Shown here: one piece after another, positions 1-64,000 of the stretch
Layout: every line of letters begins with the position of its first letter
Position numbering within the stretch: the stretch's first letter is position 1
Program-made: the position numbers and the translations under genes
Notes under the pieces: generated by a model
What the model was told of the DNA's origin: nothing
The model's database searches: none
What the model saw: only the letters and a program-made list of their open reading frames with translations
Origin: Hyunsoonleella flava
Lineage (GTDB): Bacteria; Bacteroidota; Bacteroidia; Flavobacteriales; Flavobacteriaceae
NCBI RefSeq assembly: GCF_004310325.1
Contig: NZ_SIRT01000005.1
Span: 124,001 to 188,000, forward strand
DNA: 64,000 bases
Direction: 5' to 3'

Positions 1-1408
1 AGTCTATTACGGGTTAATTCTCGAAGTAAATTTTGTTGAAGCATTCTATCAGCACTACTTTTTACCAATAGCCTTTGTTACGGATGAATCTTTTGCAGAA
101 AAAGATAGAATTCTACCAATTTCTATCCAAGACAATTATGGATACATCATTGATGCTGTTAACTTAGAGGCCTTCAGGAAATTGGCCTTTGAGCGTATTT
201 TAACTGCAGAACCTGTTGATCGCACAAAAGTAAGATATCATAAAAGTGCTTTACTGGAAGACACCGCTTATGAATCTTCTAGGTTTATGGGCTTAGAGCA
301 AAGCAATACTTCTATAATTTACAACGACAGTTGTGTTTTAAAGTTTTTTAGACGAATTTATTCTGATAAAAATCCTGACTATGAAATGAGTAGGTATCTT
401 TCTGAAAAACAAGAGTTTGAAAATACACCGCCGTACCTAGGAAGCATCAATATTGTGGACTCAGAAAAGGACATCATCACCATTGCACTAATGCAAAAAA
501 TGATTCCTAACAAAGGTGATGCATGGGATTATATGCTGAAGGAATTTCAGAGAATATTTAAGGCATTTGATGATAAAAAACTAAATATTAAAGATATCCC
601 GAAAACGGAGCAATTTCTTAAACTTAACATAAGCGACATTCCTCCTATTTTAATTGATTGGGTAGGTTTAGATTATTTAAAGAAGATTCAAAAACTAGCA
701 AAACGCACTGCTGAAATGCATACAGCCCTGGGGTCTGAGTTTGAAGAAATGGCATTTGCCCCTGCGCACTATAATGGCGATTATGAGGTGTGGTTAAAAA
801 ACAGGTTGCTTTATCAGTTTCAAAATAGATTAAACACCGTAGAAAATAACCTGCACAAACTAGATGGAATGGCACTTGAACTAGCTGAAGAGTTTTTAGA
901 TAAAAAAAACAGCATCAGGAAACGGTTTGTCAATTTTGACTGGACGAAGCTAAAAGGACAGCGTATCAGGGTCCATGGCGATTATCATTTAGGACAGATT
1001 TTAGTAAAAGACAACGATTTCTATATTTTAGATTTTGAAGGAGAACCTGAGAGTACAATTCGAGACAGAAAGGTAAAACAACCTCCCCTAAAAGATGTGG
1101 CAGGCTTGTTTAGGAGTTTTCACTATGCCATTTATACTACTATTTTTAATCAATATAAAGACAACTCTCACGAGTTTTTTGCGGCAGCAGAGCTTTTATA
1201 TGACTATACTGTTGGAATTTTCTTAGGCACTTATATTACTAAAGTTAGGGATGCAAATTTAAATATTGGATATAACCAAGAACGCATTTTCTTATTAAAA
1301 TACGCCTTATTAGAAAAGGCCGTTTACGAATTGGGTTACGAACTTAATTCGCGCCCCAAATGGGCAATAATTCCTTTAAAAGGAATTTCAAATATTATAA
1401 ACAACTAA
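1..1408 (+). CDS. Maltokinase (trehalose/glycogen pathway), 5'-truncated by window edge
   Basis: The reading frame is open from base 2 to the stop at 1406-1408, so the start lies outside the window; the TTG at 182 is an internal codon and not the real start. The protein belongs to the aminoglycoside-phosphotransferase-like fold of maltokinases (Mak1/Pep2), which make maltose-1-phosphate from maltose and ATP. The first residues (including YFLPIAFV-like text read from bases 2-90) match the N-terminal cap of maltokinases. The kinase signature is HGDYHLGQ followed by DFEGEP (about bases 970-1055), the usual catalytic loop and metal-binding Asp. In this family the gene is often next to or fused with trehalose synthase, which I would expect just upstream. 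glgB follows 9 bp downstream, so the two are probably co-transcribed in alpha-glucan synthesis. Family assignment is confident; the exact substrate is inferred. Confidence 0.85.
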   Translation, partial: VYYGLILEVNFVEAFYQHYFLPIAFVTDESFAEKDRILPISIQDNYGYIIDAVNLEAFRKLAFERILTAEPVDRTKVRYHKSALLEDTAYESSRFMGLEQSNTSIIYNDSCVLKFFRRIYSDKNPDYEMSRYLSEKQEFENTPPYLGSINIVDSEKDIITIALMQKMIPNKGDAWDYMLKEFQRIFKAFDDKKLNIKDIPKTEQFLKLNISDIPPILIDWVGLDYLKKIQKLAKRTAEMHTALGSEFEEMAFAPAHYNGDYEVWLKNRLLYQFQNRLNTVENNLHKLDGMALELAEEFLDKKNSIRKRFVNFDWTKLKGQRIRVHGDYHLGQILVKDNDFYILDFEGEPESTIRDRKVKQPPLKDVAGLFRSFHYAIYTTIFNQYKDNSHEFFAAAELLYDYTVGIFLGTYITKVRDANLNIGYNQERIFLLKYALLEKAVYELGYELNSRPKWAIIPLKGISNIINN

Positions 1409-1417
1409 CAACAAACT

Positions 1418-3328
1418 ATGGCACACGTTAAACCGTACAGTTTATTTACAGAATTTGATATTAACTTATTTAAGGGAGGTAAGCACTTTAGGCTTTATGA
1501 GAAATTTGGATCTCACCTTGTAACCGTTGACGGAATAGAGGGCGTTTATTTCGCTGTTTGGGCACCAAGTGCCAAACAAGTATCTGTAATTGGAGATTTT
1601 AATTATTGGATGGAAGGCGAACATCAGCTTAACGTACGTTGGGACGCTAGTGGAATTTGGGAAGGCTTTATTCCAATGGTAGAGAAAGGTGCAATTTACA
1701 AGTATAAAATTCAAAGTCATCATAATGACGTAAAAACAGAAAAGGCTGATCCGTACGCAAGACGCTGTGAGCATCCGCCAAAAACAGCCTCCATTGTTTG
1801 GGATGACACTTACAAGTGGAAAGACAGCAAGTGGATGAAAAAGCGTAAAAAGAACAACGCCATTGATGCGCCTTATTCTGTTTATGAAGTCCATTTAGGA
1901 TCCTGGAAAAAAAACGTAGAGGAAAATAGGTTTATGTCCTACCACGAGTTGGCCGATGATTTGGTGAACTATGTGAAGGAGATGAATTTTACTCATGTAG
2001 AACTCATGCCAATTATGGAATACCCCTACGACCCTTCTTGGGGGTATCAGCTTACTGGGTATTTTGCACCTACATCACGCTACGGCTACCCCGAAGAATT
2101 TAAATATTTAGTAGATAAACTGCATCAAAATGATATCGGTATTATTCTTGACTGGGTGCCTTCGCATTTCCCAGAAGATGCCCACGGACTAGGGTTTTTT
2201 GATGGATCGCATCTTTATGAGCATCCCGATAGACGCAAAGGTTATCATCAAGACTGGAAAAGTTTAATCTTTAATTATGAAAGAAACGAAGTGCGCTCTT
2301 TCTTAATTAGTAACGCTATTTTCTGGTTGGACCAGTACCACGCTGATGGTTTACGTGTTGATGCCGTTGCCTCCATGTTATTCTTAGATTATTCAAGAGA
2401 AGACGGGGAATGGGAACCAAATATTTACGGCGGAAGGGAAAACCTTGCAGTGATTGATTTCTTAAAGCAATTGAATGAAGAAGTGTATGCGTCTTTCCCA
2501 GATGTGCAAACCATTGCAGAAGAATCAACAGCTTTTCCAATGGTATCAAAGCCTACATTTATGGGCGGACTAGGGTTTGGTATGAAATGGATGATGGGTT
2601 GGATGCACGATACCCTAGAGTATTTTGCCAAAGATCCTGTGTATAGAAAATACCATCATAATGAAATCACCTTCAGCTTAGCGTATGCATTTACAGAAAA
2701 CTTTATGCTGCCTTTATCCCATGACGAAGTCGTATATGGTAAAAACTCCATCCTAGGAAGAATGCCCGGAGATGAGTGGCAACGCTTTGCGAACCTGAGG
2801 TTATTGTATGGCTATATGTTTACACACCCTGGCACCAAACTATTGTTTATGGGTGGGGAATTTGGCCAATACAACGAGTGGGATTTCCAAGGAAGCTTAG
2901 ACTGGAATTTACTGGATTTTAAGCCTCATCAAGACGTTCAAAACTACTTTAAACATTTGAATAAGCTTTATACATCGACACCTGCACTATACGAAAAAGG
3001 ATTTAGTGGTGAGGGTTTTGAGTGGATTAGTTATGATGACCATGAAAACTGTGTGATTTCATATATAAGAAAAGGGTATAAAGAGGACGAGCATGTGGCC
3101 GTGGTATGTAATTTAACACCTGCGGTAAGAAAAAGTTATAAAATTGGGGTTAATTCCAAAGGAAAATTAGTTGAAATTTTTAATAGTGACGCCAAGGAGT
3201 TTGGAGGTAGCGGAATTGCTAATAAAAAGACAATTACAATTAAAAAAGAGCCTTGGAATGGTAAAGACTATTTAGTAGAAATTACCCTACCACCATTAGC
3301 TATTACAGTTTTTGAATTTAAAAAGTAA
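1418..3328 (+). CDS. glgB: 1,4-alpha-glucan branching enzyme
   Basis: Cytoplasmic GH13 subfamily 9-type enzyme that introduces alpha-1,6 branches into glycogen. The 636-residue protein has an N-terminal CBM48-type module (about residues 25-125), the catalytic TIM barrel (about 150-520) and a C-terminal beta domain. Visible motifs are the nucleophile D315 in GLRVDAVASM, the acid/base Glu (about E368) in AEES, and SHDEVV. It is shorter than the enterobacterial enzyme because the extra N1 module is missing, as in many Bacteroidota. The ATG at 1418 is 9 bp after the maltokinase stop, so they form an operon. A strong hairpin (3345-3392) closes the unit. Confidence 0.95.
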   Translation: MAHVKPYSLFTEFDINLFKGGKHFRLYEKFGSHLVTVDGIEGVYFAVWAPSAKQVSVIGDFNYWMEGEHQLNVRWDASGIWEGFIPMVEKGAIYKYKIQSHHNDVKTEKADPYARRCEHPPKTASIVWDDTYKWKDSKWMKKRKKNNAIDAPYSVYEVHLGSWKKNVEENRFMSYHELADDLVNYVKEMNFTHVELMPIMEYPYDPSWGYQLTGYFAPTSRYGYPEEFKYLVDKLHQNDIGIILDWVPSHFPEDAHGLGFFDGSHLYEHPDRRKGYHQDWKSLIFNYERNEVRSFLISNAIFWLDQYHADGLRVDAVASMLFLDYSREDGEWEPNIYGGRENLAVIDFLKQLNEEVYASFPDVQTIAEESTAFPMVSKPTFMGGLGFGMKWMMGWMHDTLEYFAKDPVYRKYHHNEITFSLAYAFTENFMLPLSHDEVVYGKNSILGRMPGDEWQRFANLRLLYGYMFTHPGTKLLFMGGEFGQYNEWDFQGSLDWNLLDFKPHQDVQNYFKHLNKLYTSTPALYEKGFSGEGFEWISYDDHENCVISYIRKGYKEDEHVAVVCNLTPAVRKSYKIGVNSKGKLVEIFNSDAKEFGGSGIANKKTITIKKEPWNGKDYLVEITLPPLAITVFEFKK

Positions 3329-3344
3329 TACTTCATTTTAATAG

Positions 3345-3392
3345 AAATCGCTTAATTTCTGAAGACTAAAAAACTCAGATATTAAGCGATTT
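3345..3392 (+). terminator. Intrinsic terminator after glgB
   Basis: AAATCGCTTAAT (3345-3356) pairs with ATTAAGCGATTT (3381-3392). The stem continues inward with TCTGA (3358-3362) against TCAGA (3375-3379), and a T run follows. It sits 17 bp after the glgB stop. Confidence 0.75.
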
Positions 3393-3658
3393 TTAATATC
3401 TCAAAAGGAGCATTGACCTCTTTTATGCTTAACTCCTTTAAACCCAAACTATTTCAACAAATATTTTTACCATTTATCGTATTTACAAACCGATTAAAGC
3501 TTAAAAAGAACGCTGATTTACGCTTTCTTTAAAATTCAATAATTTTACCGCCTTTTAATTGTGTTTTGTCTAAACAATTAACCGTTTTTTTGATAAAATG
3601 AAACTATGCGTGCATTTAAAATTTAGTACTTTCGTAGATTAATTTTAATACCTGTTTC
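3393..3658. other. Intergenic region between glgB and the GH31 gene
   Basis: The glgB-GH31 gap is 330 bp (3329-3658). After the terminator it is AT-rich with no convincing ORF or RNA gene. The only signal I see is a -7-like TACTTTCG (3627-3634), 25 bp before the GH31 ATG, with no clear TTG element at the expected distance upstream. It probably holds the GH31 promoter. Confidence 0.4.
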
Positions 3659-6061
3659 ATGATATTAAATACTGAATTAGAATATAAAGGAAACCTATTT
3701 CCTTCCAAAATAGTTAAATACGAAAAAAACCTTAACGTTCTCTCATTTACTGCAGAAAACGGTGTTGTTCTAGAAGTTACAGTACGTCGTGATAGCATTT
3801 TACGATTTCGATTTACAACCACTGGTATTTTTGAAAATGATTTTTCATACGCCATTACAAAATATGCTAGTAGAGGATATAATCACCTTGAAGTAACCGA
3901 AGACGAGGATAACTATATCATTACGACTTCAAAATTAATTTGTAACGTATCAAAAACTGATTTAAGAACTTCAATTTTTGATGCAAAAGATAAAACGTTA
4001 ATCTGCGAAGACGAACTTGGATTCCATTGGGAAGAGAGTTATGAATTTGGTGGCGACGTTGTAAAAATGTCTAAAACCGCGCAACCAGGAGAAAGTTATT
4101 ATGGTTTAGGTGATAAACCTGTTGATAATAACCTAAAAGGAAAGCGCTTTGAAAACTGGGTAACCGATTCTTATGCATACGGCAGAGAGACCGATCCAAT
4201 TTATAAGGCTATCCCATTCTACACGGCGCTACATCACAAAAAGGCATACGGTATATTTTTTGACAACACATTCCGTTCATTTTTCGATTTTTGTGCTGAG
4301 CGTAGAAACATCACAAGTTTTTGGGCGCATGGTGGAGAAATGAATTATTATTTCATTTACGGGCCAGAAATGTCTGAAGTTGTTGCGAACTATACCGACT
4401 TAACAGGGAAGCCGCACGAAATGCCAGCACTTTGGACGCTTGGTTACCACCAGTGTAAATGGAGCTACTACCCAGAATCGAACGTAAAAGAAATCACTGC
4501 AAAGTTTAGAGAACTGCAAATCCCTTGTGACGCTATTTACCTAGACATAGACTATATGGAAGGTTTTAGGTGTTTTACTTGGAGCAAGGAGCATTTTCCT
4601 GACCCAAAACGCATGGTAAAGGAGTTGGCTGACGATGGTTTTAAAACCATTGTTATTATCGACCCTGGGATTAAGATAGACATGGACTACTCTGTGTTTA
4701 AAGAAGGGTTGGAGAAAGATTATTTCTGTAAACGAGCCGACGGACCTTATATGAAGGGTAAAGTGTGGCCTGGTGAATGTTATTTCCCGGATTTCACGAA
4801 TCCCGAAGTGAGAGATTGGTGGTCTAATTTATTTAAGGAGCTAGTTGAGGACATAGGTGTGAAAGGTGTTTGGAACGATATGAACGAACCCGCTGTGATG
4901 GACGTTCCAGGAAAAACTTTCCCTAATGATGTAAGACATGATTACGACGGTAACCGTTGTAGCCATAGAAAAGCACACAACGTGTATGGTATGCAAATGG
5001 CGCGCGCTACCTATCAAGGATTAAAAAAATTCTCATATCCTAAGCGACCATTTGTTATTACAAGAGCTGCTTACTCTGGTACACAACGCTATACATCTAG
5101 CTGGACTGGAGATAATGTAGCCACTTGGGATCATTTAAATATTGCAAACCTTCAGGCGCAACGTATGGCCATGTCTGGATTCTCTTTTGTGGGGTCTGAT
5201 ATTGGGGGATTTGCTGAACAACCTAACGGGGAATTGTATGCGCGTTGGATTCAATTGGGTATTTTCCATCCGTTTTGTAGAACACACTCTTCCGGTGACC
5301 ATGGAGACCAAGAACCTTGGGCTTTTGGTGATACCATTACTAATGTGGTTAGGAAATTTATTGAGTTAAGATACCAATTACTACCTTATTTATATACAGC
5401 ATTTTGGAGATATGCCGAAGAAGGTATTCCAATTTTAAAATCGTTAGTGCTATATGATCAAGAAGACCCTCAAACACATTACAGAAATGATGAGTTTGTT
5501 TTTGGTGAAAAAATATTGGCATGTCCTGTTAATGGGGCTAACCAAAAAGGAAGGCGCATGTATATCCCAAGAGGGAACTGGTATAATTTCTGGACAGATG
5601 AAGTTGTGAAAGGTGGACAGGAAGTTTGGGTAGATGCTGATTTAGACAGTATGCCAATTTTTGTAAAAGAAGGCGCTATCATACCAAAATATCCTATTCA
5701 GCAATATGTTGGTGAGAAAGTTATCGACGAACTTCTCCTAGATGTATATTATACAGAAGGTAAGGAAGAATCAATGGTTTACGAAGATGCTGGTGATGGA
5801 TACGATTACATAAAAGGTAGGTATAGCTTGCGTAGTTTTAGACTGTTAGGAAAAAAGAAAGAACTGATTATCCAACAGCATAAAACAGGTAAGTTTATGA
5901 CTACCTATAAAACCTTTAAGTTAAACCTACATGGTTTGCCATTTAAAATCAAAAAAGTGCAAGTGGACAATGAGGATATTCCGCTAAAAGATTTAAAAAT
6001 AAATGGCGACAACACGTTAACGCTTAAAAAAGAGTTTACGGAGTTGCATATTGTTGGGTAA
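3659..6061 (+). CDS. GH31 family alpha-glucosidase
   Basis: An 800-residue glycoside hydrolase family 31 protein that would release glucose from the non-reducing ends of alpha-glucans or maltodextrins. The N-terminal beta-sandwich (about 1-240) precedes the TIM barrel. The nucleophile is D407 in WNDMNEP and the acid/base is D485 in SWTGDN, both canonical. No signal peptide is visible, so a cytoplasmic location is inferred. It lies downstream of mak-glgB but behind a terminator, so it is likely its own unit with a promoter near 3627. Family is certain; specificity for alpha-1,4 versus other linkages cannot be decided from sequence. Confidence 0.92.
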   Translation: MILNTELEYKGNLFPSKIVKYEKNLNVLSFTAENGVVLEVTVRRDSILRFRFTTTGIFENDFSYAITKYASRGYNHLEVTEDEDNYIITTSKLICNVSKTDLRTSIFDAKDKTLICEDELGFHWEESYEFGGDVVKMSKTAQPGESYYGLGDKPVDNNLKGKRFENWVTDSYAYGRETDPIYKAIPFYTALHHKKAYGIFFDNTFRSFFDFCAERRNITSFWAHGGEMNYYFIYGPEMSEVVANYTDLTGKPHEMPALWTLGYHQCKWSYYPESNVKEITAKFRELQIPCDAIYLDIDYMEGFRCFTWSKEHFPDPKRMVKELADDGFKTIVIIDPGIKIDMDYSVFKEGLEKDYFCKRADGPYMKGKVWPGECYFPDFTNPEVRDWWSNLFKELVEDIGVKGVWNDMNEPAVMDVPGKTFPNDVRHDYDGNRCSHRKAHNVYGMQMARATYQGLKKFSYPKRPFVITRAAYSGTQRYTSSWTGDNVATWDHLNIANLQAQRMAMSGFSFVGSDIGGFAEQPNGELYARWIQLGIFHPFCRTHSSGDHGDQEPWAFGDTITNVVRKFIELRYQLLPYLYTAFWRYAEEGIPILKSLVLYDQEDPQTHYRNDEFVFGEKILACPVNGANQKGRRMYIPRGNWYNFWTDEVVKGGQEVWVDADLDSMPIFVKEGAIIPKYPIQQYVGEKVIDELLLDVYYTEGKEESMVYEDAGDGYDYIKGRYSLRSFRLLGKKKELIIQQHKTGKFMTTYKTFKLNLHGLPFKIKKVQVDNEDIPLKDLKINGDNTLTLKKEFTELHIVG

Positions 6062-6072
6062 ACGTAGTATTT

Positions 6073-6113
6073 AAAATCAAAAAAAGCCTTTTAAAAAGGC
6101 TTTTTTTGATTTT
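6073..6113. terminator. Bidirectional terminator between convergent genes
   Basis: A near-perfect palindrome: AAAATC, A7 and GCCTTTT are mirrored by AAAAGGC, T7 and GATTTT. It has A and T runs on both sides and lies between the GH31 stop (6061) and the antiporter stop (6118), so it can serve both strands. Confidence 0.9.
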
Positions 6114-6117
6114 ATAT

Positions 6118-7974
6118 TTATTTGTTTTTAGCTTTTTCAGTTATTATTTTACTATTAATAGATTTACCCAAATACACAAACTTATAGCCTGCTTCAACGT
6201 TTTCAATTGCTTTGTTGTGGGATGATATGACTTCAAGTACACCCTTTTTATCTTTAACCAAAAGTGGTATCATATCTTCTTGTTCTTTGGTAAGTTCTAT
6301 AAGCTCTTCATAATGCTCCCTGCTGTTAATATCGGTTTCGTGTATTTCAGGGAATTGTCGGGATACCTCTGTTAAAGAACTAAAATCATCCGTTGGAGAA
6401 AATAGTGCTTCTTTTGGTATGCTTTCTGGGTCGTCAATTTCATCACTAGTAATCAATCTAAAATAACCGCTTTCTCCAAACTGACCTCTAAAACGATTTA
6501 TCGCATAATCATTTACATCTTTACTGCCTGTTAAGGCCATTAAAAAACCTACATCGTTAAGCTCTATGTTATTGTTTAATTCTTCTGAATAAATATCAGT
6601 ATTAATCGCATCTAGACCTTGTTCTTGGGCAATCTGTACGTTGGTTTGGTTGCTGTCTATAAGCACCACATGCCTACCGTTATTTTCCAAATATTCGCCT
6701 ATAAGTCTAGCAAAAGGTGATGCGCCAACTATTAAAATACCCTCCGAACGTTTTAGAAACACCCCAACTACTTTTGCAAAAAGTCGCGCTGTAGTTGCAT
6801 TTAAAAGTACAGTGCCTAAAACGATCATAAACACCAATGGTGTGATATATTCTGCACCTTCAACGCCTTGTTTTATAAGCTTACTTCCGAAAAGTGAGGC
6901 GATACCTGCTGCGACAATACCACGCGGACCCACCCAACTTATAAAGAGTTTTTCATTAAACTTAAGTTTAGAGCCAAATGTGCTCGCAAAAACAGCTATT
7001 GGTCTTATCAAGAATACCACCAAGCCAAACAAAATAGCTGTTTTCCAGGTATATAGCAATCGCATATCTTCTATATTGATATTAGCTGCCAGCAGAATAA
7101 ATAAAATTGAAATTAAGAGTACGCTTAACGACTCTTTAAAATATAAAAGCTCCTTGATACTTTCTAATTTGCCATTTCCAAGAACCATTCCCATAACTAC
7201 AACTGCCAATAAACCAGATTCATGTGCAAAAATCTCAGATTCCACAAACACTAAAAGTACAGCAGACAGAGACACCACATTTAATAAATAGTGCGGAATT
7301 AATTTCTTATTAACCGCAAATGCCAACGCATGGGCAAACGTAAAACCAAAGGTGGTACCAAACAATAGAATCTTACCAAACTCTACTAACGCTGTTTTTG
7401 TAAAACCACTATCGCCTCCCACACTAATAAACTCAAATACCAGTACGGCTACTAAGGCACCAATGGGGTCTATTAAAATACCTTCCCATTTTAAAACGGT
7501 AGAAATATCTTTTTTTAATGGAATATTCCTTAAAATCGGCGTAATTACTGTTGGTCCCGTAACTATAATTAAACCGGAAAATAAAAGTGATAACTCCCAA
7601 CTTAAATTAAAAATAAAATGTGCCAAAGCTCCTGCTCCAAAAAACGTTATTGCAGAACCAAGTGTAATTAGTTTTGTAATTACAGGGCCTACATTTCGTA
7701 TTTCAGATCGTTTAAGAGTAAGCCCGCCTTCAAAAAGAATAATACTTATGGCAAGCGAGACAAAGTAATACAATCCCTCACCTGGAAATAAGCCTTTTTC
7801 ACCGTTCCAAATAGGTTCTATCCATTTTGTGCCATCTTCACTTAAAAACTCGGAGGCTATAGGGCCTACCAATAATCCTATTAAAATCAGTGGGAGTATA
7901 GCAGGAATTTTCAGTTTCCACGCCACCCATTGTGCCAAAATACCAAGAATAATAATGCCCGCAAGCTCTAACAT
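6118..7974 (-). CDS. CPA1-type Na+(K+)/H+ antiporter with C-terminal RCK domain
   Basis: A 618-residue integral membrane protein of the monovalent cation:proton antiporter-1 (NhaP-like) family. About 12-13 hydrophobic helices fill residues 1-400, including the conserved GLIIVTGPTVI segment, and a cytoplasmic TrkA-N/RCK nucleotide-binding domain follows, starting at GILIVGASPFARLIGEYL with the acidic strand end VVLID. It would exchange Na+ or K+ for H+ in pH and salt homeostasis, gated by a nucleotide on the RCK domain; the ion is inferred. It is monocistronic and convergent with the GH31 gene. Long ORFs on the opposite strand inside it are shadows. Confidence 0.9.
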   Translation of the reverse strand: MLELAGIIILGILAQWVAWKLKIPAILPLILIGLLVGPIASEFLSEDGTKWIEPIWNGEKGLFPGEGLYYFVSLAISIILFEGGLTLKRSEIRNVGPVITKLITLGSAITFFGAGALAHFIFNLSWELSLLFSGLIIVTGPTVITPILRNIPLKKDISTVLKWEGILIDPIGALVAVLVFEFISVGGDSGFTKTALVEFGKILLFGTTFGFTFAHALAFAVNKKLIPHYLLNVVSLSAVLLVFVESEIFAHESGLLAVVVMGMVLGNGKLESIKELLYFKESLSVLLISILFILLAANINIEDMRLLYTWKTAILFGLVVFLIRPIAVFASTFGSKLKFNEKLFISWVGPRGIVAAGIASLFGSKLIKQGVEGAEYITPLVFMIVLGTVLLNATTARLFAKVVGVFLKRSEGILIVGASPFARLIGEYLENNGRHVVLIDSNQTNVQIAQEQGLDAINTDIYSEELNNNIELNDVGFLMALTGSKDVNDYAINRFRGQFGESGYFRLITSDEIDDPESIPKEALFSPTDDFSSLTEVSRQFPEIHETDINSREHYEELIELTKEQEDMIPLLVKDKKGVLEVISSHNKAIENVEAGYKFVYLGKSINSKIITEKAKNK

Positions 7975-8113
7975 ATGGTCGTTTTTTATTTAAAAACACT
8001 AATTTAAGTAAAATGATCAGATTACAATGGAATATGTTTTTATGGCTTCAAAATTAATTTTGTTCCATGTTTTATAAAAAAGACTACCTTTCACACTTAA
8101 CTAAACTTTAAAA

Positions 8114-8962
8114 TTGACCTTAAAACCCTTTAAAACTATAGGTATCGGTGTAGCATTCTCACCAAACTTAAAAGCTAACCTTTTTGAGGCTGCACGATTA
8201 GCAGTTTTTTTTAAGTCGAAATTAGTTTTAATCCACGTTGGTGATGACGCTTCTGATAAACGTGAAAATCTTCAAACCATCTTAAAGTCTTTTGAAAAAG
8301 ATAATTTAGATTTTGAAATTATCTTTCAAAAAGGAGAACCAGTTGATGTTATTTTAGAAGTTTCCGAAAGGGAAAAAATAGATCTATTGATTTTAGGTGC
8401 TCAAAAACGCGAGCGATTTGTAACCTACTACATGGGTTCGATAGCTCGAAAGATTACTAGAAAAGTTAAATGTTCTATCTTACTTTTAATTAATCCTTCA
8501 GTTGAGCGTGTGCCTTGTGAGCATATTGTTGTGAATGGACTAAAAGACCCAAAAACTGAACAAGCTATTACCACGGCGTTTTATGTTGCCAAACATTTAA
8601 GTTCTGAAAAAGTTACTATTGTTGAAGAAATAAAGGAACAGCAAGTAGCTGTAAAAGTGGAGGATGATAAATCGTTACGTCGAGCCAATATTGCCAAAGA
8701 GCGTATAAAGCTTCGTGAAAACCAAAGAATAAAAGAAATCATCAGTCATATCCCAGAACAATATACCGATGGCAAAACCGTAAAGCTACAACCTATATTT
8801 GGTAAACAAGGGTATTCCATTGGGCATTATGCTCAAATTTCAAGAGCCGATTTATTGATTATGAACGCTCCAAGTAAAATGTCGTTTTGGGACCGTTTGT
8901 TTCCACATGATATTGAACACATTTTAACCGAATTACCAACCGATGTTTTAATTCTGCAATGA
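8114..8962 (+). CDS. Tandem universal stress protein (UspA-like)
   Basis: A 282-residue cytoplasmic protein with two Usp domains. The first (about 1-135) keeps an ATP-binding signature: G and R in LGAQKRER, then MGSIARKITRKVKCSILLL. The second (about 140-282) is degenerate but ends in the typical DVLILQ strand. The start is TTG at 8114; the frame is closed by TAA at 8102-8104 and no ATG lies between. Its stop overlaps the ATG of the SulP gene (ATGA at 8959-8962), so the two are translationally coupled. This suggests that the Usp protein regulates or responds to the transporter, but that is inference. Confidence 0.85.
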   Translation: MTLKPFKTIGIGVAFSPNLKANLFEAARLAVFFKSKLVLIHVGDDASDKRENLQTILKSFEKDNLDFEIIFQKGEPVDVILEVSEREKIDLLILGAQKRERFVTYYMGSIARKITRKVKCSILLLINPSVERVPCEHIVVNGLKDPKTEQAITTAFYVAKHLSSEKVTIVEEIKEQQVAVKVEDDKSLRRANIAKERIKLRENQRIKEIISHIPEQYTDGKTVKLQPIFGKQGYSIGHYAQISRADLLIMNAPSKMSFWDRLFPHDIEHILTELPTDVLILQ

Positions 8963-11151
8963 GTCCGAAAAAAAACAACATAACTGATTTTTTTAAGGCA
9001 CTGCCCAAGAATATTTTCTCTGGATTTGTTGTTAGCCTTATCGCATTGCCTCTGGGTTTAGGTCTTGCTATGGCTAGTGATGCACCTCCTATAGCCGGCA
9101 TAATTGCTGCTATTGTTGGTGGTGTTGTAGTTTCAATTTTTGGTGGTAGTCATGTTACTATTTCTGGTCCTGGAAATGGCTTAGTAGGCGTTCTTTTGGT
9201 GGCTATATCTACTTTGGGTTTAGAAAGTGCATTTGCCGCAATTATTTGTTCAGGTGTCTTGATGATGTTGCTTGGATTCTTTAGAATGGGAAAACTTGCT
9301 GATTTTTTCCCTTCTTCTGCAATTCAAGGAATGCTGGCAGCAATTGGGCTCATCATTCTTGGGAAACAGTTTCATATTATGTTGGCGCATAAAATTAAGC
9401 GAGAAGATACTATAGATTATTTATATGAAATTCCGTTTTCCATAAATGATGCTATTCACTATGAGAACAAAGGCTTCATTTACGCCGCGCTTGCTGGTGT
9501 CATTAGTTTAACCATCATGTTGCTCTATTCAAAAATTAGAAATAAATATTTTCAGCTTATACCAGCGCCTATGTGGATTGTTATGCTTTCCATTGGCTTC
9601 AGTTATTATTTTGAAATGGTATTACATGAAGAAAATCCTATTTCATCACAATACATGATTTCTGGAATTCCTTCCATCCAAGAAATTATAGTAAATATGG
9701 AGACTCCCAATTTTAGCAAAGTAGGTTCGTTCTCATTTTGGTCTAGCGTTTTTGCCATAACGCTTATCGCCAGTATAGAGTCGTTATTAAGCATCAAAGC
9801 TGTTGATAAGCTTGATCCTGAAAAAAGACGTTCAAACGTAAATAGAGATTTAAAAGCTTTAGGATTTGCAACAATTGGCAGTGGGTTTTTAGGCGGACTT
9901 AACGTAGTTACTGTTATTGCGCGTAGTTCTGTAAACGTTAATAATGGCGCAAGTAATAGGTCTTCAAATTTTGCTCATGCTACATTTTTAGTGTTGTTTA
10001 TCGTGTTATTTAGCACCCAATTAACTCGAATTCCACTACCCGCTTTAATGGCAATATTAGTATATACTGGTTACAAATTAGCATCGCCAGAAGTTATCAG
10101 AAACATCAGTCGCATTGGCAAGGAGCAACTCATAATTTTCTTCGTTACCTTGCTTGTTACTCTTAAAGTTGGCTTGATAACTGGTATTGTTGCTGGCGTT
10201 ATTACTACTCAAATTATTCACTTGGTGTTAAATGGTAATATTTCACTATTTGTTAGAAATGTTTTAAAACCCAACGTTTTGATGTATCAAGAGGAAGATA
10301 ATGAAGGCTTTTATGTAAGTATCAAGCATTTTTGTAGCTTTTTGAATTATTACCGTTTGAAGGAAAAACTAGATGCTATCCCCGAAGACCATGACGTTAT
10401 TGTTGATTTTTCTCTTTGTGGTTTTGTTGACCATACTGTTATGGAAAACATGCACAACTATCAAGAGCTATTCAAAAAACGAGGAGGACATTTCGATGTT
10501 ATTGGGTTGGACATGCACGATACCGATTCTAAACACCCTTTTGCTTTGCGACGTATTTTGCCAGTACCAAAAATCATTCAAGACAACCTTACCCGCAGGC
10601 AAACTAATATGGAGGACTTGGCTAAAGACTATGAGTTGGAATATACACCTGAAAAAGAAAAAGACATTGAATTTCTTTATAGTTTTCATTTTTTCAATAC
10701 AAAAAACGTCAATCATATTTATAACAAATTGCTGCATCAAGATGGTATTATAAAACTCTTTGACATTGAGTTTTCTGAAGGTGAATTTATTGCCAAAGAG
10801 GTGGTGCGTTCTACCATGTTGTATATAAATTTAGAAACAACTATTCCAGAATTTACTTTGGACAGGGAAGGATTTTTAGAAAAAATATATGCTTTTGCTG
10901 GTTTTAGGGATATTCCTATTCAAAACCATTCCGATTTTTCTAATCGCTTTTATCTTTTAGGCGAAAATGAAGTTCAAATAAAGGAATTTTTTAATGATGA
11001 CATTACTCATTTTTTTGAAAGCAATCCCTACTATCATGTAGAATCAAATGGTAAAGCTTTATTAGTTTTTGGCAAAGAACGTTTAGCTAGCATAAAAGAA
11101 ATTAAAGCACTGTTTGATTTCGGTAAACGTTTACATCAAGTGATTTCATAA
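8959..11151 (+). CDS. SulP-family inorganic anion (sulfate/bicarbonate) transporter with long C-terminus
   Basis: A 730-residue SLC26/SulP transporter. About 10-12 membrane helices occupy residues 1-430, with family motifs such as VSLIALPLGLGLAMAS near the N-terminus and a SGPGNGLVG segment. The first part of the C-terminal region resembles a STAS domain (VIVDFSLCGFVDHTVMENM, about 475-500), but about 200 further residues follow without an obvious family match. Substrate is unknown; Na+-dependent bicarbonate uptake is plausible for SulP proteins next to Na+/H+ antiporters. It overlaps the upstream UspA gene by 4 nt. A second, shorter SulP gene lies at 35596-37251. Confidence 0.88.
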   Translation: MSPKKNNITDFFKALPKNIFSGFVVSLIALPLGLGLAMASDAPPIAGIIAAIVGGVVVSIFGGSHVTISGPGNGLVGVLLVAISTLGLESAFAAIICSGVLMMLLGFFRMGKLADFFPSSAIQGMLAAIGLIILGKQFHIMLAHKIKREDTIDYLYEIPFSINDAIHYENKGFIYAALAGVISLTIMLLYSKIRNKYFQLIPAPMWIVMLSIGFSYYFEMVLHEENPISSQYMISGIPSIQEIIVNMETPNFSKVGSFSFWSSVFAITLIASIESLLSIKAVDKLDPEKRRSNVNRDLKALGFATIGSGFLGGLNVVTVIARSSVNVNNGASNRSSNFAHATFLVLFIVLFSTQLTRIPLPALMAILVYTGYKLASPEVIRNISRIGKEQLIIFFVTLLVTLKVGLITGIVAGVITTQIIHLVLNGNISLFVRNVLKPNVLMYQEEDNEGFYVSIKHFCSFLNYYRLKEKLDAIPEDHDVIVDFSLCGFVDHTVMENMHNYQELFKKRGGHFDVIGLDMHDTDSKHPFALRRILPVPKIIQDNLTRRQTNMEDLAKDYELEYTPEKEKDIEFLYSFHFFNTKNVNHIYNKLLHQDGIIKLFDIEFSEGEFIAKEVVRSTMLYINLETTIPEFTLDREGFLEKIYAFAGFRDIPIQNHSDFSNRFYLLGENEVQIKEFFNDDITHFFESNPYYHVESNGKALLVFGKERLASIKEIKALFDFGKRLHQVIS

Positions 11152-11204
11152 TAAACTCTTAACATTATATAAGATTTTAGTCATATTTTGTAAATTCGTT
11201 CGCT

Positions 11205-12065
11205 ATGACTTTATACCCTATAAATTCAGGAAATTTTAAGCTAGATGGTGGTGCTATGTTTGGTGTTGTGCCAAAATCCCTTTGGAGTAGAACCAACCCT
11301 GCGGACGAAAATAATATGATAGATTTAACCGCTAGATGTCTGCTTATTGAAGATGGAAATCGCCTCATTTTAATAGATACTGGGATGGGCAATAAACAAT
11401 CTGATAAATTTTTTGGGTATTATTATATGTGGGGCAATGATAGTATTGATAGCTCCTTAGAAAAACACGGTTTCCATCGAGACGATATTACAGATGTGTT
11501 TTTGACGCATTTGCATTTTGACCATTGCGGTGGTGCTATTCAATGGAATAAGGACAGAACGGGCTATGAGCCAGCATTTAAAAACGCCGATTTTTGGAGC
11601 AATAAAGATCATTGGGATTGGGCTGTAAATCCAAATGCGCGTGAAAAGGCTTCTTTTTTAAAAGAAAATATTTTACCGATAGAGGAAAGTGGTCGTTTAA
11701 AATTTACCGATATTCCAAAAGGCGATATGCTTAAAAACTCAGCATTGGATTTTGATGTTTTTTTTGCCGACGGGCATACTGATAAACAGATGATTCCTAT
11801 GATTAATTATAAAGGCAAAACTATTTGCTTTATGGCCGATTTACTACCAACCGCAGGCCATTTACCTTTACCTTATGTTATGAGCTACGACATGCGCCCT
11901 TTATTAACTTTAAACGAAAAAGAGAAGTTTTTAAACATGGCTGCAGACAATGGCTTTTATTTATTTTTAGAACATGATGCTTATAACGAAGTTATAACAG
12001 TAAAACATACCGAAAAAGGCGTAAGATTGGATCAGGTCTTATCTGCCAATGAGGTGTTTAATTAA
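11205..12065 (+). CDS. Metallo-beta-lactamase-fold hydrolase
   Basis: A 286-residue MBL-fold protein. The zinc-binding HxHxDH motif appears as THLHFDHCGG, the downstream His/Asp ligands as FFADGHTDKQM and CFMADLLPTAGH, and the last His as FLEHDA. No signal peptide is seen. The family includes quorum-quenching lactonases and other ester hydrolases, so a specific substrate cannot be named. The gene lies 53 bp after the SulP stop and 23 bp before the S8 protease gene, so it may be read together with the latter. Confidence 0.85.
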   Translation: MTLYPINSGNFKLDGGAMFGVVPKSLWSRTNPADENNMIDLTARCLLIEDGNRLILIDTGMGNKQSDKFFGYYYMWGNDSIDSSLEKHGFHRDDITDVFLTHLHFDHCGGAIQWNKDRTGYEPAFKNADFWSNKDHWDWAVNPNAREKASFLKENILPIEESGRLKFTDIPKGDMLKNSALDFDVFFADGHTDKQMIPMINYKGKTICFMADLLPTAGHLPLPYVMSYDMRPLLTLNEKEKFLNMAADNGFYLFLEHDAYNEVITVKHTEKGVRLDQVLSANEVFN

Positions 12066-12088
12066 GAAGGACTAATTCAAATATAAAA

Positions 12089-13696
12089 ATGAGAACAATT
12101 AAACAATTAGCATTTATAGCAGTGCTATCAGCCCTATTGTCTGGGTGCGGAAGTACTGGGGCAATTCTATTAACCCCAGAGGAAAATATTGATGCCATTC
12201 CATTAAAGGTTTCAGATTTAACTGAAGCCGAAAAACAAAACTGGGGGCATTTAGACTTATTGGTAGATACTATTCCAGGAATGAGTGTTGATAAGGCTTA
12301 TACCGAAATCATCAAAAACAGAAAAGGAAAAAAAGTGATTGTTGCGGTGATTGATTCAGGCATTGATATTGACCATGAAGATTTAGATGCCAATATTTGG
12401 ACGAATAAAGACGAGAAACCCGGAAACGGAAAGGACGATGATAAAAACGGCTATATTGATGATGTGCATGGATGGAATTTTTTAGGAGACACTTATGATG
12501 AGCAATTAGAATTTGTTCGAATTTTAAGTAGTGGTAATAGCTCTCATCCTGACTATGCAAGAGCTCAAGTTGAATACCAAAAAATGTATGAAAAATATAC
12601 TGGCCTTAAGACACAGTATGACCAAATACACCAACAGGTTAAAAATGCTAATCAGACCCTGATTAAACATTTTGGTAAAAAGGACTATACACAAAAGGAG
12701 GTTGCGGCCATTAAAACAGAAAACCAAGAGCTAAACCAAGCAAAACAAATTGCTCAATTTATGTTTAGCAATGGCGCAGAATCAATGTCTGAAGTGGTTG
12801 AAGACATTGAAGCTTCTCTTAAAAGTATTACCGAACGTTTAAACATTCATTTGAATAAAAACCTTAAAGGCAGGAAAACAGGGGACGACCCAGACGATTT
12901 TAACCAAAAGTATTACGGTAATGGCAATGTAAAGCCTGCAAAAAAAGATGAAATTCATGGTACTCATGTGGCTGGTGTTATTGCTGCTGAACGCAATAAT
13001 GGTAAAGGAGTGAATGGTGTTGCCAATAATGTAGAAATTATGAGTATAAGAGCCGTACCAAATGGTGATGAATACGATAAAGATGTGGCACTTGCTATTC
13101 GCTATGCAGTTGATAACGGCGCTTCAATCATCAATGGTAGTTTTGGGAAAAGCTTTTCGCCTCATAGTGATTGGGTAAGAGACGCTATTGCTTATGCTGC
13201 TGAAAAAGATGTAGTATTTATTCATGCCGCGGGGAATGATAGTAAAAATGTTGATACAGAACCAAGTTTTCCAGACGACAACATCAATGGTAAAGAGATT
13301 TCTGACTCATATATACGTGTAGGAGCGCTCTCATGGAAATATGGCTCTAACTTATTAGCTACTTTTTCAAACTATGGAAAGCAAAATGTAGATATTTTTG
13401 CTCCAGGTTATCAAATTTATTCCCCTAAACCAAATAATGAGTATGACTATATAGACGGCACCTCTTTTGCTGCTCCTGCTGTTGCTGGTGTTGCAGCGTT
13501 AATACGTTCTTACTACCCTAAATTAAGCGCTGCACAGGTAAAGAAAATCATTTTAGATTCTGGATTGGATATTAAAACCAAAGTTATTGTTGGTGGTAAT
13601 TCAGAAAACATCAAACCATTTGCAGATGTGGTAAAATCTGGAAAAATTGTTAACGCCTATAACGCCTTAATTATGGCATCAAAAATGGCAAACTAA
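12089..13696 (+). CDS. S8 subtilisin-like serine protease, lipoprotein
   Basis: A 535-residue exported protease. The signal peptide ends in the lipobox LLSGC (C20), so it is anchored in the outer or inner membrane. The catalytic triad is D89 (VIDSGIDIDH), H293 (HGTHVAGVIAA) and S459 (GTSFAAPAVAG). About 200 residues separate Asp and His, longer than in classic subtilisins; the insert (about 140-285) is rich in Lys, Gln and Glu and looks helical. Function is extracytoplasmic proteolysis; substrate unknown. It is followed by a terminator at 13713-13747. Confidence 0.93.
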   Translation: MRTIKQLAFIAVLSALLSGCGSTGAILLTPEENIDAIPLKVSDLTEAEKQNWGHLDLLVDTIPGMSVDKAYTEIIKNRKGKKVIVAVIDSGIDIDHEDLDANIWTNKDEKPGNGKDDDKNGYIDDVHGWNFLGDTYDEQLEFVRILSSGNSSHPDYARAQVEYQKMYEKYTGLKTQYDQIHQQVKNANQTLIKHFGKKDYTQKEVAAIKTENQELNQAKQIAQFMFSNGAESMSEVVEDIEASLKSITERLNIHLNKNLKGRKTGDDPDDFNQKYYGNGNVKPAKKDEIHGTHVAGVIAAERNNGKGVNGVANNVEIMSIRAVPNGDEYDKDVALAIRYAVDNGASIINGSFGKSFSPHSDWVRDAIAYAAEKDVVFIHAAGNDSKNVDTEPSFPDDNINGKEISDSYIRVGALSWKYGSNLLATFSNYGKQNVDIFAPGYQIYSPKPNNEYDYIDGTSFAAPAVAGVAALIRSYYPKLSAAQVKKIILDSGLDIKTKVIVGGNSENIKPFADVVKSGKIVNAYNALIMASKMAN

Positions 13697-13712
13697 AAAT
13701 TATAAACCCTTT

Positions 13713-13747
13713 AAGGTTGCTTGTAAACTATTTTGAGCAACCTTTTT
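13713..13747 (+). terminator. Intrinsic terminator after the S8 protease gene
   Basis: AAGGTTGCT (13713-13721) pairs with AGCAACCTT (13736-13744), and the T run TTTTTT ends the structure. It overlaps a false upstream start of the next gene. Confidence 0.85.
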
Positions 13748-13761
13748 TAATTGGTCTATCT

Positions 13762-15603
13762 ATGAAAAGAATTCCGTTTTATACTCTTGTTTTTTTAGTA
13801 ATTGCATCATGTTCAGGAACAAAAGATGTAGTTAATGCTCCAACCGCTCCTGAAGCACCTAAACCTCCAATACCGTCATCACCGTCTACATCAGCATATT
13901 GGCAACAGCATGTGGATTACAAAATGGAGATAGATATGGATGTGAACACCTACCAATATAAAGGAAAACAGGAGTTGGTATACACCAATAATTCTCCTGA
14001 TGTACTTGATAAAGTGTTTTATCATTTATACTTCAATGCTTTTCAACCAGGAAGTGAAATGGATGTACGCTCCAGAACAATAGCGGACCCCGATTCAAGA
14101 GTTGGCGACAGAATCAGTAAGTTACAACCTGATGAAATTGGTTACATTAAAGTGAATTCTTTGAAACAAGATGGAACACCAATCAACTACGAAACCGTTG
14201 GCACTGTATTGGAAGTAGCTTTGGCAAAACCTATTAAACCGGGTGAAAGCGTATCGTTTACCATGGATTTTGATGCTCAGGTGCCTTTGCAAATTCGTCG
14301 TTCAGGCAGAAATAACAAAGAGGGCGTTGCCCTGTCGATGACGCAATGGTATCCTAAACTTGCTGAGTATGATTTTGAAGGTTGGCATGCCGACCCTTAT
14401 ATTGGACGTGAGTTTCACGGTGTTTGGGGAAATTTTGATGTGACATTAACCATTGGCAAAAACTATGTGGTTGGTGGTACGGGCTATCTACAAAGTGAAA
14501 AAGAAAGTGGAAATAAAAAAACATTGCATTTTAAAGCCCCAAACGTACACGACTTTACATGGGCAGCAGATCCTGACTATATTCACGACACAGCTCAAGT
14601 ACCTAATGGCCCTTTACTAAACTTTTATTACAAAAAAACCTTAGATAAAGACAAACTTGAAAACTGGAAGAAATTGCAGCCAAAAACTGTGGAATTAATG
14701 CAATACTTTAGCCAGAATATTGGAACATATCCTTATAAACAATATTCTATAATCCAAGGTGGTGATGGTGGAATGGAATATGCCATGTGTACCTTAATTA
14801 CTGGAAATCGCAGTTTTGGGAGTTTGGTTGGTGTAACGGCACACGAAATGGCGCACACTTGGTTTCAATTTTTGTTAGCCACTAACGAAGCAAAACACGA
14901 GTGGATGGATGAGGGCTTTACTAGCTATATTAGCCATTGGGCCATGAATGATATCTTTGATAGAAATAACCCAAATCCCTCTGCAAATTCTTATAAGAGC
15001 TATATTTATTTAGCAACTTCAGGAAAAGAGCAGCCTTTAACAACTCACGCAGACAGATATGAATACAATCAGTCCTACGGAATTTCAGCTTACAGTAAAG
15101 GTGACGTTTTTATGGCGCAATTGGGATATGTTATAGGCGATGGCAATCTTAAGAAAACCATTAAACAGTATTTTAAAGATTGGGCATTTAAACATCCAAC
15201 TCCTATGAATTTTATCCGCGTTGCGGAAAAAGTTTCGGGCTTGGAATTAGACTGGTACTTAATGGATTTTGCGCAAACTACAAACACTATTGATTATGCC
15301 GTAAAATCTGTTGCAAACAACAGTGTCACCTTAGAGCGCAAAGGCTTAATGCCAATGCCTATTGATTTAAAAATAGTGTATGATGATGGTTCTGACGAAA
15401 GTTTCTACATTCCTTTACAAATGATGCGTGGTGAAAAACCAACCTCAGCAACCATAATAAAAGATTGGGCTTGGGCGTATCCAACATACACATTTGAAGC
15501 CTCAAAAACTGTAAAATCTGTGCAGATTGACCCCAGCGGCTTTATGGCAGATGTGAATAAAACTGATAATACCTGGACAAAAGATGAAGAAAGAAGACCT
15601 TAA
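13762..15603 (+). CDS. M1-family zinc aminopeptidase, lipoprotein
   Basis: A gluzincin peptidase of the M1 family. I choose ATG 13762 because it starts a clean lipoprotein signal (MKRIPFYTLVFLVIASC, Cys17); an in-frame TTG at 13717 lies inside the preceding terminator. From this start the zinc site is H361-E362-x-x-H365, with the third ligand E384 in HEWMDEGF, the correct 18-residue spacing. The substrate-recognition GxMEN motif reads GGMEY here, as in several bacterial M1 relatives. It would trim peptides in the periplasm or at the surface. The following small gene overlaps its last 20 nt. Confidence 0.92.
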   Translation: MKRIPFYTLVFLVIASCSGTKDVVNAPTAPEAPKPPIPSSPSTSAYWQQHVDYKMEIDMDVNTYQYKGKQELVYTNNSPDVLDKVFYHLYFNAFQPGSEMDVRSRTIADPDSRVGDRISKLQPDEIGYIKVNSLKQDGTPINYETVGTVLEVALAKPIKPGESVSFTMDFDAQVPLQIRRSGRNNKEGVALSMTQWYPKLAEYDFEGWHADPYIGREFHGVWGNFDVTLTIGKNYVVGGTGYLQSEKESGNKKTLHFKAPNVHDFTWAADPDYIHDTAQVPNGPLLNFYYKKTLDKDKLENWKKLQPKTVELMQYFSQNIGTYPYKQYSIIQGGDGGMEYAMCTLITGNRSFGSLVGVTAHEMAHTWFQFLLATNEAKHEWMDEGFTSYISHWAMNDIFDRNNPNPSANSYKSYIYLATSGKEQPLTTHADRYEYNQSYGISAYSKGDVFMAQLGYVIGDGNLKKTIKQYFKDWAFKHPTPMNFIRVAEKVSGLELDWYLMDFAQTTNTIDYAVKSVANNSVTLERKGLMPMPIDLKIVYDDGSDESFYIPLQMMRGEKPTSATIIKDWAWAYPTYTFEASKTVKSVQIDPSGFMADVNKTDNTWTKDEERRP

Positions 15604-15838
15604 GGCGGTAAGTACCGAAGATTTAAAGAAAAAATACAAAACCTTTAAAATGGCATTTTATGTGTTGGCAGGAATTGTTGGTATTATGTTTGTAATAAGT
15701 TATTTCAATTGGCGAGAAGGTGGTTTTAATGCTACTGTGTTAATGCCTGTTTTTTTCATTCCAATGGTGTTGGTTAACTTTTTTAATGTTAGAAAAATTA
15801 AGCAAGAGTTGATAACTAGAAGTGATTTTAAAGGGTAA
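15584..15838 (+). CDS. Small two-helix membrane protein of unknown function
   Basis: An 84-residue protein with a charged N-terminus (MKKEDLKAVSTEDLKKK), two hydrophobic helices (about 24-44 and 52-68) and a basic tail. The ATG lies 20 nt inside the end of the M1 peptidase gene in another frame, so it is probably translated by coupling. I do not recognise the family. The clean charged/hydrophobic layout and the terminator behind it (15897-15934) support a real gene. Confidence 0.65.
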   Translation: MKKEDLKAVSTEDLKKKYKTFKMAFYVLAGIVGIMFVISYFNWREGGFNATVLMPVFFIPMVLVNFFNVRKIKQELITRSDFKG

Positions 15839-15896
15839 CGCTTGTTTATATAAAAAATCGCTACTTTATTAAATAAAAATAGTATTATAACTCAGC

Positions 15897-15934
15897 AAAA
15901 AGGCCGCTTCATCTAAAACAAAGTGGCTTTTTTT
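15897..15934. terminator. Terminator between convergent genes
   Basis: AAAAAGGCCGCTT (15897-15909) pairs with AAGTGGCTTTTTT (starting at 15921), using two G-T pairs; a T7 run follows. It ends the M1 peptidase unit and may also serve the convergent gene that stops at 15977. Confidence 0.75.
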
Positions 15935-15976
15935 ATGCTATAAAATCAAAAGAATAACTATGTTTAAAATCTCTTA

Positions 15977-16669
15977 TTAGCTCTCAGATTTTGGTAAATG
16001 AATGCCTTTCATAAGTATTAAAACACCCATAGCTATCAACCAAATTACCTTAACGTGAAATAGTGGTTTATAAATTTCGTAATTATCAGGAATACCCATA
16101 ACAATACCCATAGCGGCAAGCCCTAAAAGTACCGTAAACCAGCCCAACCATTTCGCTACAATATGCCACCTAATTAATCCGTAGCCTAATAAAACCAACC
16201 CAACACCAGAGAACACACGACCAAAACGAATAAAGCACGTTACATATTGATTGGTGTATAAAATATCATTTACAAATGCCTGAATTTCTGTAGCAGACTT
16301 TCCCATGGTTTGACCAACACCCCAAGCACCAAAATTATAAAAATATGCATTTGCAATAGCTAAAGTAAACGTACCAATAATGAGCATACCAGCTCCTGGT
16401 AATATAAGTACACGATAAGGCTTTCTTGCTGCTACAGCCACAAAAGCAAATAGAGCAATAGCCATGGTTACCCAACCAAAAATATGAATGCGATACATCC
16501 AAATCCAAGTCCAAACACTTTCGCCAATAGCCTCAAAATCGGAAGCAACGATGTATTCACCAATATGATGAGGCGAGAGCGCCCATCCCAACCATAGCAA
16601 TAAAGCTGCTATAACAAATGCCCAACCTGTAAATTTAGTTTCGAAATCTTTTTTCATGATATTCATCAT
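15977..16669 (-). CDS. Polytopic membrane protein of unknown function
   Basis: A 230-residue protein with about six hydrophobic helices (near residues 14-30, 60-82, 88-108, 138-160, 170-190 and 205-220). Three Met codons occur in the first five residues; the start at 16669 is the longest option. It is divergent from the sulfite-oxidase-like gene, with a 128-bp shared upstream region. Its location suggests a role beside that redox enzyme, but I recognise no family and no heme- or metal-binding motif beyond scattered His. Confidence 0.7.
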   Translation of the reverse strand: MMNIMKKDFETKFTGWAFVIAALLLWLGWALSPHHIGEYIVASDFEAIGESVWTWIWMYRIHIFGWVTMAIALFAFVAVAARKPYRVLILPGAGMLIIGTFTLAIANAYFYNFGAWGVGQTMGKSATEIQAFVNDILYTNQYVTCFIRFGRVFSGVGLVLLGYGLIRWHIVAKWLGWFTVLLGLAAMGIVMGIPDNYEIYKPLFHVKVIWLIAMGVLILMKGIHLPKSES

Positions 16670-16797
16670 TGTTAATTTTTAGGAAATAATGCAATTTAGC
16701 CTTAAACTCAACTTTTTAATGTAACATAAGTTACATATAAAGAAGCTTAGATACTATAACTTAGGAAGTTGGTTACATAAACTATAAATTAAATATT

Positions 16798-18018
16798 TTG
16801 AAAAGAAGAGATTTTGTAAAAAAAGCAACCTTAAGTTCATTTGCCACTTTAATAGGAACAGAACTTGTTTTTGGGTCTAAAATGCTTAATGGTTACACCC
16901 CTTTGGCATTACAAGATCCTGATCCTTTTAAACTATTTAATAAACACAAAGACATGGTAGTTCTCAACGATAAACCATGGAATATTGAAGCACAAGCACA
17001 CTTGCTAGATGATAAAATTACACCTAATTCGTGTATGTTCATTAGAAATAATGGACTAGTGCCAGAAGACATTGATCCTAATACGTGGACACTAACCATT
17101 GATGGCGAATCGGTCAAAACCAAAAAAACATACACACTGTCGGATTTAAAATCTAAATTTCAACAACATACCTATCAATTAACATTAGAATGCGGTGGCA
17201 ATGGTAGAGCTGAATTTGATCCACCAGCAAAAGGAAACCAATGGACTATAGGCGCTGTACATTGTGCCTCTTGGACCGGTGTGCGCTTACGCGACGTTTT
17301 AGAAAATGCTGGTATTAAAAGTAATGCTGTTTATATTGGTTATCATGCTGTAGATAAACACCTTAGTATGGATCCAAACAAAGAACCTATTTCCAGAGGT
17401 TGCCCAATGACTAAAGCTTTACAAGATGAAACGCTTTTAGCTTTTAAAATGAATGGTGAAGATATTCCCCTGGTTCACGGGTACCCTTTGCGTTTAGTTG
17501 CAGGTGGTTGGCCGGCTTCGGTTTCTGGCAAGTGGATAAATAGAATTAGTATTCGTGATAAAGTACACGACGGTACAAAAATGACTGGTACAGCTTATCG
17601 GGTACCATGTAAACCTGTTGCACCAGGAGAAAAAGTGAAAGATGAAGACATGTGCATTATAGAGTCTATGCCTGTAAAATCACTAATTACATACCCTAAA
17701 ACTGGAGCCATGATAAAAAATGGAAAATCTTTAACTATTAGAGGTCATGCATGGGCAGGAGAATTGGAAGTTGCTAAAATGGAGTATTCTATAGATTTTG
17801 GTTCTACTTGGAACACATGTCCTTTAGAAAAACCAGAAAATCGTTTAGCATGGCAACATTTTTCGGCGAAAATAGATTTTCCAAAACCTGGTTATTATGA
17901 GGTTTGGGCAAGAGCAACAGACACCAATGGTATAGCCCAACCTATGCTTTTACCTGGTTGGAATCCAAAAGGATATTTAAATAATGCCTGCCATAGAATT
18001 GCAGTAAAAGTTACATAA
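16798..18018 (+). CDS. Sulfite-oxidase-like molybdopterin oxidoreductase, Tat-exported
   Basis: A 406-residue member of the sulfite oxidase family. The N-terminus (KRRDFVKKATLSS) is a twin-arginine signal, so the folded enzyme with its molybdenum cofactor would be exported to the periplasm. The Mo-ligating cysteine is C132 in LECGGNGR. The cofactor domain (about 60-270) is followed by the Mo-co dimerisation domain (about 285-405). The start is TTG at 16798; no ATG or GTG gives a complete signal. It abuts a c-type cytochrome gene (TAA directly followed by ATG), the SorA/SorB arrangement of sulfite dehydrogenases, so sulfite to sulfate with cytochrome as acceptor is the likely reaction. Confidence 0.85.
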   Translation: MKRRDFVKKATLSSFATLIGTELVFGSKMLNGYTPLALQDPDPFKLFNKHKDMVVLNDKPWNIEAQAHLLDDKITPNSCMFIRNNGLVPEDIDPNTWTLTIDGESVKTKKTYTLSDLKSKFQQHTYQLTLECGGNGRAEFDPPAKGNQWTIGAVHCASWTGVRLRDVLENAGIKSNAVYIGYHAVDKHLSMDPNKEPISRGCPMTKALQDETLLAFKMNGEDIPLVHGYPLRLVAGGWPASVSGKWINRISIRDKVHDGTKMTGTAYRVPCKPVAPGEKVKDEDMCIIESMPVKSLITYPKTGAMIKNGKSLTIRGHAWAGELEVAKMEYSIDFGSTWNTCPLEKPENRLAWQHFSAKIDFPKPGYYEVWARATDTNGIAQPMLLPGWNPKGYLNNACHRIAVKVT

Positions 18019-18492
18019 ATGAGTAAAGAAGAAGCTTTTAGGGCACAAGTTAAAAAAGTGTATCGTCTATTGATGCTGCTTTTAGCTTTGTTCATAATTT
18101 CTGGAGGTGGATTGATGTATTACATGGTAAATCCTGATGCCTTAGATTTTATGTCTAAAACTGAAACGGTTGCTTTTGCGCCTATTGAAGTTGATGAGGA
18201 TAGAATTGAAAATGGAATTCATGTAAGAACTGGGTTGATTGATGCTGAAGGCTTAATGACTGTTGTTAATAATTGTACTAATTGTCACTCTTCAAAATTA
18301 GTGACACAAAATAGAATGAATGCCGAACGTTGGAATGCAACAATAAAGTGGATGCAAGAAACCCAAAACTTATGGGATTTAGGAAGAAATCAAGAGGTTA
18401 TTGTTAATTATTTAGTTACCAACTATCCACCAAAAGCAAAGGGGCGTCGAATGGTTTTATCAGATATTGATTGGTATGAATTGGAGGATTAA
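18019..18492 (+). CDS. Membrane-anchored monoheme cytochrome c (SorB-like)
   Basis: A 157-residue protein with one N-terminal membrane helix (about 16-37) and a periplasmic domain holding a single heme c motif, C86-T-N-C89-H90. A distal Met (about M145, in GRRM) could be the sixth ligand. It starts immediately after the molybdoenzyme stop, so the two are coupled, and it probably takes electrons from sulfite oxidation to the respiratory chain. A second frame overlapping its last 17 nt starts a lipoprotein signal peptide at 18476 (see the rhodanese entry). Confidence 0.82.
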   Translation: MSKEEAFRAQVKKVYRLLMLLLALFIISGGGLMYYMVNPDALDFMSKTETVAFAPIEVDEDRIENGIHVRTGLIDAEGLMTVVNNCTNCHSSKLVTQNRMNAERWNATIKWMQETQNLWDLGRNQEVIVNYLVTNYPPKAKGRRMVLSDIDWYELED

Positions 18493-19404
18493 TATCATAG
18501 TATTGGTACTTTTTATTTCGGCATGCAAACACGCAGAAAAAATGATATAGTAGAAGATGTTAAAACCAAATATTTAATAGAAACTGATGAATTAAAAGCC
18601 ATTGCTCATCAACCAAACATCAAAATCATTGATTTCAGAAAAAAAGAAATTTATGAAAAAGAACATATAGTTGGTGCTTTAAATCTTTGGCGAACGGATA
18701 TTGAAGATGCCGCTTATCCCTATGAAGGAATTATGGCAAGCAAAACACAAATAGAAACGTTATTTGGAAAACTTGGTATTAAAACTGAAGATACTATTAT
18801 TGTTTATGATGACAATGGATTGTGTGAAGCTTCTAGGTTATGGTGGATCTTACAAAACTATGATTTCAATAGTATTAAATTATTGAAAGGAGGAATTTCG
18901 AAATGGAAGTTAAATAATGGGCTTGTAACAACTGAAGCAACAGGAATGAACACAGCTGTTTTTAAGCTTAAAAAGCATCCTAAGATGCAGTATTACGTAT
19001 CAAAAGAAGATGTAATTAAAGCTTTAAAGAACAACACTGTTATTATAGATACCAGAAGTGAAGATGAGTTTTCTGGAAAACGACAAAAAAAAGGAGCAAC
19101 TAAAGGAGGACGACTACCCAATAGCATACATATAGATTGGGCAGAAGCTATAAACTATGGAGGCGATATGCGCTTTAAAGAATTAAAGGAATTAGAAAAT
19201 ATTTATAGTAAACTAAATATAAAAAAGAACGACTCTATCATTTTGTATTGCCATAGCGGCGTTCGTTCAGCACATACAACTTTTGTGCTCACACAATTAT
19301 TAGGATATAAAAATGTAAAAAATTATGATGGCTCATGGATAGAGTGGAGTTATTTTAATGATTTACCAATTGAAAAAGATAGTATAACAGTTTTAAGTGA
19401 TTAA
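18476..19404 (+). CDS. Double-rhodanese sulfurtransferase; lipoprotein N-terminus in a displaced frame (possible frameshift)
   Basis: The intact frame from ATG 18523 gives 293 residues with two rhodanese domains (about 15-130 and 155-285). The second keeps the catalytic Cys, C243 in YCHSGVRSAH, so it would transfer sulfane sulfur (thiosulfate or mercaptopyruvate type). The start at 18523 gives a leaderless, Arg/Lys-rich N-terminus. In the neighbouring frame, ATG 18476 begins MNWRINIIVLVLFISACK, a textbook lipoprotein signal with Cys17, overlapping the cytochrome gene end as expected in an operon. That frame meets TAG at 18548-18550, just after an A6 run (18537-18542). One extra A there would join the signal to the rhodanese, giving about 309 residues. 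So this is either a mutated gene, a homopolymer error, or slippage-dependent expression. Confidence 0.8.
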
Positions 19405-19406
19405 TT

Positions 19407-20282
19407 ATGGAAAAGTATTTAGACGCATTTGTTAATGCCTTTATGGGTACGTTAGATTGGACATGGAAATCGATATTATTTGAAGTACCGTGGTACACTA
19501 ATTATTTTTGGGGACTTACAGTAATTTCTTTAGTGGTTTGGTTATTAGAAATTGCATTTCCTTGGCGAAAAGAACAGTCAATTTTTAGAAAAGATTTTTG
19601 GTTAGATGCATTTTACATGTATTTTAATTTTTTCATATTTGCGATAGTCATAAGTGGAGTTTATCAAATATTAGGCGTTCTTTTTGGTGAATTTAATATA
19701 ACGGCAAAAAGTCTTGCTATTGCAGATACTTCTTACTGGCCCATGTGGTTGCAATTATTGGTTTTCTTTATTGTTTTAGATTTTGTACAATGGTTTACGC
19801 ATGTGTTATTACATAAATATGGATTTTTGTGGAAGTTTCATAAAGTACACCATAGCGTTAAGGAAATGGGCTTTGCAGCGCATTTAAGATACCACTGGAT
19901 GGAGAATATATTGTATAAACCACTTAAAACATTTGGTGTAATGTTGCTAGGTGGTTTTGAGCCAGAACAAGCTTATATAGTACACTTTATTGCAATAATA
20001 ATTGGTCATCTCAATCATTCTAACATTAAAATTACATGGGGACCATTAAAATATATATTCAACAATCCAGTAATGCATTTATACCACCATGCTTATACAT
20101 TACCAGAAGGCAAATATGGAGTTAATTACGGGATTAGTTTAAGTCTTTGGGATTATATTTTTAAAACTAACTACATACCTGAAGATAGCGGTAAAGTAGA
20201 AATTGGGTTTAAAGGAGATGATATATTTCCTAAAGATTTTATTCAACAAAACACTTACGGTTTCAAAAAAGGCCAACGTTAA
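19407..20282 (+). CDS. Sterol desaturase / fatty acid hydroxylase superfamily membrane protein
   Basis: A 291-residue integral membrane protein with four or more hydrophobic helices and the three histidine clusters of the superfamily: HVLLH (about residue 132), HKVHHS, and HLYHHAYT near the C-terminus. These bind a di-iron centre that uses O2 to hydroxylate or desaturate lipids. The ATG follows the rhodanese stop by 2 nt, so it is in the sulfur operon, an unexpected partner. A lipid, carotenoid or sulfonolipid substrate is possible but cannot be named from sequence. Confidence 0.85.
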   Translation: MEKYLDAFVNAFMGTLDWTWKSILFEVPWYTNYFWGLTVISLVVWLLEIAFPWRKEQSIFRKDFWLDAFYMYFNFFIFAIVISGVYQILGVLFGEFNITAKSLAIADTSYWPMWLQLLVFFIVLDFVQWFTHVLLHKYGFLWKFHKVHHSVKEMGFAAHLRYHWMENILYKPLKTFGVMLLGGFEPEQAYIVHFIAIIIGHLNHSNIKITWGPLKYIFNNPVMHLYHHAYTLPEGKYGVNYGISLSLWDYIFKTNYIPEDSGKVEIGFKGDDIFPKDFIQQNTYGFKKGQR

Positions 20283-20313
20283 TTATTTTCATCTTAAAAA
20301 AACAATACTAAAC

Positions 20314-20361
20314 AAAATCACTTAACTGCTAAAAATAAAAATTTAGTGATTAAGTGATTTT
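20314..20361. terminator. Bidirectional terminator
   Basis: AAAATCACTTAA (20314-20325) pairs exactly with TTAAGTGATTTT (20350-20361), and CTAAA/TTTAG extends the inner stem. It lies between convergent genes ending at 20282 and 20375. Confidence 0.85.
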
Positions 20362-20374
20362 GAATTTTTAAGCC

Positions 20375-21559
20375 TCAATACCAAGGTTCTCTTTTATAAA
20401 TTTTAGTTTTAGCCACACGTTCTCGATTATTAAGCCTTAAATGCGTGCTCGTTATTTCTCTATTTCTATAACCTAATAAGTGAAATAAAGGTTTTGCGAA
20501 AAACTTAGCTACTTTTAAGTTGACTTGTAAAATACCTTCTTGCTTATTTACCCAAGAAACGCCTGGTAAGTAAGCTAATAAACTATCGGTTTTTATGCGT
20601 CTTAATAACGATGATAATTTTAAAAAAAATGGTTTTATAGGCTTAATAATAAAAAAACCTTCGTTTCCTTTATTTTGGTACAATGGCATAAACATATTGC
20701 CATTATAATCAGAGTGTATTTCAGTATTATTAAAGTGTGCTACTGGTGTGCCTTTTGTAATAGGCTGAAAACTTTTAAAACCGTTGTGCATTTTGAAATT
20801 ATCATTAGCAGATATTTTTTGTAAATGTATAATTTCATAAAAACGATCCGCATCTTCTGACGCTAGTTTTAATGTTTTTAAATGGGTTTTCACATCAACG
20901 CTCTCTTCATCCAATATTCCGGCGTAAACCATTGCTAGATACATAAAGGCTATATTGTTTTCAACAGACCTCAAATCATTATGCTGTCCAGACTCAAAAC
21001 CAATAGAAACGTACCCCAGCGTATTAATATAACTCAACAAAGCGCCTTCCAAATATTCTTCTATTCCCAAAACTATTGGTACAGGAAATAACTTTGAAAA
21101 CTCACGGTTGATCAATGCATCATTTATTGTAATAAAAGGTAAGCTTTGGCTAGATGTAGTGTGCAGGTCTATAAAATATATTGGGCCTTTATGCTTCATT
21201 AAAATCTTTTGTAGTACCTGAAACAGTTCCTGTAATTGTAGCTCTTCAGTATTGTGTTTTGTTTTAGATAAAATGTGTTCTATTTTCGCTTTAGTCCACA
21301 ATCTATTTAAGTCTTCCTCTAAATATCTTTGGTCTTTAGCTAAAGCTTTTAAGTTTCCTAAAATACCGTAGACGTTTCCATTAAAAAGCGAGATGTCCAG
21401 AGTGTCATGCAAGTGCTCTAAAGCTTTAACACCCGCTTTTTCATTTCCATGGATACCTCCAAAAAACACAATAGTGGGTAGGTTTTCGTCTTTTTCTATT
21501 TGAAATAGAATACGCTCGTACGCATTCTTAACTGAAACTTTGGTTTCCTTTATTTTCAT
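20375..21559 (-). CDS. AstE/AspA-type zinc hydrolase (succinylglutamate desuccinylase/aspartoacylase family)
   Basis: A 394-residue M14-like zinc hydrolase. The zinc site is visible as FFGGIHGNEKAG (His and Glu ligands) and the distal His in YFIDLHTTSS; the catalytic Glu is probably in GFESGQHND. The C-terminal beta domain (about 270-394) is longer than in classical aspartoacylases. The family removes acyl groups or cleaves amide bonds of amino acids or short peptides. It starts 4 nt after the stop of the upstream GCS2-CBS gene, so they form one operon and probably act on the same amide product, one making and one breaking it. Confidence 0.82.
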   Translation of the reverse strand: MKIKETKVSVKNAYERILFQIEKDENLPTIVFFGGIHGNEKAGVKALEHLHDTLDISLFNGNVYGILGNLKALAKDQRYLEEDLNRLWTKAKIEHILSKTKHNTEELQLQELFQVLQKILMKHKGPIYFIDLHTTSSQSLPFITINDALINREFSKLFPVPIVLGIEEYLEGALLSYINTLGYVSIGFESGQHNDLRSVENNIAFMYLAMVYAGILDEESVDVKTHLKTLKLASEDADRFYEIIHLQKISANDNFKMHNGFKSFQPITKGTPVAHFNNTEIHSDYNGNMFMPLYQNKGNEGFFIIKPIKPFFLKLSSLLRRIKTDSLLAYLPGVSWVNKQEGILQVNLKVAKFFAKPLFHLLGYRNREITSTHLRLNNRERVAKTKIYKREPWY

Positions 21560-21563
21560 ACAG

Positions 21564-23414
21564 CTATAAATCGCTTGAAGTGATTAAACCTATCAATTTA
21601 TTATTTTTAGTAATAGGTAAAAAATTGATATTGTTGGCTTTCATTAAAGCCTTGGCTTCAGGTATTTTAGTTTGATCATTAATGGCAATAACTTCTTTGG
21701 TCATGATACTACCAACAGGCAAAATAGCGCTTTCCTTTACCCCTTTAAAAGCTTTAATGTCCTTCCAAGACAACACGCCTATTAACACTTTGCCATGGCT
21801 GATAACTGGCATGTGATGTATATCTTTCCATTGCATTATATTCAGCACCAATTCTATGCTATCCGTTTCGTAAACTGAAAACACATCCGTCCGCATAATG
21901 TGCTTTACCACTCTACTTTCTTCATCAGGAAGTTCGGTGGTTTCTTGTAAAATACGCCATGTAGAAACAGGATAATCGTGTTTCTGTTTTTCATATAGCT
22001 TTGACGTTAAAATTTGCATTGCCTCAAAACGTTTATGGCTTCTTAGTAAATGTCTATAGCTTCTTATAGTCCATTCTGAACCGTTTAAACCTGTTACCCT
22101 GTTTTTTATAATGGCTAAATAATACTCTGCATCTGCTGGTGCAATCCCAAATTTATACAGCCCTTTATAAGCCATAGGCAAGAGCTCGTCTAAAATCAAA
22201 TCCAAGCATGATATGTATTTACCATCCCAATAAATTTGAGCGGCCATTCCATAACGCGCTGCATTAAAAAAGTTGGTTTTTACATCTTTAAAATCCCAGC
22301 GCTTATGTATGTTATTATATTTTTTTGGTTTGCCCATCATCACGCCTACCCAAAACACCATATTGGCTATTTCATCAACAACGGTAGGCCCCGAAGGGAT
22401 GTACCTGTTTTCTATTCTTAAATGTGGTATATTGTTGCCAACACCATAACACACCCTGTTCCACGGGTAAACAGTACCATTGTGCAATTGTAGTGCTAAC
22501 AGTCTGGGTATTTGTCCGTTTTCAATCAGGTCCACACTGTCCTTAATATAATCTGAAGTTAAAAAACTGCGGAATCTCGAAATGTTGTCCTTAAAAATAT
22601 CTGTCACAGAACCAGTATACCAGTTTCTTCCAAAACTTACGCGCGATTGGTTTTCATTCAGTAAAAATGAGTTTGCCCTAGTATCAATACTTTGCGTAAA
22701 AAGAGCAATTCTAGTCTCACTCCACAATTCTTTGCCGAACAACAAAGGTGAGTTAGTACAAGCGCTCAAAATAGGACCCGCAATGGCCTGAGCCCAATTG
22801 TAAGTATCTATAAATACGCTAGGGTTTACCTGTAAATGCATCTGGAAACTAGTATTACAACCCTCAAGCATTACAGAGTCGAATAACAAATTCAGCTCAT
22901 CTACACCTTGAATATGAATATTAAAATCCTGCTTTCTAGAGTCTTTTATGGCTTCGTTTAAAACCGTGTAGCGCTTTAAGGGTGTCATTTGGCTCTCGCC
23001 TATATTATGCAAACCAATAGAAGGTAAAATGCCTGTAAGTACAATTTTGGTATTCTTTTTTGCAGCGGCATCTTCTGCCTTTTTTAGAAGTTTTTTAAGC
23101 TGTTTGTGTAGCTTGGAAAAGCAATCGCCTTTTAGCTCAATGGGGTCTAAATTAGCCTCAAGGTTGTAGTTTCCAATCTCAGTGGTAAAGTGGTCATCAT
23201 CAATATCGTTAAGAATTTCCAGCGCATTACTACTTGGAGAAAAATTAGGCTTTACCAAACAAAACTCCTGTTCTGCACCTATACGAATAGGGTCTGTTTC
23301 AATCATGCCCTTTTCCAGCATGAGGTCTAGCGCCCTAATATCATTTAATAAGTGGTGCACATAGTTTGCCCTATCTTTTTTCTTCTTTAATTTTTTAACA
23401 TCCATATTTCCCAT
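21564..23414 (-). CDS. Glutamate-cysteine-ligase-like (GCS2) carboxylate-amine ligase with C-terminal CBS pair
   Basis: A 616-residue cytoplasmic protein. Residues about 40-460 resemble the GCS2 family (YbdK-like ATP-dependent carboxylate-amine ligases), with RIGAEQEFCLV at the start, a metal-binding EIGNYNLEANLDP segment, and RIENRYIPSGPT later. Residues about 490-616 are two CBS motifs (IMRTDVFSVYETDSIELVL and IMTKEVIAINDQTKIPEAKA). CBS pairs bind adenine nucleotides, so the ligase may be controlled by energy state. It is first in a two-gene operon with the AstE-like hydrolase. The product is unknown; gamma-glutamyl peptides are only one option. Confidence 0.82.
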   Translation of the reverse strand: MGNMDVKKLKKKKDRANYVHHLLNDIRALDLMLEKGMIETDPIRIGAEQEFCLVKPNFSPSSNALEILNDIDDDHFTTEIGNYNLEANLDPIELKGDCFSKLHKQLKKLLKKAEDAAAKKNTKIVLTGILPSIGLHNIGESQMTPLKRYTVLNEAIKDSRKQDFNIHIQGVDELNLLFDSVMLEGCNTSFQMHLQVNPSVFIDTYNWAQAIAGPILSACTNSPLLFGKELWSETRIALFTQSIDTRANSFLLNENQSRVSFGRNWYTGSVTDIFKDNISRFRSFLTSDYIKDSVDLIENGQIPRLLALQLHNGTVYPWNRVCYGVGNNIPHLRIENRYIPSGPTVVDEIANMVFWVGVMMGKPKKYNNIHKRWDFKDVKTNFFNAARYGMAAQIYWDGKYISCLDLILDELLPMAYKGLYKFGIAPADAEYYLAIIKNRVTGLNGSEWTIRSYRHLLRSHKRFEAMQILTSKLYEKQKHDYPVSTWRILQETTELPDEESRVVKHIMRTDVFSVYETDSIELVLNIMQWKDIHHMPVISHGKVLIGVLSWKDIKAFKGVKESAILPVGSIMTKEVIAINDQTKIPEAKALMKANNINFLPITKNNKLIGLITSSDL

Positions 23415-23535
23415 GACCTCAAATAGTTTAGATGATTTTAGTATGTTAAATTACTGTTATACAGATTTTTATTCTATGATATTTGTCATAACGCCGTACG
23501 TAGGTTTTAAGCATAGAGCTTGTGAGTTATAAATA

Positions 23536-23583
23536 TTGACTTTGTAGATAAATTCTACTACCTTCGTTAACGGCGGATATCCG
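23536..23583 (+). promoter_or_regulatory. Promoter module upstream of the esterase gene, copy 1 of a repeated element
   Basis: TTGACTTTGT (23536-23545) and the -7-like TACCTTCG (23559-23566) lie 20 nt apart, matching the Bacteroidota promoter layout. GTTAACGGCGGATAT follows, ending in the palindrome CGGATATCCG. The same arrangement occurs on the other strand at 35505-35553 upstream of an unrelated lipoprotein gene: the first 10 nt are identical, most of the -7 region matches, and GGCGGATAT is identical. Confidence 0.65.
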
Positions 23584-23614
23584 TAAAACACATTAGGCTT
23601 CATTATATAACAAT

Positions 23615-24493
23615 ATGAATAAAAAATACGTTTTAATATTTTTTATCCTTTTAATAAAGACCTCAATTTTTGGTCAAAAAGGGGAAGTTTTTGAAAATCA
23701 AATTGTTCAAAGTGAAGTTTTAAACAAAGGAGTAAAATACAATATTTATTTACCTCCCAATTATGATACTAAAAAAACATATCCGACAATCTATTTCTTA
23801 CATGGGTTTGGAGGAAATAACAATAGTTCCCGTACTAAGGGTATTTTCAAACAAATTGATTCGTTAATTATAAAAGAACGTTTTCCAGAAACAATTATAA
23901 TTTCCCCTGATGGAGGCAAGTCTTGGTATATAGACGACTATGCTGGTAAGGAGAAATACGCAACAATGTTTATCTCAGAATTTATTCCTGAAATGAAAAA
24001 AAGGTACTCATTGACAAAATCTTCACAAAAAACAGTTGTTATGGGGTTGTCAATGGGAGGATTTGGAGCATTACGATTTACCATGTTAAATCCTGAAGAG
24101 TTTGGGATTTGCGTAAGTTTTATGGGTGCAATAAGTACAAAAAAACAAATGGTTGAAGATTTAGAAAAATATTATCAACGTTTTCATGCGCATTTGTACG
24201 GAGAAAACCTGAGCCCAAAAGAAAGAATAACTCAAGTTTATGTCAATAACAACGCGCTCTATATCGCCGAAAAGGTAAATGTGGAAATTCTGAAAAGTAA
24301 AAAATGGTATATCCAAACCTGCGACGACGATTTCCACTCACTTCCTAATGCCGAATTGCATGTATTATTTCATCAAAAGAAAATTGACCATGAATTTAGG
24401 GTTACAAATGGAAAGCATAACAAAACATGCGTAGATAATTCGATGTTAGATGCTTTAGATTTCATAAAAACCAATTTAGTAGAAGAAAAATAG
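23615..24493 (+). CDS. Exported esterase, alpha/beta-hydrolase (PF00756-like)
   Basis: A 292-residue secreted protein with a classical signal peptide (hydrophobic residues 5-18, cleavage near FGQ). The fold is the esterase D / antigen-85-like alpha/beta hydrolase, with TIYFLHGFGG as oxyanion segment, nucleophile S146 in GLSMGG, and the catalytic His near GKHNK. It could remove acetyl or feruloyl groups from carbohydrates or act on other esters. It stands alone between the divergent ligase operon and rnpA. Its promoter module is a copy of one at 35505-35553, and CTTCGTTA recurs inverted downstream near 24519, so the gene may be a cassette-like insertion. Confidence 0.85.
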   Translation: MNKKYVLIFFILLIKTSIFGQKGEVFENQIVQSEVLNKGVKYNIYLPPNYDTKKTYPTIYFLHGFGGNNNSSRTKGIFKQIDSLIIKERFPETIIISPDGGKSWYIDDYAGKEKYATMFISEFIPEMKKRYSLTKSSQKTVVMGLSMGGFGALRFTMLNPEEFGICVSFMGAISTKKQMVEDLEKYYQRFHAHLYGENLSPKERITQVYVNNNALYIAEKVNVEILKSKKWYIQTCDDDFHSLPNAELHVLFHQKKIDHEFRVTNGKHNKTCVDNSMLDALDFIKTNLVEEK

Positions 24494-24608
24494 TGGAATA
24501 AAAAACGAATACCTAACGAAGTTTGTACAGAGCCGCTATCGAAACCCTTAAAAACACCCTAAAACCAATCCCAGCATTTCATTACCTTTAGCACCTAATA
24601 CAAAGCGT

Positions 24609-24986
24609 TTGAAATTCACCTTCCCAAAAAAAGAAAAACTCAAAAGTAAAAAGCTGATTGACCAATTGTTTACTGAAGGGCAATCGGTGTCTGCGTTTCC
24701 TTTGCGTCTCGTTTATTTAGGCACTACTTTTGATGATGATGTGTTAATAAAAACAGGCGTTTCAGTATCTAAGCGTAATTTTAAAACCGCTGTGGACAGA
24801 AACCGTATAAAACGTTTGTTAAGAGAGGCTTACAGGCTTAATAAAGCAGTTGTTTTTAACAATTTAACAACACAATACGCGTTTATGATTTTGTACATTG
24901 GTAAAGAGAAACCCTCTTACGCCCAGGTTGAAACCAGTATGAAACATGTGTTTGAAAAGTTTTTAAGCAAAGTTTCAGAATACTAA
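24609..24986 (+). CDS. rnpA: Ribonuclease P protein component
   Basis: A 125-residue basic protein that binds RNase P RNA for tRNA 5' processing. The N-terminal FPKKEKLKSKKLIDQLF and the family RNR motif (AVDRNRIKRLLREA) are clear. The start is TTG at 24609, giving the usual Bacteroidota N-terminus MKFTFPKKEKL. A TACCTTTAG -7-like element lies at 24583-24591. rpmH, its usual neighbour elsewhere, is absent here. Confidence 0.95.
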   Translation: MKFTFPKKEKLKSKKLIDQLFTEGQSVSAFPLRLVYLGTTFDDDVLIKTGVSVSKRNFKTAVDRNRIKRLLREAYRLNKAVVFNNLTTQYAFMILYIGKEKPSYAQVETSMKHVFEKFLSKVSEY

Positions 24987-24995
24987 ACTCAAATT

Positions 24996-25817
24996 ATGAT
25001 GAAGTTGTTTCCTTATATAATGATTATCATGTTGCCTTTGATGTGTTCGTCTCCAAAAGGAGATGCCCCAGAATATTATGAATCTACAGAGGCTGATTTT
25101 GAATTTAATGATGTTTCAACTTCCAATGAAAAAAGATATGGCGTTGTTACCGAGCAAAATAATGTTGAACAAAAGATTATAAAAACCTCTTTTTTAAAGT
25201 TTGAAACCGACGATTTAGAGAAAAGCTACAATCAAATCATAAAAGCCGTAAAAACAAACAAGGGCTTTGTACAAGACGACAATTCTAGTAAATCGTACAA
25301 CACCTTAACCAGAAGGCTAACTATTAGAATCCCAACATCAAGCTTTCAAACGGCTATAGATTCCATTAGTAAAAATGTATCTTATTTTGATAGTAAGCGC
25401 ATTTCCGCAAAGGATGTTACCGAAGAATTTATAGATCTGGAAGCCAGATTAAAGGCGAAACAAACCTTGGAAAAACGGTATTTAGATCTATTGGAAAAAG
25501 CTAAAAACGTAAAAGAGATACTGGAGATAGAACGAGAGCTTTCTAATATTCGAGAGGAAATTGAAGCCAAACAAGGGCGCTTAAAATATCTTCAAAATAA
25601 AGTATCCTTAAGCACTATTGAAATAGAATTTTATAAATTGACCTCTGGCGCTCCTGTAGCAACAAGTTATGGTACAAAAATGTGAAATGCCATTAAAGGC
25701 GGGTTTGATGGTATTTCAGTATTCTTTTTAGGCCTGCTTTATATTTGGCCACTAATACTAATCGTAATTATTGGTATATTTTTGTTAAGACGCTACCTTA
25801 AAAAAAGTAAAAAATAA
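24996..25817 (+). pseudogene. DUF4349 membrane protein interrupted by an in-frame TGA
   Basis: The first frame (24996-25685) codes for 229 residues: an N-terminal signal or lipoprotein-like segment (MKLFPYIMIIMLPLMC), a beta-rich region, and a long coiled coil (about 150-205, ARLKAKQTLEKRYLDLLEKA). It stops at TGA 25683-25685. The same frame then runs on without a stop to TAA 25815-25817, coding for NAIKGGFDGISVFFLGLLY, a strong transmembrane helix and a basic end (LRRYLKKSKK). This is exactly the C-terminal anchor expected of DUF4349 proteins, so TGG (Trp) to TGA is the simplest explanation. As read, the protein loses its membrane anchor. It may be a recent mutation, an assembly error or readthrough. 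Confidence 0.8.
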
Positions 25818-25825
25818 TAGTCCTC

Positions 25826-27460
25826 ATGAAAAAATTACTTCAAAAGAAAATAGTAATACCAGCATTGTTGTCCGTTGTGTTTTTAAGCGCAACAGCATTT
25901 AAAAATGACTTTTTTGAAATCGCAAAACAAATAGAAATTTTCACAACGCTGTATAAGGAGATCAATATGAATTATGTTGATGAAACCAATCCTGCCGATT
26001 TGATGGATACCGCCATAAAAAGCATGCTGGACGATTTAGATCCGTACACACGATTTATGAACGAACAAGATGTGGAAGCGGCTAGAATTAATAACACTGG
26101 CGATTATACTGGTATTGGTGCGCGTGTAAAAACCTTAAAAGACAAACTGGTAATTGTTGAGCCGTATAAAGATTATCCTGCTGACAAAGCGGGCTTGAAG
26201 GCTGGAGACGAAATTATTAAAGTAGGAGATATCTTGGTTTCAGACTATAAGGACGATTCTGGTAATTTACTAAAAGGCGCCTCAGGAAGCACGGTAAATG
26301 TAACCTTTAAACGTAATAACGAAACTAAGAATGCCACTATAGAACGTGCTGAAGTTGAAATAAAAGCTGTACCGCATTACTCCTTGGTGGATGAAAAAAC
26401 CGGGTATGTAGTATTGAGTAAATTCAACCGAAAAGCATCTGCGGAAACCAGTTACGCCATTAGGGATTTAAAAGCCCAGGGTGCTGAACGTATGATTTTA
26501 GACTTAAGAGGGAACCCAGGAGGCCTGCTTAATGAAGCGGTAAATATTGTAAACTTATTTGTACCAAAAGGGCAGCTTGTGGTTACAACAAAATCTAAAG
26601 TGAAGAAGTATAACAAACAATATTTTACGTCCAGAGAGCCTTTAGATACCGAAATACCTTTAGTGGTTTTAATTGATGGCTCCAGTGCTTCGGCGAGTGA
26701 AATTGTTTCAGGTACTTTACAAGATTTGGACCGCGCCGTAATTGTGGGGGGACGTAGTTTTGGTAAAGGCTTGGTGCAGCGTCCTAAACGTTTAACCTAT
26801 GGTACACAAGTAAAAATTACGATTTCTAGATATTATACACCTTCTGGTAGGTGTATTCAGTCCTTAGACTATTGGAATAGAAACGAGAATGGAGAGGCTG
26901 TACGTGTAAAGCAAGAAAACTATAATGAGTTTAAAACTAAAAACGGACGTAAAGTGTTTGACGGAGGTGGTATTTTTCCAGACGTGACCATCAATAAAGT
27001 AAAAAACACCACAATTACAAATGCCATTATAAATAGTGATTTAATCTTTGATTTTGCGACACAGTACTATTATAAAAACCCATCCCTATCCATCGATAAT
27101 TTCAAACTTACTGATACCGATTTCAAAGATTTTAAAAACTTCTTAGATAAGAACAATTTTTCGTTTACTACTGATACAGAAAAAGCACTTTATAAGGCTT
27201 ACGAAACCTCTATTAAAGAAAATTTAAATGATGACATAAAGGTAAACTACGACGCTCTTATTTCTGGACTAAAAGCATCAAAGACTAAGGCGATTGACGA
27301 ACACAAAGATTTTATCTTAAAATCACTTACAGAGGAAATTGTGAAGCGATACGCATATCGTGAAGGTTTGTATGAATATTATAAGGACAATGATGCGGAC
27401 ATTCAAAAAAGTACGCAAATCCTCGGTAATACCGTGACGTACATGGATTATTTAAGGTAA
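25826..27460 (+). CDS. C-terminal processing protease, S41 family (CtpA/Prc-like)
   Basis: A 544-residue exported protease with an N-terminal signal anchor (about 8-25), a PDZ domain (about 85-175) and the S41 catalytic core. The Ser/Lys dyad is S289 in GSSASASEIVSG and K314 in GGRSFGKGLVQ, 25 residues apart as in CtpA. The C-terminal 150 residues are a lysine-rich helical extension common in Bacteroidota members. It would process or degrade periplasmic proteins from their C-termini. It starts 8 nt after the end of the interrupted DUF4349 gene, so they are likely co-transcribed. Confidence 0.93.
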   Translation: MKKLLQKKIVIPALLSVVFLSATAFKNDFFEIAKQIEIFTTLYKEINMNYVDETNPADLMDTAIKSMLDDLDPYTRFMNEQDVEAARINNTGDYTGIGARVKTLKDKLVIVEPYKDYPADKAGLKAGDEIIKVGDILVSDYKDDSGNLLKGASGSTVNVTFKRNNETKNATIERAEVEIKAVPHYSLVDEKTGYVVLSKFNRKASAETSYAIRDLKAQGAERMILDLRGNPGGLLNEAVNIVNLFVPKGQLVVTTKSKVKKYNKQYFTSREPLDTEIPLVVLIDGSSASASEIVSGTLQDLDRAVIVGGRSFGKGLVQRPKRLTYGTQVKITISRYYTPSGRCIQSLDYWNRNENGEAVRVKQENYNEFKTKNGRKVFDGGGIFPDVTINKVKNTTITNAIINSDLIFDFATQYYYKNPSLSIDNFKLTDTDFKDFKNFLDKNNFSFTTDTEKALYKAYETSIKENLNDDIKVNYDALISGLKASKTKAIDEHKDFILKSLTEEIVKRYAYREGLYEYYKDNDADIQKSTQILGNTVTYMDYLR

Positions 27461-27505
27461 ATTTCACAAAAATACTATCTTTATCAATTAATCGCTTCCC
27501 CAAGA

Positions 27506-28369
27506 ATGCATAGACTACTAGTAATCATATTGTTATGTCTTCAAATGAGTAGTGCGTTTTCTCAAACGCAGTACACACATGATGTGTATTTTAATACCGA
27601 TGAATATGTTGTACCAACAACCGAAGAAAATAGATTGCTCTTGTTTATTTCTGGGCTTCACGATATTGAAATAGAATCGATTGCTATTTATGGGTTTTGT
27701 GATGATGTTGGTGCCGATTCTTATAATATGGTGCTATCCCAACAGCGTGCAGATGCTATAAAATCCATTTTTGCTAACAATGAAATTAGCGAATCCCTAA
27801 TAAGAAATGTAGATGGAAAGGGAGAAATATTGCTTAAAATCGTTAACGAAAAAGATGTTTTAAAAATACGCGGACTTAACAGAAAAGTAGAAATTATTGT
27901 TACTGAGAAGAAACCAGAACCTGAAGAAAAAGTAGAACCTGCCTCGAAGGAAATTGTTGAAAACCCAAGTGTACCAGAACAAATAAAAGGAGATGTAAAG
28001 GTTGGAGACAAAATTCTGTTTAAAAATATCCTATTTAAAACAGGTTACAGTACTGTTATATCTGAATCGAAAAAAACATTAGAGGAAATAGCCAAAGCAT
28101 TAGTGGAACGAGATGATATCTATTTTACTATTCAAGGACATGTGTGCTGCACAAAATATACCCGCGATGCCGTTGACAAAAGAACTAAAAAAAGAAACCT
28201 CTCAGTCGCCAGGGCAAAATATGTTTACGACTATTTTGCAAAAAAAGGAGTGGATAAAAAACGAATGCGTTTCATAGGTATGCGCAGAAAGTTTCCCTTG
28301 GGTGGAGACCCAAAATTTGATAGACGTGTTGAAATAGTAATTACCTACGTAGGGGATAACACGAAATAA
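27506..28369 (+). CDS. Exported protein with two OmpA-like domains
   Basis: A 287-residue protein with a signal peptide (cleavage after AFSQ). It has two peptidoglycan-binding OmpA-like domains: the first about 25-130 (IAIYGFCDDVGADSYNMVLS, with the conserved Asp-Arg region RADAI), the second about 170-282 (FTIQGHVCC and NLSVARAKYVYDYFAKKG). A Pro/Glu/Lys-rich linker joins them. The second contains the odd pair CC after the GH motif. No beta-barrel is seen, so it is a periplasmic wall-binding protein. It precedes the T9SS leucine-rich-repeat gene by 6 nt. Confidence 0.82.
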   Translation: MHRLLVIILLCLQMSSAFSQTQYTHDVYFNTDEYVVPTTEENRLLLFISGLHDIEIESIAIYGFCDDVGADSYNMVLSQQRADAIKSIFANNEISESLIRNVDGKGEILLKIVNEKDVLKIRGLNRKVEIIVTEKKPEPEEKVEPASKEIVENPSVPEQIKGDVKVGDKILFKNILFKTGYSTVISESKKTLEEIAKALVERDDIYFTIQGHVCCTKYTRDAVDKRTKKRNLSVARAKYVYDYFAKKGVDKKRMRFIGMRRKFPLGGDPKFDRRVEIVITYVGDNTK

Positions 28370-28375
28370 ATTATA

Positions 28376-29923
28376 ATGTTATACAGGTTCCGCTTCATAT
28401 GCTTCACTTTATTATTCTTATCAGAAGTGAGCCTTTCCCAAAATACGTTTGTGCCCGATGATAATTTTGAACAGGCTTTAATTGACTTGGGTTATGATAC
28501 GGCTCCTTTAAACGACTTTGTTCCAACCGCAAATATCAACAATGTAACCGCTTTAAACATTTCACTATTAAACATTAACGACCTCACTGGAATAGAAGAT
28601 TTTGTGGCGTTGGAAGTCTTGGAATGTTCAGAAAATAACCTGACACAATTGGATGTTTCTAAAAACACCAATCTTACACAGCTATTCTGTGGTTTTAATG
28701 CCATAGAAAATTTAGATGTTTCATTAAATCCAGAATTGATCATCCTTTGGTGTAATTTTAATAAAATTCCAAGCATTGATATTTCAAATAATCCTAAGGT
28801 AATATCCTTAATCTGTAGTAACAATTTATTGACTGAGCTTGATGTTTCCAATAATCCATCTTTAAAAACTTTACTATGTATCGGTAATCAGCTTTCTAGT
28901 TTAGACGTAACCTCTAATCCTGAATTGACTATTTTTCACTGTGGAAATAATGATTTAAATACGCTTGATGTATCTCAAAATCCATTATTACAAGATTTTA
29001 ATTTTGAATATAACAACCTTGAAAGCATTGATTTAACTAATAATACAGACCTGATACTGCTATATTGCCTATCCAATAATCTAGAATCATTAAATCTTGG
29101 CAACAATAGAAAATTAACAGTTTTAAGTTGTGGAGAAAATCAGTTAACTGAATTGGATCTAAGAGTTAATAGTAATCTACAAGAATTATACTGCCAAACT
29201 AATTTATTAGGAGCTCTTGATATTTCTTCCAATACAGCGATAAATAACCTAGATTGTAGTAATAATAAGCTTTGTCAATTAAATGTGAAAAACACAAATA
29301 ATATAAATATGCAACTATTTGATGCCACGTTAAATGGTGAATTGGTTTGTATTTTTGTGGACGACCCTGTTTATAGTGATACGAATTGGACCAGTATTGA
29401 TATGCAGTCTCGTTTTGTATCTACAAGAGATGAATGCACCGAAATTCTTAACGACCTTCTTGGAATTGATGTTTTAGATGATGTTTATGCGTCTTCATAT
29501 ACACTTCCTGAAATATTTCTTGGTAATTATTATACCGAGCCTTTTGGAAATGGAACACAACTTAGTGCAGGAACTACCATTGATACATCACAAACCATAT
29601 ATATTTATAGTGAAAATGAGTGTTATGAAAAACAATCAAATTTTAGTGTGTTTATAACCCAAGGCGATATTTTCATTCCTAAATACTTTACACCTAACAA
29701 TGATGGTATTAATGATATTTGGAAGGTTGTTGATTTAAATGGTAGTGTAAACAATATATCTATTTACGACCGTTATGGAAAACTTATAAAATTCTTACCG
29801 AACAACGCTGAGGGCTGGAATGGAACTTATAATAATAAGGTTTTACCTAATGACACTTACTGGTACGAAGTTGTTCTAGATAACAGAAATGTATTAAGAG
29901 GATATTTTGCCCTTAAACGTTAA
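28376..29923 (+). CDS. Leucine-rich-repeat surface protein with T9SS type B sorting domain
   Basis: A 515-residue secreted protein. After the signal peptide (cleavage near LSQ) there are about 12 short leucine-rich repeats of 21-22 residues (about 55-325), each like LTQLDVSKNTNLTQLFC, with the Cys/Asn pattern typical of Bacteroidota surface LRRs. A linker follows, and the last 85 residues form the type B (gliding-motility-associated) C-terminal domain, beginning at IPKYFTPNNDGINDIW and ending GYFALKR. It should therefore leave the cell through the type IX system and be surface-attached. Binding partner unknown. Its stop codon directly abuts that of the convergent acetyltransferase gene. Confidence 0.9.
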   Translation: MLYRFRFICFTLLFLSEVSLSQNTFVPDDNFEQALIDLGYDTAPLNDFVPTANINNVTALNISLLNINDLTGIEDFVALEVLECSENNLTQLDVSKNTNLTQLFCGFNAIENLDVSLNPELIILWCNFNKIPSIDISNNPKVISLICSNNLLTELDVSNNPSLKTLLCIGNQLSSLDVTSNPELTIFHCGNNDLNTLDVSQNPLLQDFNFEYNNLESIDLTNNTDLILLYCLSNNLESLNLGNNRKLTVLSCGENQLTELDLRVNSNLQELYCQTNLLGALDISSNTAINNLDCSNNKLCQLNVKNTNNINMQLFDATLNGELVCIFVDDPVYSDTNWTSIDMQSRFVSTRDECTEILNDLLGIDVLDDVYASSYTLPEIFLGNYYTEPFGNGTQLSAGTTIDTSQTIYIYSENECYEKQSNFSVFITQGDIFIPKYFTPNNDGINDIWKVVDLNGSVNNISIYDRYGKLIKFLPNNAEGWNGTYNNKVLPNDTYWYEVVLDNRNVLRGYFALKR

Positions 29924-30370
29924 TTATTCTTTTATCATGGCAACATGAGGAATACCATCCTCTTGGTACACATCGCCTATAGGAAGAAACCCTATTTTAG
30001 TATAAAACCCTTTTAAATAACATTGTGCAGATATTTTTATTTTAGTTTCGTTTAAATAGTCTTCAACAGCTTTAATTGAAACCTCCATAATAGCGTAACC
30101 ATATTTAAAAGCACGCTCACTTTTCTTAACCACTACTCTACCTATACTTGCCTCATTAAAATAATCACCAGGTTTAAAAATACGAGTATACGCCACCAGA
30201 ATATCATTCTTAAAACCTAAAACATGAATTGCGTTATGGTCCTTTCCATCAATATCTTGATACACACAATCCTGCTCCACCACAAAAACTTCACTTCGTA
30301 ATTGCAGTAAATCATAAAGTTCGTTAGAGCTTAACTCATCAAACGTTTTTATCTTAATATCTAAACTCAT
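29924..30370 (-). CDS. ElaA-like GNAT acetyltransferase
   Basis: A 148-residue cytoplasmic acetyltransferase. The N-terminal LYDLLQLRSEVFVVEQDC is characteristic of ElaA, and IGRVVVKKSERAFKYGYAI is the acetyl-CoA-binding loop region. Substrate unknown. It is the last gene of a three-gene operon (rpiB, CDF transporter, GNAT) with 6-9 nt gaps. Confidence 0.87.
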   Translation of the reverse strand: MSLDIKIKTFDELSSNELYDLLQLRSEVFVVEQDCVYQDIDGKDHNAIHVLGFKNDILVAYTRIFKPGDYFNEASIGRVVVKKSERAFKYGYAIMEVSIKAVEDYLNETKIKISAQCYLKGFYTKIGFLPIGDVYQEDGIPHVAMIKE

Positions 30371-30376
30371 ACTTTC

Positions 30377-31297
30377 TTAATCCTGTACAATCACCTCCTT
30401 AGCATCATCTTTACCAAATTCTGGTTGAATATTTACATGGTTAATATCATATTTATCAAATACCAGTTCTTCTATATTTTTTAAAATTTTATCAAATTTT
30501 GATAAGGTGATATCCTCATGAAAATCTATATGTGCTTCCAAATGAATTTCATCTTCATTCAATTGCCATACATGCACATGATGCGTATTTTTTACAGATT
30601 CAAAACTATTTATTTCATCAACAATACGTTGTATTGGAATACTATCCGGCGTAAAAAGCATCAATACTTTTGTGGAATTTTTTAATAAATCCCAACCCAT
30701 CCAAACCAAATATAAAGCAATAGCAAAAGTTAACACACTATCTACCCAATACAGCTGATAATATTTCATCAACAAACCACCAATAAGTACCGCTACACTT
30801 GCCATCATATCAGTAAGTAAATGGATATAGGCACTTTTCATATTCATATTGGCTTCAGCATCTTTTTTTAGTAATAAAACACTAAAGCCATTACCTAAAA
30901 TAGCAACAAACGATAACCAAATTACCAAGTTAGATTCAATTTCTTGAGGATTTTGAAAACGTTCTGCGGCTTCAACAATCAATAACACTGCCACCACCAT
31001 TAAAGTTGCGGCATTAACAAAAGCAGCCAAAATTTCGGCACGTTTATACCCAAATGTTTTTTGGTTTGAAGCTTTTTGTTTCGCAAGTCGGTTAGCAACA
31101 TAACTTATAATAAGTGATAGTACATCGCTAAAATTATGCAGTGCATCACTTAACAAAGATAAACTCCCTGATATAATACCACCTATAACCTGAGCTACGG
31201 TAATAATAATATTAAGTAAAATTGATATGAAAAGATTACGACCTTTTAAGTCGCCATGGTGATGATGGGAGTGGTTATGACCATGAGAATGTGACAT
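30377..31297 (-). CDS. Cation diffusion facilitator (Zn/Co/Cd exporter, CzcD-like)
   Basis: A 306-residue CDF transporter. The His-rich N-terminus (SHSHGHNHSHHHHGD) and six membrane helices carry the metal site residues in SDALHNFSDV (TM2) and HLLTDMMAS (TM5). A cytoplasmic ferredoxin-like C-terminal domain follows (about 210-300, with HHVHVWQL). It would export Zn2+ or related ions in exchange for H+. It is the middle gene of the rpiB operon. Confidence 0.93.
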   Translation of the reverse strand: MSHSHGHNHSHHHHGDLKGRNLFISILLNIIITVAQVIGGIISGSLSLLSDALHNFSDVLSLIISYVANRLAKQKASNQKTFGYKRAEILAAFVNAATLMVVAVLLIVEAAERFQNPQEIESNLVIWLSFVAILGNGFSVLLLKKDAEANMNMKSAYIHLLTDMMASVAVLIGGLLMKYYQLYWVDSVLTFAIALYLVWMGWDLLKNSTKVLMLFTPDSIPIQRIVDEINSFESVKNTHHVHVWQLNEDEIHLEAHIDFHEDITLSKFDKILKNIEELVFDKYDINHVNIQPEFGKDDAKEVIVQD

Positions 31298-31306
31298 CTG
31301 GTTTTA

Positions 31307-31741
31307 TTAACAAGATAACGGAATTTTATCTATACGCCTTTTATGTCTTCCACCTTCAAATTCTGTATTTAAAAACACTTCTACCATTTCCACAGCTTGT
31401 TTTAAAGCTGTATATCTCGCTGGGATGCATAAAATGTTTGCATCGTTATGACTGCGTATTAAGTGAACAATTTCTTTGTTCCAGCATAAACCAGCTCTAA
31501 TATTTTGATGTTTATTTGCCGTCATAGCTACACCGTTTCCACTACCGCAAATTAAAATACCATAGTCTGATTTATTGTTTTCAACATCATCTGCTACTGG
31601 ATGTACAAAATCTGAATAATCTGCGCTATCATTGGTATCTGTTCCATAATTTACTACAGTAATACCCTTTTCTTCCAATAAAGTTTTTATTGCAAATTTA
31701 TATTCGGTTCCAGCGTGGTCATTTCCTATTGAAATTGTCAT
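31307..31741 (-). CDS. rpiB: Ribose-5-phosphate isomerase B
   Basis: A 144-residue RpiB/LacAB-family isomerase that interconverts ribose-5-P and ribulose-5-P in the pentose phosphate pathway. The N-terminal SIGNDHAG and CGSGNGVAMTANK (catalytic Cys and phosphate-binding region) are both present, with NDANILCIPAR near the C-terminus. It is first in a leftward operon and divergent from rnr across the oriC-like gap. Confidence 0.95.
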   Translation of the reverse strand: MTISIGNDHAGTEYKFAIKTLLEEKGITVVNYGTDTNDSADYSDFVHPVADDVENNKSDYGILICGSGNGVAMTANKHQNIRAGLCWNKEIVHLIRSHNDANILCIPARYTALKQAVEMVEVFLNTEFEGGRHKRRIDKIPLSC

Positions 31742-32360
31742 GATATTATGTAATAAATAGTTTTGAGGTACAAAGTTACTAAATCCTGATACTGTTAACT
31801 AGCCTTTTAATGACTTGTTAATATCTCTTGATGTTTTTTTATAAAAATAATTAGGAAAATCATTTAAAATTTTCAATCCATAACCATTAGTTAACATACA
31901 AATTAGTTAACGTAAATTTTTGGTTAAGTTATCAGCATCTTACTGTATACTTTTAAGTACTGTTAATTAAAATACTTATTAAAAATTAGTTGTTAGTTAT
32001 GGTTGTTAACCATTGTTAATAGTAAAATTGAATCTTCTAAAATTTAATAAGTTACATCAATAACTGCTGTTAATTTCTTATCAACAACATTCAATAAGAT
32101 ACTTTTCAAAATAAAGCCTAAAAAAGTTATACTACATATTAACATGCTATTATAATCATCATTTTATTTTTTAAATTTTAAAAAAAAATATTAATATGAT
32201 ATATGTTGTGGATAACTTCAATTTAACACTTAGTGAATTACGATTTAATATTAAAACCGTAGTTTTGTAAAAACTTGATATCTTCACTTTGCTTAATTAT
32301 CAAGTTTTATAGAACGAATTCCTGACACTTTTAGGAAATGAAATGATTACAAAATTTTAA
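31742..32360. other. AT-rich intergenic region with DnaA-box-like motifs; candidate replication origin
   Basis: 619 bp without a gene between divergent rpiB and rnr. It contains an exact TGTGGATAA (32207-32215, complement of TTATCCACA), TTATCAACA (32078-32086), and about ten GTTAA-type motifs such as TAGTTAACA (near 31889), TAGTTAACG (near 31904), TTGTTAACC and TTGTTAATA (32003-32021), several being one or two bases from a DnaA box. An A/T-only stretch at about 32161-32195 could be an unwinding element and lies next to the perfect box. The promoters of rpiB and rnr must also be here. oriC is an inference from motif clustering and divergent genes. Confidence 0.5.
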
Positions 32361-34595
32361 ATGGCAAGAAAGAAAAAACGAAAAAGATCAAATAATAAAA
32401 TATCGAATCTTACAAATACAATTTTAAGTATACTAAAAAAGGACAGAAACCAAGCCTTTAACTACAAACAAATAGCTGCAAAACTTGGTGTAAACGACGC
32501 TAGCAGCAGAAATCAAATTATAAAAACATTAGCTAAACTCGCTACAAAACAAGAAATAGAACAAGTAGAGCGCGGTAAGTTTAAAGCGATAACCAATACT
32601 GAATATCATACAGGTATTTTAGATTTATCAGGTAAAGGAACAGGTTATATTATATGTGACGATTTTGATGAAGATGTGTTTATTGCATCCAATAACATCA
32701 ACAGAGCTTTAAATGGCGATGAGGTAGAATTCTATGCCTATAAAAGGCGTAAACGTGGTAAAATAGAAGGCGAAATTACCAGTGTTTTAAAACGCGCTAA
32801 ATCTGAGTATGTTGGGGTTATTCAAATTCAAAAAAACAGTAATTATGCTTTTGTAATTCCTGATAGCAACAAGATGTACAAGGATATTTTTGTCCCTATC
32901 AATAAAACATTGAAGGCTGAAGACGGAGATAAAGTTTTAGTGCAGTTTGAGGATTGGCCAGAAAATGCAGATTCTCCATATGGTAAAGTGATTAAAATCT
33001 TAGGAAAACCAGGAGAACACCAGACAGAAATTCATGCAATTTTAGCCGAATATGGTTTACCACACGAATTTCCGGATGAAGTTGAAGCTTTTGCAAATGA
33101 AATAGATACATCTATTAGAGAAGAAGAAATAGCTAAAAGACGTGATATGCGTAAAGATTTAACCTTTACCATTGACCCTAAAGATGCTAAGGATTTTGAT
33201 GATGCACTATCTTTTGAAATTTTAGATAATGGCTTATATGAAATAGGAATTCATATTGCTGATGTATCGCATTATGTAAAAGAAGGTACCGTTTTAGATG
33301 ATGAAGCTTATGAGCGTGCAACATCTATTTATTTGGTAGATCGTGTAGTGCCCATGCTACCAGAAGTATTATCAAATAATGCTTGTTCATTACGACCACA
33401 GGAGGAAAAATACACCTTTTCTGCAGTGTTTCAAATGAATGATAAAGCCGAAATTAAAAACCAATGGTTTGGTAGGACGGTAACTTTTAGTGATGCACGT
33501 TATGCATATGAAGAAGCTCAGGCGGTTATAGAAAGTAATGCAAATGTCGCGTTGAGCGCAGTTGAAACGTCTAATATCAATACTGAAATACCAGAAGATG
33601 TATCGCTTACAGGAAACACCTATAAAACGTCTTATGAATTAGCTAAGGCTATTCTAACTTTAGATAAACTAGCTAAAATTATGCGTAAAAAACGTATGAG
33701 CGCTGGTGCTATTTCTTTTGATAAGGTTGAAGTAAAATTCAATTTAGATGAAGATAATAATCCTGAAGGTGTATTCTTTAAAACCAGTAAAGATGCTAAT
33801 AAACTGATAGAAGAATTTATGCTTTTAGCAAACCGGAAAGTATCTGAATTTATAGGTAAACAATCCCCTAAAAAAACCTTTGTATATCGTGTACATGATG
33901 AACCAGATGAAAGCAAACTGGCGTCATTGCAAAATGTTGTGAGCAGGTTTGGCTACAAGTTAAATTTTAAAGATAGAAAATCAACCACGGCATCATTGAA
34001 TAATTTATTACAAGAAGTTGTTGGTAAGAAAGAGCAAAATTTAGTGGATACACTTGCTATAAGAAGTATGAGCAAAGCGGAATATACCACACATAATATT
34101 GGGCATTACGGTTTAGCGTTTGATTATTACAGTCATTTTACATCACCTATTCGTCGTTATCCAGATGTTATGGCACATCGTTTATTACAACAGTATTTAG
34201 ATGGTGGAAAATCGGCTAGCGAAGACGTTTACGAAGAGAAATGTCAACACTCCAGCAATATGGAAATGTTAGCCACTAAAGCAGAACGCGATTCTATAAA
34301 ATATATGCAGATTCGCTTTATGGAAGACCATAAAGATGAAGAATTTGTTGGCGTAATTTCAGGAGTAACCGACTGGGGCATCTATGTGGAGATTATTCAA
34401 AACAAATGTGAAGGTATGGTAAGCGTGCGGGATATGACAGATGACCACTATGCCTTTGATCAGGATTTGTATGCCATGGTAGGTAGACGTTCTGGAATAA
34501 CCTATCAGTTAGGTGATGAAGTTGTTGTAAAAGTAAAGAGTACTGATTTGGTGAAGAAGCACTTGGATTTTAATTTGATTGAGAAGGTGGAATAG
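32361..34595 (+). CDS. rnr: Ribonuclease R (3'-5' exoribonuclease)
   Basis: A 744-residue RNB-family exoribonuclease for structured RNA and mRNA decay. A basic N-terminus and helix-turn-helix segment (about 1-75) precede two cold-shock domains (about 80-230), the RNB catalytic domain (about 260-600, TIDPKDAKDFDDALS with the Mg2+-binding Asp cluster) and a C-terminal S1 domain (about 650-740, GVISGVTDWGIYVEI). The short C-terminal tail lacks the Lys-rich extension of the E. coli enzyme. The ATG lies at the right end of the oriC-like gap. Confidence 0.95.
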   Translation: MARKKKRKRSNNKISNLTNTILSILKKDRNQAFNYKQIAAKLGVNDASSRNQIIKTLAKLATKQEIEQVERGKFKAITNTEYHTGILDLSGKGTGYIICDDFDEDVFIASNNINRALNGDEVEFYAYKRRKRGKIEGEITSVLKRAKSEYVGVIQIQKNSNYAFVIPDSNKMYKDIFVPINKTLKAEDGDKVLVQFEDWPENADSPYGKVIKILGKPGEHQTEIHAILAEYGLPHEFPDEVEAFANEIDTSIREEEIAKRRDMRKDLTFTIDPKDAKDFDDALSFEILDNGLYEIGIHIADVSHYVKEGTVLDDEAYERATSIYLVDRVVPMLPEVLSNNACSLRPQEEKYTFSAVFQMNDKAEIKNQWFGRTVTFSDARYAYEEAQAVIESNANVALSAVETSNINTEIPEDVSLTGNTYKTSYELAKAILTLDKLAKIMRKKRMSAGAISFDKVEVKFNLDEDNNPEGVFFKTSKDANKLIEEFMLLANRKVSEFIGKQSPKKTFVYRVHDEPDESKLASLQNVVSRFGYKLNFKDRKSTTASLNNLLQEVVGKKEQNLVDTLAIRSMSKAEYTTHNIGHYGLAFDYYSHFTSPIRRYPDVMAHRLLQQYLDGGKSASEDVYEEKCQHSSNMEMLATKAERDSIKYMQIRFMEDHKDEEFVGVISGVTDWGIYVEIIQNKCEGMVSVRDMTDDHYAFDQDLYAMVGRRSGITYQLGDEVVVKVKSTDLVKKHLDFNLIEKVE

Positions 34596-34644
34596 TTTTT
34601 ATTAAGGACGGGGAAGAGTTTCGTTTACCGGTTACGTATAAGAA

Positions 34645-34705
34645 TAGTGCGGTTTTGTGTCCGAGGATTTTCCGCAGGAAAATCAGAGTGACCAAATACG
34701 CACTA
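34645..34705. repeat. Long imperfect inverted repeat (cruciform-forming)
   Basis: Two arms of 29 nt around a GCA centre. TAGTGCG and TTTG in the outer stem and GATTTTCC/GGAAAATC in the inner stem pair; the middle is mismatched. It lies downstream of the lipoprotein gene on its strand and lacks a following T run, so it is not a typical terminator. The overall shape, paired outer and inner stems with a mismatched waist, recalls folded recombination sites. Confidence 0.6.
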
Positions 34706-34750
34706 ACCTTTTTATTTAGGAATAAACTTACGCATTATTTTTATACAATG

Positions 34751-35455
34751 TTACCTGCTGGCTTTTCTTTTTTCTACAATATAATTTGTCATTTTTCCAC
34801 AGTCTGAATTCAAGACTTCAATTTCAATTTCATTTTCAGTATTAAGTATATAACTCAATAATTTTTGTTCGTAATCAAGCCAATTCCCACCAATAGGAAT
34901 TTCACGACAAGTTTCAACTAAACTAAATACTTGTTTACCTTTATGAGTAATCATTCCTCCTGGTTTGATTCCTGTTATTAATGCAGTTGCTCTATTGTAA
35001 GATACTATGTTTAAACTTTTAAAATCGCTTAACAATCCAAAATTTTTTGAGTCCGCTTTTATTTGGTCAAAAGCATTTTTCGCAATTTCAGTATTCTTGT
35101 ATGTAGCAACAAATAATGTAAAATGTTCATAATATTTAGGCTTTGAATTCTTAGGATAGTTTTTGTTTGAATATCCCTCAATTTTGTTAAGTCCGTCGTA
35201 TTGAAATATATCCAAATGCTTTGGGTTTTCTGAATCAGTCATATTGAACGAATGGAATCTTAAATTTTCTCTTAAAATTTCTTTAGCGAATAATTCAGCA
35301 GATTTTGAGTAATCATTATCTAATTCCGATTCAGGCTTAATTTCAGTTATAGATTCAATTTTTAGTTTTAATTCAGTTTCTTGTTTTTTCTTTTTTTCGC
35401 TACAAGAGCAAAGAAGCAAAACCATAATTATTAATATATTCTTTCGGATTGTCAT
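34751..35455 (-). CDS. Lipoprotein of unknown function
   Basis: A 234-residue lipoprotein with signal MTIRKNILIIMVLLLCSC (lipidated Cys18) followed by a Lys-rich stretch and an alpha/beta domain without a family I recognise. FTLFVATYKNTEIAKNAFDQ resembles ligand-binding ferredoxin-like folds, but weakly. It is the only gene inside the inverted-repeat-bounded unit and is unrelated to rnr and SulP on either side. Its 5' leader holds a hairpin (CGGATAT pairing with ATATCCG) after the -7 element. Confidence 0.7.
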   Translation of the reverse strand: MTIRKNILIIMVLLLCSCSEKKKKQETELKLKIESITEIKPESELDNDYSKSAELFAKEILRENLRFHSFNMTDSENPKHLDIFQYDGLNKIEGYSNKNYPKNSKPKYYEHFTLFVATYKNTEIAKNAFDQIKADSKNFGLLSDFKSLNIVSYNRATALITGIKPGGMITHKGKQVFSLVETCREIPIGGNWLDYEQKLLSYILNTENEIEIEVLNSDCGKMTNYIVEKRKASR

Positions 35456-35504
35456 TTTTCAGCTTGCAGGTAACGAGATTTCGGATATGCGCCGTTGGTA
35501 ATGG

Positions 35505-35553
35505 CTTATATCCGCCGGTAAACGAAGTTAGCAGAAAAATTTTACAAAGTCAA
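35505..35553 (-). promoter_or_regulatory. Promoter module upstream of the lipoprotein gene, copy 2 of a repeated element
   Basis: On the minus strand: TTGACTTTGT, then the -7-like TAACTTCG 20 nt later, then GTTTACCGGCGGATAT. Compared with 23536-23583 the first 10 nt are identical, the -7 region matches in 8 of 10 positions, and GGCGGATAT is identical. The downstream genes are unrelated (esterase versus lipoprotein), so the shared part is only the promoter/leader. Confidence 0.65.
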
Positions 35554-35595
35554 GTTAATAACTGCTTAAAAAAAGTGATTTGGTAAGTTCTCTAA

Positions 35596-37251
35596 CTATC
35601 CCCTCAGTTTACCTCTCAAATACTCAAAAGCATCATCAATATCTTCAAAAACATCATCTTCTGGTACTAAATCAGGTATAATGTCCACAGCCTCTAGCAT
35701 GTCTTTAGGTTGTTCTTGTAAACCTATAAGCAAAACTTCAATACCTTCTTCACGTAAATCAAAAATAATATCTTCCAAAGCATATAATCCAGACTGATCA
35801 ACATAAGGCACACGATCCATTCTAAAGATAACAGCCTTCACTTCATTGGGCAATGTCTTAATTTGATCCTTGAAGTAAGATGTAAAGCCAAAAAATAATG
35901 AGCCATAAAGGTGTTTTATAATCACCTTATCCTTATAGCTTTCATAAAATTCTATTTCATCTTGCCATGGTTTAGAACCATCAATATCTGCAACAGCGCC
36001 TACCTCCATACCTTTTTCGCCGATATCTCCAGATTTTTTCATAAATAATAAACACGCTAAGGCTACACCAATACCTACTGCTTGAATTAAGCTTCCAAAA
36101 GTAGTAATCAATAACACCAAAACTAAAACTACAGCATCCGCTCTTGGTACTTTAAGCAGGTGTTTCAACCCTTTAAAATCTACAATTTTAAAACCTATTG
36201 GAATTAGTAATCCTGCTAATACGCAAAGCGGAATATGCGCCGCTAATTGTCCTAAACCTAATAAAACGGCTAAAAGAAATAACCCATGTAAAATCCCTGA
36301 TAGTCTTGTTTTTCCTCCAGCATTAATATTTACTACAGTACCTTTGGTTGCGCCAGCCCCTGGAATTCCACCAATGGCGGCAGCTATCATGTTGCCTATA
36401 CCTTGACCAATCAACTCACGATTACTGTTGTGCTTAGTTTTGGTCATGTTATCTGCAATAACAGACGTTAGTAATGAGTCTATACTTCCAAGAACAGCTA
36501 AAACCACAGCATACTCTAAAATGATACCGTAAGCACTAGGGTCAACTTCAAAAATTCCTCCCAATTGAAATGATGGCAAACCAGAAGGAATTTCACCTAT
36601 TAAAGGCACGTCCATTTTAGTAAAATAAGCGATTAAGGTAGCAACAATTAATGCTACTAATGCACTAGGAATAGCTTTAGTGATTTTTGGAAAAATAAAA
36701 TATATTAAGATGGTAATACCACCTAAAAGTAATGCATGAAGATTGGCTTCAGTAAAGAGTCTGGGAAAGTTTTGAATAACGGCTATTGTAGATTTTGCGG
36801 AATCTAATCCCGCAAAAGGAAACAGTTGCAAAATAACGATAATGAGCCCAACACCACTCATAAAACCTGAGACTACGGGATAGGGAAAGTATTTTACATA
36901 ACTGGCAATGTTTAAAAAACCAAAAATAATTTGAAATAGCCCACCCAATAAAAAGGCGAGTAAAATAATACTCATGGCGTTTTCAAGACTTCCTGTAAGT
37001 TCAATCGCTGCAGCCACCAACGTAGCAGAAACCACCGTCATAGGCCCTGTAGGGCCGCTAGCCTGTGTTTCGGTACCACCAAACATTGCCGCAAAAACGC
37101 CAACTGCAATAGCGCCATAAAGGCCAGCTGTAGCACCCATACCGGATTGTACACCAAAAGCAAGTGCAAGTGGCAATGCAACCACACCTGCAACCAAACC
37201 ACCTGTAAAATCTCCTTTTAAATTTTTGATGTTATAAAACTTTGATAGCAT
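35596..37251 (-). CDS. SulP-family inorganic anion transporter with STAS domain
   Basis: A 551-residue SLC26/SulP protein. About 10-12 membrane helices (residues 10-425) include AGVVALPLALAFGVQSGMG and ASGPTGPMTVV, and a clear STAS domain follows (about 435-545, VIFRMDRVPYVDQSGLYALEDI). Sulfate or bicarbonate is the likely substrate. It is shorter and more canonical than the copy at 8959-11151. A GGCT-like lipoprotein gene lies 34 bp upstream on the same strand, possibly in the same transcript. Confidence 0.92.
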   Translation of the reverse strand: MLSKFYNIKNLKGDFTGGLVAGVVALPLALAFGVQSGMGATAGLYGAIAVGVFAAMFGGTETQASGPTGPMTVVSATLVAAAIELTGSLENAMSIILLAFLLGGLFQIIFGFLNIASYVKYFPYPVVSGFMSGVGLIIVILQLFPFAGLDSAKSTIAVIQNFPRLFTEANLHALLLGGITILIYFIFPKITKAIPSALVALIVATLIAYFTKMDVPLIGEIPSGLPSFQLGGIFEVDPSAYGIILEYAVVLAVLGSIDSLLTSVIADNMTKTKHNSNRELIGQGIGNMIAAAIGGIPGAGATKGTVVNINAGGKTRLSGILHGLFLLAVLLGLGQLAAHIPLCVLAGLLIPIGFKIVDFKGLKHLLKVPRADAVVLVLVLLITTFGSLIQAVGIGVALACLLFMKKSGDIGEKGMEVGAVADIDGSKPWQDEIEFYESYKDKVIIKHLYGSLFFGFTSYFKDQIKTLPNEVKAVIFRMDRVPYVDQSGLYALEDIIFDLREEGIEVLLIGLQEQPKDMLEAVDIIPDLVPEDDVFEDIDDAFEYLRGKLRG

Positions 37252-37285
37252 ATTTTAATTTTTAAAAATTATAAGTACTGGAATA

Positions 37286-37954
37286 TTATTGTTTTACCTT
37301 CTCTTTTCGATACACTTTAGATTGCGATACAACTTTAGCTGCATCATGTGGAATAGTTGAAGCTTCAAACTCTTGTCTAAATTCTGGACCAATACTATCA
37401 CATGCTTCTGTTACTAAGTTTAGGTAATACTCTGGCAAAAAAGTGTTGTCTCCTTTTTTGTGTTGATAGGTGTGTTCATCATCTGCTTTATAGGCATAAA
37501 TGCGACCTCCTTTAAATCGGTATTCTTCTATATTATCAGTTACGTCTACCCTGTTATATCCAAACTCACGTTCATCAAACCCAATCAATTCTTCAGGTGT
37601 AATAAAAAATAAAACACAATTCATTTTTTTGTCAGGAGTGTCCATAATATTTAATGCTATTTGGTTATGGATGGGGATTGTGTCTCCATTATTTAGATAA
37701 AATAATTCATTATCCACAATTCTTTTAATTGGAGTATAATAATTCCACGCTCTTTGGTAGCCTTCAAGATGTACGAGATATACTGAATCTTCGTACTTAC
37801 GTTGCAATGTTCTTTCCATACTTCGTTTAGACATCAGCGAACCAAAACCTATCATTCCAACTTTACCATTTTCGATAGTTATAAGCTCTTTGTTGTTACA
37901 TCCAGATAGAAGTAATATAAATACAAATGACAATAAATATTTGAAGAAGTTCAT
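37286..37954 (-). CDS. Lipoprotein with gamma-glutamylcyclotransferase-like fold
   Basis: A 222-residue protein with a lipoprotein signal (MNFFKYLLSFVFILLLSGC, Cys19). The mature part begins with VGMIGFGSLMSKRSME, like the substrate loop (YGSNL-type) of GGCT/AIG2-like proteins, and has EELIGFDEREFGYNRVDV, where the family keeps its catalytic Glu (ExxxY context). A periplasmic or surface GGCT-like protein is unusual, since the known family members act in the cytosol. Substrate unknown; fold assignment is by motif only. Confidence 0.6.
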   Translation of the reverse strand: MNFFKYLLSFVFILLLSGCNNKELITIENGKVGMIGFGSLMSKRSMERTLQRKYEDSVYLVHLEGYQRAWNYYTPIKRIVDNELFYLNNGDTIPIHNQIALNIMDTPDKKMNCVLFFITPEELIGFDEREFGYNRVDVTDNIEEYRFKGGRIYAYKADDEHTYQHKKGDNTFLPEYYLNLVTEACDSIGPEFRQEFEASTIPHDAAKVVSQSKVYRKEKVKQ

Positions 37955-38120
37955 AGTGTTTTTTTGTTTACAAGGTTAATGCTTAACTCAAAAATTTACA
38001 TAACAGGCTAAGCTTTAAGCAACTTAACGAAAGTAATTAAAACTTTTATAACTTCAAGATTGCGGACGCAACAAAGGCGTAACATTTTTATTATATTGTA
38101 TACCAATAGAAAAAGAATTT

Positions 38121-38444
38121 ATGATTTTTACAACTACAAACTCAATAGAAGGCCAAACAATTAATGACTATCTAGGCATAGTGACTGGGATTGCTTATAA
38201 TTCAAGCTACAAATACAAAGGCAGCAGCATGTCTTTTAAGGATATGTTTAATATGTCGAAATATCGCGAAGCCTATACCTTAGGTTTGGAGACGATAAAG
38301 GAAGAGGCATTTCAGAATTTAAGCGAGAACGCTAAAAGATTAGGGGCTAATGCGGTGGTTGGAATTAAAATAGATATTGAACCATTAGCTAATAGTTCTC
38401 ACATAATTGTATCTATAACTGGAACCGCGGTAAAAGTAAGTTGA
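38121..38444 (+). CDS. YbjQ/UPF0145 family protein
   Basis: A 107-residue cytoplasmic protein of the YbjQ (putative heavy-metal-binding) family: N-terminal TTNSIEGQTINDYLGIV, middle REAYTLGLETIKEEAF, and LGANAVVGIKID near the C-terminus. Members form pentameric rings; the function is not established. It is monocistronic. Confidence 0.88.
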   Translation: MIFTTTNSIEGQTINDYLGIVTGIAYNSSYKYKGSSMSFKDMFNMSKYREAYTLGLETIKEEAFQNLSENAKRLGANAVVGIKIDIEPLANSSHIIVSITGTAVKVS

Positions 38445-38529
38445 TTTGAGTCTTAATTTTTTCCTAAACGAATAGTTATCGGAATAATTATTGATAGTTT
38501 TGCTGTATCGAACAGTAAAAATCTAGAAA

Positions 38530-39207
38530 ATGAAACTATTAATGTCCCTCTTTGTGTGTGCAATTTCTTTTTCAGCGCTAGCACAAAAACCAATTGAAAA
38601 AACAGTTGGTGAGTTTACCGAACTTAAAGTGTATGATTTAATAAACGTGGAGCTTGTTAAATCTGATGAAAATAAAGTAGTAATTACCGGAAAGAATAAA
38701 AATGATGTAGTGGTAAATAATAAAAACGGCACATTAAAAATAAAGATGAAGCTAGAAGAAGCTTTTGATGGCGCCAATACCAAAGTGACATTATATTACA
38801 CCAGTATTGATGCTATAGATGCAAATGAAGGCGCGAACATACATTCTGATGATGTAATTGAACAGTTTGAGATAGATTTAACAGCACAAGAAGGTGGAAG
38901 AATAGATGTTAAGCTAGATGTGAAATACGCAAATGTACGATCCGTTACAGGAGCTGATATAAAAGCATCCGGGAAGGCTAAAAACCAAGACGTTTCTATT
39001 TACACAGGCGGTGATTATAACGGAGAAAACTTAAAAACTGAGTTTACCGAGGTTTCTGTTAGAGCTGCCGGAGAGGCATATGTATATGCTACAAAAGAGG
39101 TAACAGCTAAGGTTCGTGCTGGTGGAGATATTTTTATTTATGGTAATCCAGACAGCGTTAACGAAAGCAGAGTTTTGGGCGGAAGAATAAAACGAGTAGA
39201 AGAGTAA
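38530..39207 (+). CDS. Exported GIN-domain (DUF2807-type) protein
   Basis: A 225-residue secreted protein with a signal peptide (cleavage after LAQ). The rest is a right-handed beta-helix-like GIN/auto-transporter-head domain: DLINVELVKSD near the start, then repeated short strands rich in Gly, Asp and Val (NVRSVTGADIKASGKA, IFIYGNP). It is common in Bacteroidota, with no proven function. A terminator follows at once. Confidence 0.82.
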   Translation: MKLLMSLFVCAISFSALAQKPIEKTVGEFTELKVYDLINVELVKSDENKVVITGKNKNDVVVNNKNGTLKIKMKLEEAFDGANTKVTLYYTSIDAIDANEGANIHSDDVIEQFEIDLTAQEGGRIDVKLDVKYANVRSVTGADIKASGKAKNQDVSIYTGGDYNGENLKTEFTEVSVRAAGEAYVYATKEVTAKVRAGGDIFIYGNPDSVNESRVLGGRIKRVEE

Positions 39208-39227
39208 TTATTTTGAAATAGTTTTAT

Positions 39228-39262
39228 AAAAAGAGCCACTATATTCTAGTGGCTCTTTTTTT
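39228..39262 (+). terminator. Intrinsic terminator before the laminarin locus
   Basis: AAAAAGAGCCACTA (39228-39241) pairs with TAGTGGCTCTTTTT (39247-39260), with a 5-nt loop and a T run. It separates the GIN-domain gene from the locus regulator and lies across the false upstream ORF start of the regulator. Confidence 0.9.
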
Positions 39263-39303
39263 AGTTTTTAAATGCACTATTACCATACACGAACCATACA
39301 TTA

Positions 39304-39334
39304 TTGTTTTTAAGCCCTGTTTTCACTACCTTCG
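39304..39334 (+). promoter_or_regulatory. Promoter of the laminarin-locus regulator
   Basis: TTG (39304-39306) and TACCTTCG (39327-39334) lie 20 nt apart, the same layout as the module at 23536. The GTG start at 39357 lies 23 nt after the -7 element. Confidence 0.6.
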
Positions 39335-39356
39335 TTACACAACAAAACTAAAACTT

Positions 39357-42170
39357 GTGAAAAACGCCAACTATTTTTTCCTATTATTAATACTTGGTTT
39401 CTTCATAAAAGTAAAGGCCCAAGAACGACCGCCAATTAATGTTTTTAATCCAAAGGACTATGGCGCAGCTTCCCAAAACTGGTCTATTTCCCAATCTCAA
39501 AACCATCATATATATGTAGCAAACAATAAAGGGTTATTAGAGTACAATGGCGCAAAATGGAATTTGTACGAGTCTCCAAATGAAACCATTATTCGTTCAG
39601 TACAGGTTTTAGATAGTTTAATTTATACAGGCAGCTATCATGAATTTGGATATTGGCAAAGAGATAATTTTGGAGTATTAAATTACACATCACTTTCAGA
39701 GAAATTAAAGGTTGAGTTTTTGGAAGACGAAGAGTTTTGGAACATCCAAGCCTTTGGGAATTCTGTTATTTTTCAGTCGTTAGATCGTATTCATATTTAT
39801 AACAAAGCGACGGAAGTATATAATATCGTGTCTTTTGATGGCGATATAACAAATTTATTCAAAGAAGGGTCTAATTTTTATTTCCAAAGTTTAAATAGAG
39901 GCTTATTCAAAATTGAAAGTGGGAGTGCTGTTTTGCTCTCAGGGGACAATCTATTAAAAGAAAACCGTGTTATTAATGTTTATAACCATTACGGGTCATT
40001 ACTGGTATTAACACAGGACAATGGTTTTTTTAAATTAGATAACAATCAACTTATGCCGTGGGATATTCCAGCAAACGACGTTTTAACGGAGGTAAGTGTT
40101 TTCAGCAGCATTAAATTAAAAGACAACAAGTATATCCTTGGTACAATTTCAGATGGTGTTATACTATTATCGCAAGACGGATACATAACGCACAAAATTG
40201 ATAAAAGCAATGGGTTAAGCAATAACACTGTGCTTTCAATATATGAAGATGTAAACAACAACATTTGGTTGGGTTTAGACAATGGCATTAACTGTATAAA
40301 CCTAAATTCTCCATATAGTGTTTATTTTGACAAAACTGGGGTAATAGGCAGTGTATATACCTCAGAGGTTCACAGAGACATGCTTTATTTGGGTACTAAT
40401 CAAGGGCTTTTCTATAAGCCTTTATTGGGTAATAGCGATTTTCAATTTATAAAAGGCACTCAGGGTCAGGTGTGGTTTTTAGGCATGATTAATGGCACGC
40501 TGTTCTGTGGCCATGACTCAGGGACATTTATAATAAATGACACTGTAGCAACAAAAATTTCCGATGTTAAGGGAACGTGGCAAATAAAACCATTACCTGA
40601 TAACACCTCCGAAATGATTCAAGGAAATTATGATGGGCTACATGTTTTGCAAAAAAACGATGGGAAATGGAGATTAAAGCACAAGATTAAAAATTTTAAT
40701 ATTTCTAGCAGATACTTCGAGTTTGTGGAAGACAATGAACTTTATGTGAGCCACGAGTATAAAGGAGTATTCAAGTTAAAACTAAATGACAGCTTAACAG
40801 AGGTGTTTACTGTCTCCTTGGACACAGTATTAAAAAAGAGCATGAACTCCAGCCTTATAAGGCACAATAATAACGTTTTGTATTCCACTAGAGAAGGTGT
40901 GTTTAAATACAACGAACTTGCTAAAACTTTTGAAAGTGATAGCCTTTTAGGCGAATTAATAAGTGATGCTGATTTTACCTCTGCAAAACTAGTATCAGAT
41001 ACAAAAACCAATAAACTTTGGAGTTTTTCCGGTAAAGGCGTACACTACTTAACGTCTTCAAAGTTAAGCGGAGAGCAAAAGATATTCACCGTGCCATTTC
41101 CTGAAGATATACGTAAGGATGTCTCAGGTTACGAGAGTGTAACACATATAAACAACCAGAAATTTCTACTTGGATCCACGACAGGCTATGTCATTTTAGA
41201 CTTAAATAAGATTACTAATAAGGAGCCTGAAATCAATATTGATCAAATAACAATAAGTAGTTTAGAAGAAAGTAGTGAGGAAAGGTTTATAGATACCACC
41301 AAAGCACCAGAACTGGAAAACAAGGAAAACAACATTCGGTTTTCGTACAGTATTTCAGAATTCTTAAAGACACAACCACCAGAATATCGATATAAACTTG
41401 AAGGCATATACGATAATTGGAGTGATTGGACCACTGATGGCTCGGTATTATTTAAAAACTTACCCTATGGAGAGTACACGTTTTTGGTAAATGGCAAAGT
41501 GGGCAATCAAAATACTTTAAACAACGCTACCTATACGTTTAGAATTAAAAGACCCTGGTTTTTGTCAAATATATTTATTGCTGTATACGTGGTCGCTTTC
41601 CTGCTTCTTTCTTTGTTTATACATAATTTGTATAAACGTTATTATCGAAAACAAAGAGAGCGTTTGATGCAGAGAACCACGAGGGAATTTGAACTAAAAG
41701 AATTGGAAAACAAACAGCAGTTAATGCGTTTTAGAAACGATAAGCTAAGGGAAGATATTGAAAACAAAAACCGAGAACTTGGAGTTTCTACAATGAACCT
41801 GATTAAGAAAAATGAATTCCTAAGCAGTTTAAAGCAAGAACTAGAAAGTATTGATGATGCTAGTAAATTGAATAAGGTGATTAGAATTATTGACAAGAAC
41901 CTTAACAATACAGATGACTGGAATTTGTTTCAAGAAGCTTTCAATAATGCAGATAAAGACTTCTTAAAGAAAGTAAAAAGTATGCACCCTAATTTGACTT
42001 CAAATGATTTGCGTTTATGCGCATACCTACGTTTAAATCTATCGTCTAAAGAGATTGCGCCATTACTTAATATCTCTCCAAGAAGTGTTGAGGTGAAGCG
42101 CTACAGGCTTCGAAAAAAGATGGAATTGCCACACGAGGCAAGCTTATCAGACTATATTTTGGAGATATAA
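39357..42170 (+). CDS. Membrane sensor/transcription regulator (beta-propeller, Y_Y_Y domain, LuxR-type HTH)
   Basis: I choose GTG 39357, which gives a 937-residue protein with a clean signal peptide (KNANYFFLLLILGFFIKVKAQ); the longer ORF start at 39249 would run through a terminator and the promoter. The periplasmic part is a two-component-regulator-type propeller (VNNNIWLGLDNGINCINL is a typical blade) and a Y_Y_Y domain (about residues 650-750, YRYKLEGIYDNWSDWT). One membrane helix (about 756-780), a coiled coil and a C-terminal LuxR-type helix-turn-helix (LSSKEIAPLLNISPRSVEVK) follow. No histidine kinase or receiver is present. It lies directly upstream of susC and probably senses glucan oligomers and activates the locus; this is inference from position. 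Confidence 0.88.
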   Translation: MKNANYFFLLLILGFFIKVKAQERPPINVFNPKDYGAASQNWSISQSQNHHIYVANNKGLLEYNGAKWNLYESPNETIIRSVQVLDSLIYTGSYHEFGYWQRDNFGVLNYTSLSEKLKVEFLEDEEFWNIQAFGNSVIFQSLDRIHIYNKATEVYNIVSFDGDITNLFKEGSNFYFQSLNRGLFKIESGSAVLLSGDNLLKENRVINVYNHYGSLLVLTQDNGFFKLDNNQLMPWDIPANDVLTEVSVFSSIKLKDNKYILGTISDGVILLSQDGYITHKIDKSNGLSNNTVLSIYEDVNNNIWLGLDNGINCINLNSPYSVYFDKTGVIGSVYTSEVHRDMLYLGTNQGLFYKPLLGNSDFQFIKGTQGQVWFLGMINGTLFCGHDSGTFIINDTVATKISDVKGTWQIKPLPDNTSEMIQGNYDGLHVLQKNDGKWRLKHKIKNFNISSRYFEFVEDNELYVSHEYKGVFKLKLNDSLTEVFTVSLDTVLKKSMNSSLIRHNNNVLYSTREGVFKYNELAKTFESDSLLGELISDADFTSAKLVSDTKTNKLWSFSGKGVHYLTSSKLSGEQKIFTVPFPEDIRKDVSGYESVTHINNQKFLLGSTTGYVILDLNKITNKEPEINIDQITISSLEESSEERFIDTTKAPELENKENNIRFSYSISEFLKTQPPEYRYKLEGIYDNWSDWTTDGSVLFKNLPYGEYTFLVNGKVGNQNTLNNATYTFRIKRPWFLSNIFIAVYVVAFLLLSLFIHNLYKRYYRKQRERLMQRTTREFELKELENKQQLMRFRNDKLREDIENKNRELGVSTMNLIKKNEFLSSLKQELESIDDASKLNKVIRIIDKNLNNTDDWNLFQEAFNNADKDFLKKVKSMHPNLTSNDLRLCAYLRLNLSSKEIAPLLNISPRSVEVKRYRLRKKMELPHEASLSDYILEI

Positions 42171-42254
42171 CTCCACTACACAGCACTGAAACACCTATAC
42201 ATTACCACAACATTTTGCCTTTTCACTCTTTTTTGGATTAAACAGCAATCTTCC

Positions 42255-42282
42255 AAAACCCTCATAAAACCTGGGTGTTTTT
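42255..42282 (+). terminator. Possible weak terminator after the regulator gene
   Basis: AAAACCC (42255-42261) pairs imperfectly with GGGTGTTTT (42273-42281), with a bulge and trailing T bases. It lies 85 bp after the regulator stop and 121 bp before susC. The susC promoter must lie in the same 232-bp gap, but I see no convincing -33/-7 pair. Confidence 0.35.
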
Positions 42283-42402
42283 AATAATTTCACAAATAAA
42301 CTCACTTTTTTTTGACATGTATACTTTTTGTAGAGGGCAAAAATGAGAATTTATCAATCAATACCTATAATTTTATAAAACTAACTCAAAACTAATTAAA
42401 CT

Positions 42403-45400
42403 ATGAGACATTCATTAGTTAGATTGCTGATATTCCTTATTGTTGGGTACACTGGTGCTCAAAATATAGAGGTCAGCGGAACTGTACTGGACAATACGGG
42501 CTTTCCCATTCCAGGTGTTAATGTAATTGTCAAGAACACTACCAAAGGAACGGTAACTGATTTTGATGGAAATTTTACCCTTAGCGATGTAGAGCAGGGG
42601 GCTACACTAACTTTTAGTTACATTGGATACATCACAAAAGAAATTGTAGTTTCTGATGGACAGAAACTTACCGTTACTTTAGACGAGGATGTAGCGCAAC
42701 TTGACGAAGTAGTCGTTGTTGGTTACGGTACACAACGTAAAAAGGAAGTTACAGGAGCTGTTTCGGTTGTGGACTCTGAGGCCATTGAGAAGCTAAACCC
42801 ACAACGGGTTGAGCAAGCGCTTCAAGGACAGATTGCCGGTGTAAATGTAACCTCTACTTCAGGTTCTCCTGGCGCAGGTGCAAACATAAGGATTCGTGGT
42901 ATCACTACTAACGGAGATAATAGGCCTTTAATATTGGTAGACGGTAACGTTATAGAAGACCTTTCTGTAATAAACCCTAATGATATTAAAAGTGTAAACG
43001 TACTTAAGGATGCTACTGCTGGTATTTACGGTGTACGTGGTGCAAACGGTGTTATTTTAATCACAACAAAAACAGGTAGAAAGAATTCGGAACTTAAATT
43101 TCAGGTAGATTCGTATACAGGATTTCAAACATCAAGTAATAAGATAGATCTTTTAGATCCTTTAAATTTTGCCATCTATGTGAATGATGCGGCAGACAGA
43201 ACGGAGTATTTCGTATACCCACAAGAGGGCACTGATTGGCAGGACGAAGTGCTCAAAACTGCTGTGATTTCTAATATTAATTTTAGTGGTAGCGGTGGTA
43301 CTGAAAAATCAGCTTATACATTTGGTGCTTCTTATTTAAATCAGGATGGTATTGTAGGCGCGAGTAAAAATAATTTTGAAAGATTTACGGCAAGATTAGG
43401 ATATCAGTATGACATATTAGATAATCTTAAATTTTCTGCAACAGCGTTGTATACCAATTCCACAAAGAATAACTTACCTGAAGGTAGTATCGGTTCTGTA
43501 TTGTACAGTGCGGTCAATATCAATCCAGATTTACCAGTAAGGGATATTGATGGCGGGTTCTCGCAACCTAATCGTATTTCACAAATTGAAATAATCAATC
43601 CACTAGCTCAAATAGCAAATACGCACAATATTACCAGAGTAGATAGATACAGTGGTACTATTGGTCTGGATTATACATTTTTAGAGCATTTTACGGTAAG
43701 CTCCAAATTTCAAATAAATTATTCTAATGTTTTAAACGATGTATTTTTCCCAATCGTCAATTATGGGAACGGTAAATCGGCTAACAGAGATGTAAATGAA
43801 GTACAGGATTTTAGTGATTTATACACTGATTACACTTGGGATAACTTCATTAATTACAACAATACCTTTGGAGAAGACCATGATGTAACTGTGCTTTTGG
43901 GTATGTCTACATTTAGAACAAGAGGTCATTTTTATGGAGAAAGCGGTCTTCAACTAAGAAACGGAAGCAACTCTGTAAGTGATGCTTTTGTTGATGGATG
44001 GATTGGAGACAGAGTTGAGGGCGTGCTATCAGATAGAATTAATGATGCTTCTAAAGCTCTTGGTGGAGACCAATTTGATTCTCGTTTATCATCCACCTTC
44101 GCAAGATTACAATATAGCTATAAAGGAAAGTATTTAATTTCTGGTGTTATTCGTAGAGATGTGTCTTCAAGGTTTTCTACTGAAAACAACAACAATGTTG
44201 GGTATTTCCCTTCAGGTTCTATCGGATGGAATGTTTCTGATGAAGATTTCTTCAATAGAGAGGGTTGGCTAAACTCTTTAAAGCTAAGAGCAAGTTATGG
44301 TATCATAGGTAATGATAGAATAGCAGATTTCGCATTTCTTACGAGATTAAATGGAGAAGCGACAATCGATCCGGGAGACCCGAATGTTGTTGATGAAAAC
44401 GACTTACTTAATGGTGTAGGGGCTGGCACCATAGGAAACCCTAATTTAAAGTGGGAAGAGCAAGAAACAGCAAATATTGGTCTAGACGCCCGATTATTTA
44501 ATAATACTGTAAGCATTACTGCCGATGTATTTCGTAAGCAAACCAAAAACTTATTAATTCAACCACAGGCCCCAGGAATAATAGGTGTTGGGGCACCAGG
44601 GGCTGCTTCGCCATTTATTAACGCTGGTACAGTACAAAACCAAGGTGTTGAATTTATGATTGCTTATGACGATAATTTTTCGGATGATTTCAGGTTTAAC
44701 GTCAGTTTTAATGCGACATATCTGGAAAATGAAGTGACTTCGCTAAACGGAAGAGATGTGCCTCCAGGCGGAGAGTTTGGTGTAGGAATAAGCCAAAACG
44801 ATATTTCTAGAATGGTAGTAGGAGAGCCTTTAGGCTATTTTCATGGCTATAAAACAGACGGTATTTACCAGACGCAACAGGAAATAGATATTTTAAATGC
44901 AGGGTCTCCTACCGGAACTTATAGTACAGTTGGGGGTGTTGCACCTGGAGACTTAAAGTTTGTAGATACGAATGGCGATGGTCAAATCACAGATGCCGAT
45001 AGAACTAACATCGGCGACGCTATTCCAGATTTCACATTTGGATTTAACATCGGCTTCTCGTATAAAAAATTCGATTTTAGCGCAAATGCCTTTGCTTCAG
45101 TTGGCAATGATATGATCCGTGATTATGAGCGTAAAGACTTATTTGCAAATAGAGGTACTTATATGCTAGAACGTTGGCAAGGTTCTGGCACAAGCAATTT
45201 TGTACCAAGAGCTGTTGCAGGTGCAAACATAAATACTGATTTATTCTCAGACTTTGTGGTAGAAGATGCGTCTTTTCTTCGCCTACAAAATATTCAAATA
45301 GGGTATACAATAGACAATGAAGGTTTTAAAGAAACCGGAATAGATAAAATTAGAATTTACTTATCAGGAAATAACGTTTACACGTTAACGGATTACAAAG

Positions 45401-45507
45401 GCTACGATCCTTCAGCTACAAATGGTGCGCCAATAGGTGGAGGAATTGATAAAGGGTTTTACCCTGTTGCAGCCACTTACTTACTAGGTGTTAATTTAAA
45501 TTTTTAA
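42403..45507 (+). CDS. SusC/RagA-type TonB-dependent outer-membrane transporter
   Basis: A 1034-residue TonB-dependent receptor of the SusC family. After the signal peptide there is a carboxypeptidase-D-regulatory-like beta-sandwich (about 22-100, VSGTVLDNTGFPIPGVNVIV), the plug (about 115-225, DEVVVVGYGTQRKKEVTGAV and DATAGIYGVRGANGVILITT), and a 22-strand barrel to the C-terminus. It would import beta-1,3-gluco-oligosaccharides together with the SusD-like partner 3 nt downstream. Substrate is inferred from the neighbouring GH16, GH17 and GH30 genes. Confidence 0.95.
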   Translation: MRHSLVRLLIFLIVGYTGAQNIEVSGTVLDNTGFPIPGVNVIVKNTTKGTVTDFDGNFTLSDVEQGATLTFSYIGYITKEIVVSDGQKLTVTLDEDVAQLDEVVVVGYGTQRKKEVTGAVSVVDSEAIEKLNPQRVEQALQGQIAGVNVTSTSGSPGAGANIRIRGITTNGDNRPLILVDGNVIEDLSVINPNDIKSVNVLKDATAGIYGVRGANGVILITTKTGRKNSELKFQVDSYTGFQTSSNKIDLLDPLNFAIYVNDAADRTEYFVYPQEGTDWQDEVLKTAVISNINFSGSGGTEKSAYTFGASYLNQDGIVGASKNNFERFTARLGYQYDILDNLKFSATALYTNSTKNNLPEGSIGSVLYSAVNINPDLPVRDIDGGFSQPNRISQIEIINPLAQIANTHNITRVDRYSGTIGLDYTFLEHFTVSSKFQINYSNVLNDVFFPIVNYGNGKSANRDVNEVQDFSDLYTDYTWDNFINYNNTFGEDHDVTVLLGMSTFRTRGHFYGESGLQLRNGSNSVSDAFVDGWIGDRVEGVLSDRINDASKALGGDQFDSRLSSTFARLQYSYKGKYLISGVIRRDVSSRFSTENNNNVGYFPSGSIGWNVSDEDFFNREGWLNSLKLRASYGIIGNDRIADFAFLTRLNGEATIDPGDPNVVDENDLLNGVGAGTIGNPNLKWEEQETANIGLDARLFNNTVSITADVFRKQTKNLLIQPQAPGIIGVGAPGAASPFINAGTVQNQGVEFMIAYDDNFSDDFRFNVSFNATYLENEVTSLNGRDVPPGGEFGVGISQNDISRMVVGEPLGYFHGYKTDGIYQTQQEIDILNAGSPTGTYSTVGGVAPGDLKFVDTNGDGQITDADRTNIGDAIPDFTFGFNIGFSYKKFDFSANAFASVGNDMIRDYERKDLFANRGTYMLERWQGSGTSNFVPRAVAGANINTDLFSDFVVEDASFLRLQNIQIGYTIDNEGFKETGIDKIRIYLSGNNVYTLTDYKGYDPSATNGAPIGGGIDKGFYPVAATYLLGVNLNF

Positions 45508-45510
45508 GCA

Positions 45511-47076
45511 ATGAAAAAGATAAAAAGATTAAAGTACGTGTTCCTTACAGTACTGCTTTCGCTGGCGGCCTGTGATGAATTTACAGAAGTTGACCCGATA
45601 GGTCCAAATGCAGATAATTTCTTCAATACGGAAGAAGAGTATGAAGATGCATTGATTGGTGCCTACGATTTACTCCAGGGTACATTTTGGGGTAATTTAT
45701 TGGCAGTATCTGCATCGGATGATTTTGGATCTGGAGGAGATGCCTTCAACTACGATCAACCGGTGGTTCAGAATGTGAATTACATGATTCAAACCCCTGC
45801 AGACCAAGAGCAGTTAAGAAGTGTTTGGCAATTAATGTATGCGGGAATGAATCGTGCAAACTATTTACTAGAAAACAAGGATGAACTTGATTTTTCAGGT
45901 AAAGATGAGATTTTGGCACAAGGCTACTTTTTAAGAGCTTACTATGCTTTTCAGCTTGTGAAGTTTTTTGGAAACATACCTTTAAAAGTTGAGGAAAGAA
46001 ACGGCGTAAACAGAATAGCGGATGCTCAAGTTTTAGCTGGTGATGAACTTTCCATGCAAAGAGTGGCAAGCAAATCTGTGGCTTTCGCACTAATCCAAGA
46101 AGATTTAAAGGAAGCTATTCCTAGTTTACCTCTCACACAAGATTTACCATACAAGGTCACTAAAGGTGCGGCGCAAGCATTACTGGGGAAAGTATATTTA
46201 TTCGACGGAAAATATGCTGAAGCTGCCACGGTATTAAATGAAGTGATTAATAGTAATCAATACCAGTTAACCACAGGAGAGGACTATCAAAACATGTTCA
46301 CTACTGACGGCGAAAACGGTCCAGAATCTGTTTTCGAGATTCAATACACCAATGTTGAAGGTGCTGGATGGGATTGTATTCACTGTAGCGAGGGCTCTTA
46401 TTTTGTACAATTTAATGGTCCAAGATCTCCGTTTGATGATCCTGTTTATGCTTCAGGCTGGGGCTTCTTATTGCCATCTCAAATGTTATACGATTTATAT
46501 GATGACAATGATATGAGGAGAGATGTTACCATTTTCGATTTAAGAGAGCTAAGAGACTCAGGAGGAAATTATTCTGCCCCCAGAGAAGATACAGGGTTTT
46601 ACAATCATAAATACATGCCTAGAAAAGCTGATAAGGCAGGAAACGCGAATACAGCAGAGTTAGTGCATAAAAACAACTATCGCGCAATACGTTATGCCGA
46701 TGTGTTATTAATGGCTGCTGAGGCAGAAGCACAAAGTGGTGGTTCAAATGCTGAAAATTATCTAAACCAAGTAAGAGCCAGAGCCTATGGTGATAATAGT
46801 ATGGATTATACTTCTGCAGAAGGCGCTTTAATTGATGCTATTTATGAAGAAAGAAGAAAAGAGCTAGCGGGAGAAGGTCATAGGTTTTTTGATTTAGTAA
46901 GGACAGGAACAGCCAATGCAGCATTTGATGAATATAATGCCAATAAGCCTGACGATTTTCAATCGATTGATTTTGTAGAAAACAAGAATGAGGTTTTCCC
47001 AATTCCACAAATAGAGCTTAAGTTGGCTCTAGCCGAAGAAACTTGGGGACAAAACCCAGGATATACTAATAACTAA
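45511..47076 (+). CDS. SusD/RagB-type surface glycan-binding lipoprotein
   Basis: A 521-residue helical (TPR-like) lipoprotein with signal MKKIKRLKYVFLTVLLSLAAC (Cys21). The N-terminal FNTEEEYEDALIGAYDLL and the C-terminal IYEERRKELAGEGHRFFDL and NPGY are SusD hallmarks. It would cap the SusC barrel and capture oligosaccharide. The ATG lies 3 nt after the susC stop. Confidence 0.95.
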   Translation: MKKIKRLKYVFLTVLLSLAACDEFTEVDPIGPNADNFFNTEEEYEDALIGAYDLLQGTFWGNLLAVSASDDFGSGGDAFNYDQPVVQNVNYMIQTPADQEQLRSVWQLMYAGMNRANYLLENKDELDFSGKDEILAQGYFLRAYYAFQLVKFFGNIPLKVEERNGVNRIADAQVLAGDELSMQRVASKSVAFALIQEDLKEAIPSLPLTQDLPYKVTKGAAQALLGKVYLFDGKYAEAATVLNEVINSNQYQLTTGEDYQNMFTTDGENGPESVFEIQYTNVEGAGWDCIHCSEGSYFVQFNGPRSPFDDPVYASGWGFLLPSQMLYDLYDDNDMRRDVTIFDLRELRDSGGNYSAPREDTGFYNHKYMPRKADKAGNANTAELVHKNNYRAIRYADVLLMAAEAEAQSGGSNAENYLNQVRARAYGDNSMDYTSAEGALIDAIYEERRKELAGEGHRFFDLVRTGTANAAFDEYNANKPDDFQSIDFVENKNEVFPIPQIELKLALAEETWGQNPGYTNN

Positions 47077-47106
47077 ACTAAAATATTAAAATAAAAAATT
47101 AAAAAG

Positions 47107-48948
47107 ATGGATTTATTAAAAAAAGGAATATACGTTCTATCAATTTTATTGGTAGGTTTTATAACATCTTGCGAACAAGAAGATGACTTAAACATAATAG
47201 CAGGCTTAGATTTTACAGTAGCGACGCTAAACCCTGAAGGGACTGAAGCAGGCGTTGTACCCACAACGGTTCCTGGTGATGGCAGGATAGTATACTCTGT
47301 TGATTTTGGTGACCCTGCTTCAGCGGATGATGTATTTATGACGAGCGGTCCAATGGTAACTTATGTTTATCCAGAGGAATCAGCGACCTATACCATAACT
47401 GTAACAGCATCTTTATCTGGTAAGGAAGATGTTACCATAACAAAAGAGCATACAGTAGTGTTTACAGTTGAGCCAGACCCTGTAGATGCACCACCAATTG
47501 TTGGAACATGGAAATTAGCACCAGAAGCTGGAGCTCTAGGAGTTGGTCCAGCATTAAACGACGTGTCATGGTGGTCAAATTCCGCAGAAGATGTAACAAC
47601 AAGAGCATGTCTTTTTGATGACGAATATGTGTTTAATCAAGACGGAACATTCCAAAATGTAATGGGAGACCAAACTTGGATAGAACCTTGGCAAGGAGCC
47701 GCTGCAGAAGAGTGTGGTGCACCCGTATTTCCTCACGATGGTTCGGCATCTGCTACATACACCTATGCAAACGATATGATTACCATCAACGGTAGAGGTG
47801 CTTTCTTAGGGTTGGCAAAAGTTGTCAACGGTGCAGAATTAGCATCTCCAGCAGATGCAGCAGATTCAGTAACCTACATGGCAACATTGGTAGATGATAA
47901 TACTTTAGAATTAGACATAGAAGTTGCAGGTGGAGGACATTGGTCTTTTAAATTAGTTAAAGAGGCTCCTCCGGCAATATCTCCAGTAGTAGGAACATGG
48001 AAATTAGCGCCAGAAGCTGCAGCATTAGGTGTTGGGCCAGCGTTAAATGATATTTCATGGTGGTCTAATTCGTCTGAAGACGTTACCACAAGAGCATGTT
48101 TGTTCGATGACGAATACGTATTTAATGAAGATGGTACATTCCAGAATATATTAGGAAGTGAAACATGGTTAGAAGGATGGCAAGGCAATAATGGGGAAAG
48201 CTGTGGCGCGCCAATATTTCCACACGATGGTACCGCATCCGCAACATATACCTATGATGCTGGAGCTGGCACCATTACCATTAATGGTAGAGGCGCGTTC
48301 TTAGGTTTAGCAAAAGTGGTTAATGGAGCTGAACTGGCTAGTCCAGCAGATACACCAGATTCAGTTACTTATATAGCAACAGTAGATGGAAATACCATGG
48401 AACTTGATATTGAAGTTGCGGGCGGTGGACACTGGTCGTTCAAACTTGTAAAAGAAGCACCTCCTGCAAACCCATTAGTAGGAACTTGGACACTAGCACC
48501 AGAAGCTGCTGCGTTAGGGGTAGGTCCTGCATTAAATGATATTTCATGGTGGTCTAACTCGTCTGAGGACGTAACTACAAGAGCATGCTTATTCGATGAT
48601 GAATATGTGTTTAATAATGATGGTTCTTTCCAAAATATTTTAGGAAGTGAAACATGGTTAGAAGGATGGCAAGGTAATAATGGAGAAAGCTGTGGCACGC
48701 CAATATTTCCGCATGACGGAACAGCTACCGCTACTTACACGTATGACGAATCTGCAGGAACTATTACCATCGATGGTAAAGGGGCATTCCTAGGATTGGC
48801 AAAGGTTGTAAACGGAGCGGAATTAGCGAGTCCTGCCGATGCACCAGATTCAGTAACATATATGGCTAGTCTTGACGGAAATACACTAGAACTTGATATT
48901 GAAGTTGCAGGTGGAGGGCATTGGTCTTTCAAACTGGTAAAACAGTAA
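47107..48948 (+). CDS. PKD-like lipoprotein with three tandem lipocalin-like repeats, presumed glucan-binding
   Basis: A 613-residue lipoprotein (signal ends in ITSC, Cys22). A PKD-like beta-sandwich (about 35-120, with MVTYVYPEESATYTITVTA) is followed by three near-identical modules starting at residues 132, 295 and 458, each 163 residues apart. Every module begins VGTW(K/T)LAPEA, has WWSNS(S/A)EDVTTRACLFDDEY, and ends IEVAGGGHWSFKLVK, a lipocalin-like calycin pattern with many exposed Trp. Its position after SusD matches SusE/SusF-type accessory binding proteins. Three copies suggest avidity for a repetitive glucan. No catalytic residues are recognised. Confidence 0.8.
   Translation: MDLLKKGIYVLSILLVGFITSCEQEDDLNIIAGLDFTVATLNPEGTEAGVVPTTVPGDGRIVYSVDFGDPASADDVFMTSGPMVTYVYPEESATYTITVTASLSGKEDVTITKEHTVVFTVEPDPVDAPPIVGTWKLAPEAGALGVGPALNDVSWWSNSAEDVTTRACLFDDEYVFNQDGTFQNVMGDQTWIEPWQGAAAEECGAPVFPHDGSASATYTYANDMITINGRGAFLGLAKVVNGAELASPADAADSVTYMATLVDDNTLELDIEVAGGGHWSFKLVKEAPPAISPVVGTWKLAPEAAALGVGPALNDISWWSNSSEDVTTRACLFDDEYVFNEDGTFQNILGSETWLEGWQGNNGESCGAPIFPHDGTASATYTYDAGAGTITINGRGAFLGLAKVVNGAELASPADTPDSVTYIATVDGNTMELDIEVAGGGHWSFKLVKEAPPANPLVGTWTLAPEAAALGVGPALNDISWWSNSSEDVTTRACLFDDEYVFNNDGSFQNILGSETWLEGWQGNNGESCGTPIFPHDGTATATYTYDESAGTITIDGKGAFLGLAKVVNGAELASPADAPDSVTYMASLDGNTLELDIEVAGGGHWSFKLVKQ
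47500..48948 (+). repeat. Three tandem 489-bp coding repeats
   Basis: The units begin at 47500, 47989 and 48478, an exact 489-bp period in frame. Units 2 and 3 are more alike than unit 1 (the LGSETWLEGWQGNNGESCG segment occurs only in 2 and 3; unit 1 has a different form), which suggests the second duplication is more recent. Confidence 0.85.
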
Positions 48949-48987
48949 TAGTAATATACTCCTGACTTCAAGAAAATTATTTTGCTG

Positions 48988-49016
48988 CTAAGCGGTCTCA
49001 TTTTCGGACCGCTTAG
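48988..49016 (+). terminator. Strong hairpin inside the laminarin operon (attenuator, or stabiliser of the upstream mRNA)
   Basis: CTAAGCGGTC (48988-48997) pairs perfectly with GACCGCTTAG (49007-49016) around a 9-nt loop; G-T pairs extend it outward. No T run follows, so it is not a classical terminator. It separates the SusC/SusD/binding-protein genes from the enzyme genes and may lower expression of the latter. Confidence 0.6.
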
Positions 49017-49064
49017 TAGTCTAAAATAAGAGTGAAGTTCAAAACCAATTTAACTAAATAAAAT

Positions 49065-52000
49065 ATGAAGAATAATTTATTAAGATTAGTGTTTCTCTTA
49101 TTTACTTCTGCAATTTTTGCTCAAGCCAATAAAGTGGAGATAGTAAAGAATGATCAAGGAACTAGATTAGTCGTAGATGGTAAAGATTTTATGATTAATG
49201 GTATGAATTGGGATTATGTTCCAATAGGCACAGATGTTACCAATGCGAATTTCTATAAACAGTCTGATGATATTATCAAAGCAGGTTTGGATAGCGAAAT
49301 GCGACTTCTAAAAAACATGAATGTTAATGTTATAAGACAATATACTGGTGTGCCAGCAAAGTGGGTAACTTATATCTACGAAAAATATGGTGTCTACACC
49401 TTACTAAACCACACATTTGGGCGCTACGGGCTCACAATAGATGGTGTTTGGACGCCCGTTACCATTTATTCAGATGAAAAAACACAAGAGTTGTTAGTGT
49501 CTGAAATGATGCAACTGGTAGAACAGTACAAAGATGTTCCTGGGATTTTGATGTACATGATGGGTAATGAAAACAACTACGGACTATTTTGGCAAGGGGC
49601 TGAAACCGAAGATTTCCCAGAAGGTGAAGAGCAGAAACGAGCAGTTGGTGAAAAACGAGGTAGGCCAATGTATCGTTTGATGAATGAGGTTGCCATAAAA
49701 ATGAAGGAAATGGATTCAAACCATCCCGTAGCGATATGCAATGGAGATGTATTGTTCATAGATATTATAGCAGAGGAATGTAAGGATGTGGATGTTTATG
49801 GCGCTAATACTTATAGAGGGGAATCTTTTGGAGATTTTTTCCAAGTAGTAAAAGAAAAACTGGACAAGCCAGTAATGTTTACTGAATTTGGTGCAGATGC
49901 TTACAACGCCCTTACGGACAAAGAAGACCAATATTGGCAAGCGCATTATAATTTATTAAACTGGAAAGAGATTTATGAAAATGCTGCTGGTTTAGGAAAA
50001 GCAGGAAATTCAATAGGTGGATTCACGTTTCAGTTCAGTGATGGCTGGTGGAAACTAGGTTTTGATGATAGAAAAGATGCAGACACTCACCAAACTGGTG
50101 CTTCATGGAGTAATGGCGGGTATTATCACGACACTGAGAATGGCTCAAATAATATGAACGAGGAGTGGTTTGGTATTTGTGCAAAGGGACCAACTAACGC
50201 CAGAGGCTTATACGATCTTTACCCTCGCGCTTCATATTATACACTAAAAGACGCTCATGCGCTCAACCCTTATGGAGACGGTGTAAACCTAGAATTTATC
50301 GATAACTATTTTGATAATATCAATATTATGGATGCTGTTCTTAGGGCACGTGGCGATAAAGCGGCACTGTCAGGAGGTGATTCAGATAAATTGAGTATTA
50401 GTAGATTATCGGCTCAATTTACAACCTTCAATACTGGGGGTAGTTTAATAACAACTCCAGAAACAGCTGATCCTGATGACGCGCAAACGTTTCCAGATCA
50501 ACTAGGGTTCGATCATATGCAATCTTATTTCGTGGGTATCCAAGGCAAGCCCGCACCAAATATGACGGCAAATGTAGATTTTAATATTCTAGGAAATGTT
50601 GCTTCCAATCCTATAAACGAAATTTTTTATGAAAATGTAGGTCGTCCAGTTAATATAACTAATGTAGAGGGTGATCAAGTTACTCTTACAGATAACAATC
50701 GTGTACGAGTATACCAAGCAGAATTTGAATGGAAAGCTAAAGATTTTGATTTAAGAGGTTTTTATAGAACAGGCCACTACCATTGGGCTTATGAAGGCGA
50801 TTTCTTCAACCTTTATCCAGAAGCTAATTATGGCCCTAATTTAGACATTTACAACGGTGAAATTTTAGGTGTTGAAGTTGATGGTAAAGGCGATTTAAAT
50901 GGGCTTAAAGCTGCATTTGGACCTCAATTGTGGTGGGGAGCAAACCCAACAGTACTTTTAAAGTATTCTAAACACATAATGAATTGGGATGTTACGGGAG
51001 TATATCATAGAGATCTTAATACAGATTTAGAGTTTGATGACACCGGTCGTCGTTTATTAAATCAGAACCAAGTACGTTCAGGTATTATTCCGGCGTGGCC
51101 AACTGAGAGAGCAACACTTGCTTTAGAAAGAGAGTTTGGACATTTTGGAGTTACACTTGGGGGTATTTGGGGAGGAAACCCATTAAATGGAAGTTCTTTC
51201 CAGATATACTCACCAAACAATAATGCGGTGATTGTAGATAAAATACAAAGCAGTGATAATTGGGGGGCTAAGGCAAAACTTACTTACCAAAAAGGTGGTT
51301 TTAATTGGTATGCTCAAGGGTCATACATGGGATTGGTTGCAAACGGAGGTGTAGACCAAACAAGAACCTTTACGGGTTGGAGACTTAAAGACTCTGGAAG
51401 TGGAAATATGACAAATTTTTTAACAGGTTTTGCGCTTTCAGCAGGTAATTTCCAAATAGCACCTAATTTCATGTATCAGCAACCTTTGGTAGATCCCATG
51501 CCTAATGGCGTTGTAGGTCCGGGTAGATTAAGAAACGTTATTGACGACCCTTTTGCCGTAAGAAACGGTAACAGGGAAACTACTGCTGGGGAACTATTAT
51601 TAACGTTTGATCCTACACCAGGAACTTGGATGTATGAGTGGGATAATGATAGATCTGAAGACGCAAAGTTTGCAATGAATTTAGGGTTTACCTATCGTCA
51701 TCTACCAACACAAATGGATGGTCACATAGGTTTCCTAGCAGATCGTTCTTTCTTTGCTTTTGGAGAATCTGCTCCAGCTGAAGATTTATGGGAATTGCAT
51801 TCGCGCATGGTATCAAAAGTTAATTCAGATTTTGGAATTATTGGTAATTTCTATTATGGAAATGGTCAAGCAAATGGTGATTCAGATAGAACAATCACAC
51901 GTTTTGGTGGAGATTTAAGAATGATGTACAAGAACATGAAATTAATGTCTCATGTTAAAGTAAACGATTGGGGGCCATTTGATTACCATCGTGATTTTAA

Positions 52001-52253
52001 CCTAACATATCCTTTACAATTAATGTTAGATGTATCGACAACTCTAGGAAAACCAGACTGGTTTATCTTACCAAGTACACAAATTGGAATTAGAGGCATG
52101 TGGCGTTCTATGGATCAAAACTCTCCAAGATATAGCCCTACCAATACAGTTAACGATGCATTCCCTCCAGAGCCAATACTTAGTCCTGTTGGGTTTCCTA
52201 ACGGGACAGAATGGGAAATAAGAACGTATATACACATCAACATAGGCAAATAA
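49065..52253 (+). CDS. Clan GH-A glycosidase-like domain fused to a putative outer-membrane beta-barrel
   Basis: A 1062-residue protein with a signal peptide (cleavage near FAQA). Residues about 25-400 form a GH2/GH5-like TIM barrel: ingress INGMNWDY, acid/base candidate E169 in MGNEN, nucleophile candidate E274 in MFTEFGADAY, and WW-containing strand 8 (FQFSDGWWK). From about 410 to the end the sequence alternates polar and aromatic/aliphatic residues in many short strands (for example FEWKAKDFDLRGFYRTGHY, FGVTLGGIWGG), with Gly/Asn turns, and ends WEIRTYIHINIGK, the look of a 16-20-strand outer-membrane barrel. It would display or pass a glycosidase at the surface. A role on beta-glucan is inferred from its place in the locus. 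Confidence 0.75.
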   Translation: MKNNLLRLVFLLFTSAIFAQANKVEIVKNDQGTRLVVDGKDFMINGMNWDYVPIGTDVTNANFYKQSDDIIKAGLDSEMRLLKNMNVNVIRQYTGVPAKWVTYIYEKYGVYTLLNHTFGRYGLTIDGVWTPVTIYSDEKTQELLVSEMMQLVEQYKDVPGILMYMMGNENNYGLFWQGAETEDFPEGEEQKRAVGEKRGRPMYRLMNEVAIKMKEMDSNHPVAICNGDVLFIDIIAEECKDVDVYGANTYRGESFGDFFQVVKEKLDKPVMFTEFGADAYNALTDKEDQYWQAHYNLLNWKEIYENAAGLGKAGNSIGGFTFQFSDGWWKLGFDDRKDADTHQTGASWSNGGYYHDTENGSNNMNEEWFGICAKGPTNARGLYDLYPRASYYTLKDAHALNPYGDGVNLEFIDNYFDNINIMDAVLRARGDKAALSGGDSDKLSISRLSAQFTTFNTGGSLITTPETADPDDAQTFPDQLGFDHMQSYFVGIQGKPAPNMTANVDFNILGNVASNPINEIFYENVGRPVNITNVEGDQVTLTDNNRVRVYQAEFEWKAKDFDLRGFYRTGHYHWAYEGDFFNLYPEANYGPNLDIYNGEILGVEVDGKGDLNGLKAAFGPQLWWGANPTVLLKYSKHIMNWDVTGVYHRDLNTDLEFDDTGRRLLNQNQVRSGIIPAWPTERATLALEREFGHFGVTLGGIWGGNPLNGSSFQIYSPNNNAVIVDKIQSSDNWGAKAKLTYQKGGFNWYAQGSYMGLVANGGVDQTRTFTGWRLKDSGSGNMTNFLTGFALSAGNFQIAPNFMYQQPLVDPMPNGVVGPGRLRNVIDDPFAVRNGNRETTAGELLLTFDPTPGTWMYEWDNDRSEDAKFAMNLGFTYRHLPTQMDGHIGFLADRSFFAFGESAPAEDLWELHSRMVSKVNSDFGIIGNFYYGNGQANGDSDRTITRFGGDLRMMYKNMKLMSHVKVNDWGPFDYHRDFNLTYPLQLMLDVSTTLGKPDWFILPSTQIGIRGMWRSMDQNSPRYSPTNTVNDAFPPEPILSPVGFPNGTEWEIRTYIHINIGK

Positions 52254-52265
52254 AAAAAGTATATT

Positions 52266-53702
52266 ATGAAAAAAATAGATTTTAAATATCACATCGTTTT
52301 TGCCTTAATAGGCCTTATGTATGTTGTGATGACAAGTTGTGATAGAGAGGTGTCAGAAGACTTTGAACTGGCCACCTTCCCTAATAATCCTGAAATCTTT
52401 ACAGATAATCCTGTAGGTCTAACAGATGAATTTTTTGAATCTTTCGACCCCGCTACAGGAGCAAATACAGAAGCTTTTGGAGTAGATGTAAATGAGTCAT
52501 ATGCTGGAACGACCTCTATAAGAATTGATGTACCAAGTATAACAGACCCTAACGGTGCATATGTAGGCGGGATTTTTAGAGACCGTGGTGAAGGAAGAGA
52601 TTTAACAGGTTATGATGTCCTTACGTTTTGGGCTAAAGGATCAATTACTACCTCTATAGATGTTGTAGGTTTTGGTACTGATTTTGGCTTAGAGAGATAT
52701 GTAGTTAACCTTAGAGACATAGAGCTATCTACAGATTGGAGAAAGTACTACATTCCAATACCAGATCCGTCTAAATTAGTACAAGAGCGAGGTTTGTTTG
52801 CTTTTTCTGCCGGAACTCAAAAAACAAATGGTGTTGGATACACGTTTTGGATAGATGAACTGCGTTTTGAAAAGCTAGGGACTGTAGCACAACCAAGACC
52901 ATCAATTCTTGGCGGTCAAGACCAAACAGCGCAAGCAAATATTGACACCTCTGTTCCTTTATTGGGCTTTGCTCAAAAGATGAGCTTGCCTAATGGGCAA
53001 GATGTAACCGTAGAGGCCGCACCTGCATATTTTGATTTTGAAACTTCTAATCCTTTTGTGGCCTCAGTGGACGAGAAAGGTGTTGTTTCAATTGATGGTT
53101 TGGGAGAAGTAGACCCAAATACAGGTTTAGTTGATAATACTGCTAAAATTACAGCCAGCCTAGGCGGAATTGAAGCAGCTGGGTCATTAACTGTTGAAGC
53201 TGTAAATCTTGCGGTGATTTCTATCTTTAGCGATGTGTTTGCCAATGTTCCGGTAGATAATTATAATGGCTTTTACCTAGACGGTTTTCAAACTACACTT
53301 GGCGGTAGAGTTGAAGTAGATGGCAATAACATTATTGATTATACATTGCTAAATTTTGTCGCTATAGAGTTTTATGGTAGGGATGGCAGTGGCGTACAAC
53401 CAGTTGATGCTACAGAAATGACACATTTACACATAGACATTAGAGCGAATGAAATCGTAGAAGCATCAGACTTCTTTAGGATTGAACTATTCAATAATTT
53501 TACTTTAAGTAATTCGGAATCAGGAAGTTTTAACATAACTGGTAATGATTTACAAAGTAACGAATGGGTACAATTTGATATTCCGTTGTCGAGCTTTTCC
53601 GGGCTTAATAACAGAGATGCTTTAGGTGCGTTTATTTTTGTTACTGACAATACAATTGCCAACGTATCTCTAGATAATATTTATTTCTACGCCGAACAAT
53701 AA
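52266..53702 (+). CDS. Glycan-binding-like lipoprotein (two beta-sandwiches with a Big-type linker domain)
   Basis: A 478-residue lipoprotein (signal ends MTSC, Cys25). The first beta-sandwich (about 45-205, LTGYDVLTFWAKGS and GYTFWIDELRFEKLG) and the last (about 320-478, MTHLHIDIRANE and IANVSLDNIYFYAEQ) resemble carbohydrate-binding modules, as in CBM6/CBM4-type folds. A Big2-like Ig domain (about 225-312, VDEKGVVSIDGLG) lies between. No catalytic pair is seen. It lies 12 bp after the glycosidase/barrel gene and 9 bp before the GH16 frame, so it is probably a surface glucan-binding accessory. Confidence 0.72.
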   Translation: MKKIDFKYHIVFALIGLMYVVMTSCDREVSEDFELATFPNNPEIFTDNPVGLTDEFFESFDPATGANTEAFGVDVNESYAGTTSIRIDVPSITDPNGAYVGGIFRDRGEGRDLTGYDVLTFWAKGSITTSIDVVGFGTDFGLERYVVNLRDIELSTDWRKYYIPIPDPSKLVQERGLFAFSAGTQKTNGVGYTFWIDELRFEKLGTVAQPRPSILGGQDQTAQANIDTSVPLLGFAQKMSLPNGQDVTVEAAPAYFDFETSNPFVASVDEKGVVSIDGLGEVDPNTGLVDNTAKITASLGGIEAAGSLTVEAVNLAVISIFSDVFANVPVDNYNGFYLDGFQTTLGGRVEVDGNNIIDYTLLNFVAIEFYGRDGSGVQPVDATEMTHLHIDIRANEIVEASDFFRIELFNNFTLSNSESGSFNITGNDLQSNEWVQFDIPLSSFSGLNNRDALGAFIFVTDNTIANVSLDNIYFYAEQ

Positions 53703-53720
53703 TAAAAAACCTTGCTTAAG

Positions 53721-54578
53721 ATGAATAAAATTTTAAATAATAAAATAAGTACTCGCCTAGTGGGCAGTATATTGTGTGGAGCCGTAGTTTTTTTAATTGC
53801 AAGTTGCGACCCTGATGAAACACAAAAAGTAACCAATTTCAATACAATTGTGTTAGCCGAGGAATTCGATGAGGATGGCGCGCCTAACCCTGCTATATGG
53901 ACTTACGATATAGGAAGAGGTGATAATGGATGGGGAAATAACGAGCTACAGTATTATACTGATAGACCTGAGAATGTAATTGTAGAAGATGGCATGCTTA
54001 AAATCACAGCCATAAAAGAAGATTTTGAAGGCGCAGGCTATACCTCTGCAAGACTCTTAACACAAGGGTTGTTTGAACAAAAATATGGACGATTTGAAAC
54101 TAGAATGAAGCTGCCTTTTGGTAAAGGTATGTGGCCTGCATTCTGGCTATTGGGTGCTAATATTGATGACGTAAATTGGCCGTTTTGTGGTGAAATTGAT
54201 GTTATGGAAAATGCAGGTTCTAAACCTACAAAGGTGAGTGGCGCTGTTCATGGTCCAGGATATTCAGGCGGAAACCCCATATTAAAAGAATATGAATTTG
54301 AGGAAACTCGTGTAGATACAGAATTTCATATTTATGGGATTGAATGGGGCCCGCAATACATCAATTATTACGTAGATGATGCTTTGTATTTCCAAATAAC
54401 ACCAGAAAGCTTAGAGGAAGAAGAGGTACAAGAATTTAATTGGGTGTTTGATAATGGTCCGTTTTTCATGCTAATCAATTTGGCTGTAGGTGGTAATTTT
54501 GATGGAAACCCAAATGAAGACACCGTGTTTCCTCAAACCATGTATGTTGACTACGTGAGGGTTTACGCCGCAGAATAA
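53721..54578 (+). CDS. GH16 endo-beta-1,3-glucanase (laminarinase), lipoprotein
   Basis: I choose ATG 53721 (a TTG at 53712 adds three residues). The protein has 285 residues, and its signal ends FLIASC (Cys29). The GH16 signature is GEIDVMEN: nucleophile E158, assisting D160, acid/base E163. The three-residue spacing between D160 and E163, with M162 between them, is the laminarinase (ExDxxE) type with its beta-bulge, as opposed to the ExDxE of kappa-carrageenases and xyloglucanases. It would cut laminarin at the outer membrane before SusC/SusD uptake. A strong hairpin follows at 54591. Confidence 0.93.
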   Translation: MNKILNNKISTRLVGSILCGAVVFLIASCDPDETQKVTNFNTIVLAEEFDEDGAPNPAIWTYDIGRGDNGWGNNELQYYTDRPENVIVEDGMLKITAIKEDFEGAGYTSARLLTQGLFEQKYGRFETRMKLPFGKGMWPAFWLLGANIDDVNWPFCGEIDVMENAGSKPTKVSGAVHGPGYSGGNPILKEYEFEETRVDTEFHIYGIEWGPQYINYYVDDALYFQITPESLEEEEVQEFNWVFDNGPFFMLINLAVGGNFDGNPNEDTVFPQTMYVDYVRVYAAE

Positions 54579-54590
54579 ATAACTTTTTAC

Positions 54591-54631
54591 AAAAGGGTTA
54601 GCCTTTTAAGAACACAAGTGCTAACCCTTTT
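54591..54631 (+). terminator. Terminator-like hairpin after the GH16 gene
   Basis: AAAAGGGTTAGC (54591-54602) pairs exactly with GCTAACCCTTTT (54620-54631), a 12-bp stem ending in TTTT. It divides the outer-membrane/surface genes from the downstream cytoplasmic and periplasmic genes. The next ATG (54661) is 30 nt later, so full termination would need a new promoter in a very short space; partial attenuation is more likely. Confidence 0.7.
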
Positions 54632-54660
54632 AAGCTTTACGCAGATTATTTTACTAAATT

Positions 54661-57600
54661 ATGATTATTACTGAACCACATAATGTTTTAAATGAAACAA
54701 GGGGTATAAAAGGCGAATTGGTCACTTTTAACAACGAAACTTATTACAAGATTTCAAATAGTGACGAAATGCGTCCGTTTTTCATGAGCATCGTAAGCGA
54801 CTCTAACCATTGGATGTTTATATCAAGCAATGGCGGCTTAACGGCTGGTCGTAAAAACGCTGACTATTCATTGTTTCCTTACTATACTGATGACAAGATT
54901 ACTGAAATGGCTGAAATTACAGGAAGTAAAGCCATATTTCACGTTAACCAAAACGGAAAAACACGTCTTTGGGAGCCATTTTCTATCCGTCAAACGGGAA
55001 TTTATAAAACACAAACCAATCTGTATAAAAACAGATATGGTAATAAAATAGTTTTTGAAGAAATTAATCTGGATTTAAAACTAACGTTCAGGTACGAATG
55101 GAATTCTAGCAACAAATTTGGGTTTGTAAAAAAATCAACCTTAATCAATAATTCTGACACAAAAGTTGGGGTTTCAATGCTTGATGGCTTACAGAATATA
55201 TTGCCCGCTAGCGTAACTGCAGATTTACAAAACACCAGAAGCAACTTGGTTGACGCCTATAAGAAAAGTGAATTACAAGAAGAAGTAGGCTTAGGCATTT
55301 ATGCGTTAAGCTCAGTTATAGTAGACAAAGCAGAACCTAGTGAGGCTTTAAAGTCAAATATAGTTTGGTCATCTGGTTTACAAGACCCTACTTATTTAAT
55401 ATCCTCATTGCAATTAGATAGCTTTAGAAAAGGTAAATCGGTGTCTCAAGAGGTAGACATGAAGGCCGAAAAAGGTGCTTATTTTGCGGTGTCTAAAATC
55501 GAATTGGCAGAAGGAAGCGCTAAAAACTGGATGTTTGTCGCTAATGTAAATCAATCTATTACAGATGTGGTTCAAATTTCAGAAATTATTAAAAATGAAT
55601 CTGATTTAGAAGGCTTGGTTCAAAACAATATTGATTTTGGAACAAAAAATTTAATTGATTTAACAGCTGCTTCTGATGGGCTACAGCAAACAGAGGATCC
55701 CTTAACAAATATGAGGCACTTCTCGAATACGCTGTTCAATATTATGCGAGGCGGCATTTTTGATGACGGCTATACCATTGAGAAGTCAGATTTTTTAAAG
55801 TACATAGCCCATGCGAATCAGGATGTATTCAAAGAAAAACAAGCGGTTTTATACAGTTTAAGCGATAAATTTTCTTTAGATGCAATTCAAAAACTTGCAG
55901 AAAGAGATGATAACCAGGATTTTAAACGTTTATGTTTTGAATACCTACCATTAAAATTCAGTAGAAGACATGGCGATCCAAGTAGGCCTTGGAATAAGTT
56001 CTCAATCAATACAAGAAGTGAAGTTGATGGGTCTAAAATTTTAGATTATGAAGGGAACTGGCGTGATATTTTTCAAAATTGGGAAGCCCTGGCACATTCT
56101 TACCCAGAGTACATTGAAGGAATGATTCATAAGTTTTTGAATGCCACAACTTTTGAGGGTTATAATCCATATCGAGTAACAAAAGACGGTTTTGACTGGG
56201 AAGTAATTGAAGAGCATGACCCATGGTCCTACATTGGATATTGGGGCGATCATCAAATAATTTATTTGCTAAAATTTCTTGAATTTATTGAAGACCACTA
56301 CCCTGGTACTTTGGAGAAACGCTTCAACCAAGATGTATTCGTATATGCTAATGTGCCTTACGTTATCAAAAGCTATGAGGACACCCTAAAGAATCCAAAA
56401 GACACTATTGATTTTGACCATGAATTAGACCGAACCATCCATAAACGAAGAGATGTTTTAGGTGCGGACGGTGCGTTACTATTGGATCAAAATGCAAACA
56501 TCTATCACGTCAATTTTATTGAAAAAATATTGGCTACCCTACTTTCAAAAATTTCAAACTTTATTCCAGAAGGCGGTATTTGGCTAAATACGCAAAGACC
56601 AGAATGGAATGATGCAAACAACGCACTTGTGGGCAATGGCGTGTCTATGGTAACGCTTTATTACATCTATAGGTTCTTAAATTTCTTTGAAGGTTTAGTT
56701 ACAAATACAGATACTAAATCGGTAAAAGTTTCCGAAGAATTAAATGTTTTCTTCAATCAAATTTCTGAGACCCTACAAAACAATGCAAATATTTTATCTG
56801 GAAACATTTCGGATAAAGACCGCAAAACGGTACTTGATGGATTGGGTAAGGCAGGAAGTAAATACAGGGCTACAATTTATAAAAATGGATTTTCAAATTC
56901 GAAAACTGAAATAAGTTTAGTAGACATATCAAGCTTTATTGAGGTTACTAAATCGTATTTAGAGCACAGTATTGATGCCAATAAGCGCGACGATAATATG
57001 TATCACGCCTACAATTTAATGACGGTTGAAAACGATAATGAAGTTTCCATTTCGTACTTATCTGAAATGCTGGAAGGACAAGTAGCAGCATTAAGTGCAG
57101 GTTATTTATCGCCTAACCAAGCATTGAACGTATTGGATGGCTTGAAGAATAGTTCGTTATTCAGACCAGACCAATACAGCTATATTTTATATCCTAACAA
57201 GGAGTTACCTCGATTTGATAAAAAGAATAATATTCCAGAGAGTAAAGTGGAGCAATCTGAATTACTTAAGCGATTGATTGCCGACGGAAACAGACAAGTT
57301 GTTGAAAAGGATGTAAACGGAGGTTATCATTTTAATGGTAATTTCAATAATGCAGATAGTTTAAAGGATGCACTATCTAGCTTAGATAATAATTATAAAT
57401 CGTTAGTGAGTAGAGATGAAGAATTTTTGCTTCAAACGTTTGAAGATATTTTTGATCATAAGTCATTTACAGGACGTTCTGGAACCTTCTTTGGATACGA
57501 AGGTTTAGGGTCTATTTATTGGCATATGGTGTCTAAGTTATTATTAGCCGTTCAAGAAAATTGCTTGATGGCAGTTAATAACAATGAAGATGACACGATA

Positions 57601-58107
57601 ATCGGACGACTTTTCGATCATTATTATGAGATTAACGCGGGCATCGGGGTACATAAATCGCCAGAGCTATATGGGGCTTTCCCGACAGACCCTTATTCGC
57701 ATACACCAGCTACAAAAGGTGCGCAACAGCCAGGAATGACAGGTCAGGTGAAAGAAGATGTATTGAGCAGGTTTGGTGAATTGGGTATTTCAGTTGAAGC
57801 TGGTAAAATTATGTTCAAACCAAGCATGCTTCAAGAAAAGGAGTTTTTAAATGCTCCAAAAACATTCCGTTATATCGATGTGAATAAAACAGAGCAAGAG
57901 CTTTTACTGGATAAAGACATGCTGTGCTTTACATATTGTCAAGTTCCCGTAGTTTATCAATTATCTGATACGGAAGGTTTGGAAGTTGTTTATAGTGATG
58001 GAAAACAAGTGAAATCTAATAGTAAAAGTTTGGATGAAGCTATTTCAAAATCACTATTCGAAAGAACAGGCGATGTACAAAAGATTGTTGTTTTTATAAA
58101 TAAGTAA
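54661..58107 (+). CDS. Large cytoplasmic protein, probable beta-1,3-glucan phosphorylase (GH149-like, tentative)
   Basis: A 1148-residue protein without signal peptide. The N-terminal beta-sandwich (FFMSIVSDSNHWMFISSNGG and ADYSLFPYYTDDKI) followed by a long helical (alpha/alpha)6-type region (WRDIFQNWEALAHSYPEYIE, DPWSYIGYWGDHQI) recalls GH94/GH149/GH161 phosphorylases, which split beta-glucans with phosphate to glucose-1-phosphate. The size fits GH149, beta-1,3-oligoglucan phosphorylases, better than GH94. Lack of a signal and its place between GH16 and GH17 genes support intracellular breakdown of imported oligomers. The family call rests on layout and size, not on a verified match. Confidence 0.55.
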   Translation: MIITEPHNVLNETRGIKGELVTFNNETYYKISNSDEMRPFFMSIVSDSNHWMFISSNGGLTAGRKNADYSLFPYYTDDKITEMAEITGSKAIFHVNQNGKTRLWEPFSIRQTGIYKTQTNLYKNRYGNKIVFEEINLDLKLTFRYEWNSSNKFGFVKKSTLINNSDTKVGVSMLDGLQNILPASVTADLQNTRSNLVDAYKKSELQEEVGLGIYALSSVIVDKAEPSEALKSNIVWSSGLQDPTYLISSLQLDSFRKGKSVSQEVDMKAEKGAYFAVSKIELAEGSAKNWMFVANVNQSITDVVQISEIIKNESDLEGLVQNNIDFGTKNLIDLTAASDGLQQTEDPLTNMRHFSNTLFNIMRGGIFDDGYTIEKSDFLKYIAHANQDVFKEKQAVLYSLSDKFSLDAIQKLAERDDNQDFKRLCFEYLPLKFSRRHGDPSRPWNKFSINTRSEVDGSKILDYEGNWRDIFQNWEALAHSYPEYIEGMIHKFLNATTFEGYNPYRVTKDGFDWEVIEEHDPWSYIGYWGDHQIIYLLKFLEFIEDHYPGTLEKRFNQDVFVYANVPYVIKSYEDTLKNPKDTIDFDHELDRTIHKRRDVLGADGALLLDQNANIYHVNFIEKILATLLSKISNFIPEGGIWLNTQRPEWNDANNALVGNGVSMVTLYYIYRFLNFFEGLVTNTDTKSVKVSEELNVFFNQISETLQNNANILSGNISDKDRKTVLDGLGKAGSKYRATIYKNGFSNSKTEISLVDISSFIEVTKSYLEHSIDANKRDDNMYHAYNLMTVENDNEVSISYLSEMLEGQVAALSAGYLSPNQALNVLDGLKNSSLFRPDQYSYILYPNKELPRFDKKNNIPESKVEQSELLKRLIADGNRQVVEKDVNGGYHFNGNFNNADSLKDALSSLDNNYKSLVSRDEEFLLQTFEDIFDHKSFTGRSGTFFGYEGLGSIYWHMVSKLLLAVQENCLMAVNNNEDDTIIGRLFDHYYEINAGIGVHKSPELYGAFPTDPYSHTPATKGAQQPGMTGQVKEDVLSRFGELGISVEAGKIMFKPSMLQEKEFLNAPKTFRYIDVNKTEQELLLDKDMLCFTYCQVPVVYQLSDTEGLEVVYSDGKQVKSNSKSLDEAISKSLFERTGDVQKIVVFINK

Positions 58108-58156
58108 AAACCAAATTCAAGTAAATCAAAATAGTATTTACTCAATATTTTTTTAA

Positions 58157-59371
58157 ATGCTAGAATCTAAGAAAAAGAGACATACACAAAAGCAGTTAAC
58201 AGCCGCTGATATTCTAGGAAACCCTGATTACCTTGCTATTTCCTATGGAGGCTATCGTCACAAAACACGCGATATTCAGCCAACGGTTAGTGAGCTCAAA
58301 GATGATATGAAGCTATTATCAGCAATGGGCATCAAAATATTGCGGACTTATAATGTACAGCTACAACAGGCTTCCAATCTGTTAAAAGCCATTAGTGAAT
58401 TAAAGCAGGAAGATTCATCCTTTGAAATGTATGTGATGTTAGGCGCATGGATTGACTGTAAAAATGCGTGGACTGACATGATGCCCAACCATGAAGTAGA
58501 AAGTGAGCAAAATGCAGGTGAAATTGATCGCGCAGTAGCTTTAGCGAAACAATACCCAGATATTGTAAAGATAATAGCTGTGGGTAATGAGGCTATGGTG
58601 CATTGGGCCACAAGTTATTTTGTGAGACCAACTGTTATTTTAAAATGGGTTAATCATTTACAAGAATTAAAGAAAAGCGGCGAGCTTCCAAACGATTTAT
58701 GGATTACTAGTTCTGATGATTTTTCTTCTTGGGGAGGAGACTCTAATTATCATAATGAAGATTTGAACAACCTTATCAGGTCTGTAGATTACATTTCAAT
58801 GCACACCTACCCTATGCATAACTCGCACTATAATCCTGATTTTTGGATGGTTCCCGAGGAAGATGTAGAGCTATCAGACAAAGAAAAAATTGAATCTGCA
58901 ATGCAACGCGCTTTGTTGTTTTGCCAGAACCAATATGATAGTGTTGTAAATTATATGCGAAGTCTTGGCATTAATAAACCGGTACATATCGGTGAAACGG
59001 GATGGGCAACTATTTCTAATGAGCATTATGGCGCTGATGGGTCAAAAGCAGCTGATGAGTATAAATCGGGAAAATACTATCAACTTGTGAGAGAGTGGAC
59101 TAACACTGAAGAAATATCATGTTTTTATTTTGAAGCATTTGACGAACCTTGGAAAGACGCAGAAAACCCACTAGGTTCTGAAAATCATTTTGGATTAATC
59201 AACTTAAAAGGTGAGGCTAAATACGGCATTTGGGATTCGGTAGACAAAGGTGTTTTTAAAGGGTTGACAAGAGATGGTATGTCTATTACAAAAACCTACA
59301 ATGGCAAAGAAGAAGATTTGCTAGAGGATGTACATGTGCCGCCTAGGAAGGAAGAAACCGTAAACTATTAA
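58157..59371 (+). CDS. GH17 beta-1,3-glucanase, cytoplasmic (no signal peptide)
   Basis: A 404-residue GH17 enzyme. The acid/base is E145 (VGNEAMVHWA) and the nucleophile E280 (IGETGWA). The N-terminus (MLESKKKRHTQKQLTAADIL) is charged with no hydrophobic run, so the enzyme is cytosolic. It would hydrolyse short beta-1,3-gluco-oligosaccharides brought in by the symporter. The next gene, 2 nt away, is a close paralogue with a lipoprotein signal; the two arose by tandem duplication. Confidence 0.92.
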   Translation: MLESKKKRHTQKQLTAADILGNPDYLAISYGGYRHKTRDIQPTVSELKDDMKLLSAMGIKILRTYNVQLQQASNLLKAISELKQEDSSFEMYVMLGAWIDCKNAWTDMMPNHEVESEQNAGEIDRAVALAKQYPDIVKIIAVGNEAMVHWATSYFVRPTVILKWVNHLQELKKSGELPNDLWITSSDDFSSWGGDSNYHNEDLNNLIRSVDYISMHTYPMHNSHYNPDFWMVPEEDVELSDKEKIESAMQRALLFCQNQYDSVVNYMRSLGINKPVHIGETGWATISNEHYGADGSKAADEYKSGKYYQLVREWTNTEEISCFYFEAFDEPWKDAENPLGSENHFGLINLKGEAKYGIWDSVDKGVFKGLTRDGMSITKTYNGKEEDLLEDVHVPPRKEETVNY

Positions 59372-59373
59372 TT

Positions 59374-60681
59374 ATGAAAAAGTATGTATCGATCATAAAA
59401 TCTTGTGTACTAATATTAATAATTGGAGCTATTTGGTCTTGCGGAAAGACTAAAAAAAATAATGATAATCCAGTGATTGATAAAAAGGAATTAACAGCAA
59501 AAGATATTTTAGGAAACCCTAACTATTTAGCTATGTCTTATGGGGGTTATAGGCATGCAGATCATAGTATAGAACCAACCCATGAAGAGCTAAAGGAAGA
59601 CATGAAAATATTACACGCCTTGGGTATTCGAATGATTCGCACCTATAAAGTGCATTTACCCCAGGCTGAGAATCTATTAAAAGCAATTAGTGAGATAAAG
59701 CAAAAAGATTCAAGTTTTGAAATGTACGTGATGCTGGGTGCTTGGATAGATTGTAAAAATGCTTGGACAGATAAAGCACCAATTCATAATGAAGAAAGCG
59801 AAGCCAACAAACCACAGATGGAAAAAGCTGTGGCGTTGGCAAATCAATACCCCGATATTATAAAGGTTATTGCTGTTGGTAATGAAGCTATGGTGAAGTG
59901 GGCTGCCTCTTATTATGTGGAACCTTGGATTATACTTAAGTGGGTAAATTATCTACAAAACTTAAAGAAAGAAGGGAAACTATCAAAAGATGTATGGGTT
60001 ACGAGCTCTGATAATTTCGCCTCATGGGGAGGCGGTGGCGAAGAGTACCATGTTGAAGATTTGAACAACCTGATTAAGGCCGTAGATTTTCTATCCGTAC
60101 ACACCTACCCTATGCACGATACACATTACCAACCAGACTTTTGGTTAAATCAAGAAGGACTTGAAGGTAAGACAGATATGGAAAAAATAGAAATTTCCAT
60201 GTTAAGGGCTAAGGAATATGCCATGACACAAACCAGTAATGTGAAAAAATATATGGAAAGCCTTGGTGTTGATAAACCGATACATATTGGAGAAACAGGT
60301 TGGGCAAGTTTTTCTTCTGGGCATTATGGTACTAATGGTTCTAAAGCGTGTGATGAGTATAAAGAAGCATTGTATTATCAGCATATGAGAGATTGGACCA
60401 ACGAAGCGGGCATGTCATGTTTTTATTTTGAAGGATTTGATGAGCCTTGGAAAGGCGGTCCAAATACTGGGAATTCTGAAAAGCATTTTGGATTATTTAC
60501 TGTTGATGGAAAAGCAAAATATGTGCTTTGGGATGAAGTGGACAAAGGCACATTTGAAGGTCTAACAAGAAACGGCAATCCAATAACAAAAACGTATGGT
60601 GGCGATAAAGAAGCCCTGATGAAGGATGTGGAAGTTCCTCCAACTCCTGAAGCGTGGCATGCAAGTCAAAACAACCATTAA
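59374..60681 (+). CDS. GH17 beta-1,3-glucanase, lipoprotein
   Basis: A 435-residue paralogue of the preceding protein: the middle sections (SSFEMYVMLGAWIDCKNAWT, HTYPMH) are nearly the same. It carries a lipoprotein signal (MKKYVSIIKSCVLILIIGAIWSC, Cys23, in two parts: a hydrophobic run and the lipobox IWSC). Acid/base E171 (VGNEAMVKWA), nucleophile E307 (IGETGWAS). It would work in the periplasm or on the surface, making shorter products than GH16. Confidence 0.92.
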   Translation: MKKYVSIIKSCVLILIIGAIWSCGKTKKNNDNPVIDKKELTAKDILGNPNYLAMSYGGYRHADHSIEPTHEELKEDMKILHALGIRMIRTYKVHLPQAENLLKAISEIKQKDSSFEMYVMLGAWIDCKNAWTDKAPIHNEESEANKPQMEKAVALANQYPDIIKVIAVGNEAMVKWAASYYVEPWIILKWVNYLQNLKKEGKLSKDVWVTSSDNFASWGGGGEEYHVEDLNNLIKAVDFLSVHTYPMHDTHYQPDFWLNQEGLEGKTDMEKIEISMLRAKEYAMTQTSNVKKYMESLGVDKPIHIGETGWASFSSGHYGTNGSKACDEYKEALYYQHMRDWTNEAGMSCFYFEGFDEPWKGGPNTGNSEKHFGLFTVDGKAKYVLWDEVDKGTFEGLTRNGNPITKTYGGDKEALMKDVEVPPTPEAWHASQNNH

Positions 60682-60697
60682 TAGAGAACTTATTGAG

Positions 60698-62203
60698 ATG
60701 AAGGCATTAAAAAACATATCACTTTTAATAGTAATTGTGCTTATGATAAGTTGTAATAGTGAGGGCAAAAAACTTCTAGTTGAGGTTTATGAAACTTCAG
60801 AGGCTGGCAATAAACTGTCTAAAATAACAGAGTTTCAAAATTCAGGAGAAAAAGTATCACTTAAGTTAAAGCCTAACCAAACATTTCAAACTATTACAGG
60901 GTTTGGTGGTGCTTTTACAGAAGCGTCAGCATACTTATTAAATAAGTTGAGCAAAGAGAATCGCAAAAAAATAATTGATGCCTATTTTAGTAAAGAAGGC
61001 GCGCATTACTCTTTAACAAGAACACACATGAATTCTTGTGATTTCTCTGTTTCAAACTATTCATACACACCTGTTGAAGGCGATAAAAATTTAGAACACT
61101 TCTCAATAGAAGAGGATAAAGACGACTTAATCCCTTTTATCAAAGAGGCTATGGCGGCTTCTACCGATGGGTTTAAAATTTTTGGTTCTCCTTGGACAGC
61201 GGCACCTTGGATGAAAGATAACAACAAATGGGTTGGCGGTAAATTATTACCAGAATACTATGATACCTGGGCATTGTTTTTTTCAAAATATGCTGATGCC
61301 TACAAAGCAGAAGGCATTGATATTTGGGGTTTTACTGTTGAAAACGAACCATTAGGAAATGGCAACAATTGGGAAAGCATGCATTACACTCCTGATGAAA
61401 TGACCAATTTTGTTCAGAATTATTTAGGTCCCAAACTTGAAGCTGATGGAAAAGGATATCTTAAAATTTTAGGATACGATCAAAACAGGGAGCACCTCAA
61501 AGAATGGATAGATTCTCAATATAAAAATGAAGAAACATCTAAATATTTTGATGGTACAGCGATTCACTGGTATGCCAGTACATTCCATTATTTCCCTGAG
61601 GAATTACAATACGCGCATGATAAAGCACCAAATAAACTCTTGATTCAATCTGAAGCATGTGTGGATGCTGAAACCCCCGTTTGGAAGGATGACGCATGGT
61701 ATTGGAAAAAAGAAGCAACGGACTGGGGATTTGAGTGGGCACCAGAGAAAGACAAGCACATGCATCCAAAGTACGCCCCTGTAAATCGTTATGCAAGAGA
61801 CATTATTGGCTGCTTAAATAATTGGGTAGATGGCTGGGTAGATTGGAACATGGTATTGGATACAAAAGGAGGCCCAAACTGGTTTAAAAACTGGTGTATT
61901 GCGCCTGTAATCGTCAATCCAGACACAGATGAGGTTTACTTCACCCCGCTTTACCACACTATGGCGCATTTTAGTAAATACATCAGGCCAGAGGCTAAAG
62001 TAATTGGTTTGGAAAACCCTGATGATAAGTTAATGGCAACAGCGGCACAAAACCCTGATGGTTCAATCGCTGTTGTACTTTTTAATGAATTCAAAACCCC
62101 AAAAACCATAAGCCTATCACTTAATGAAAAGAATGTAGAATTTTCAATAGATGCACAAGCTATTCAAACTATTGTAATTCCAAGCACAGCTAAAACTAAC
62201 TAA
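60698..62203 (+). CDS. GH30 family glucosidase (beta-1,6-glucanase type), lipoprotein
   Basis: I choose ATG 60698 because it begins a lipoprotein signal (MKALKNISLLIVIVLMISC, Cys19); the longer ORF reaches back into the GH17 gene. The 501-residue protein has the GH30 N-terminal FGGAFTEASAYLL and a TIM barrel with acid/base E217 (TVENEP) and nucleophile E319 (QSEACV), then a C-terminal beta-domain ending QTIVIPS. GH30 subfamilies 1 and 3 cut beta-1,6-glucosyl branches, which laminarin carries, so debranching in the periplasm or at the surface is the likely role. Confidence 0.92.
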   Translation: MKALKNISLLIVIVLMISCNSEGKKLLVEVYETSEAGNKLSKITEFQNSGEKVSLKLKPNQTFQTITGFGGAFTEASAYLLNKLSKENRKKIIDAYFSKEGAHYSLTRTHMNSCDFSVSNYSYTPVEGDKNLEHFSIEEDKDDLIPFIKEAMAASTDGFKIFGSPWTAAPWMKDNNKWVGGKLLPEYYDTWALFFSKYADAYKAEGIDIWGFTVENEPLGNGNNWESMHYTPDEMTNFVQNYLGPKLEADGKGYLKILGYDQNREHLKEWIDSQYKNEETSKYFDGTAIHWYASTFHYFPEELQYAHDKAPNKLLIQSEACVDAETPVWKDDAWYWKKEATDWGFEWAPEKDKHMHPKYAPVNRYARDIIGCLNNWVDGWVDWNMVLDTKGGPNWFKNWCIAPVIVNPDTDEVYFTPLYHTMAHFSKYIRPEAKVIGLENPDDKLMATAAQNPDGSIAVVLFNEFKTPKTISLSLNEKNVEFSIDAQAIQTIVIPSTAKTN

Positions 62204-62221
62204 CTAAAAAAGATTAAAATT

Positions 62222-63652
62222 ATGTCAAACGTAAAAACAGCCGCTGAAGATAGAGTGCCCTTAGGCCAAAAAGCAGCATTTGGTGCAGGTCATTTGGTTT
62301 TAAACCTTTACCCTGGAGCTCTAGGTTTCTTTATGTTCTTCCTACTTACAGCCTTTGGAATGGATCCGTTTCTAGCAGGACTTTTAGGAGGATTACCTAG
62401 GTTTTTTGATGCTATTACCGATCCTATTATGGGATTTATATCAGATAACACAAATTCAAAATGGGGACGAAGAAGACCATATATTTTTGTTGGAGGTATA
62501 CTAAGTGCCATTACATTTGTTTTGCTTTGGCAGCTTGATGAAAACAATTCATCAGACTATAATTTTTGGTACTTTCTAATCATGTCCATGGTGTTCCTCA
62601 TTGGCAATACCATGTTTGCAACACCATTAGTGGGCTTAGGGTACGAAATGACGTCTGATTATAACGAGAGAACACGGTTAATGGCATTTTCCCAAACCGT
62701 TGGCCTCATCGCGTGGGTCATAGTGCCTTGGTTTTGGGTAATTATTGCTGATCCAGATATTTTTAAAGATCAAGCAGAAGGGGTTAGAACCATGGCCATA
62801 TATGTTGGTGTGGCATGTTTAGTCCTCGGACTTTTACCTGCAATTTTTTGCAGGGGAATAGATGCTGGAAATATGGGCGATAGAAAACCACTAACACTAA
62901 AAAATATCTTTAGCAACGTAAAAGATTTGTTTAAAAGTATTGGTGAAGCCGTTAAGAATAAACCTTTTATGAAGCTGTGTGGCGCAACATTTTTAGTATT
63001 TAATGGCTATCAAATTGTAGCATCTTTCAGCTTCTTTATCTTCGTGTTTTATATTTTTAATGGAAGTTATGAAGCCACTGCTACATGGCCAGCATGGTTT
63101 AGTTCCATAGGGGCTTTGGTATCAGCATTTCTAGTGATTCCAATAGTCTCAAAAATGGCGACAAAGTGGGGTAAAAAGAAGGCCTTTATCATTTCAACAG
63201 CACTTTCAATCGTCGGATATATTTTAAAATGGTGGTCCTTCACACCTGATAACGTGTGGTTATCCTTTATTCCAATCCCTTTAATGTCATTCGGATTAGG
63301 AAGCTTATTTACGTTGATGATGAGTATGACGGCTGATGTTTGTGACTTGGACGAACTTAGAAATGGCAGACCAAGAAAGGAAGGAACATTTGGTGCGTTG
63401 TATTGGTGGGTAGTAAAATTAGGTCAAGGTTTAGCACTAGTTTTAGGAGGCCTTGTATTGAGTTTAATTGGGTTTGATGGAGATGCAGCTACACAAACAG
63501 CGGAAACACTTACGCAACTTAGGATAGCTGATATTGTTATTCCAGTAGTTACAGCAGCTTTGGCTATTTGGGTAATGTGGAAATATAGCCTTACTGAAGA
63601 AAGAGCAAGAGAAATAAAAGCCGAATTAGAGGAAAGAAGAGGCGTATTGTAA
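62222..63652 (+). CDS. GPH-type sugar:cation symporter (MFS)
   Basis: A 476-residue transporter with 12 hydrophobic helices. FFDAITDPIMGFISDNT and KWGRRRPYIFVGGI (helix 2-3 loop), and FGALYWWVVKLGQGLALVLGG in two halves later, are typical of the glycoside-pentoside-hexuronide:cation symporter family. It would take up gluco-oligosaccharides or glucose across the inner membrane for the cytosolic GH17 and the phosphorylase-like protein. The ATG lies 18 nt after the GH30 stop. Confidence 0.9.
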   Translation: MSNVKTAAEDRVPLGQKAAFGAGHLVLNLYPGALGFFMFFLLTAFGMDPFLAGLLGGLPRFFDAITDPIMGFISDNTNSKWGRRRPYIFVGGILSAITFVLLWQLDENNSSDYNFWYFLIMSMVFLIGNTMFATPLVGLGYEMTSDYNERTRLMAFSQTVGLIAWVIVPWFWVIIADPDIFKDQAEGVRTMAIYVGVACLVLGLLPAIFCRGIDAGNMGDRKPLTLKNIFSNVKDLFKSIGEAVKNKPFMKLCGATFLVFNGYQIVASFSFFIFVFYIFNGSYEATATWPAWFSSIGALVSAFLVIPIVSKMATKWGKKKAFIISTALSIVGYILKWWSFTPDNVWLSFIPIPLMSFGLGSLFTLMMSMTADVCDLDELRNGRPRKEGTFGALYWWVVKLGQGLALVLGGLVLSLIGFDGDAATQTAETLTQLRIADIVIPVVTAALAIWVMWKYSLTEERAREIKAELEERRGVL

Positions 63653-63684
63653 TTATAAACGCTAACAAACAAAACCAAAATAAA

Positions 63685-64000
63685 ATGTCAACAAAAGTAT
63701 TAATCATAGTAGGATTTGCATTTATTTTAATTGCGATTCTTAGCAGTATAAAATTGAGCTCAGGCGCTAGATTTATTAGCACTAAACTGGGAATACCAGC
63801 TGGAATAATTGGGGTTTTAATGATTATCTACGCCAGTTATTCGTCAAACTTAGTTAATTATAATAGACAAATTGAGCAAGTCTCCATTGGCAATAAGTTA
63901 AAAGTGGAGGGGCCTGTAAGTGCGACTAAAGTTATTTCGCCAATAGATCAGGATTCTGTTGATTGTAGGATATTGACCATGGGCGTTTACCCTGAAACTA
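63685..64000 (+). CDS. Membrane protein of unknown function, 3'-truncated by window edge
   Basis: ATG 63685 opens a frame that stays open to the last base (105 codons shown). Two hydrophobic helices (about residues 4-22 and 38-54) flank a short loop, then a soluble part begins (RQIEQVSIGNKLKVEGP) that has ISPIDQDSVDCRILTMGVY. It is 32 nt after the symporter stop, so it belongs to the same operon. I do not recognise it from this fragment; another hydrolase or accessory membrane protein of the locus is possible. Confidence 0.7.
   Translation, partial: MSTKVLIIVGFAFILIAILSSIKLSSGARFISTKLGIPAGIIGVLMIIYASYSSNLVNYNRQIEQVSIGNKLKVEGPVSATKVISPIDQDSVDCRILTMGVYPET

Follow-up and report, generated by a model that had tools for sequence, protein, structure and literature searches.

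The window analysed here is a stretch of 64,000 nt from Hyunsoonleella flava (assembly GCF_004310325.1, contig NZ_SIRT01000005.1, positions 124,001-188,000, forward strand). It holds a SusC/SusD pair and, in the same run of genes, an open reading frame for a glycosidase-barrel fusion, here called GHB, which is followed by a lipoprotein partner (named SGBP) and a series of enzymes predicted to act on β-glucans (Table 1).

Table 1. Features of GHB and its neighbours, in nucleotide positions of the window.
Feature	Position	Strand	Basis
Y_Y_Y/LuxR-type regulator	39249..42170	+	Pfam
SusC transporter of the same locus	42403..45507	+	TIGR04056, 850 bits
SusD lipoprotein	45511..47076	+	PF07980, PF14322
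PKD/lipocalin-like lipoprotein, three tandem domains	47107..48948	+	Pfam lipocalin match just under cut-off
GHB (glycosidase-barrel fusion gene)	49065..52253	+	Open frame, 1062 aa; homologs found
Signal peptide, residues 1-21, hydrophobic, without lipobox cysteine	49065..49127	+	Read by eye; predicted helix 2-19
Clan GH-A glycosidase domain, residues 22-402, GH158/GH157-like TIM barrel	49128..50270	+	PF02836; Foldseek; weak profile matches
E169, predicted acid/base, in GNEN (MGNEN)	49569..49571	+	Invariant 101/101; aligns with GNE of 6pal, 9oro, 1yq2
E274, predicted nucleophile, in TEFG (MFTEFG)	49884..49886	+	Invariant 101/101; aligns with TEFG of 9oro, TEWG of 6pal
Helices 409-417 and 421-435, predicted to pack with enzyme, and ~7-residue linker to strand 1	50271..50390	+	pLDDT contrast between models
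Outer-membrane β-barrel, residues 443-1060, 24 predicted strands	50391..52244	+	AlphaFold2 models, strand alternation, Foldseek
Periplasmic turn 16-17, long and conserved (residues 849-868), candidate site for docking of the enzyme	51609..51668	+	Mean conservation 0.91, 101 sequences; putative docking
Periplasmic turn 22-23, conserved (residues 995-1003), candidate site for docking of the enzyme	52047..52073	+	Mean conservation 0.90; putative docking
SGBP, lipoprotein partner, next gene after GHB	52266..53702	+	Lipobox MTSC
GH16 lipoprotein, predicted endo-β-glucanase	53712..54578	+	PF00722; lipobox IASC
GH149 β-1,3-glucan phosphorylase	54661..58107	+	NF058639, 1817.8 bits, cut-off 1150
GH17-like enzyme	58157..59371	+	PF00332, 24.6 bits, under cut-off 28.2
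GH17 enzyme	59374..60681	+	PF00332, 32.5 bits
GH30 β-1,6-glucanase-like enzyme	60626..62203	+	PF02055; NF053856 under cut-off
MFS sugar transporter, inner membrane	62222..63652	+	PF13347

Sequence and structural model together give GHB, from the N to the C terminus, a signal peptide, a clan GH-A glycosidase domain (residues ~22-402) and an outer-membrane β-barrel (~443-1060). Residues 73-292 match Pfam Glyco_hydro_2_C (PF02836; 25.4 bits against a cut-off of 21), which models the TIM domain of GH2; this is the sole Pfam match, the N-terminal sugar-binding and Ig-like domains of GH2 type being absent and the enzyme starting straight after the signal peptide. When the full-length model was searched with Foldseek, the top matches were GH158(Pro) (9p26 and 9oro; best, E = 3e-12) and GH157 (9fz9 and 9g5g), with GH2 also among the fold matches, although the GH158 alignments run beyond the enzyme domain with an rmsd of 18. 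Profile matches of the enzyme domain were weak and included 6pal (BuGH158; E = 4e-4), GH158(Pro) and 1yq2. The clan GH-A-like pair of glutamates that a preliminary description had placed in the N-terminal part is borne out, in an open reading frame that proved exact: N168, E169 and E274 are unchanged across 101 of 101 homologs, the E169 motif aligns with those of 6pal, 9oro and 1yq2 and the E274 motif with those of 6pal and 9oro, and the model has the (β/α)8 fold that in clan GH-A accompanies the N-E acid/base and E nucleophile motifs. N136, E137 and E220 are essential in BuGH158 (PMC7157763). By its predicted fold, the enzyme domain of GHB is nearest to the laminarinase families GH158 and GH157. 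It shares with BuGH158 and GH158(Pro), its best structural match, the TIM barrel, the catalytic residues and a laminarin setting, but those enzymes lack a fused membrane barrel and resemble it only weakly in sequence (E = 5e-4 by profile for GH158(Pro)). We think it unlikely that the enzyme is degraded or inactive, because the catalytic residues are invariant and both halves of GHB are under purifying selection: dS could be computed in 10 of 12 comparisons, where it was near saturation, and dN/dS in these was low (0.02-0.09).

For the C-terminal part, AlphaFold2 predicted 24 long strands both in the full-length protein, where they follow the TIM barrel (mean pLDDT 71, pTM 0.53), and in residues 403-1062 alone (pLDDT 71, pTM 0.71), with moderate confidence and a provisional position of the enzyme against the barrel. 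Two helices between the domains probably pack against the enzyme, since residues 401-430 reach a pLDDT of 86-92 in the full model and residues 403-432 only 42-60 in the barrel-only model. The best 50 of 786 Foldseek matches of the barrel-only model (E <= 10) were all outer-membrane barrels, including chitoporin and AlgE, with query-normalised TM-scores of 0.24-0.37. Hydrophobic and polar residues alternate in the strands with a score of 2.64. Shuffling within strands gave 1.45 (sd 0.22) and did not reach this score once in 5000 rounds, and stretches of the enzyme domain scored 1.11 (sd 0.17); the score uses Kyte-Doolittle values, among which we raised those of W and Y, and the strands were taken from the model. 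Alternation was weak in strands 1, 2 and 19 (0.20, 0.95 and 0.51), so that the true strand count could be 22 to 24. These results are in keeping with the earlier suggestion of a barrel of 16 or more strands without a plug or CarboxypepD-like domain, and the barrel model, the strand alternation and the Foldseek barrels led us to reject a soluble multi-domain fold for residues 400-1062. By prediction, the strands are amphipathic and even in number, the turns on the periplasmic side are short, the loops on the outside are long and a signal peptide is present, as in outer-membrane barrel proteins.

Sequence searches found no relatives of the barrel. No Pfam model matched the C-terminal part at E <= 0.1, 70 family barrels scanned alone against Pfam gave nothing better than E = 0.044, a PDB sequence search returned no relative at E <= 10, and a PHROGs search gave nothing. 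Neither the NCBIfam models of SusC nor the Plug and CarboxypepD models of Pfam matched GHB, whereas the SusC of the window matches both of these Pfam models. Descent of the barrel from a SusC that lost its plug was not supported, there being no sequence relative in the PDB and a profile-profile probability between the barrel and SusC of 0.2% (on a shallow barrel profile, Neff 1.8). GHB nevertheless resembles SusC/RagA in having a large outer-membrane barrel, a similar place in the operon, a lipoprotein next to it and a predicted periplasmic N-terminal domain; it differs in lacking the plug, which the enzyme replaces, and the carboxypeptidase-like domain. Sugar porins and polysaccharide barrels such as chitoporin and AlgE have 16-18 strands and, as predicted for GHB, are plug-less outer-membrane barrels for glycans, but they carry no fused enzyme.

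The loops of the barrel average 24.9 aa and the turns 4.7 aa, an asymmetry that would place both termini, and hence the enzyme, on the periplasmic side. The preliminary description had a hydrolase built into a porin-like barrel that could cut at the pore mouth; the predicted fusion agrees with this, but the predicted topology moves the enzyme from the outer mouth to the periplasmic exit, where two conserved turns could dock it (Table 1). Alternatively, GHB could be a surface-displayed laminarinase, its barrel merely an anchor through which the enzyme is threaded to the outside as in autotransporters. Secretion of an N-terminal passenger enzyme that is fused to a barrel is known, the full-length model leaves room for such a placement, and the GH158 enzyme of Bacteroides uniformis is predicted to lie on the cell surface (PMC7157763). 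However, only ~7 residues separate the last helix of the enzyme from strand 1, which starts on the short-turn side. Moreover, type V autotransporters, which like GHB join an enzyme and a C-terminal barrel in one chain, have a barrel of 12 strands that exports its passenger, whereas GHB has 24 predicted strands, no autotransporter Pfam match and a predicted topology that keeps the enzyme periplasmic. Acidic residues after the lipobox are a surface-export signal, but a standalone homolog of the enzyme (in locus L185) has a lipobox followed by GGP. We consider surface display improbable on these grounds.

GHB is a common family. It is the sole match in its own genome. Among 149 genomes sampled from the taxonomic family of its source, 33 have it complete or partial, and the barrel lies in a near-full-length frame in 28 of 296 sampled Bacteroidota genomes (own genome counted in both). 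A single frame joins enzyme and barrel in all 28 barrel-search loci checked, and apart from three fragments no enzyme-less barrel was found in searches of 295 and 296 genomes in which up to four candidates were scored per genome. In searches of open-licence papers, no title or abstract opening that came up describes a glycosidase fused to an outer-membrane barrel; the "GH2 beta-glycosidase" of a published laminarin locus is probably GHB, going by gene order (PMC13188888).

Eighty near loci were read over 8 kb on each side, 66 of them with more than 7 kb upstream, and 20 distant loci were read over 20 kb. Three of the 80 near loci end before the next gene; in each of the other 77, and in 19 of 20 distant loci, an SGBP homolog lies directly downstream of GHB. 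A homolog of the regulator is directly upstream in 49 of 80 near loci and was seen in 1 of 20 distant ones. The preliminary description had assigned GHB a role in a laminarin locus, and that setting stands; beyond this one window, however, most related loci read lack SusC and SusD beside GHB. In 42 of 66 near loci neither gene stands on the GHB strand within the 8-kb flanks (two of these, L037 and L055, have a SusC-like gene on the opposite strand). Of the 20 distant loci, 19 show neither gene on any strand, and 7 of 10 GHB operons read over 40 kb are free of both.

These counts bear on a second alternative, in which GHB is an accessory that cuts laminarin near a SusC/SusD pair, in the same locus or elsewhere, and imports none itself. 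Such a role would suit the window and the 21 of 66 near loci in which SusC and SusD adjoin GHB, with both genes probably present in 3 further loci that have a cut-off SusD at the edge, and some SusD is present in 17 of the 22 GHB genomes tested. It fits less well with the loci free of the pair, and all seven genomes with SusC/SusD-free operons lack a SusC within E = 1e-200 of that of the window, whereas such a SusC is present in 9 of the 11 genomes used for comparison; the contrast is cleaner in 13 chosen genomes than with G034, G025, G064, G043 and G046 included. G034 has SusC and SusD in its GHB operon, yet that SusC is just 35% identical to that of the window (E = 2.4e-123), no closer than the best SusCs elsewhere in five of the seven genomes (37-39%), and the operon SusC of G064 fails to reach 1e-120. 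A divergent SusC can serve a GHB operon, as in G034, and a divergent laminarin SusC could lie elsewhere in the seven genomes. Four of the 22 GHB genomes, all of them 99% complete or more, gave no match to SusD (PF07980 and PF14322); three of the five GHB genomes without PF07980 have a SusC above the cut-off. Taken together, we regard a purely accessory role as unlikely.

Some laminarin loci carry a related enzyme without the barrel. A separate GH158-like enzyme was found in seven laminarin loci lacking GHB, five of which have SusC and SusD in the operon; such an exchange of modules speaks for GHB as an importer. This standalone flavobacterial protein of ~336 aa shares with GHB 31% identity to the enzyme domain (one pair), the catalytic residues, a DGWWK motif and the operon company, but has no barrel. 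It is probably the GH0/GH158 enzyme of published variant-1 loci, again by gene order (PMC10108472). Among the ten GHB operons read over 40 kb, a standalone relative occurs in one, as a weak match (33 bits against 79-96 for true ones). The corresponding count of 1 in 80 near loci says little, since none of these loci reaches the MFS gene and only 24 reach a GH17 gene. Genome-wide, 33 genomes have GHB, 2 of them also with a short homolog, and 13 have short homologs only; these counts are about what chance would give, and mutual exclusion of the two forms across genomes is not claimed.

Beyond the computed features (the fusion, the fold classes, the conserved catalytic residues, the neighbourhood and the missing adjacent SusC and SusD), we infer a membrane topology, a pore function, a substrate and a ratchet for GHB. 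With somewhat more confidence than doubt, we suggest that GHB imports laminarin across the outer membrane and carries its own enzyme. First, the SGBP lipoprotein, together with GH16, would capture laminarin outside the cell and trim it. Second, a laminarin chain would enter the barrel, seated in the outer membrane, past its conserved, aromatic-rich outer loops, although these could instead close the barrel, and come out on the side of the periplasm, where the GH158-like domain attached to the barrel would cut the β-1,3 backbone. Such hydrolysis would let chains pass in one direction only and could take the place of the TonB-driven SusC/SusD route. Finally, the free GH17, GH30 and GH149 enzymes and the MFS carrier would complete laminarin use. 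AlgE among the Foldseek matches, and the periplasmic partners that exporters often have, might suggest that GHB exports a polysaccharide and trims it, on the pattern of AlgE or PgaA-type systems, but such a role is very improbable given that the surrounding genes are catabolic (GH16, GH149, GH17, GH30 and MFS) and that no glycosyltransferase or synthase was matched among the neighbours scanned. Returning to the importer, a broader and more tentative proposal, to which we give slightly less than an even chance, is that GHB and SGBP give Bacteroidota a second system, independent of SusC/SusD, for bringing glycans across the outer membrane; uptake would then be made directional not by TonB but by the fused enzyme, which hydrolyses the glycan where the pore opens into the periplasm.

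Laminarin is the main algal storage sugar, among the most abundant sugars of the ocean and a major currency of its carbon. In Bacteroidota, SusC/SusD is regarded as the route of its uptake, and the prediction of loci usually starts from that pair; as many GHB loci have no adjacent SusC and SusD, searches based on the pair could miss them. If the proposed mechanism is correct, GHB would unite pore and enzyme in one protein and might work without TonB; it may represent a new way of taking up laminarin in bacteria without the usual importer beside GHB.

The glycosidase-barrel fusion gene of the predicted laminarin locus (GHB; see the table) contains a single Pfam match, a GH2 TIM-barrel domain (residues 73-292, 25.4 bits against a cut-off of 21). 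AlphaFold2, given 70 of the 81 near sequences, modelled the full-length protein as a TIM barrel, helices at 409-435 and 24 long strands, and the same 24 strands appeared in a separate model of residues 403-1062, both with moderate confidence (pLDDT 71 in each; pTM 0.53 for the full model and 0.71 for 403-1062).

Coordinates of the features discussed, in window positions
Feature	Position	Strand	Remarks
Regulator	39249-42170		Y_Y_Y/LuxR type
SusC	42403-45507		
SusD	45511-47076		
Upstream lipoprotein	47107-48948		three lipocalin-like domains, corresponding to the repeat copies
Tandem repeat	47503-48942		489-bp unit, 2.9 copies, 78% matches
GHB	49065-52253	+	single open frame, 1062 residues, predicted N-terminal signal peptide
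Lipoprotein partner	52266-53702		directly after GHB
GH17	59374-60681		shares 56 bases with the GH30 frame
GH30	60626-62203		true start codon may lie further inside the frame

With the whole model as Foldseek query, the top matches were GH158(Pro) 9p26 (E 2.9e-12) and 9oro (E 8.1e-12), followed by two GH157 entries (one with laminaribiose) and then GH2 glucuronidases; these alignments extend past the enzyme domain and have high rmsd. The enzyme-domain profile weakly matched 6pal, 9oro and 1yq2 (E 4e-4 to 1e-3), with GNE in register in all three and TEFG or TEWG in register in 9oro and 6pal. N168, E169, E274, R91, N115, Y250 and W329 were identical in 101 of 101 GHB sequences (the window, 80 near and 20 distant loci), and a standalone homolog lacking the barrel (L185:9258-10265), 31% identical to the GHB domain, matched GH158(Pro) at E 3.9e-10. 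All of these observations argue for a predicted GH158-like enzyme of clan GH-A; the GH2 label from Pfam reflects the TIM barrel common to both.

The barrel profile matched no PDB chain, even at E 10, 70 family barrels gave nothing significant against Pfam (best E 0.044), and profile comparison found no similarity to SusC. All 50 structural matches listed for the barrel model were outer-membrane barrels, of 16 to 26 strands, at low TM-scores. Strand residues alternate strongly, and connections average 24.9 residues from odd to even strands and 4.7 from even to odd. Since short turns mark the periplasmic side of outer-membrane proteins, strand 1 should begin at the periplasm and, with the enzyme lying about 7 residues ahead of it, the enzyme domain is predicted to be periplasmic. 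Loops 5-6, 7-8 and 21-22 are conserved at 94-98%, and the two longest turns on the periplasmic side at 90-91%, suggesting a path for the substrate and a docking face for the enzyme.

GHB, whole or partial, occurred in 33 of 149 genomes sampled from the same taxonomic family (its own included), and a further 13 had short enzyme-only homologs alone. Among genomes sampled from the class, 13 of 295 matched the barrel profile, each time in a frame of 1041-1093 aa; among those from the phylum 30 of 296 did so, the 31 places comprising 28 frames of 1028-1084 aa plus three fragments. Enzyme and barrel shared one frame in 28 of 28 loci checked from these two barrel searches and in distant loci from 5 further genomes, which together cover all but three of the phylum matches. 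In L030 (G061:C1:1624682-1627827), a frameshift or sequencing error within the enzyme domain splits GHB into a frame for residues 1-289 and an overlapping one for 285-1062.

The near loci, being the best 80 of at least 591 stretches from the species-genome scan, represent close relatives. The regulator lay directly 5' of GHB in 49 of the 80, and the lipoprotein directly 3' in 77 of the 77 having a downstream ORF. By HMM, SusC and SusD were both missing from the GHB strand in 42 of the 66 near loci that extend more than 7 kb upstream (a SusC-like gene lies on the opposite strand in two of the 42); 21 had both, and three, in which the locus edge cuts SusD, probably have both; SusC was present in one of the 14 short-flanked loci. 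Neither gene was found on either strand of 19 of 20 distant loci (20 kb); of the 20, 19 had the adjacent lipoprotein and just one a visible regulator. Ten genomes read over 40 kb comprised seven SusC/D-free GHB operons and three with SusC/D. In L169 (G034:C1:1112061-1115027), the operon's own SusC is only 35% identical to that of the window; the SusC/D pairs adjoining GHB do not form a single orthologous group and may have been gained on separate occasions. In L149-L151, distant loci from two families, a longer frame (732-846 aa) encodes the partner lipoprotein, which has a weak Big_2 match in L150; between this lipoprotein and GH16, L149 and L150 encode a ROK-family protein that carries a DNA-binding domain.

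In the seven genomes whose operons are SusC/D-free, the window SusC had no match at E <= 1e-200. Nine of 11 other genomes had one close SusC (46-100% identity), inside the laminarin locus in seven (G000, G125, G071, G008, G017, G070, G025) and on a different contig in G043 and G046 (55% and 46% identity); G034 and G064 had none, yet both operons carry divergent SusC/D. Relaxing the cut-off to E <= 1e-120 revealed SusCs elsewhere (35-39% identity) in five of these seven and none in G028 and G085. The seven thus lack the usual laminarin SusC, but a divergent one may lie elsewhere. The 22 GHB genomes tested for SusD were the window's own, these seven and 14 from among the 20 distant ones, and PF07980 was found in 17; among the other five, PF14322 matched weakly in one and neither model in four, and SusC exceeded the family cut-off in three.

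Of the 13 genomes whose only homolog is short, eight were read; L181, which encodes a T9SS-tailed protein and lies outside a laminarin locus, was set aside. Among the other seven standalone-enzyme loci, five had both SusC and SusD within the operon, and neither was found nearby in the remaining two. Thus the laminarin loci read mostly have SusC/D with a free GH158-like enzyme, or else GHB; the window combines SusC/D with GHB. L180 with L190, and L184 with L191 (G043 and G046; genomes of 1.7-1.9 Mb), are laminarin clusters of GH149, GH17, standalone GH158-like enzyme, GH30 and MFS, with neither SusC/SusD nor GHB found nearby.

One paper describes a Muricauda laminarin locus with an upstream GH2 beta-glycosidase alongside GH16 and GH149, and many clusters beginning with a LuxR gene (PMC13188888), an arrangement that fits GHB; two others describe loci with GH158 or GH0 (PMC10877868, PMC10108472). 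The portions examined of all three leave a barrel for these genes unmentioned. On the most parsimonious reading, GHB would take over the work of SusC and the free enzyme: substrate would cross the outer membrane via GHB, its enzyme would make the first periplasmic cut, and cleavage at the barrel exit would block the return of substrate.
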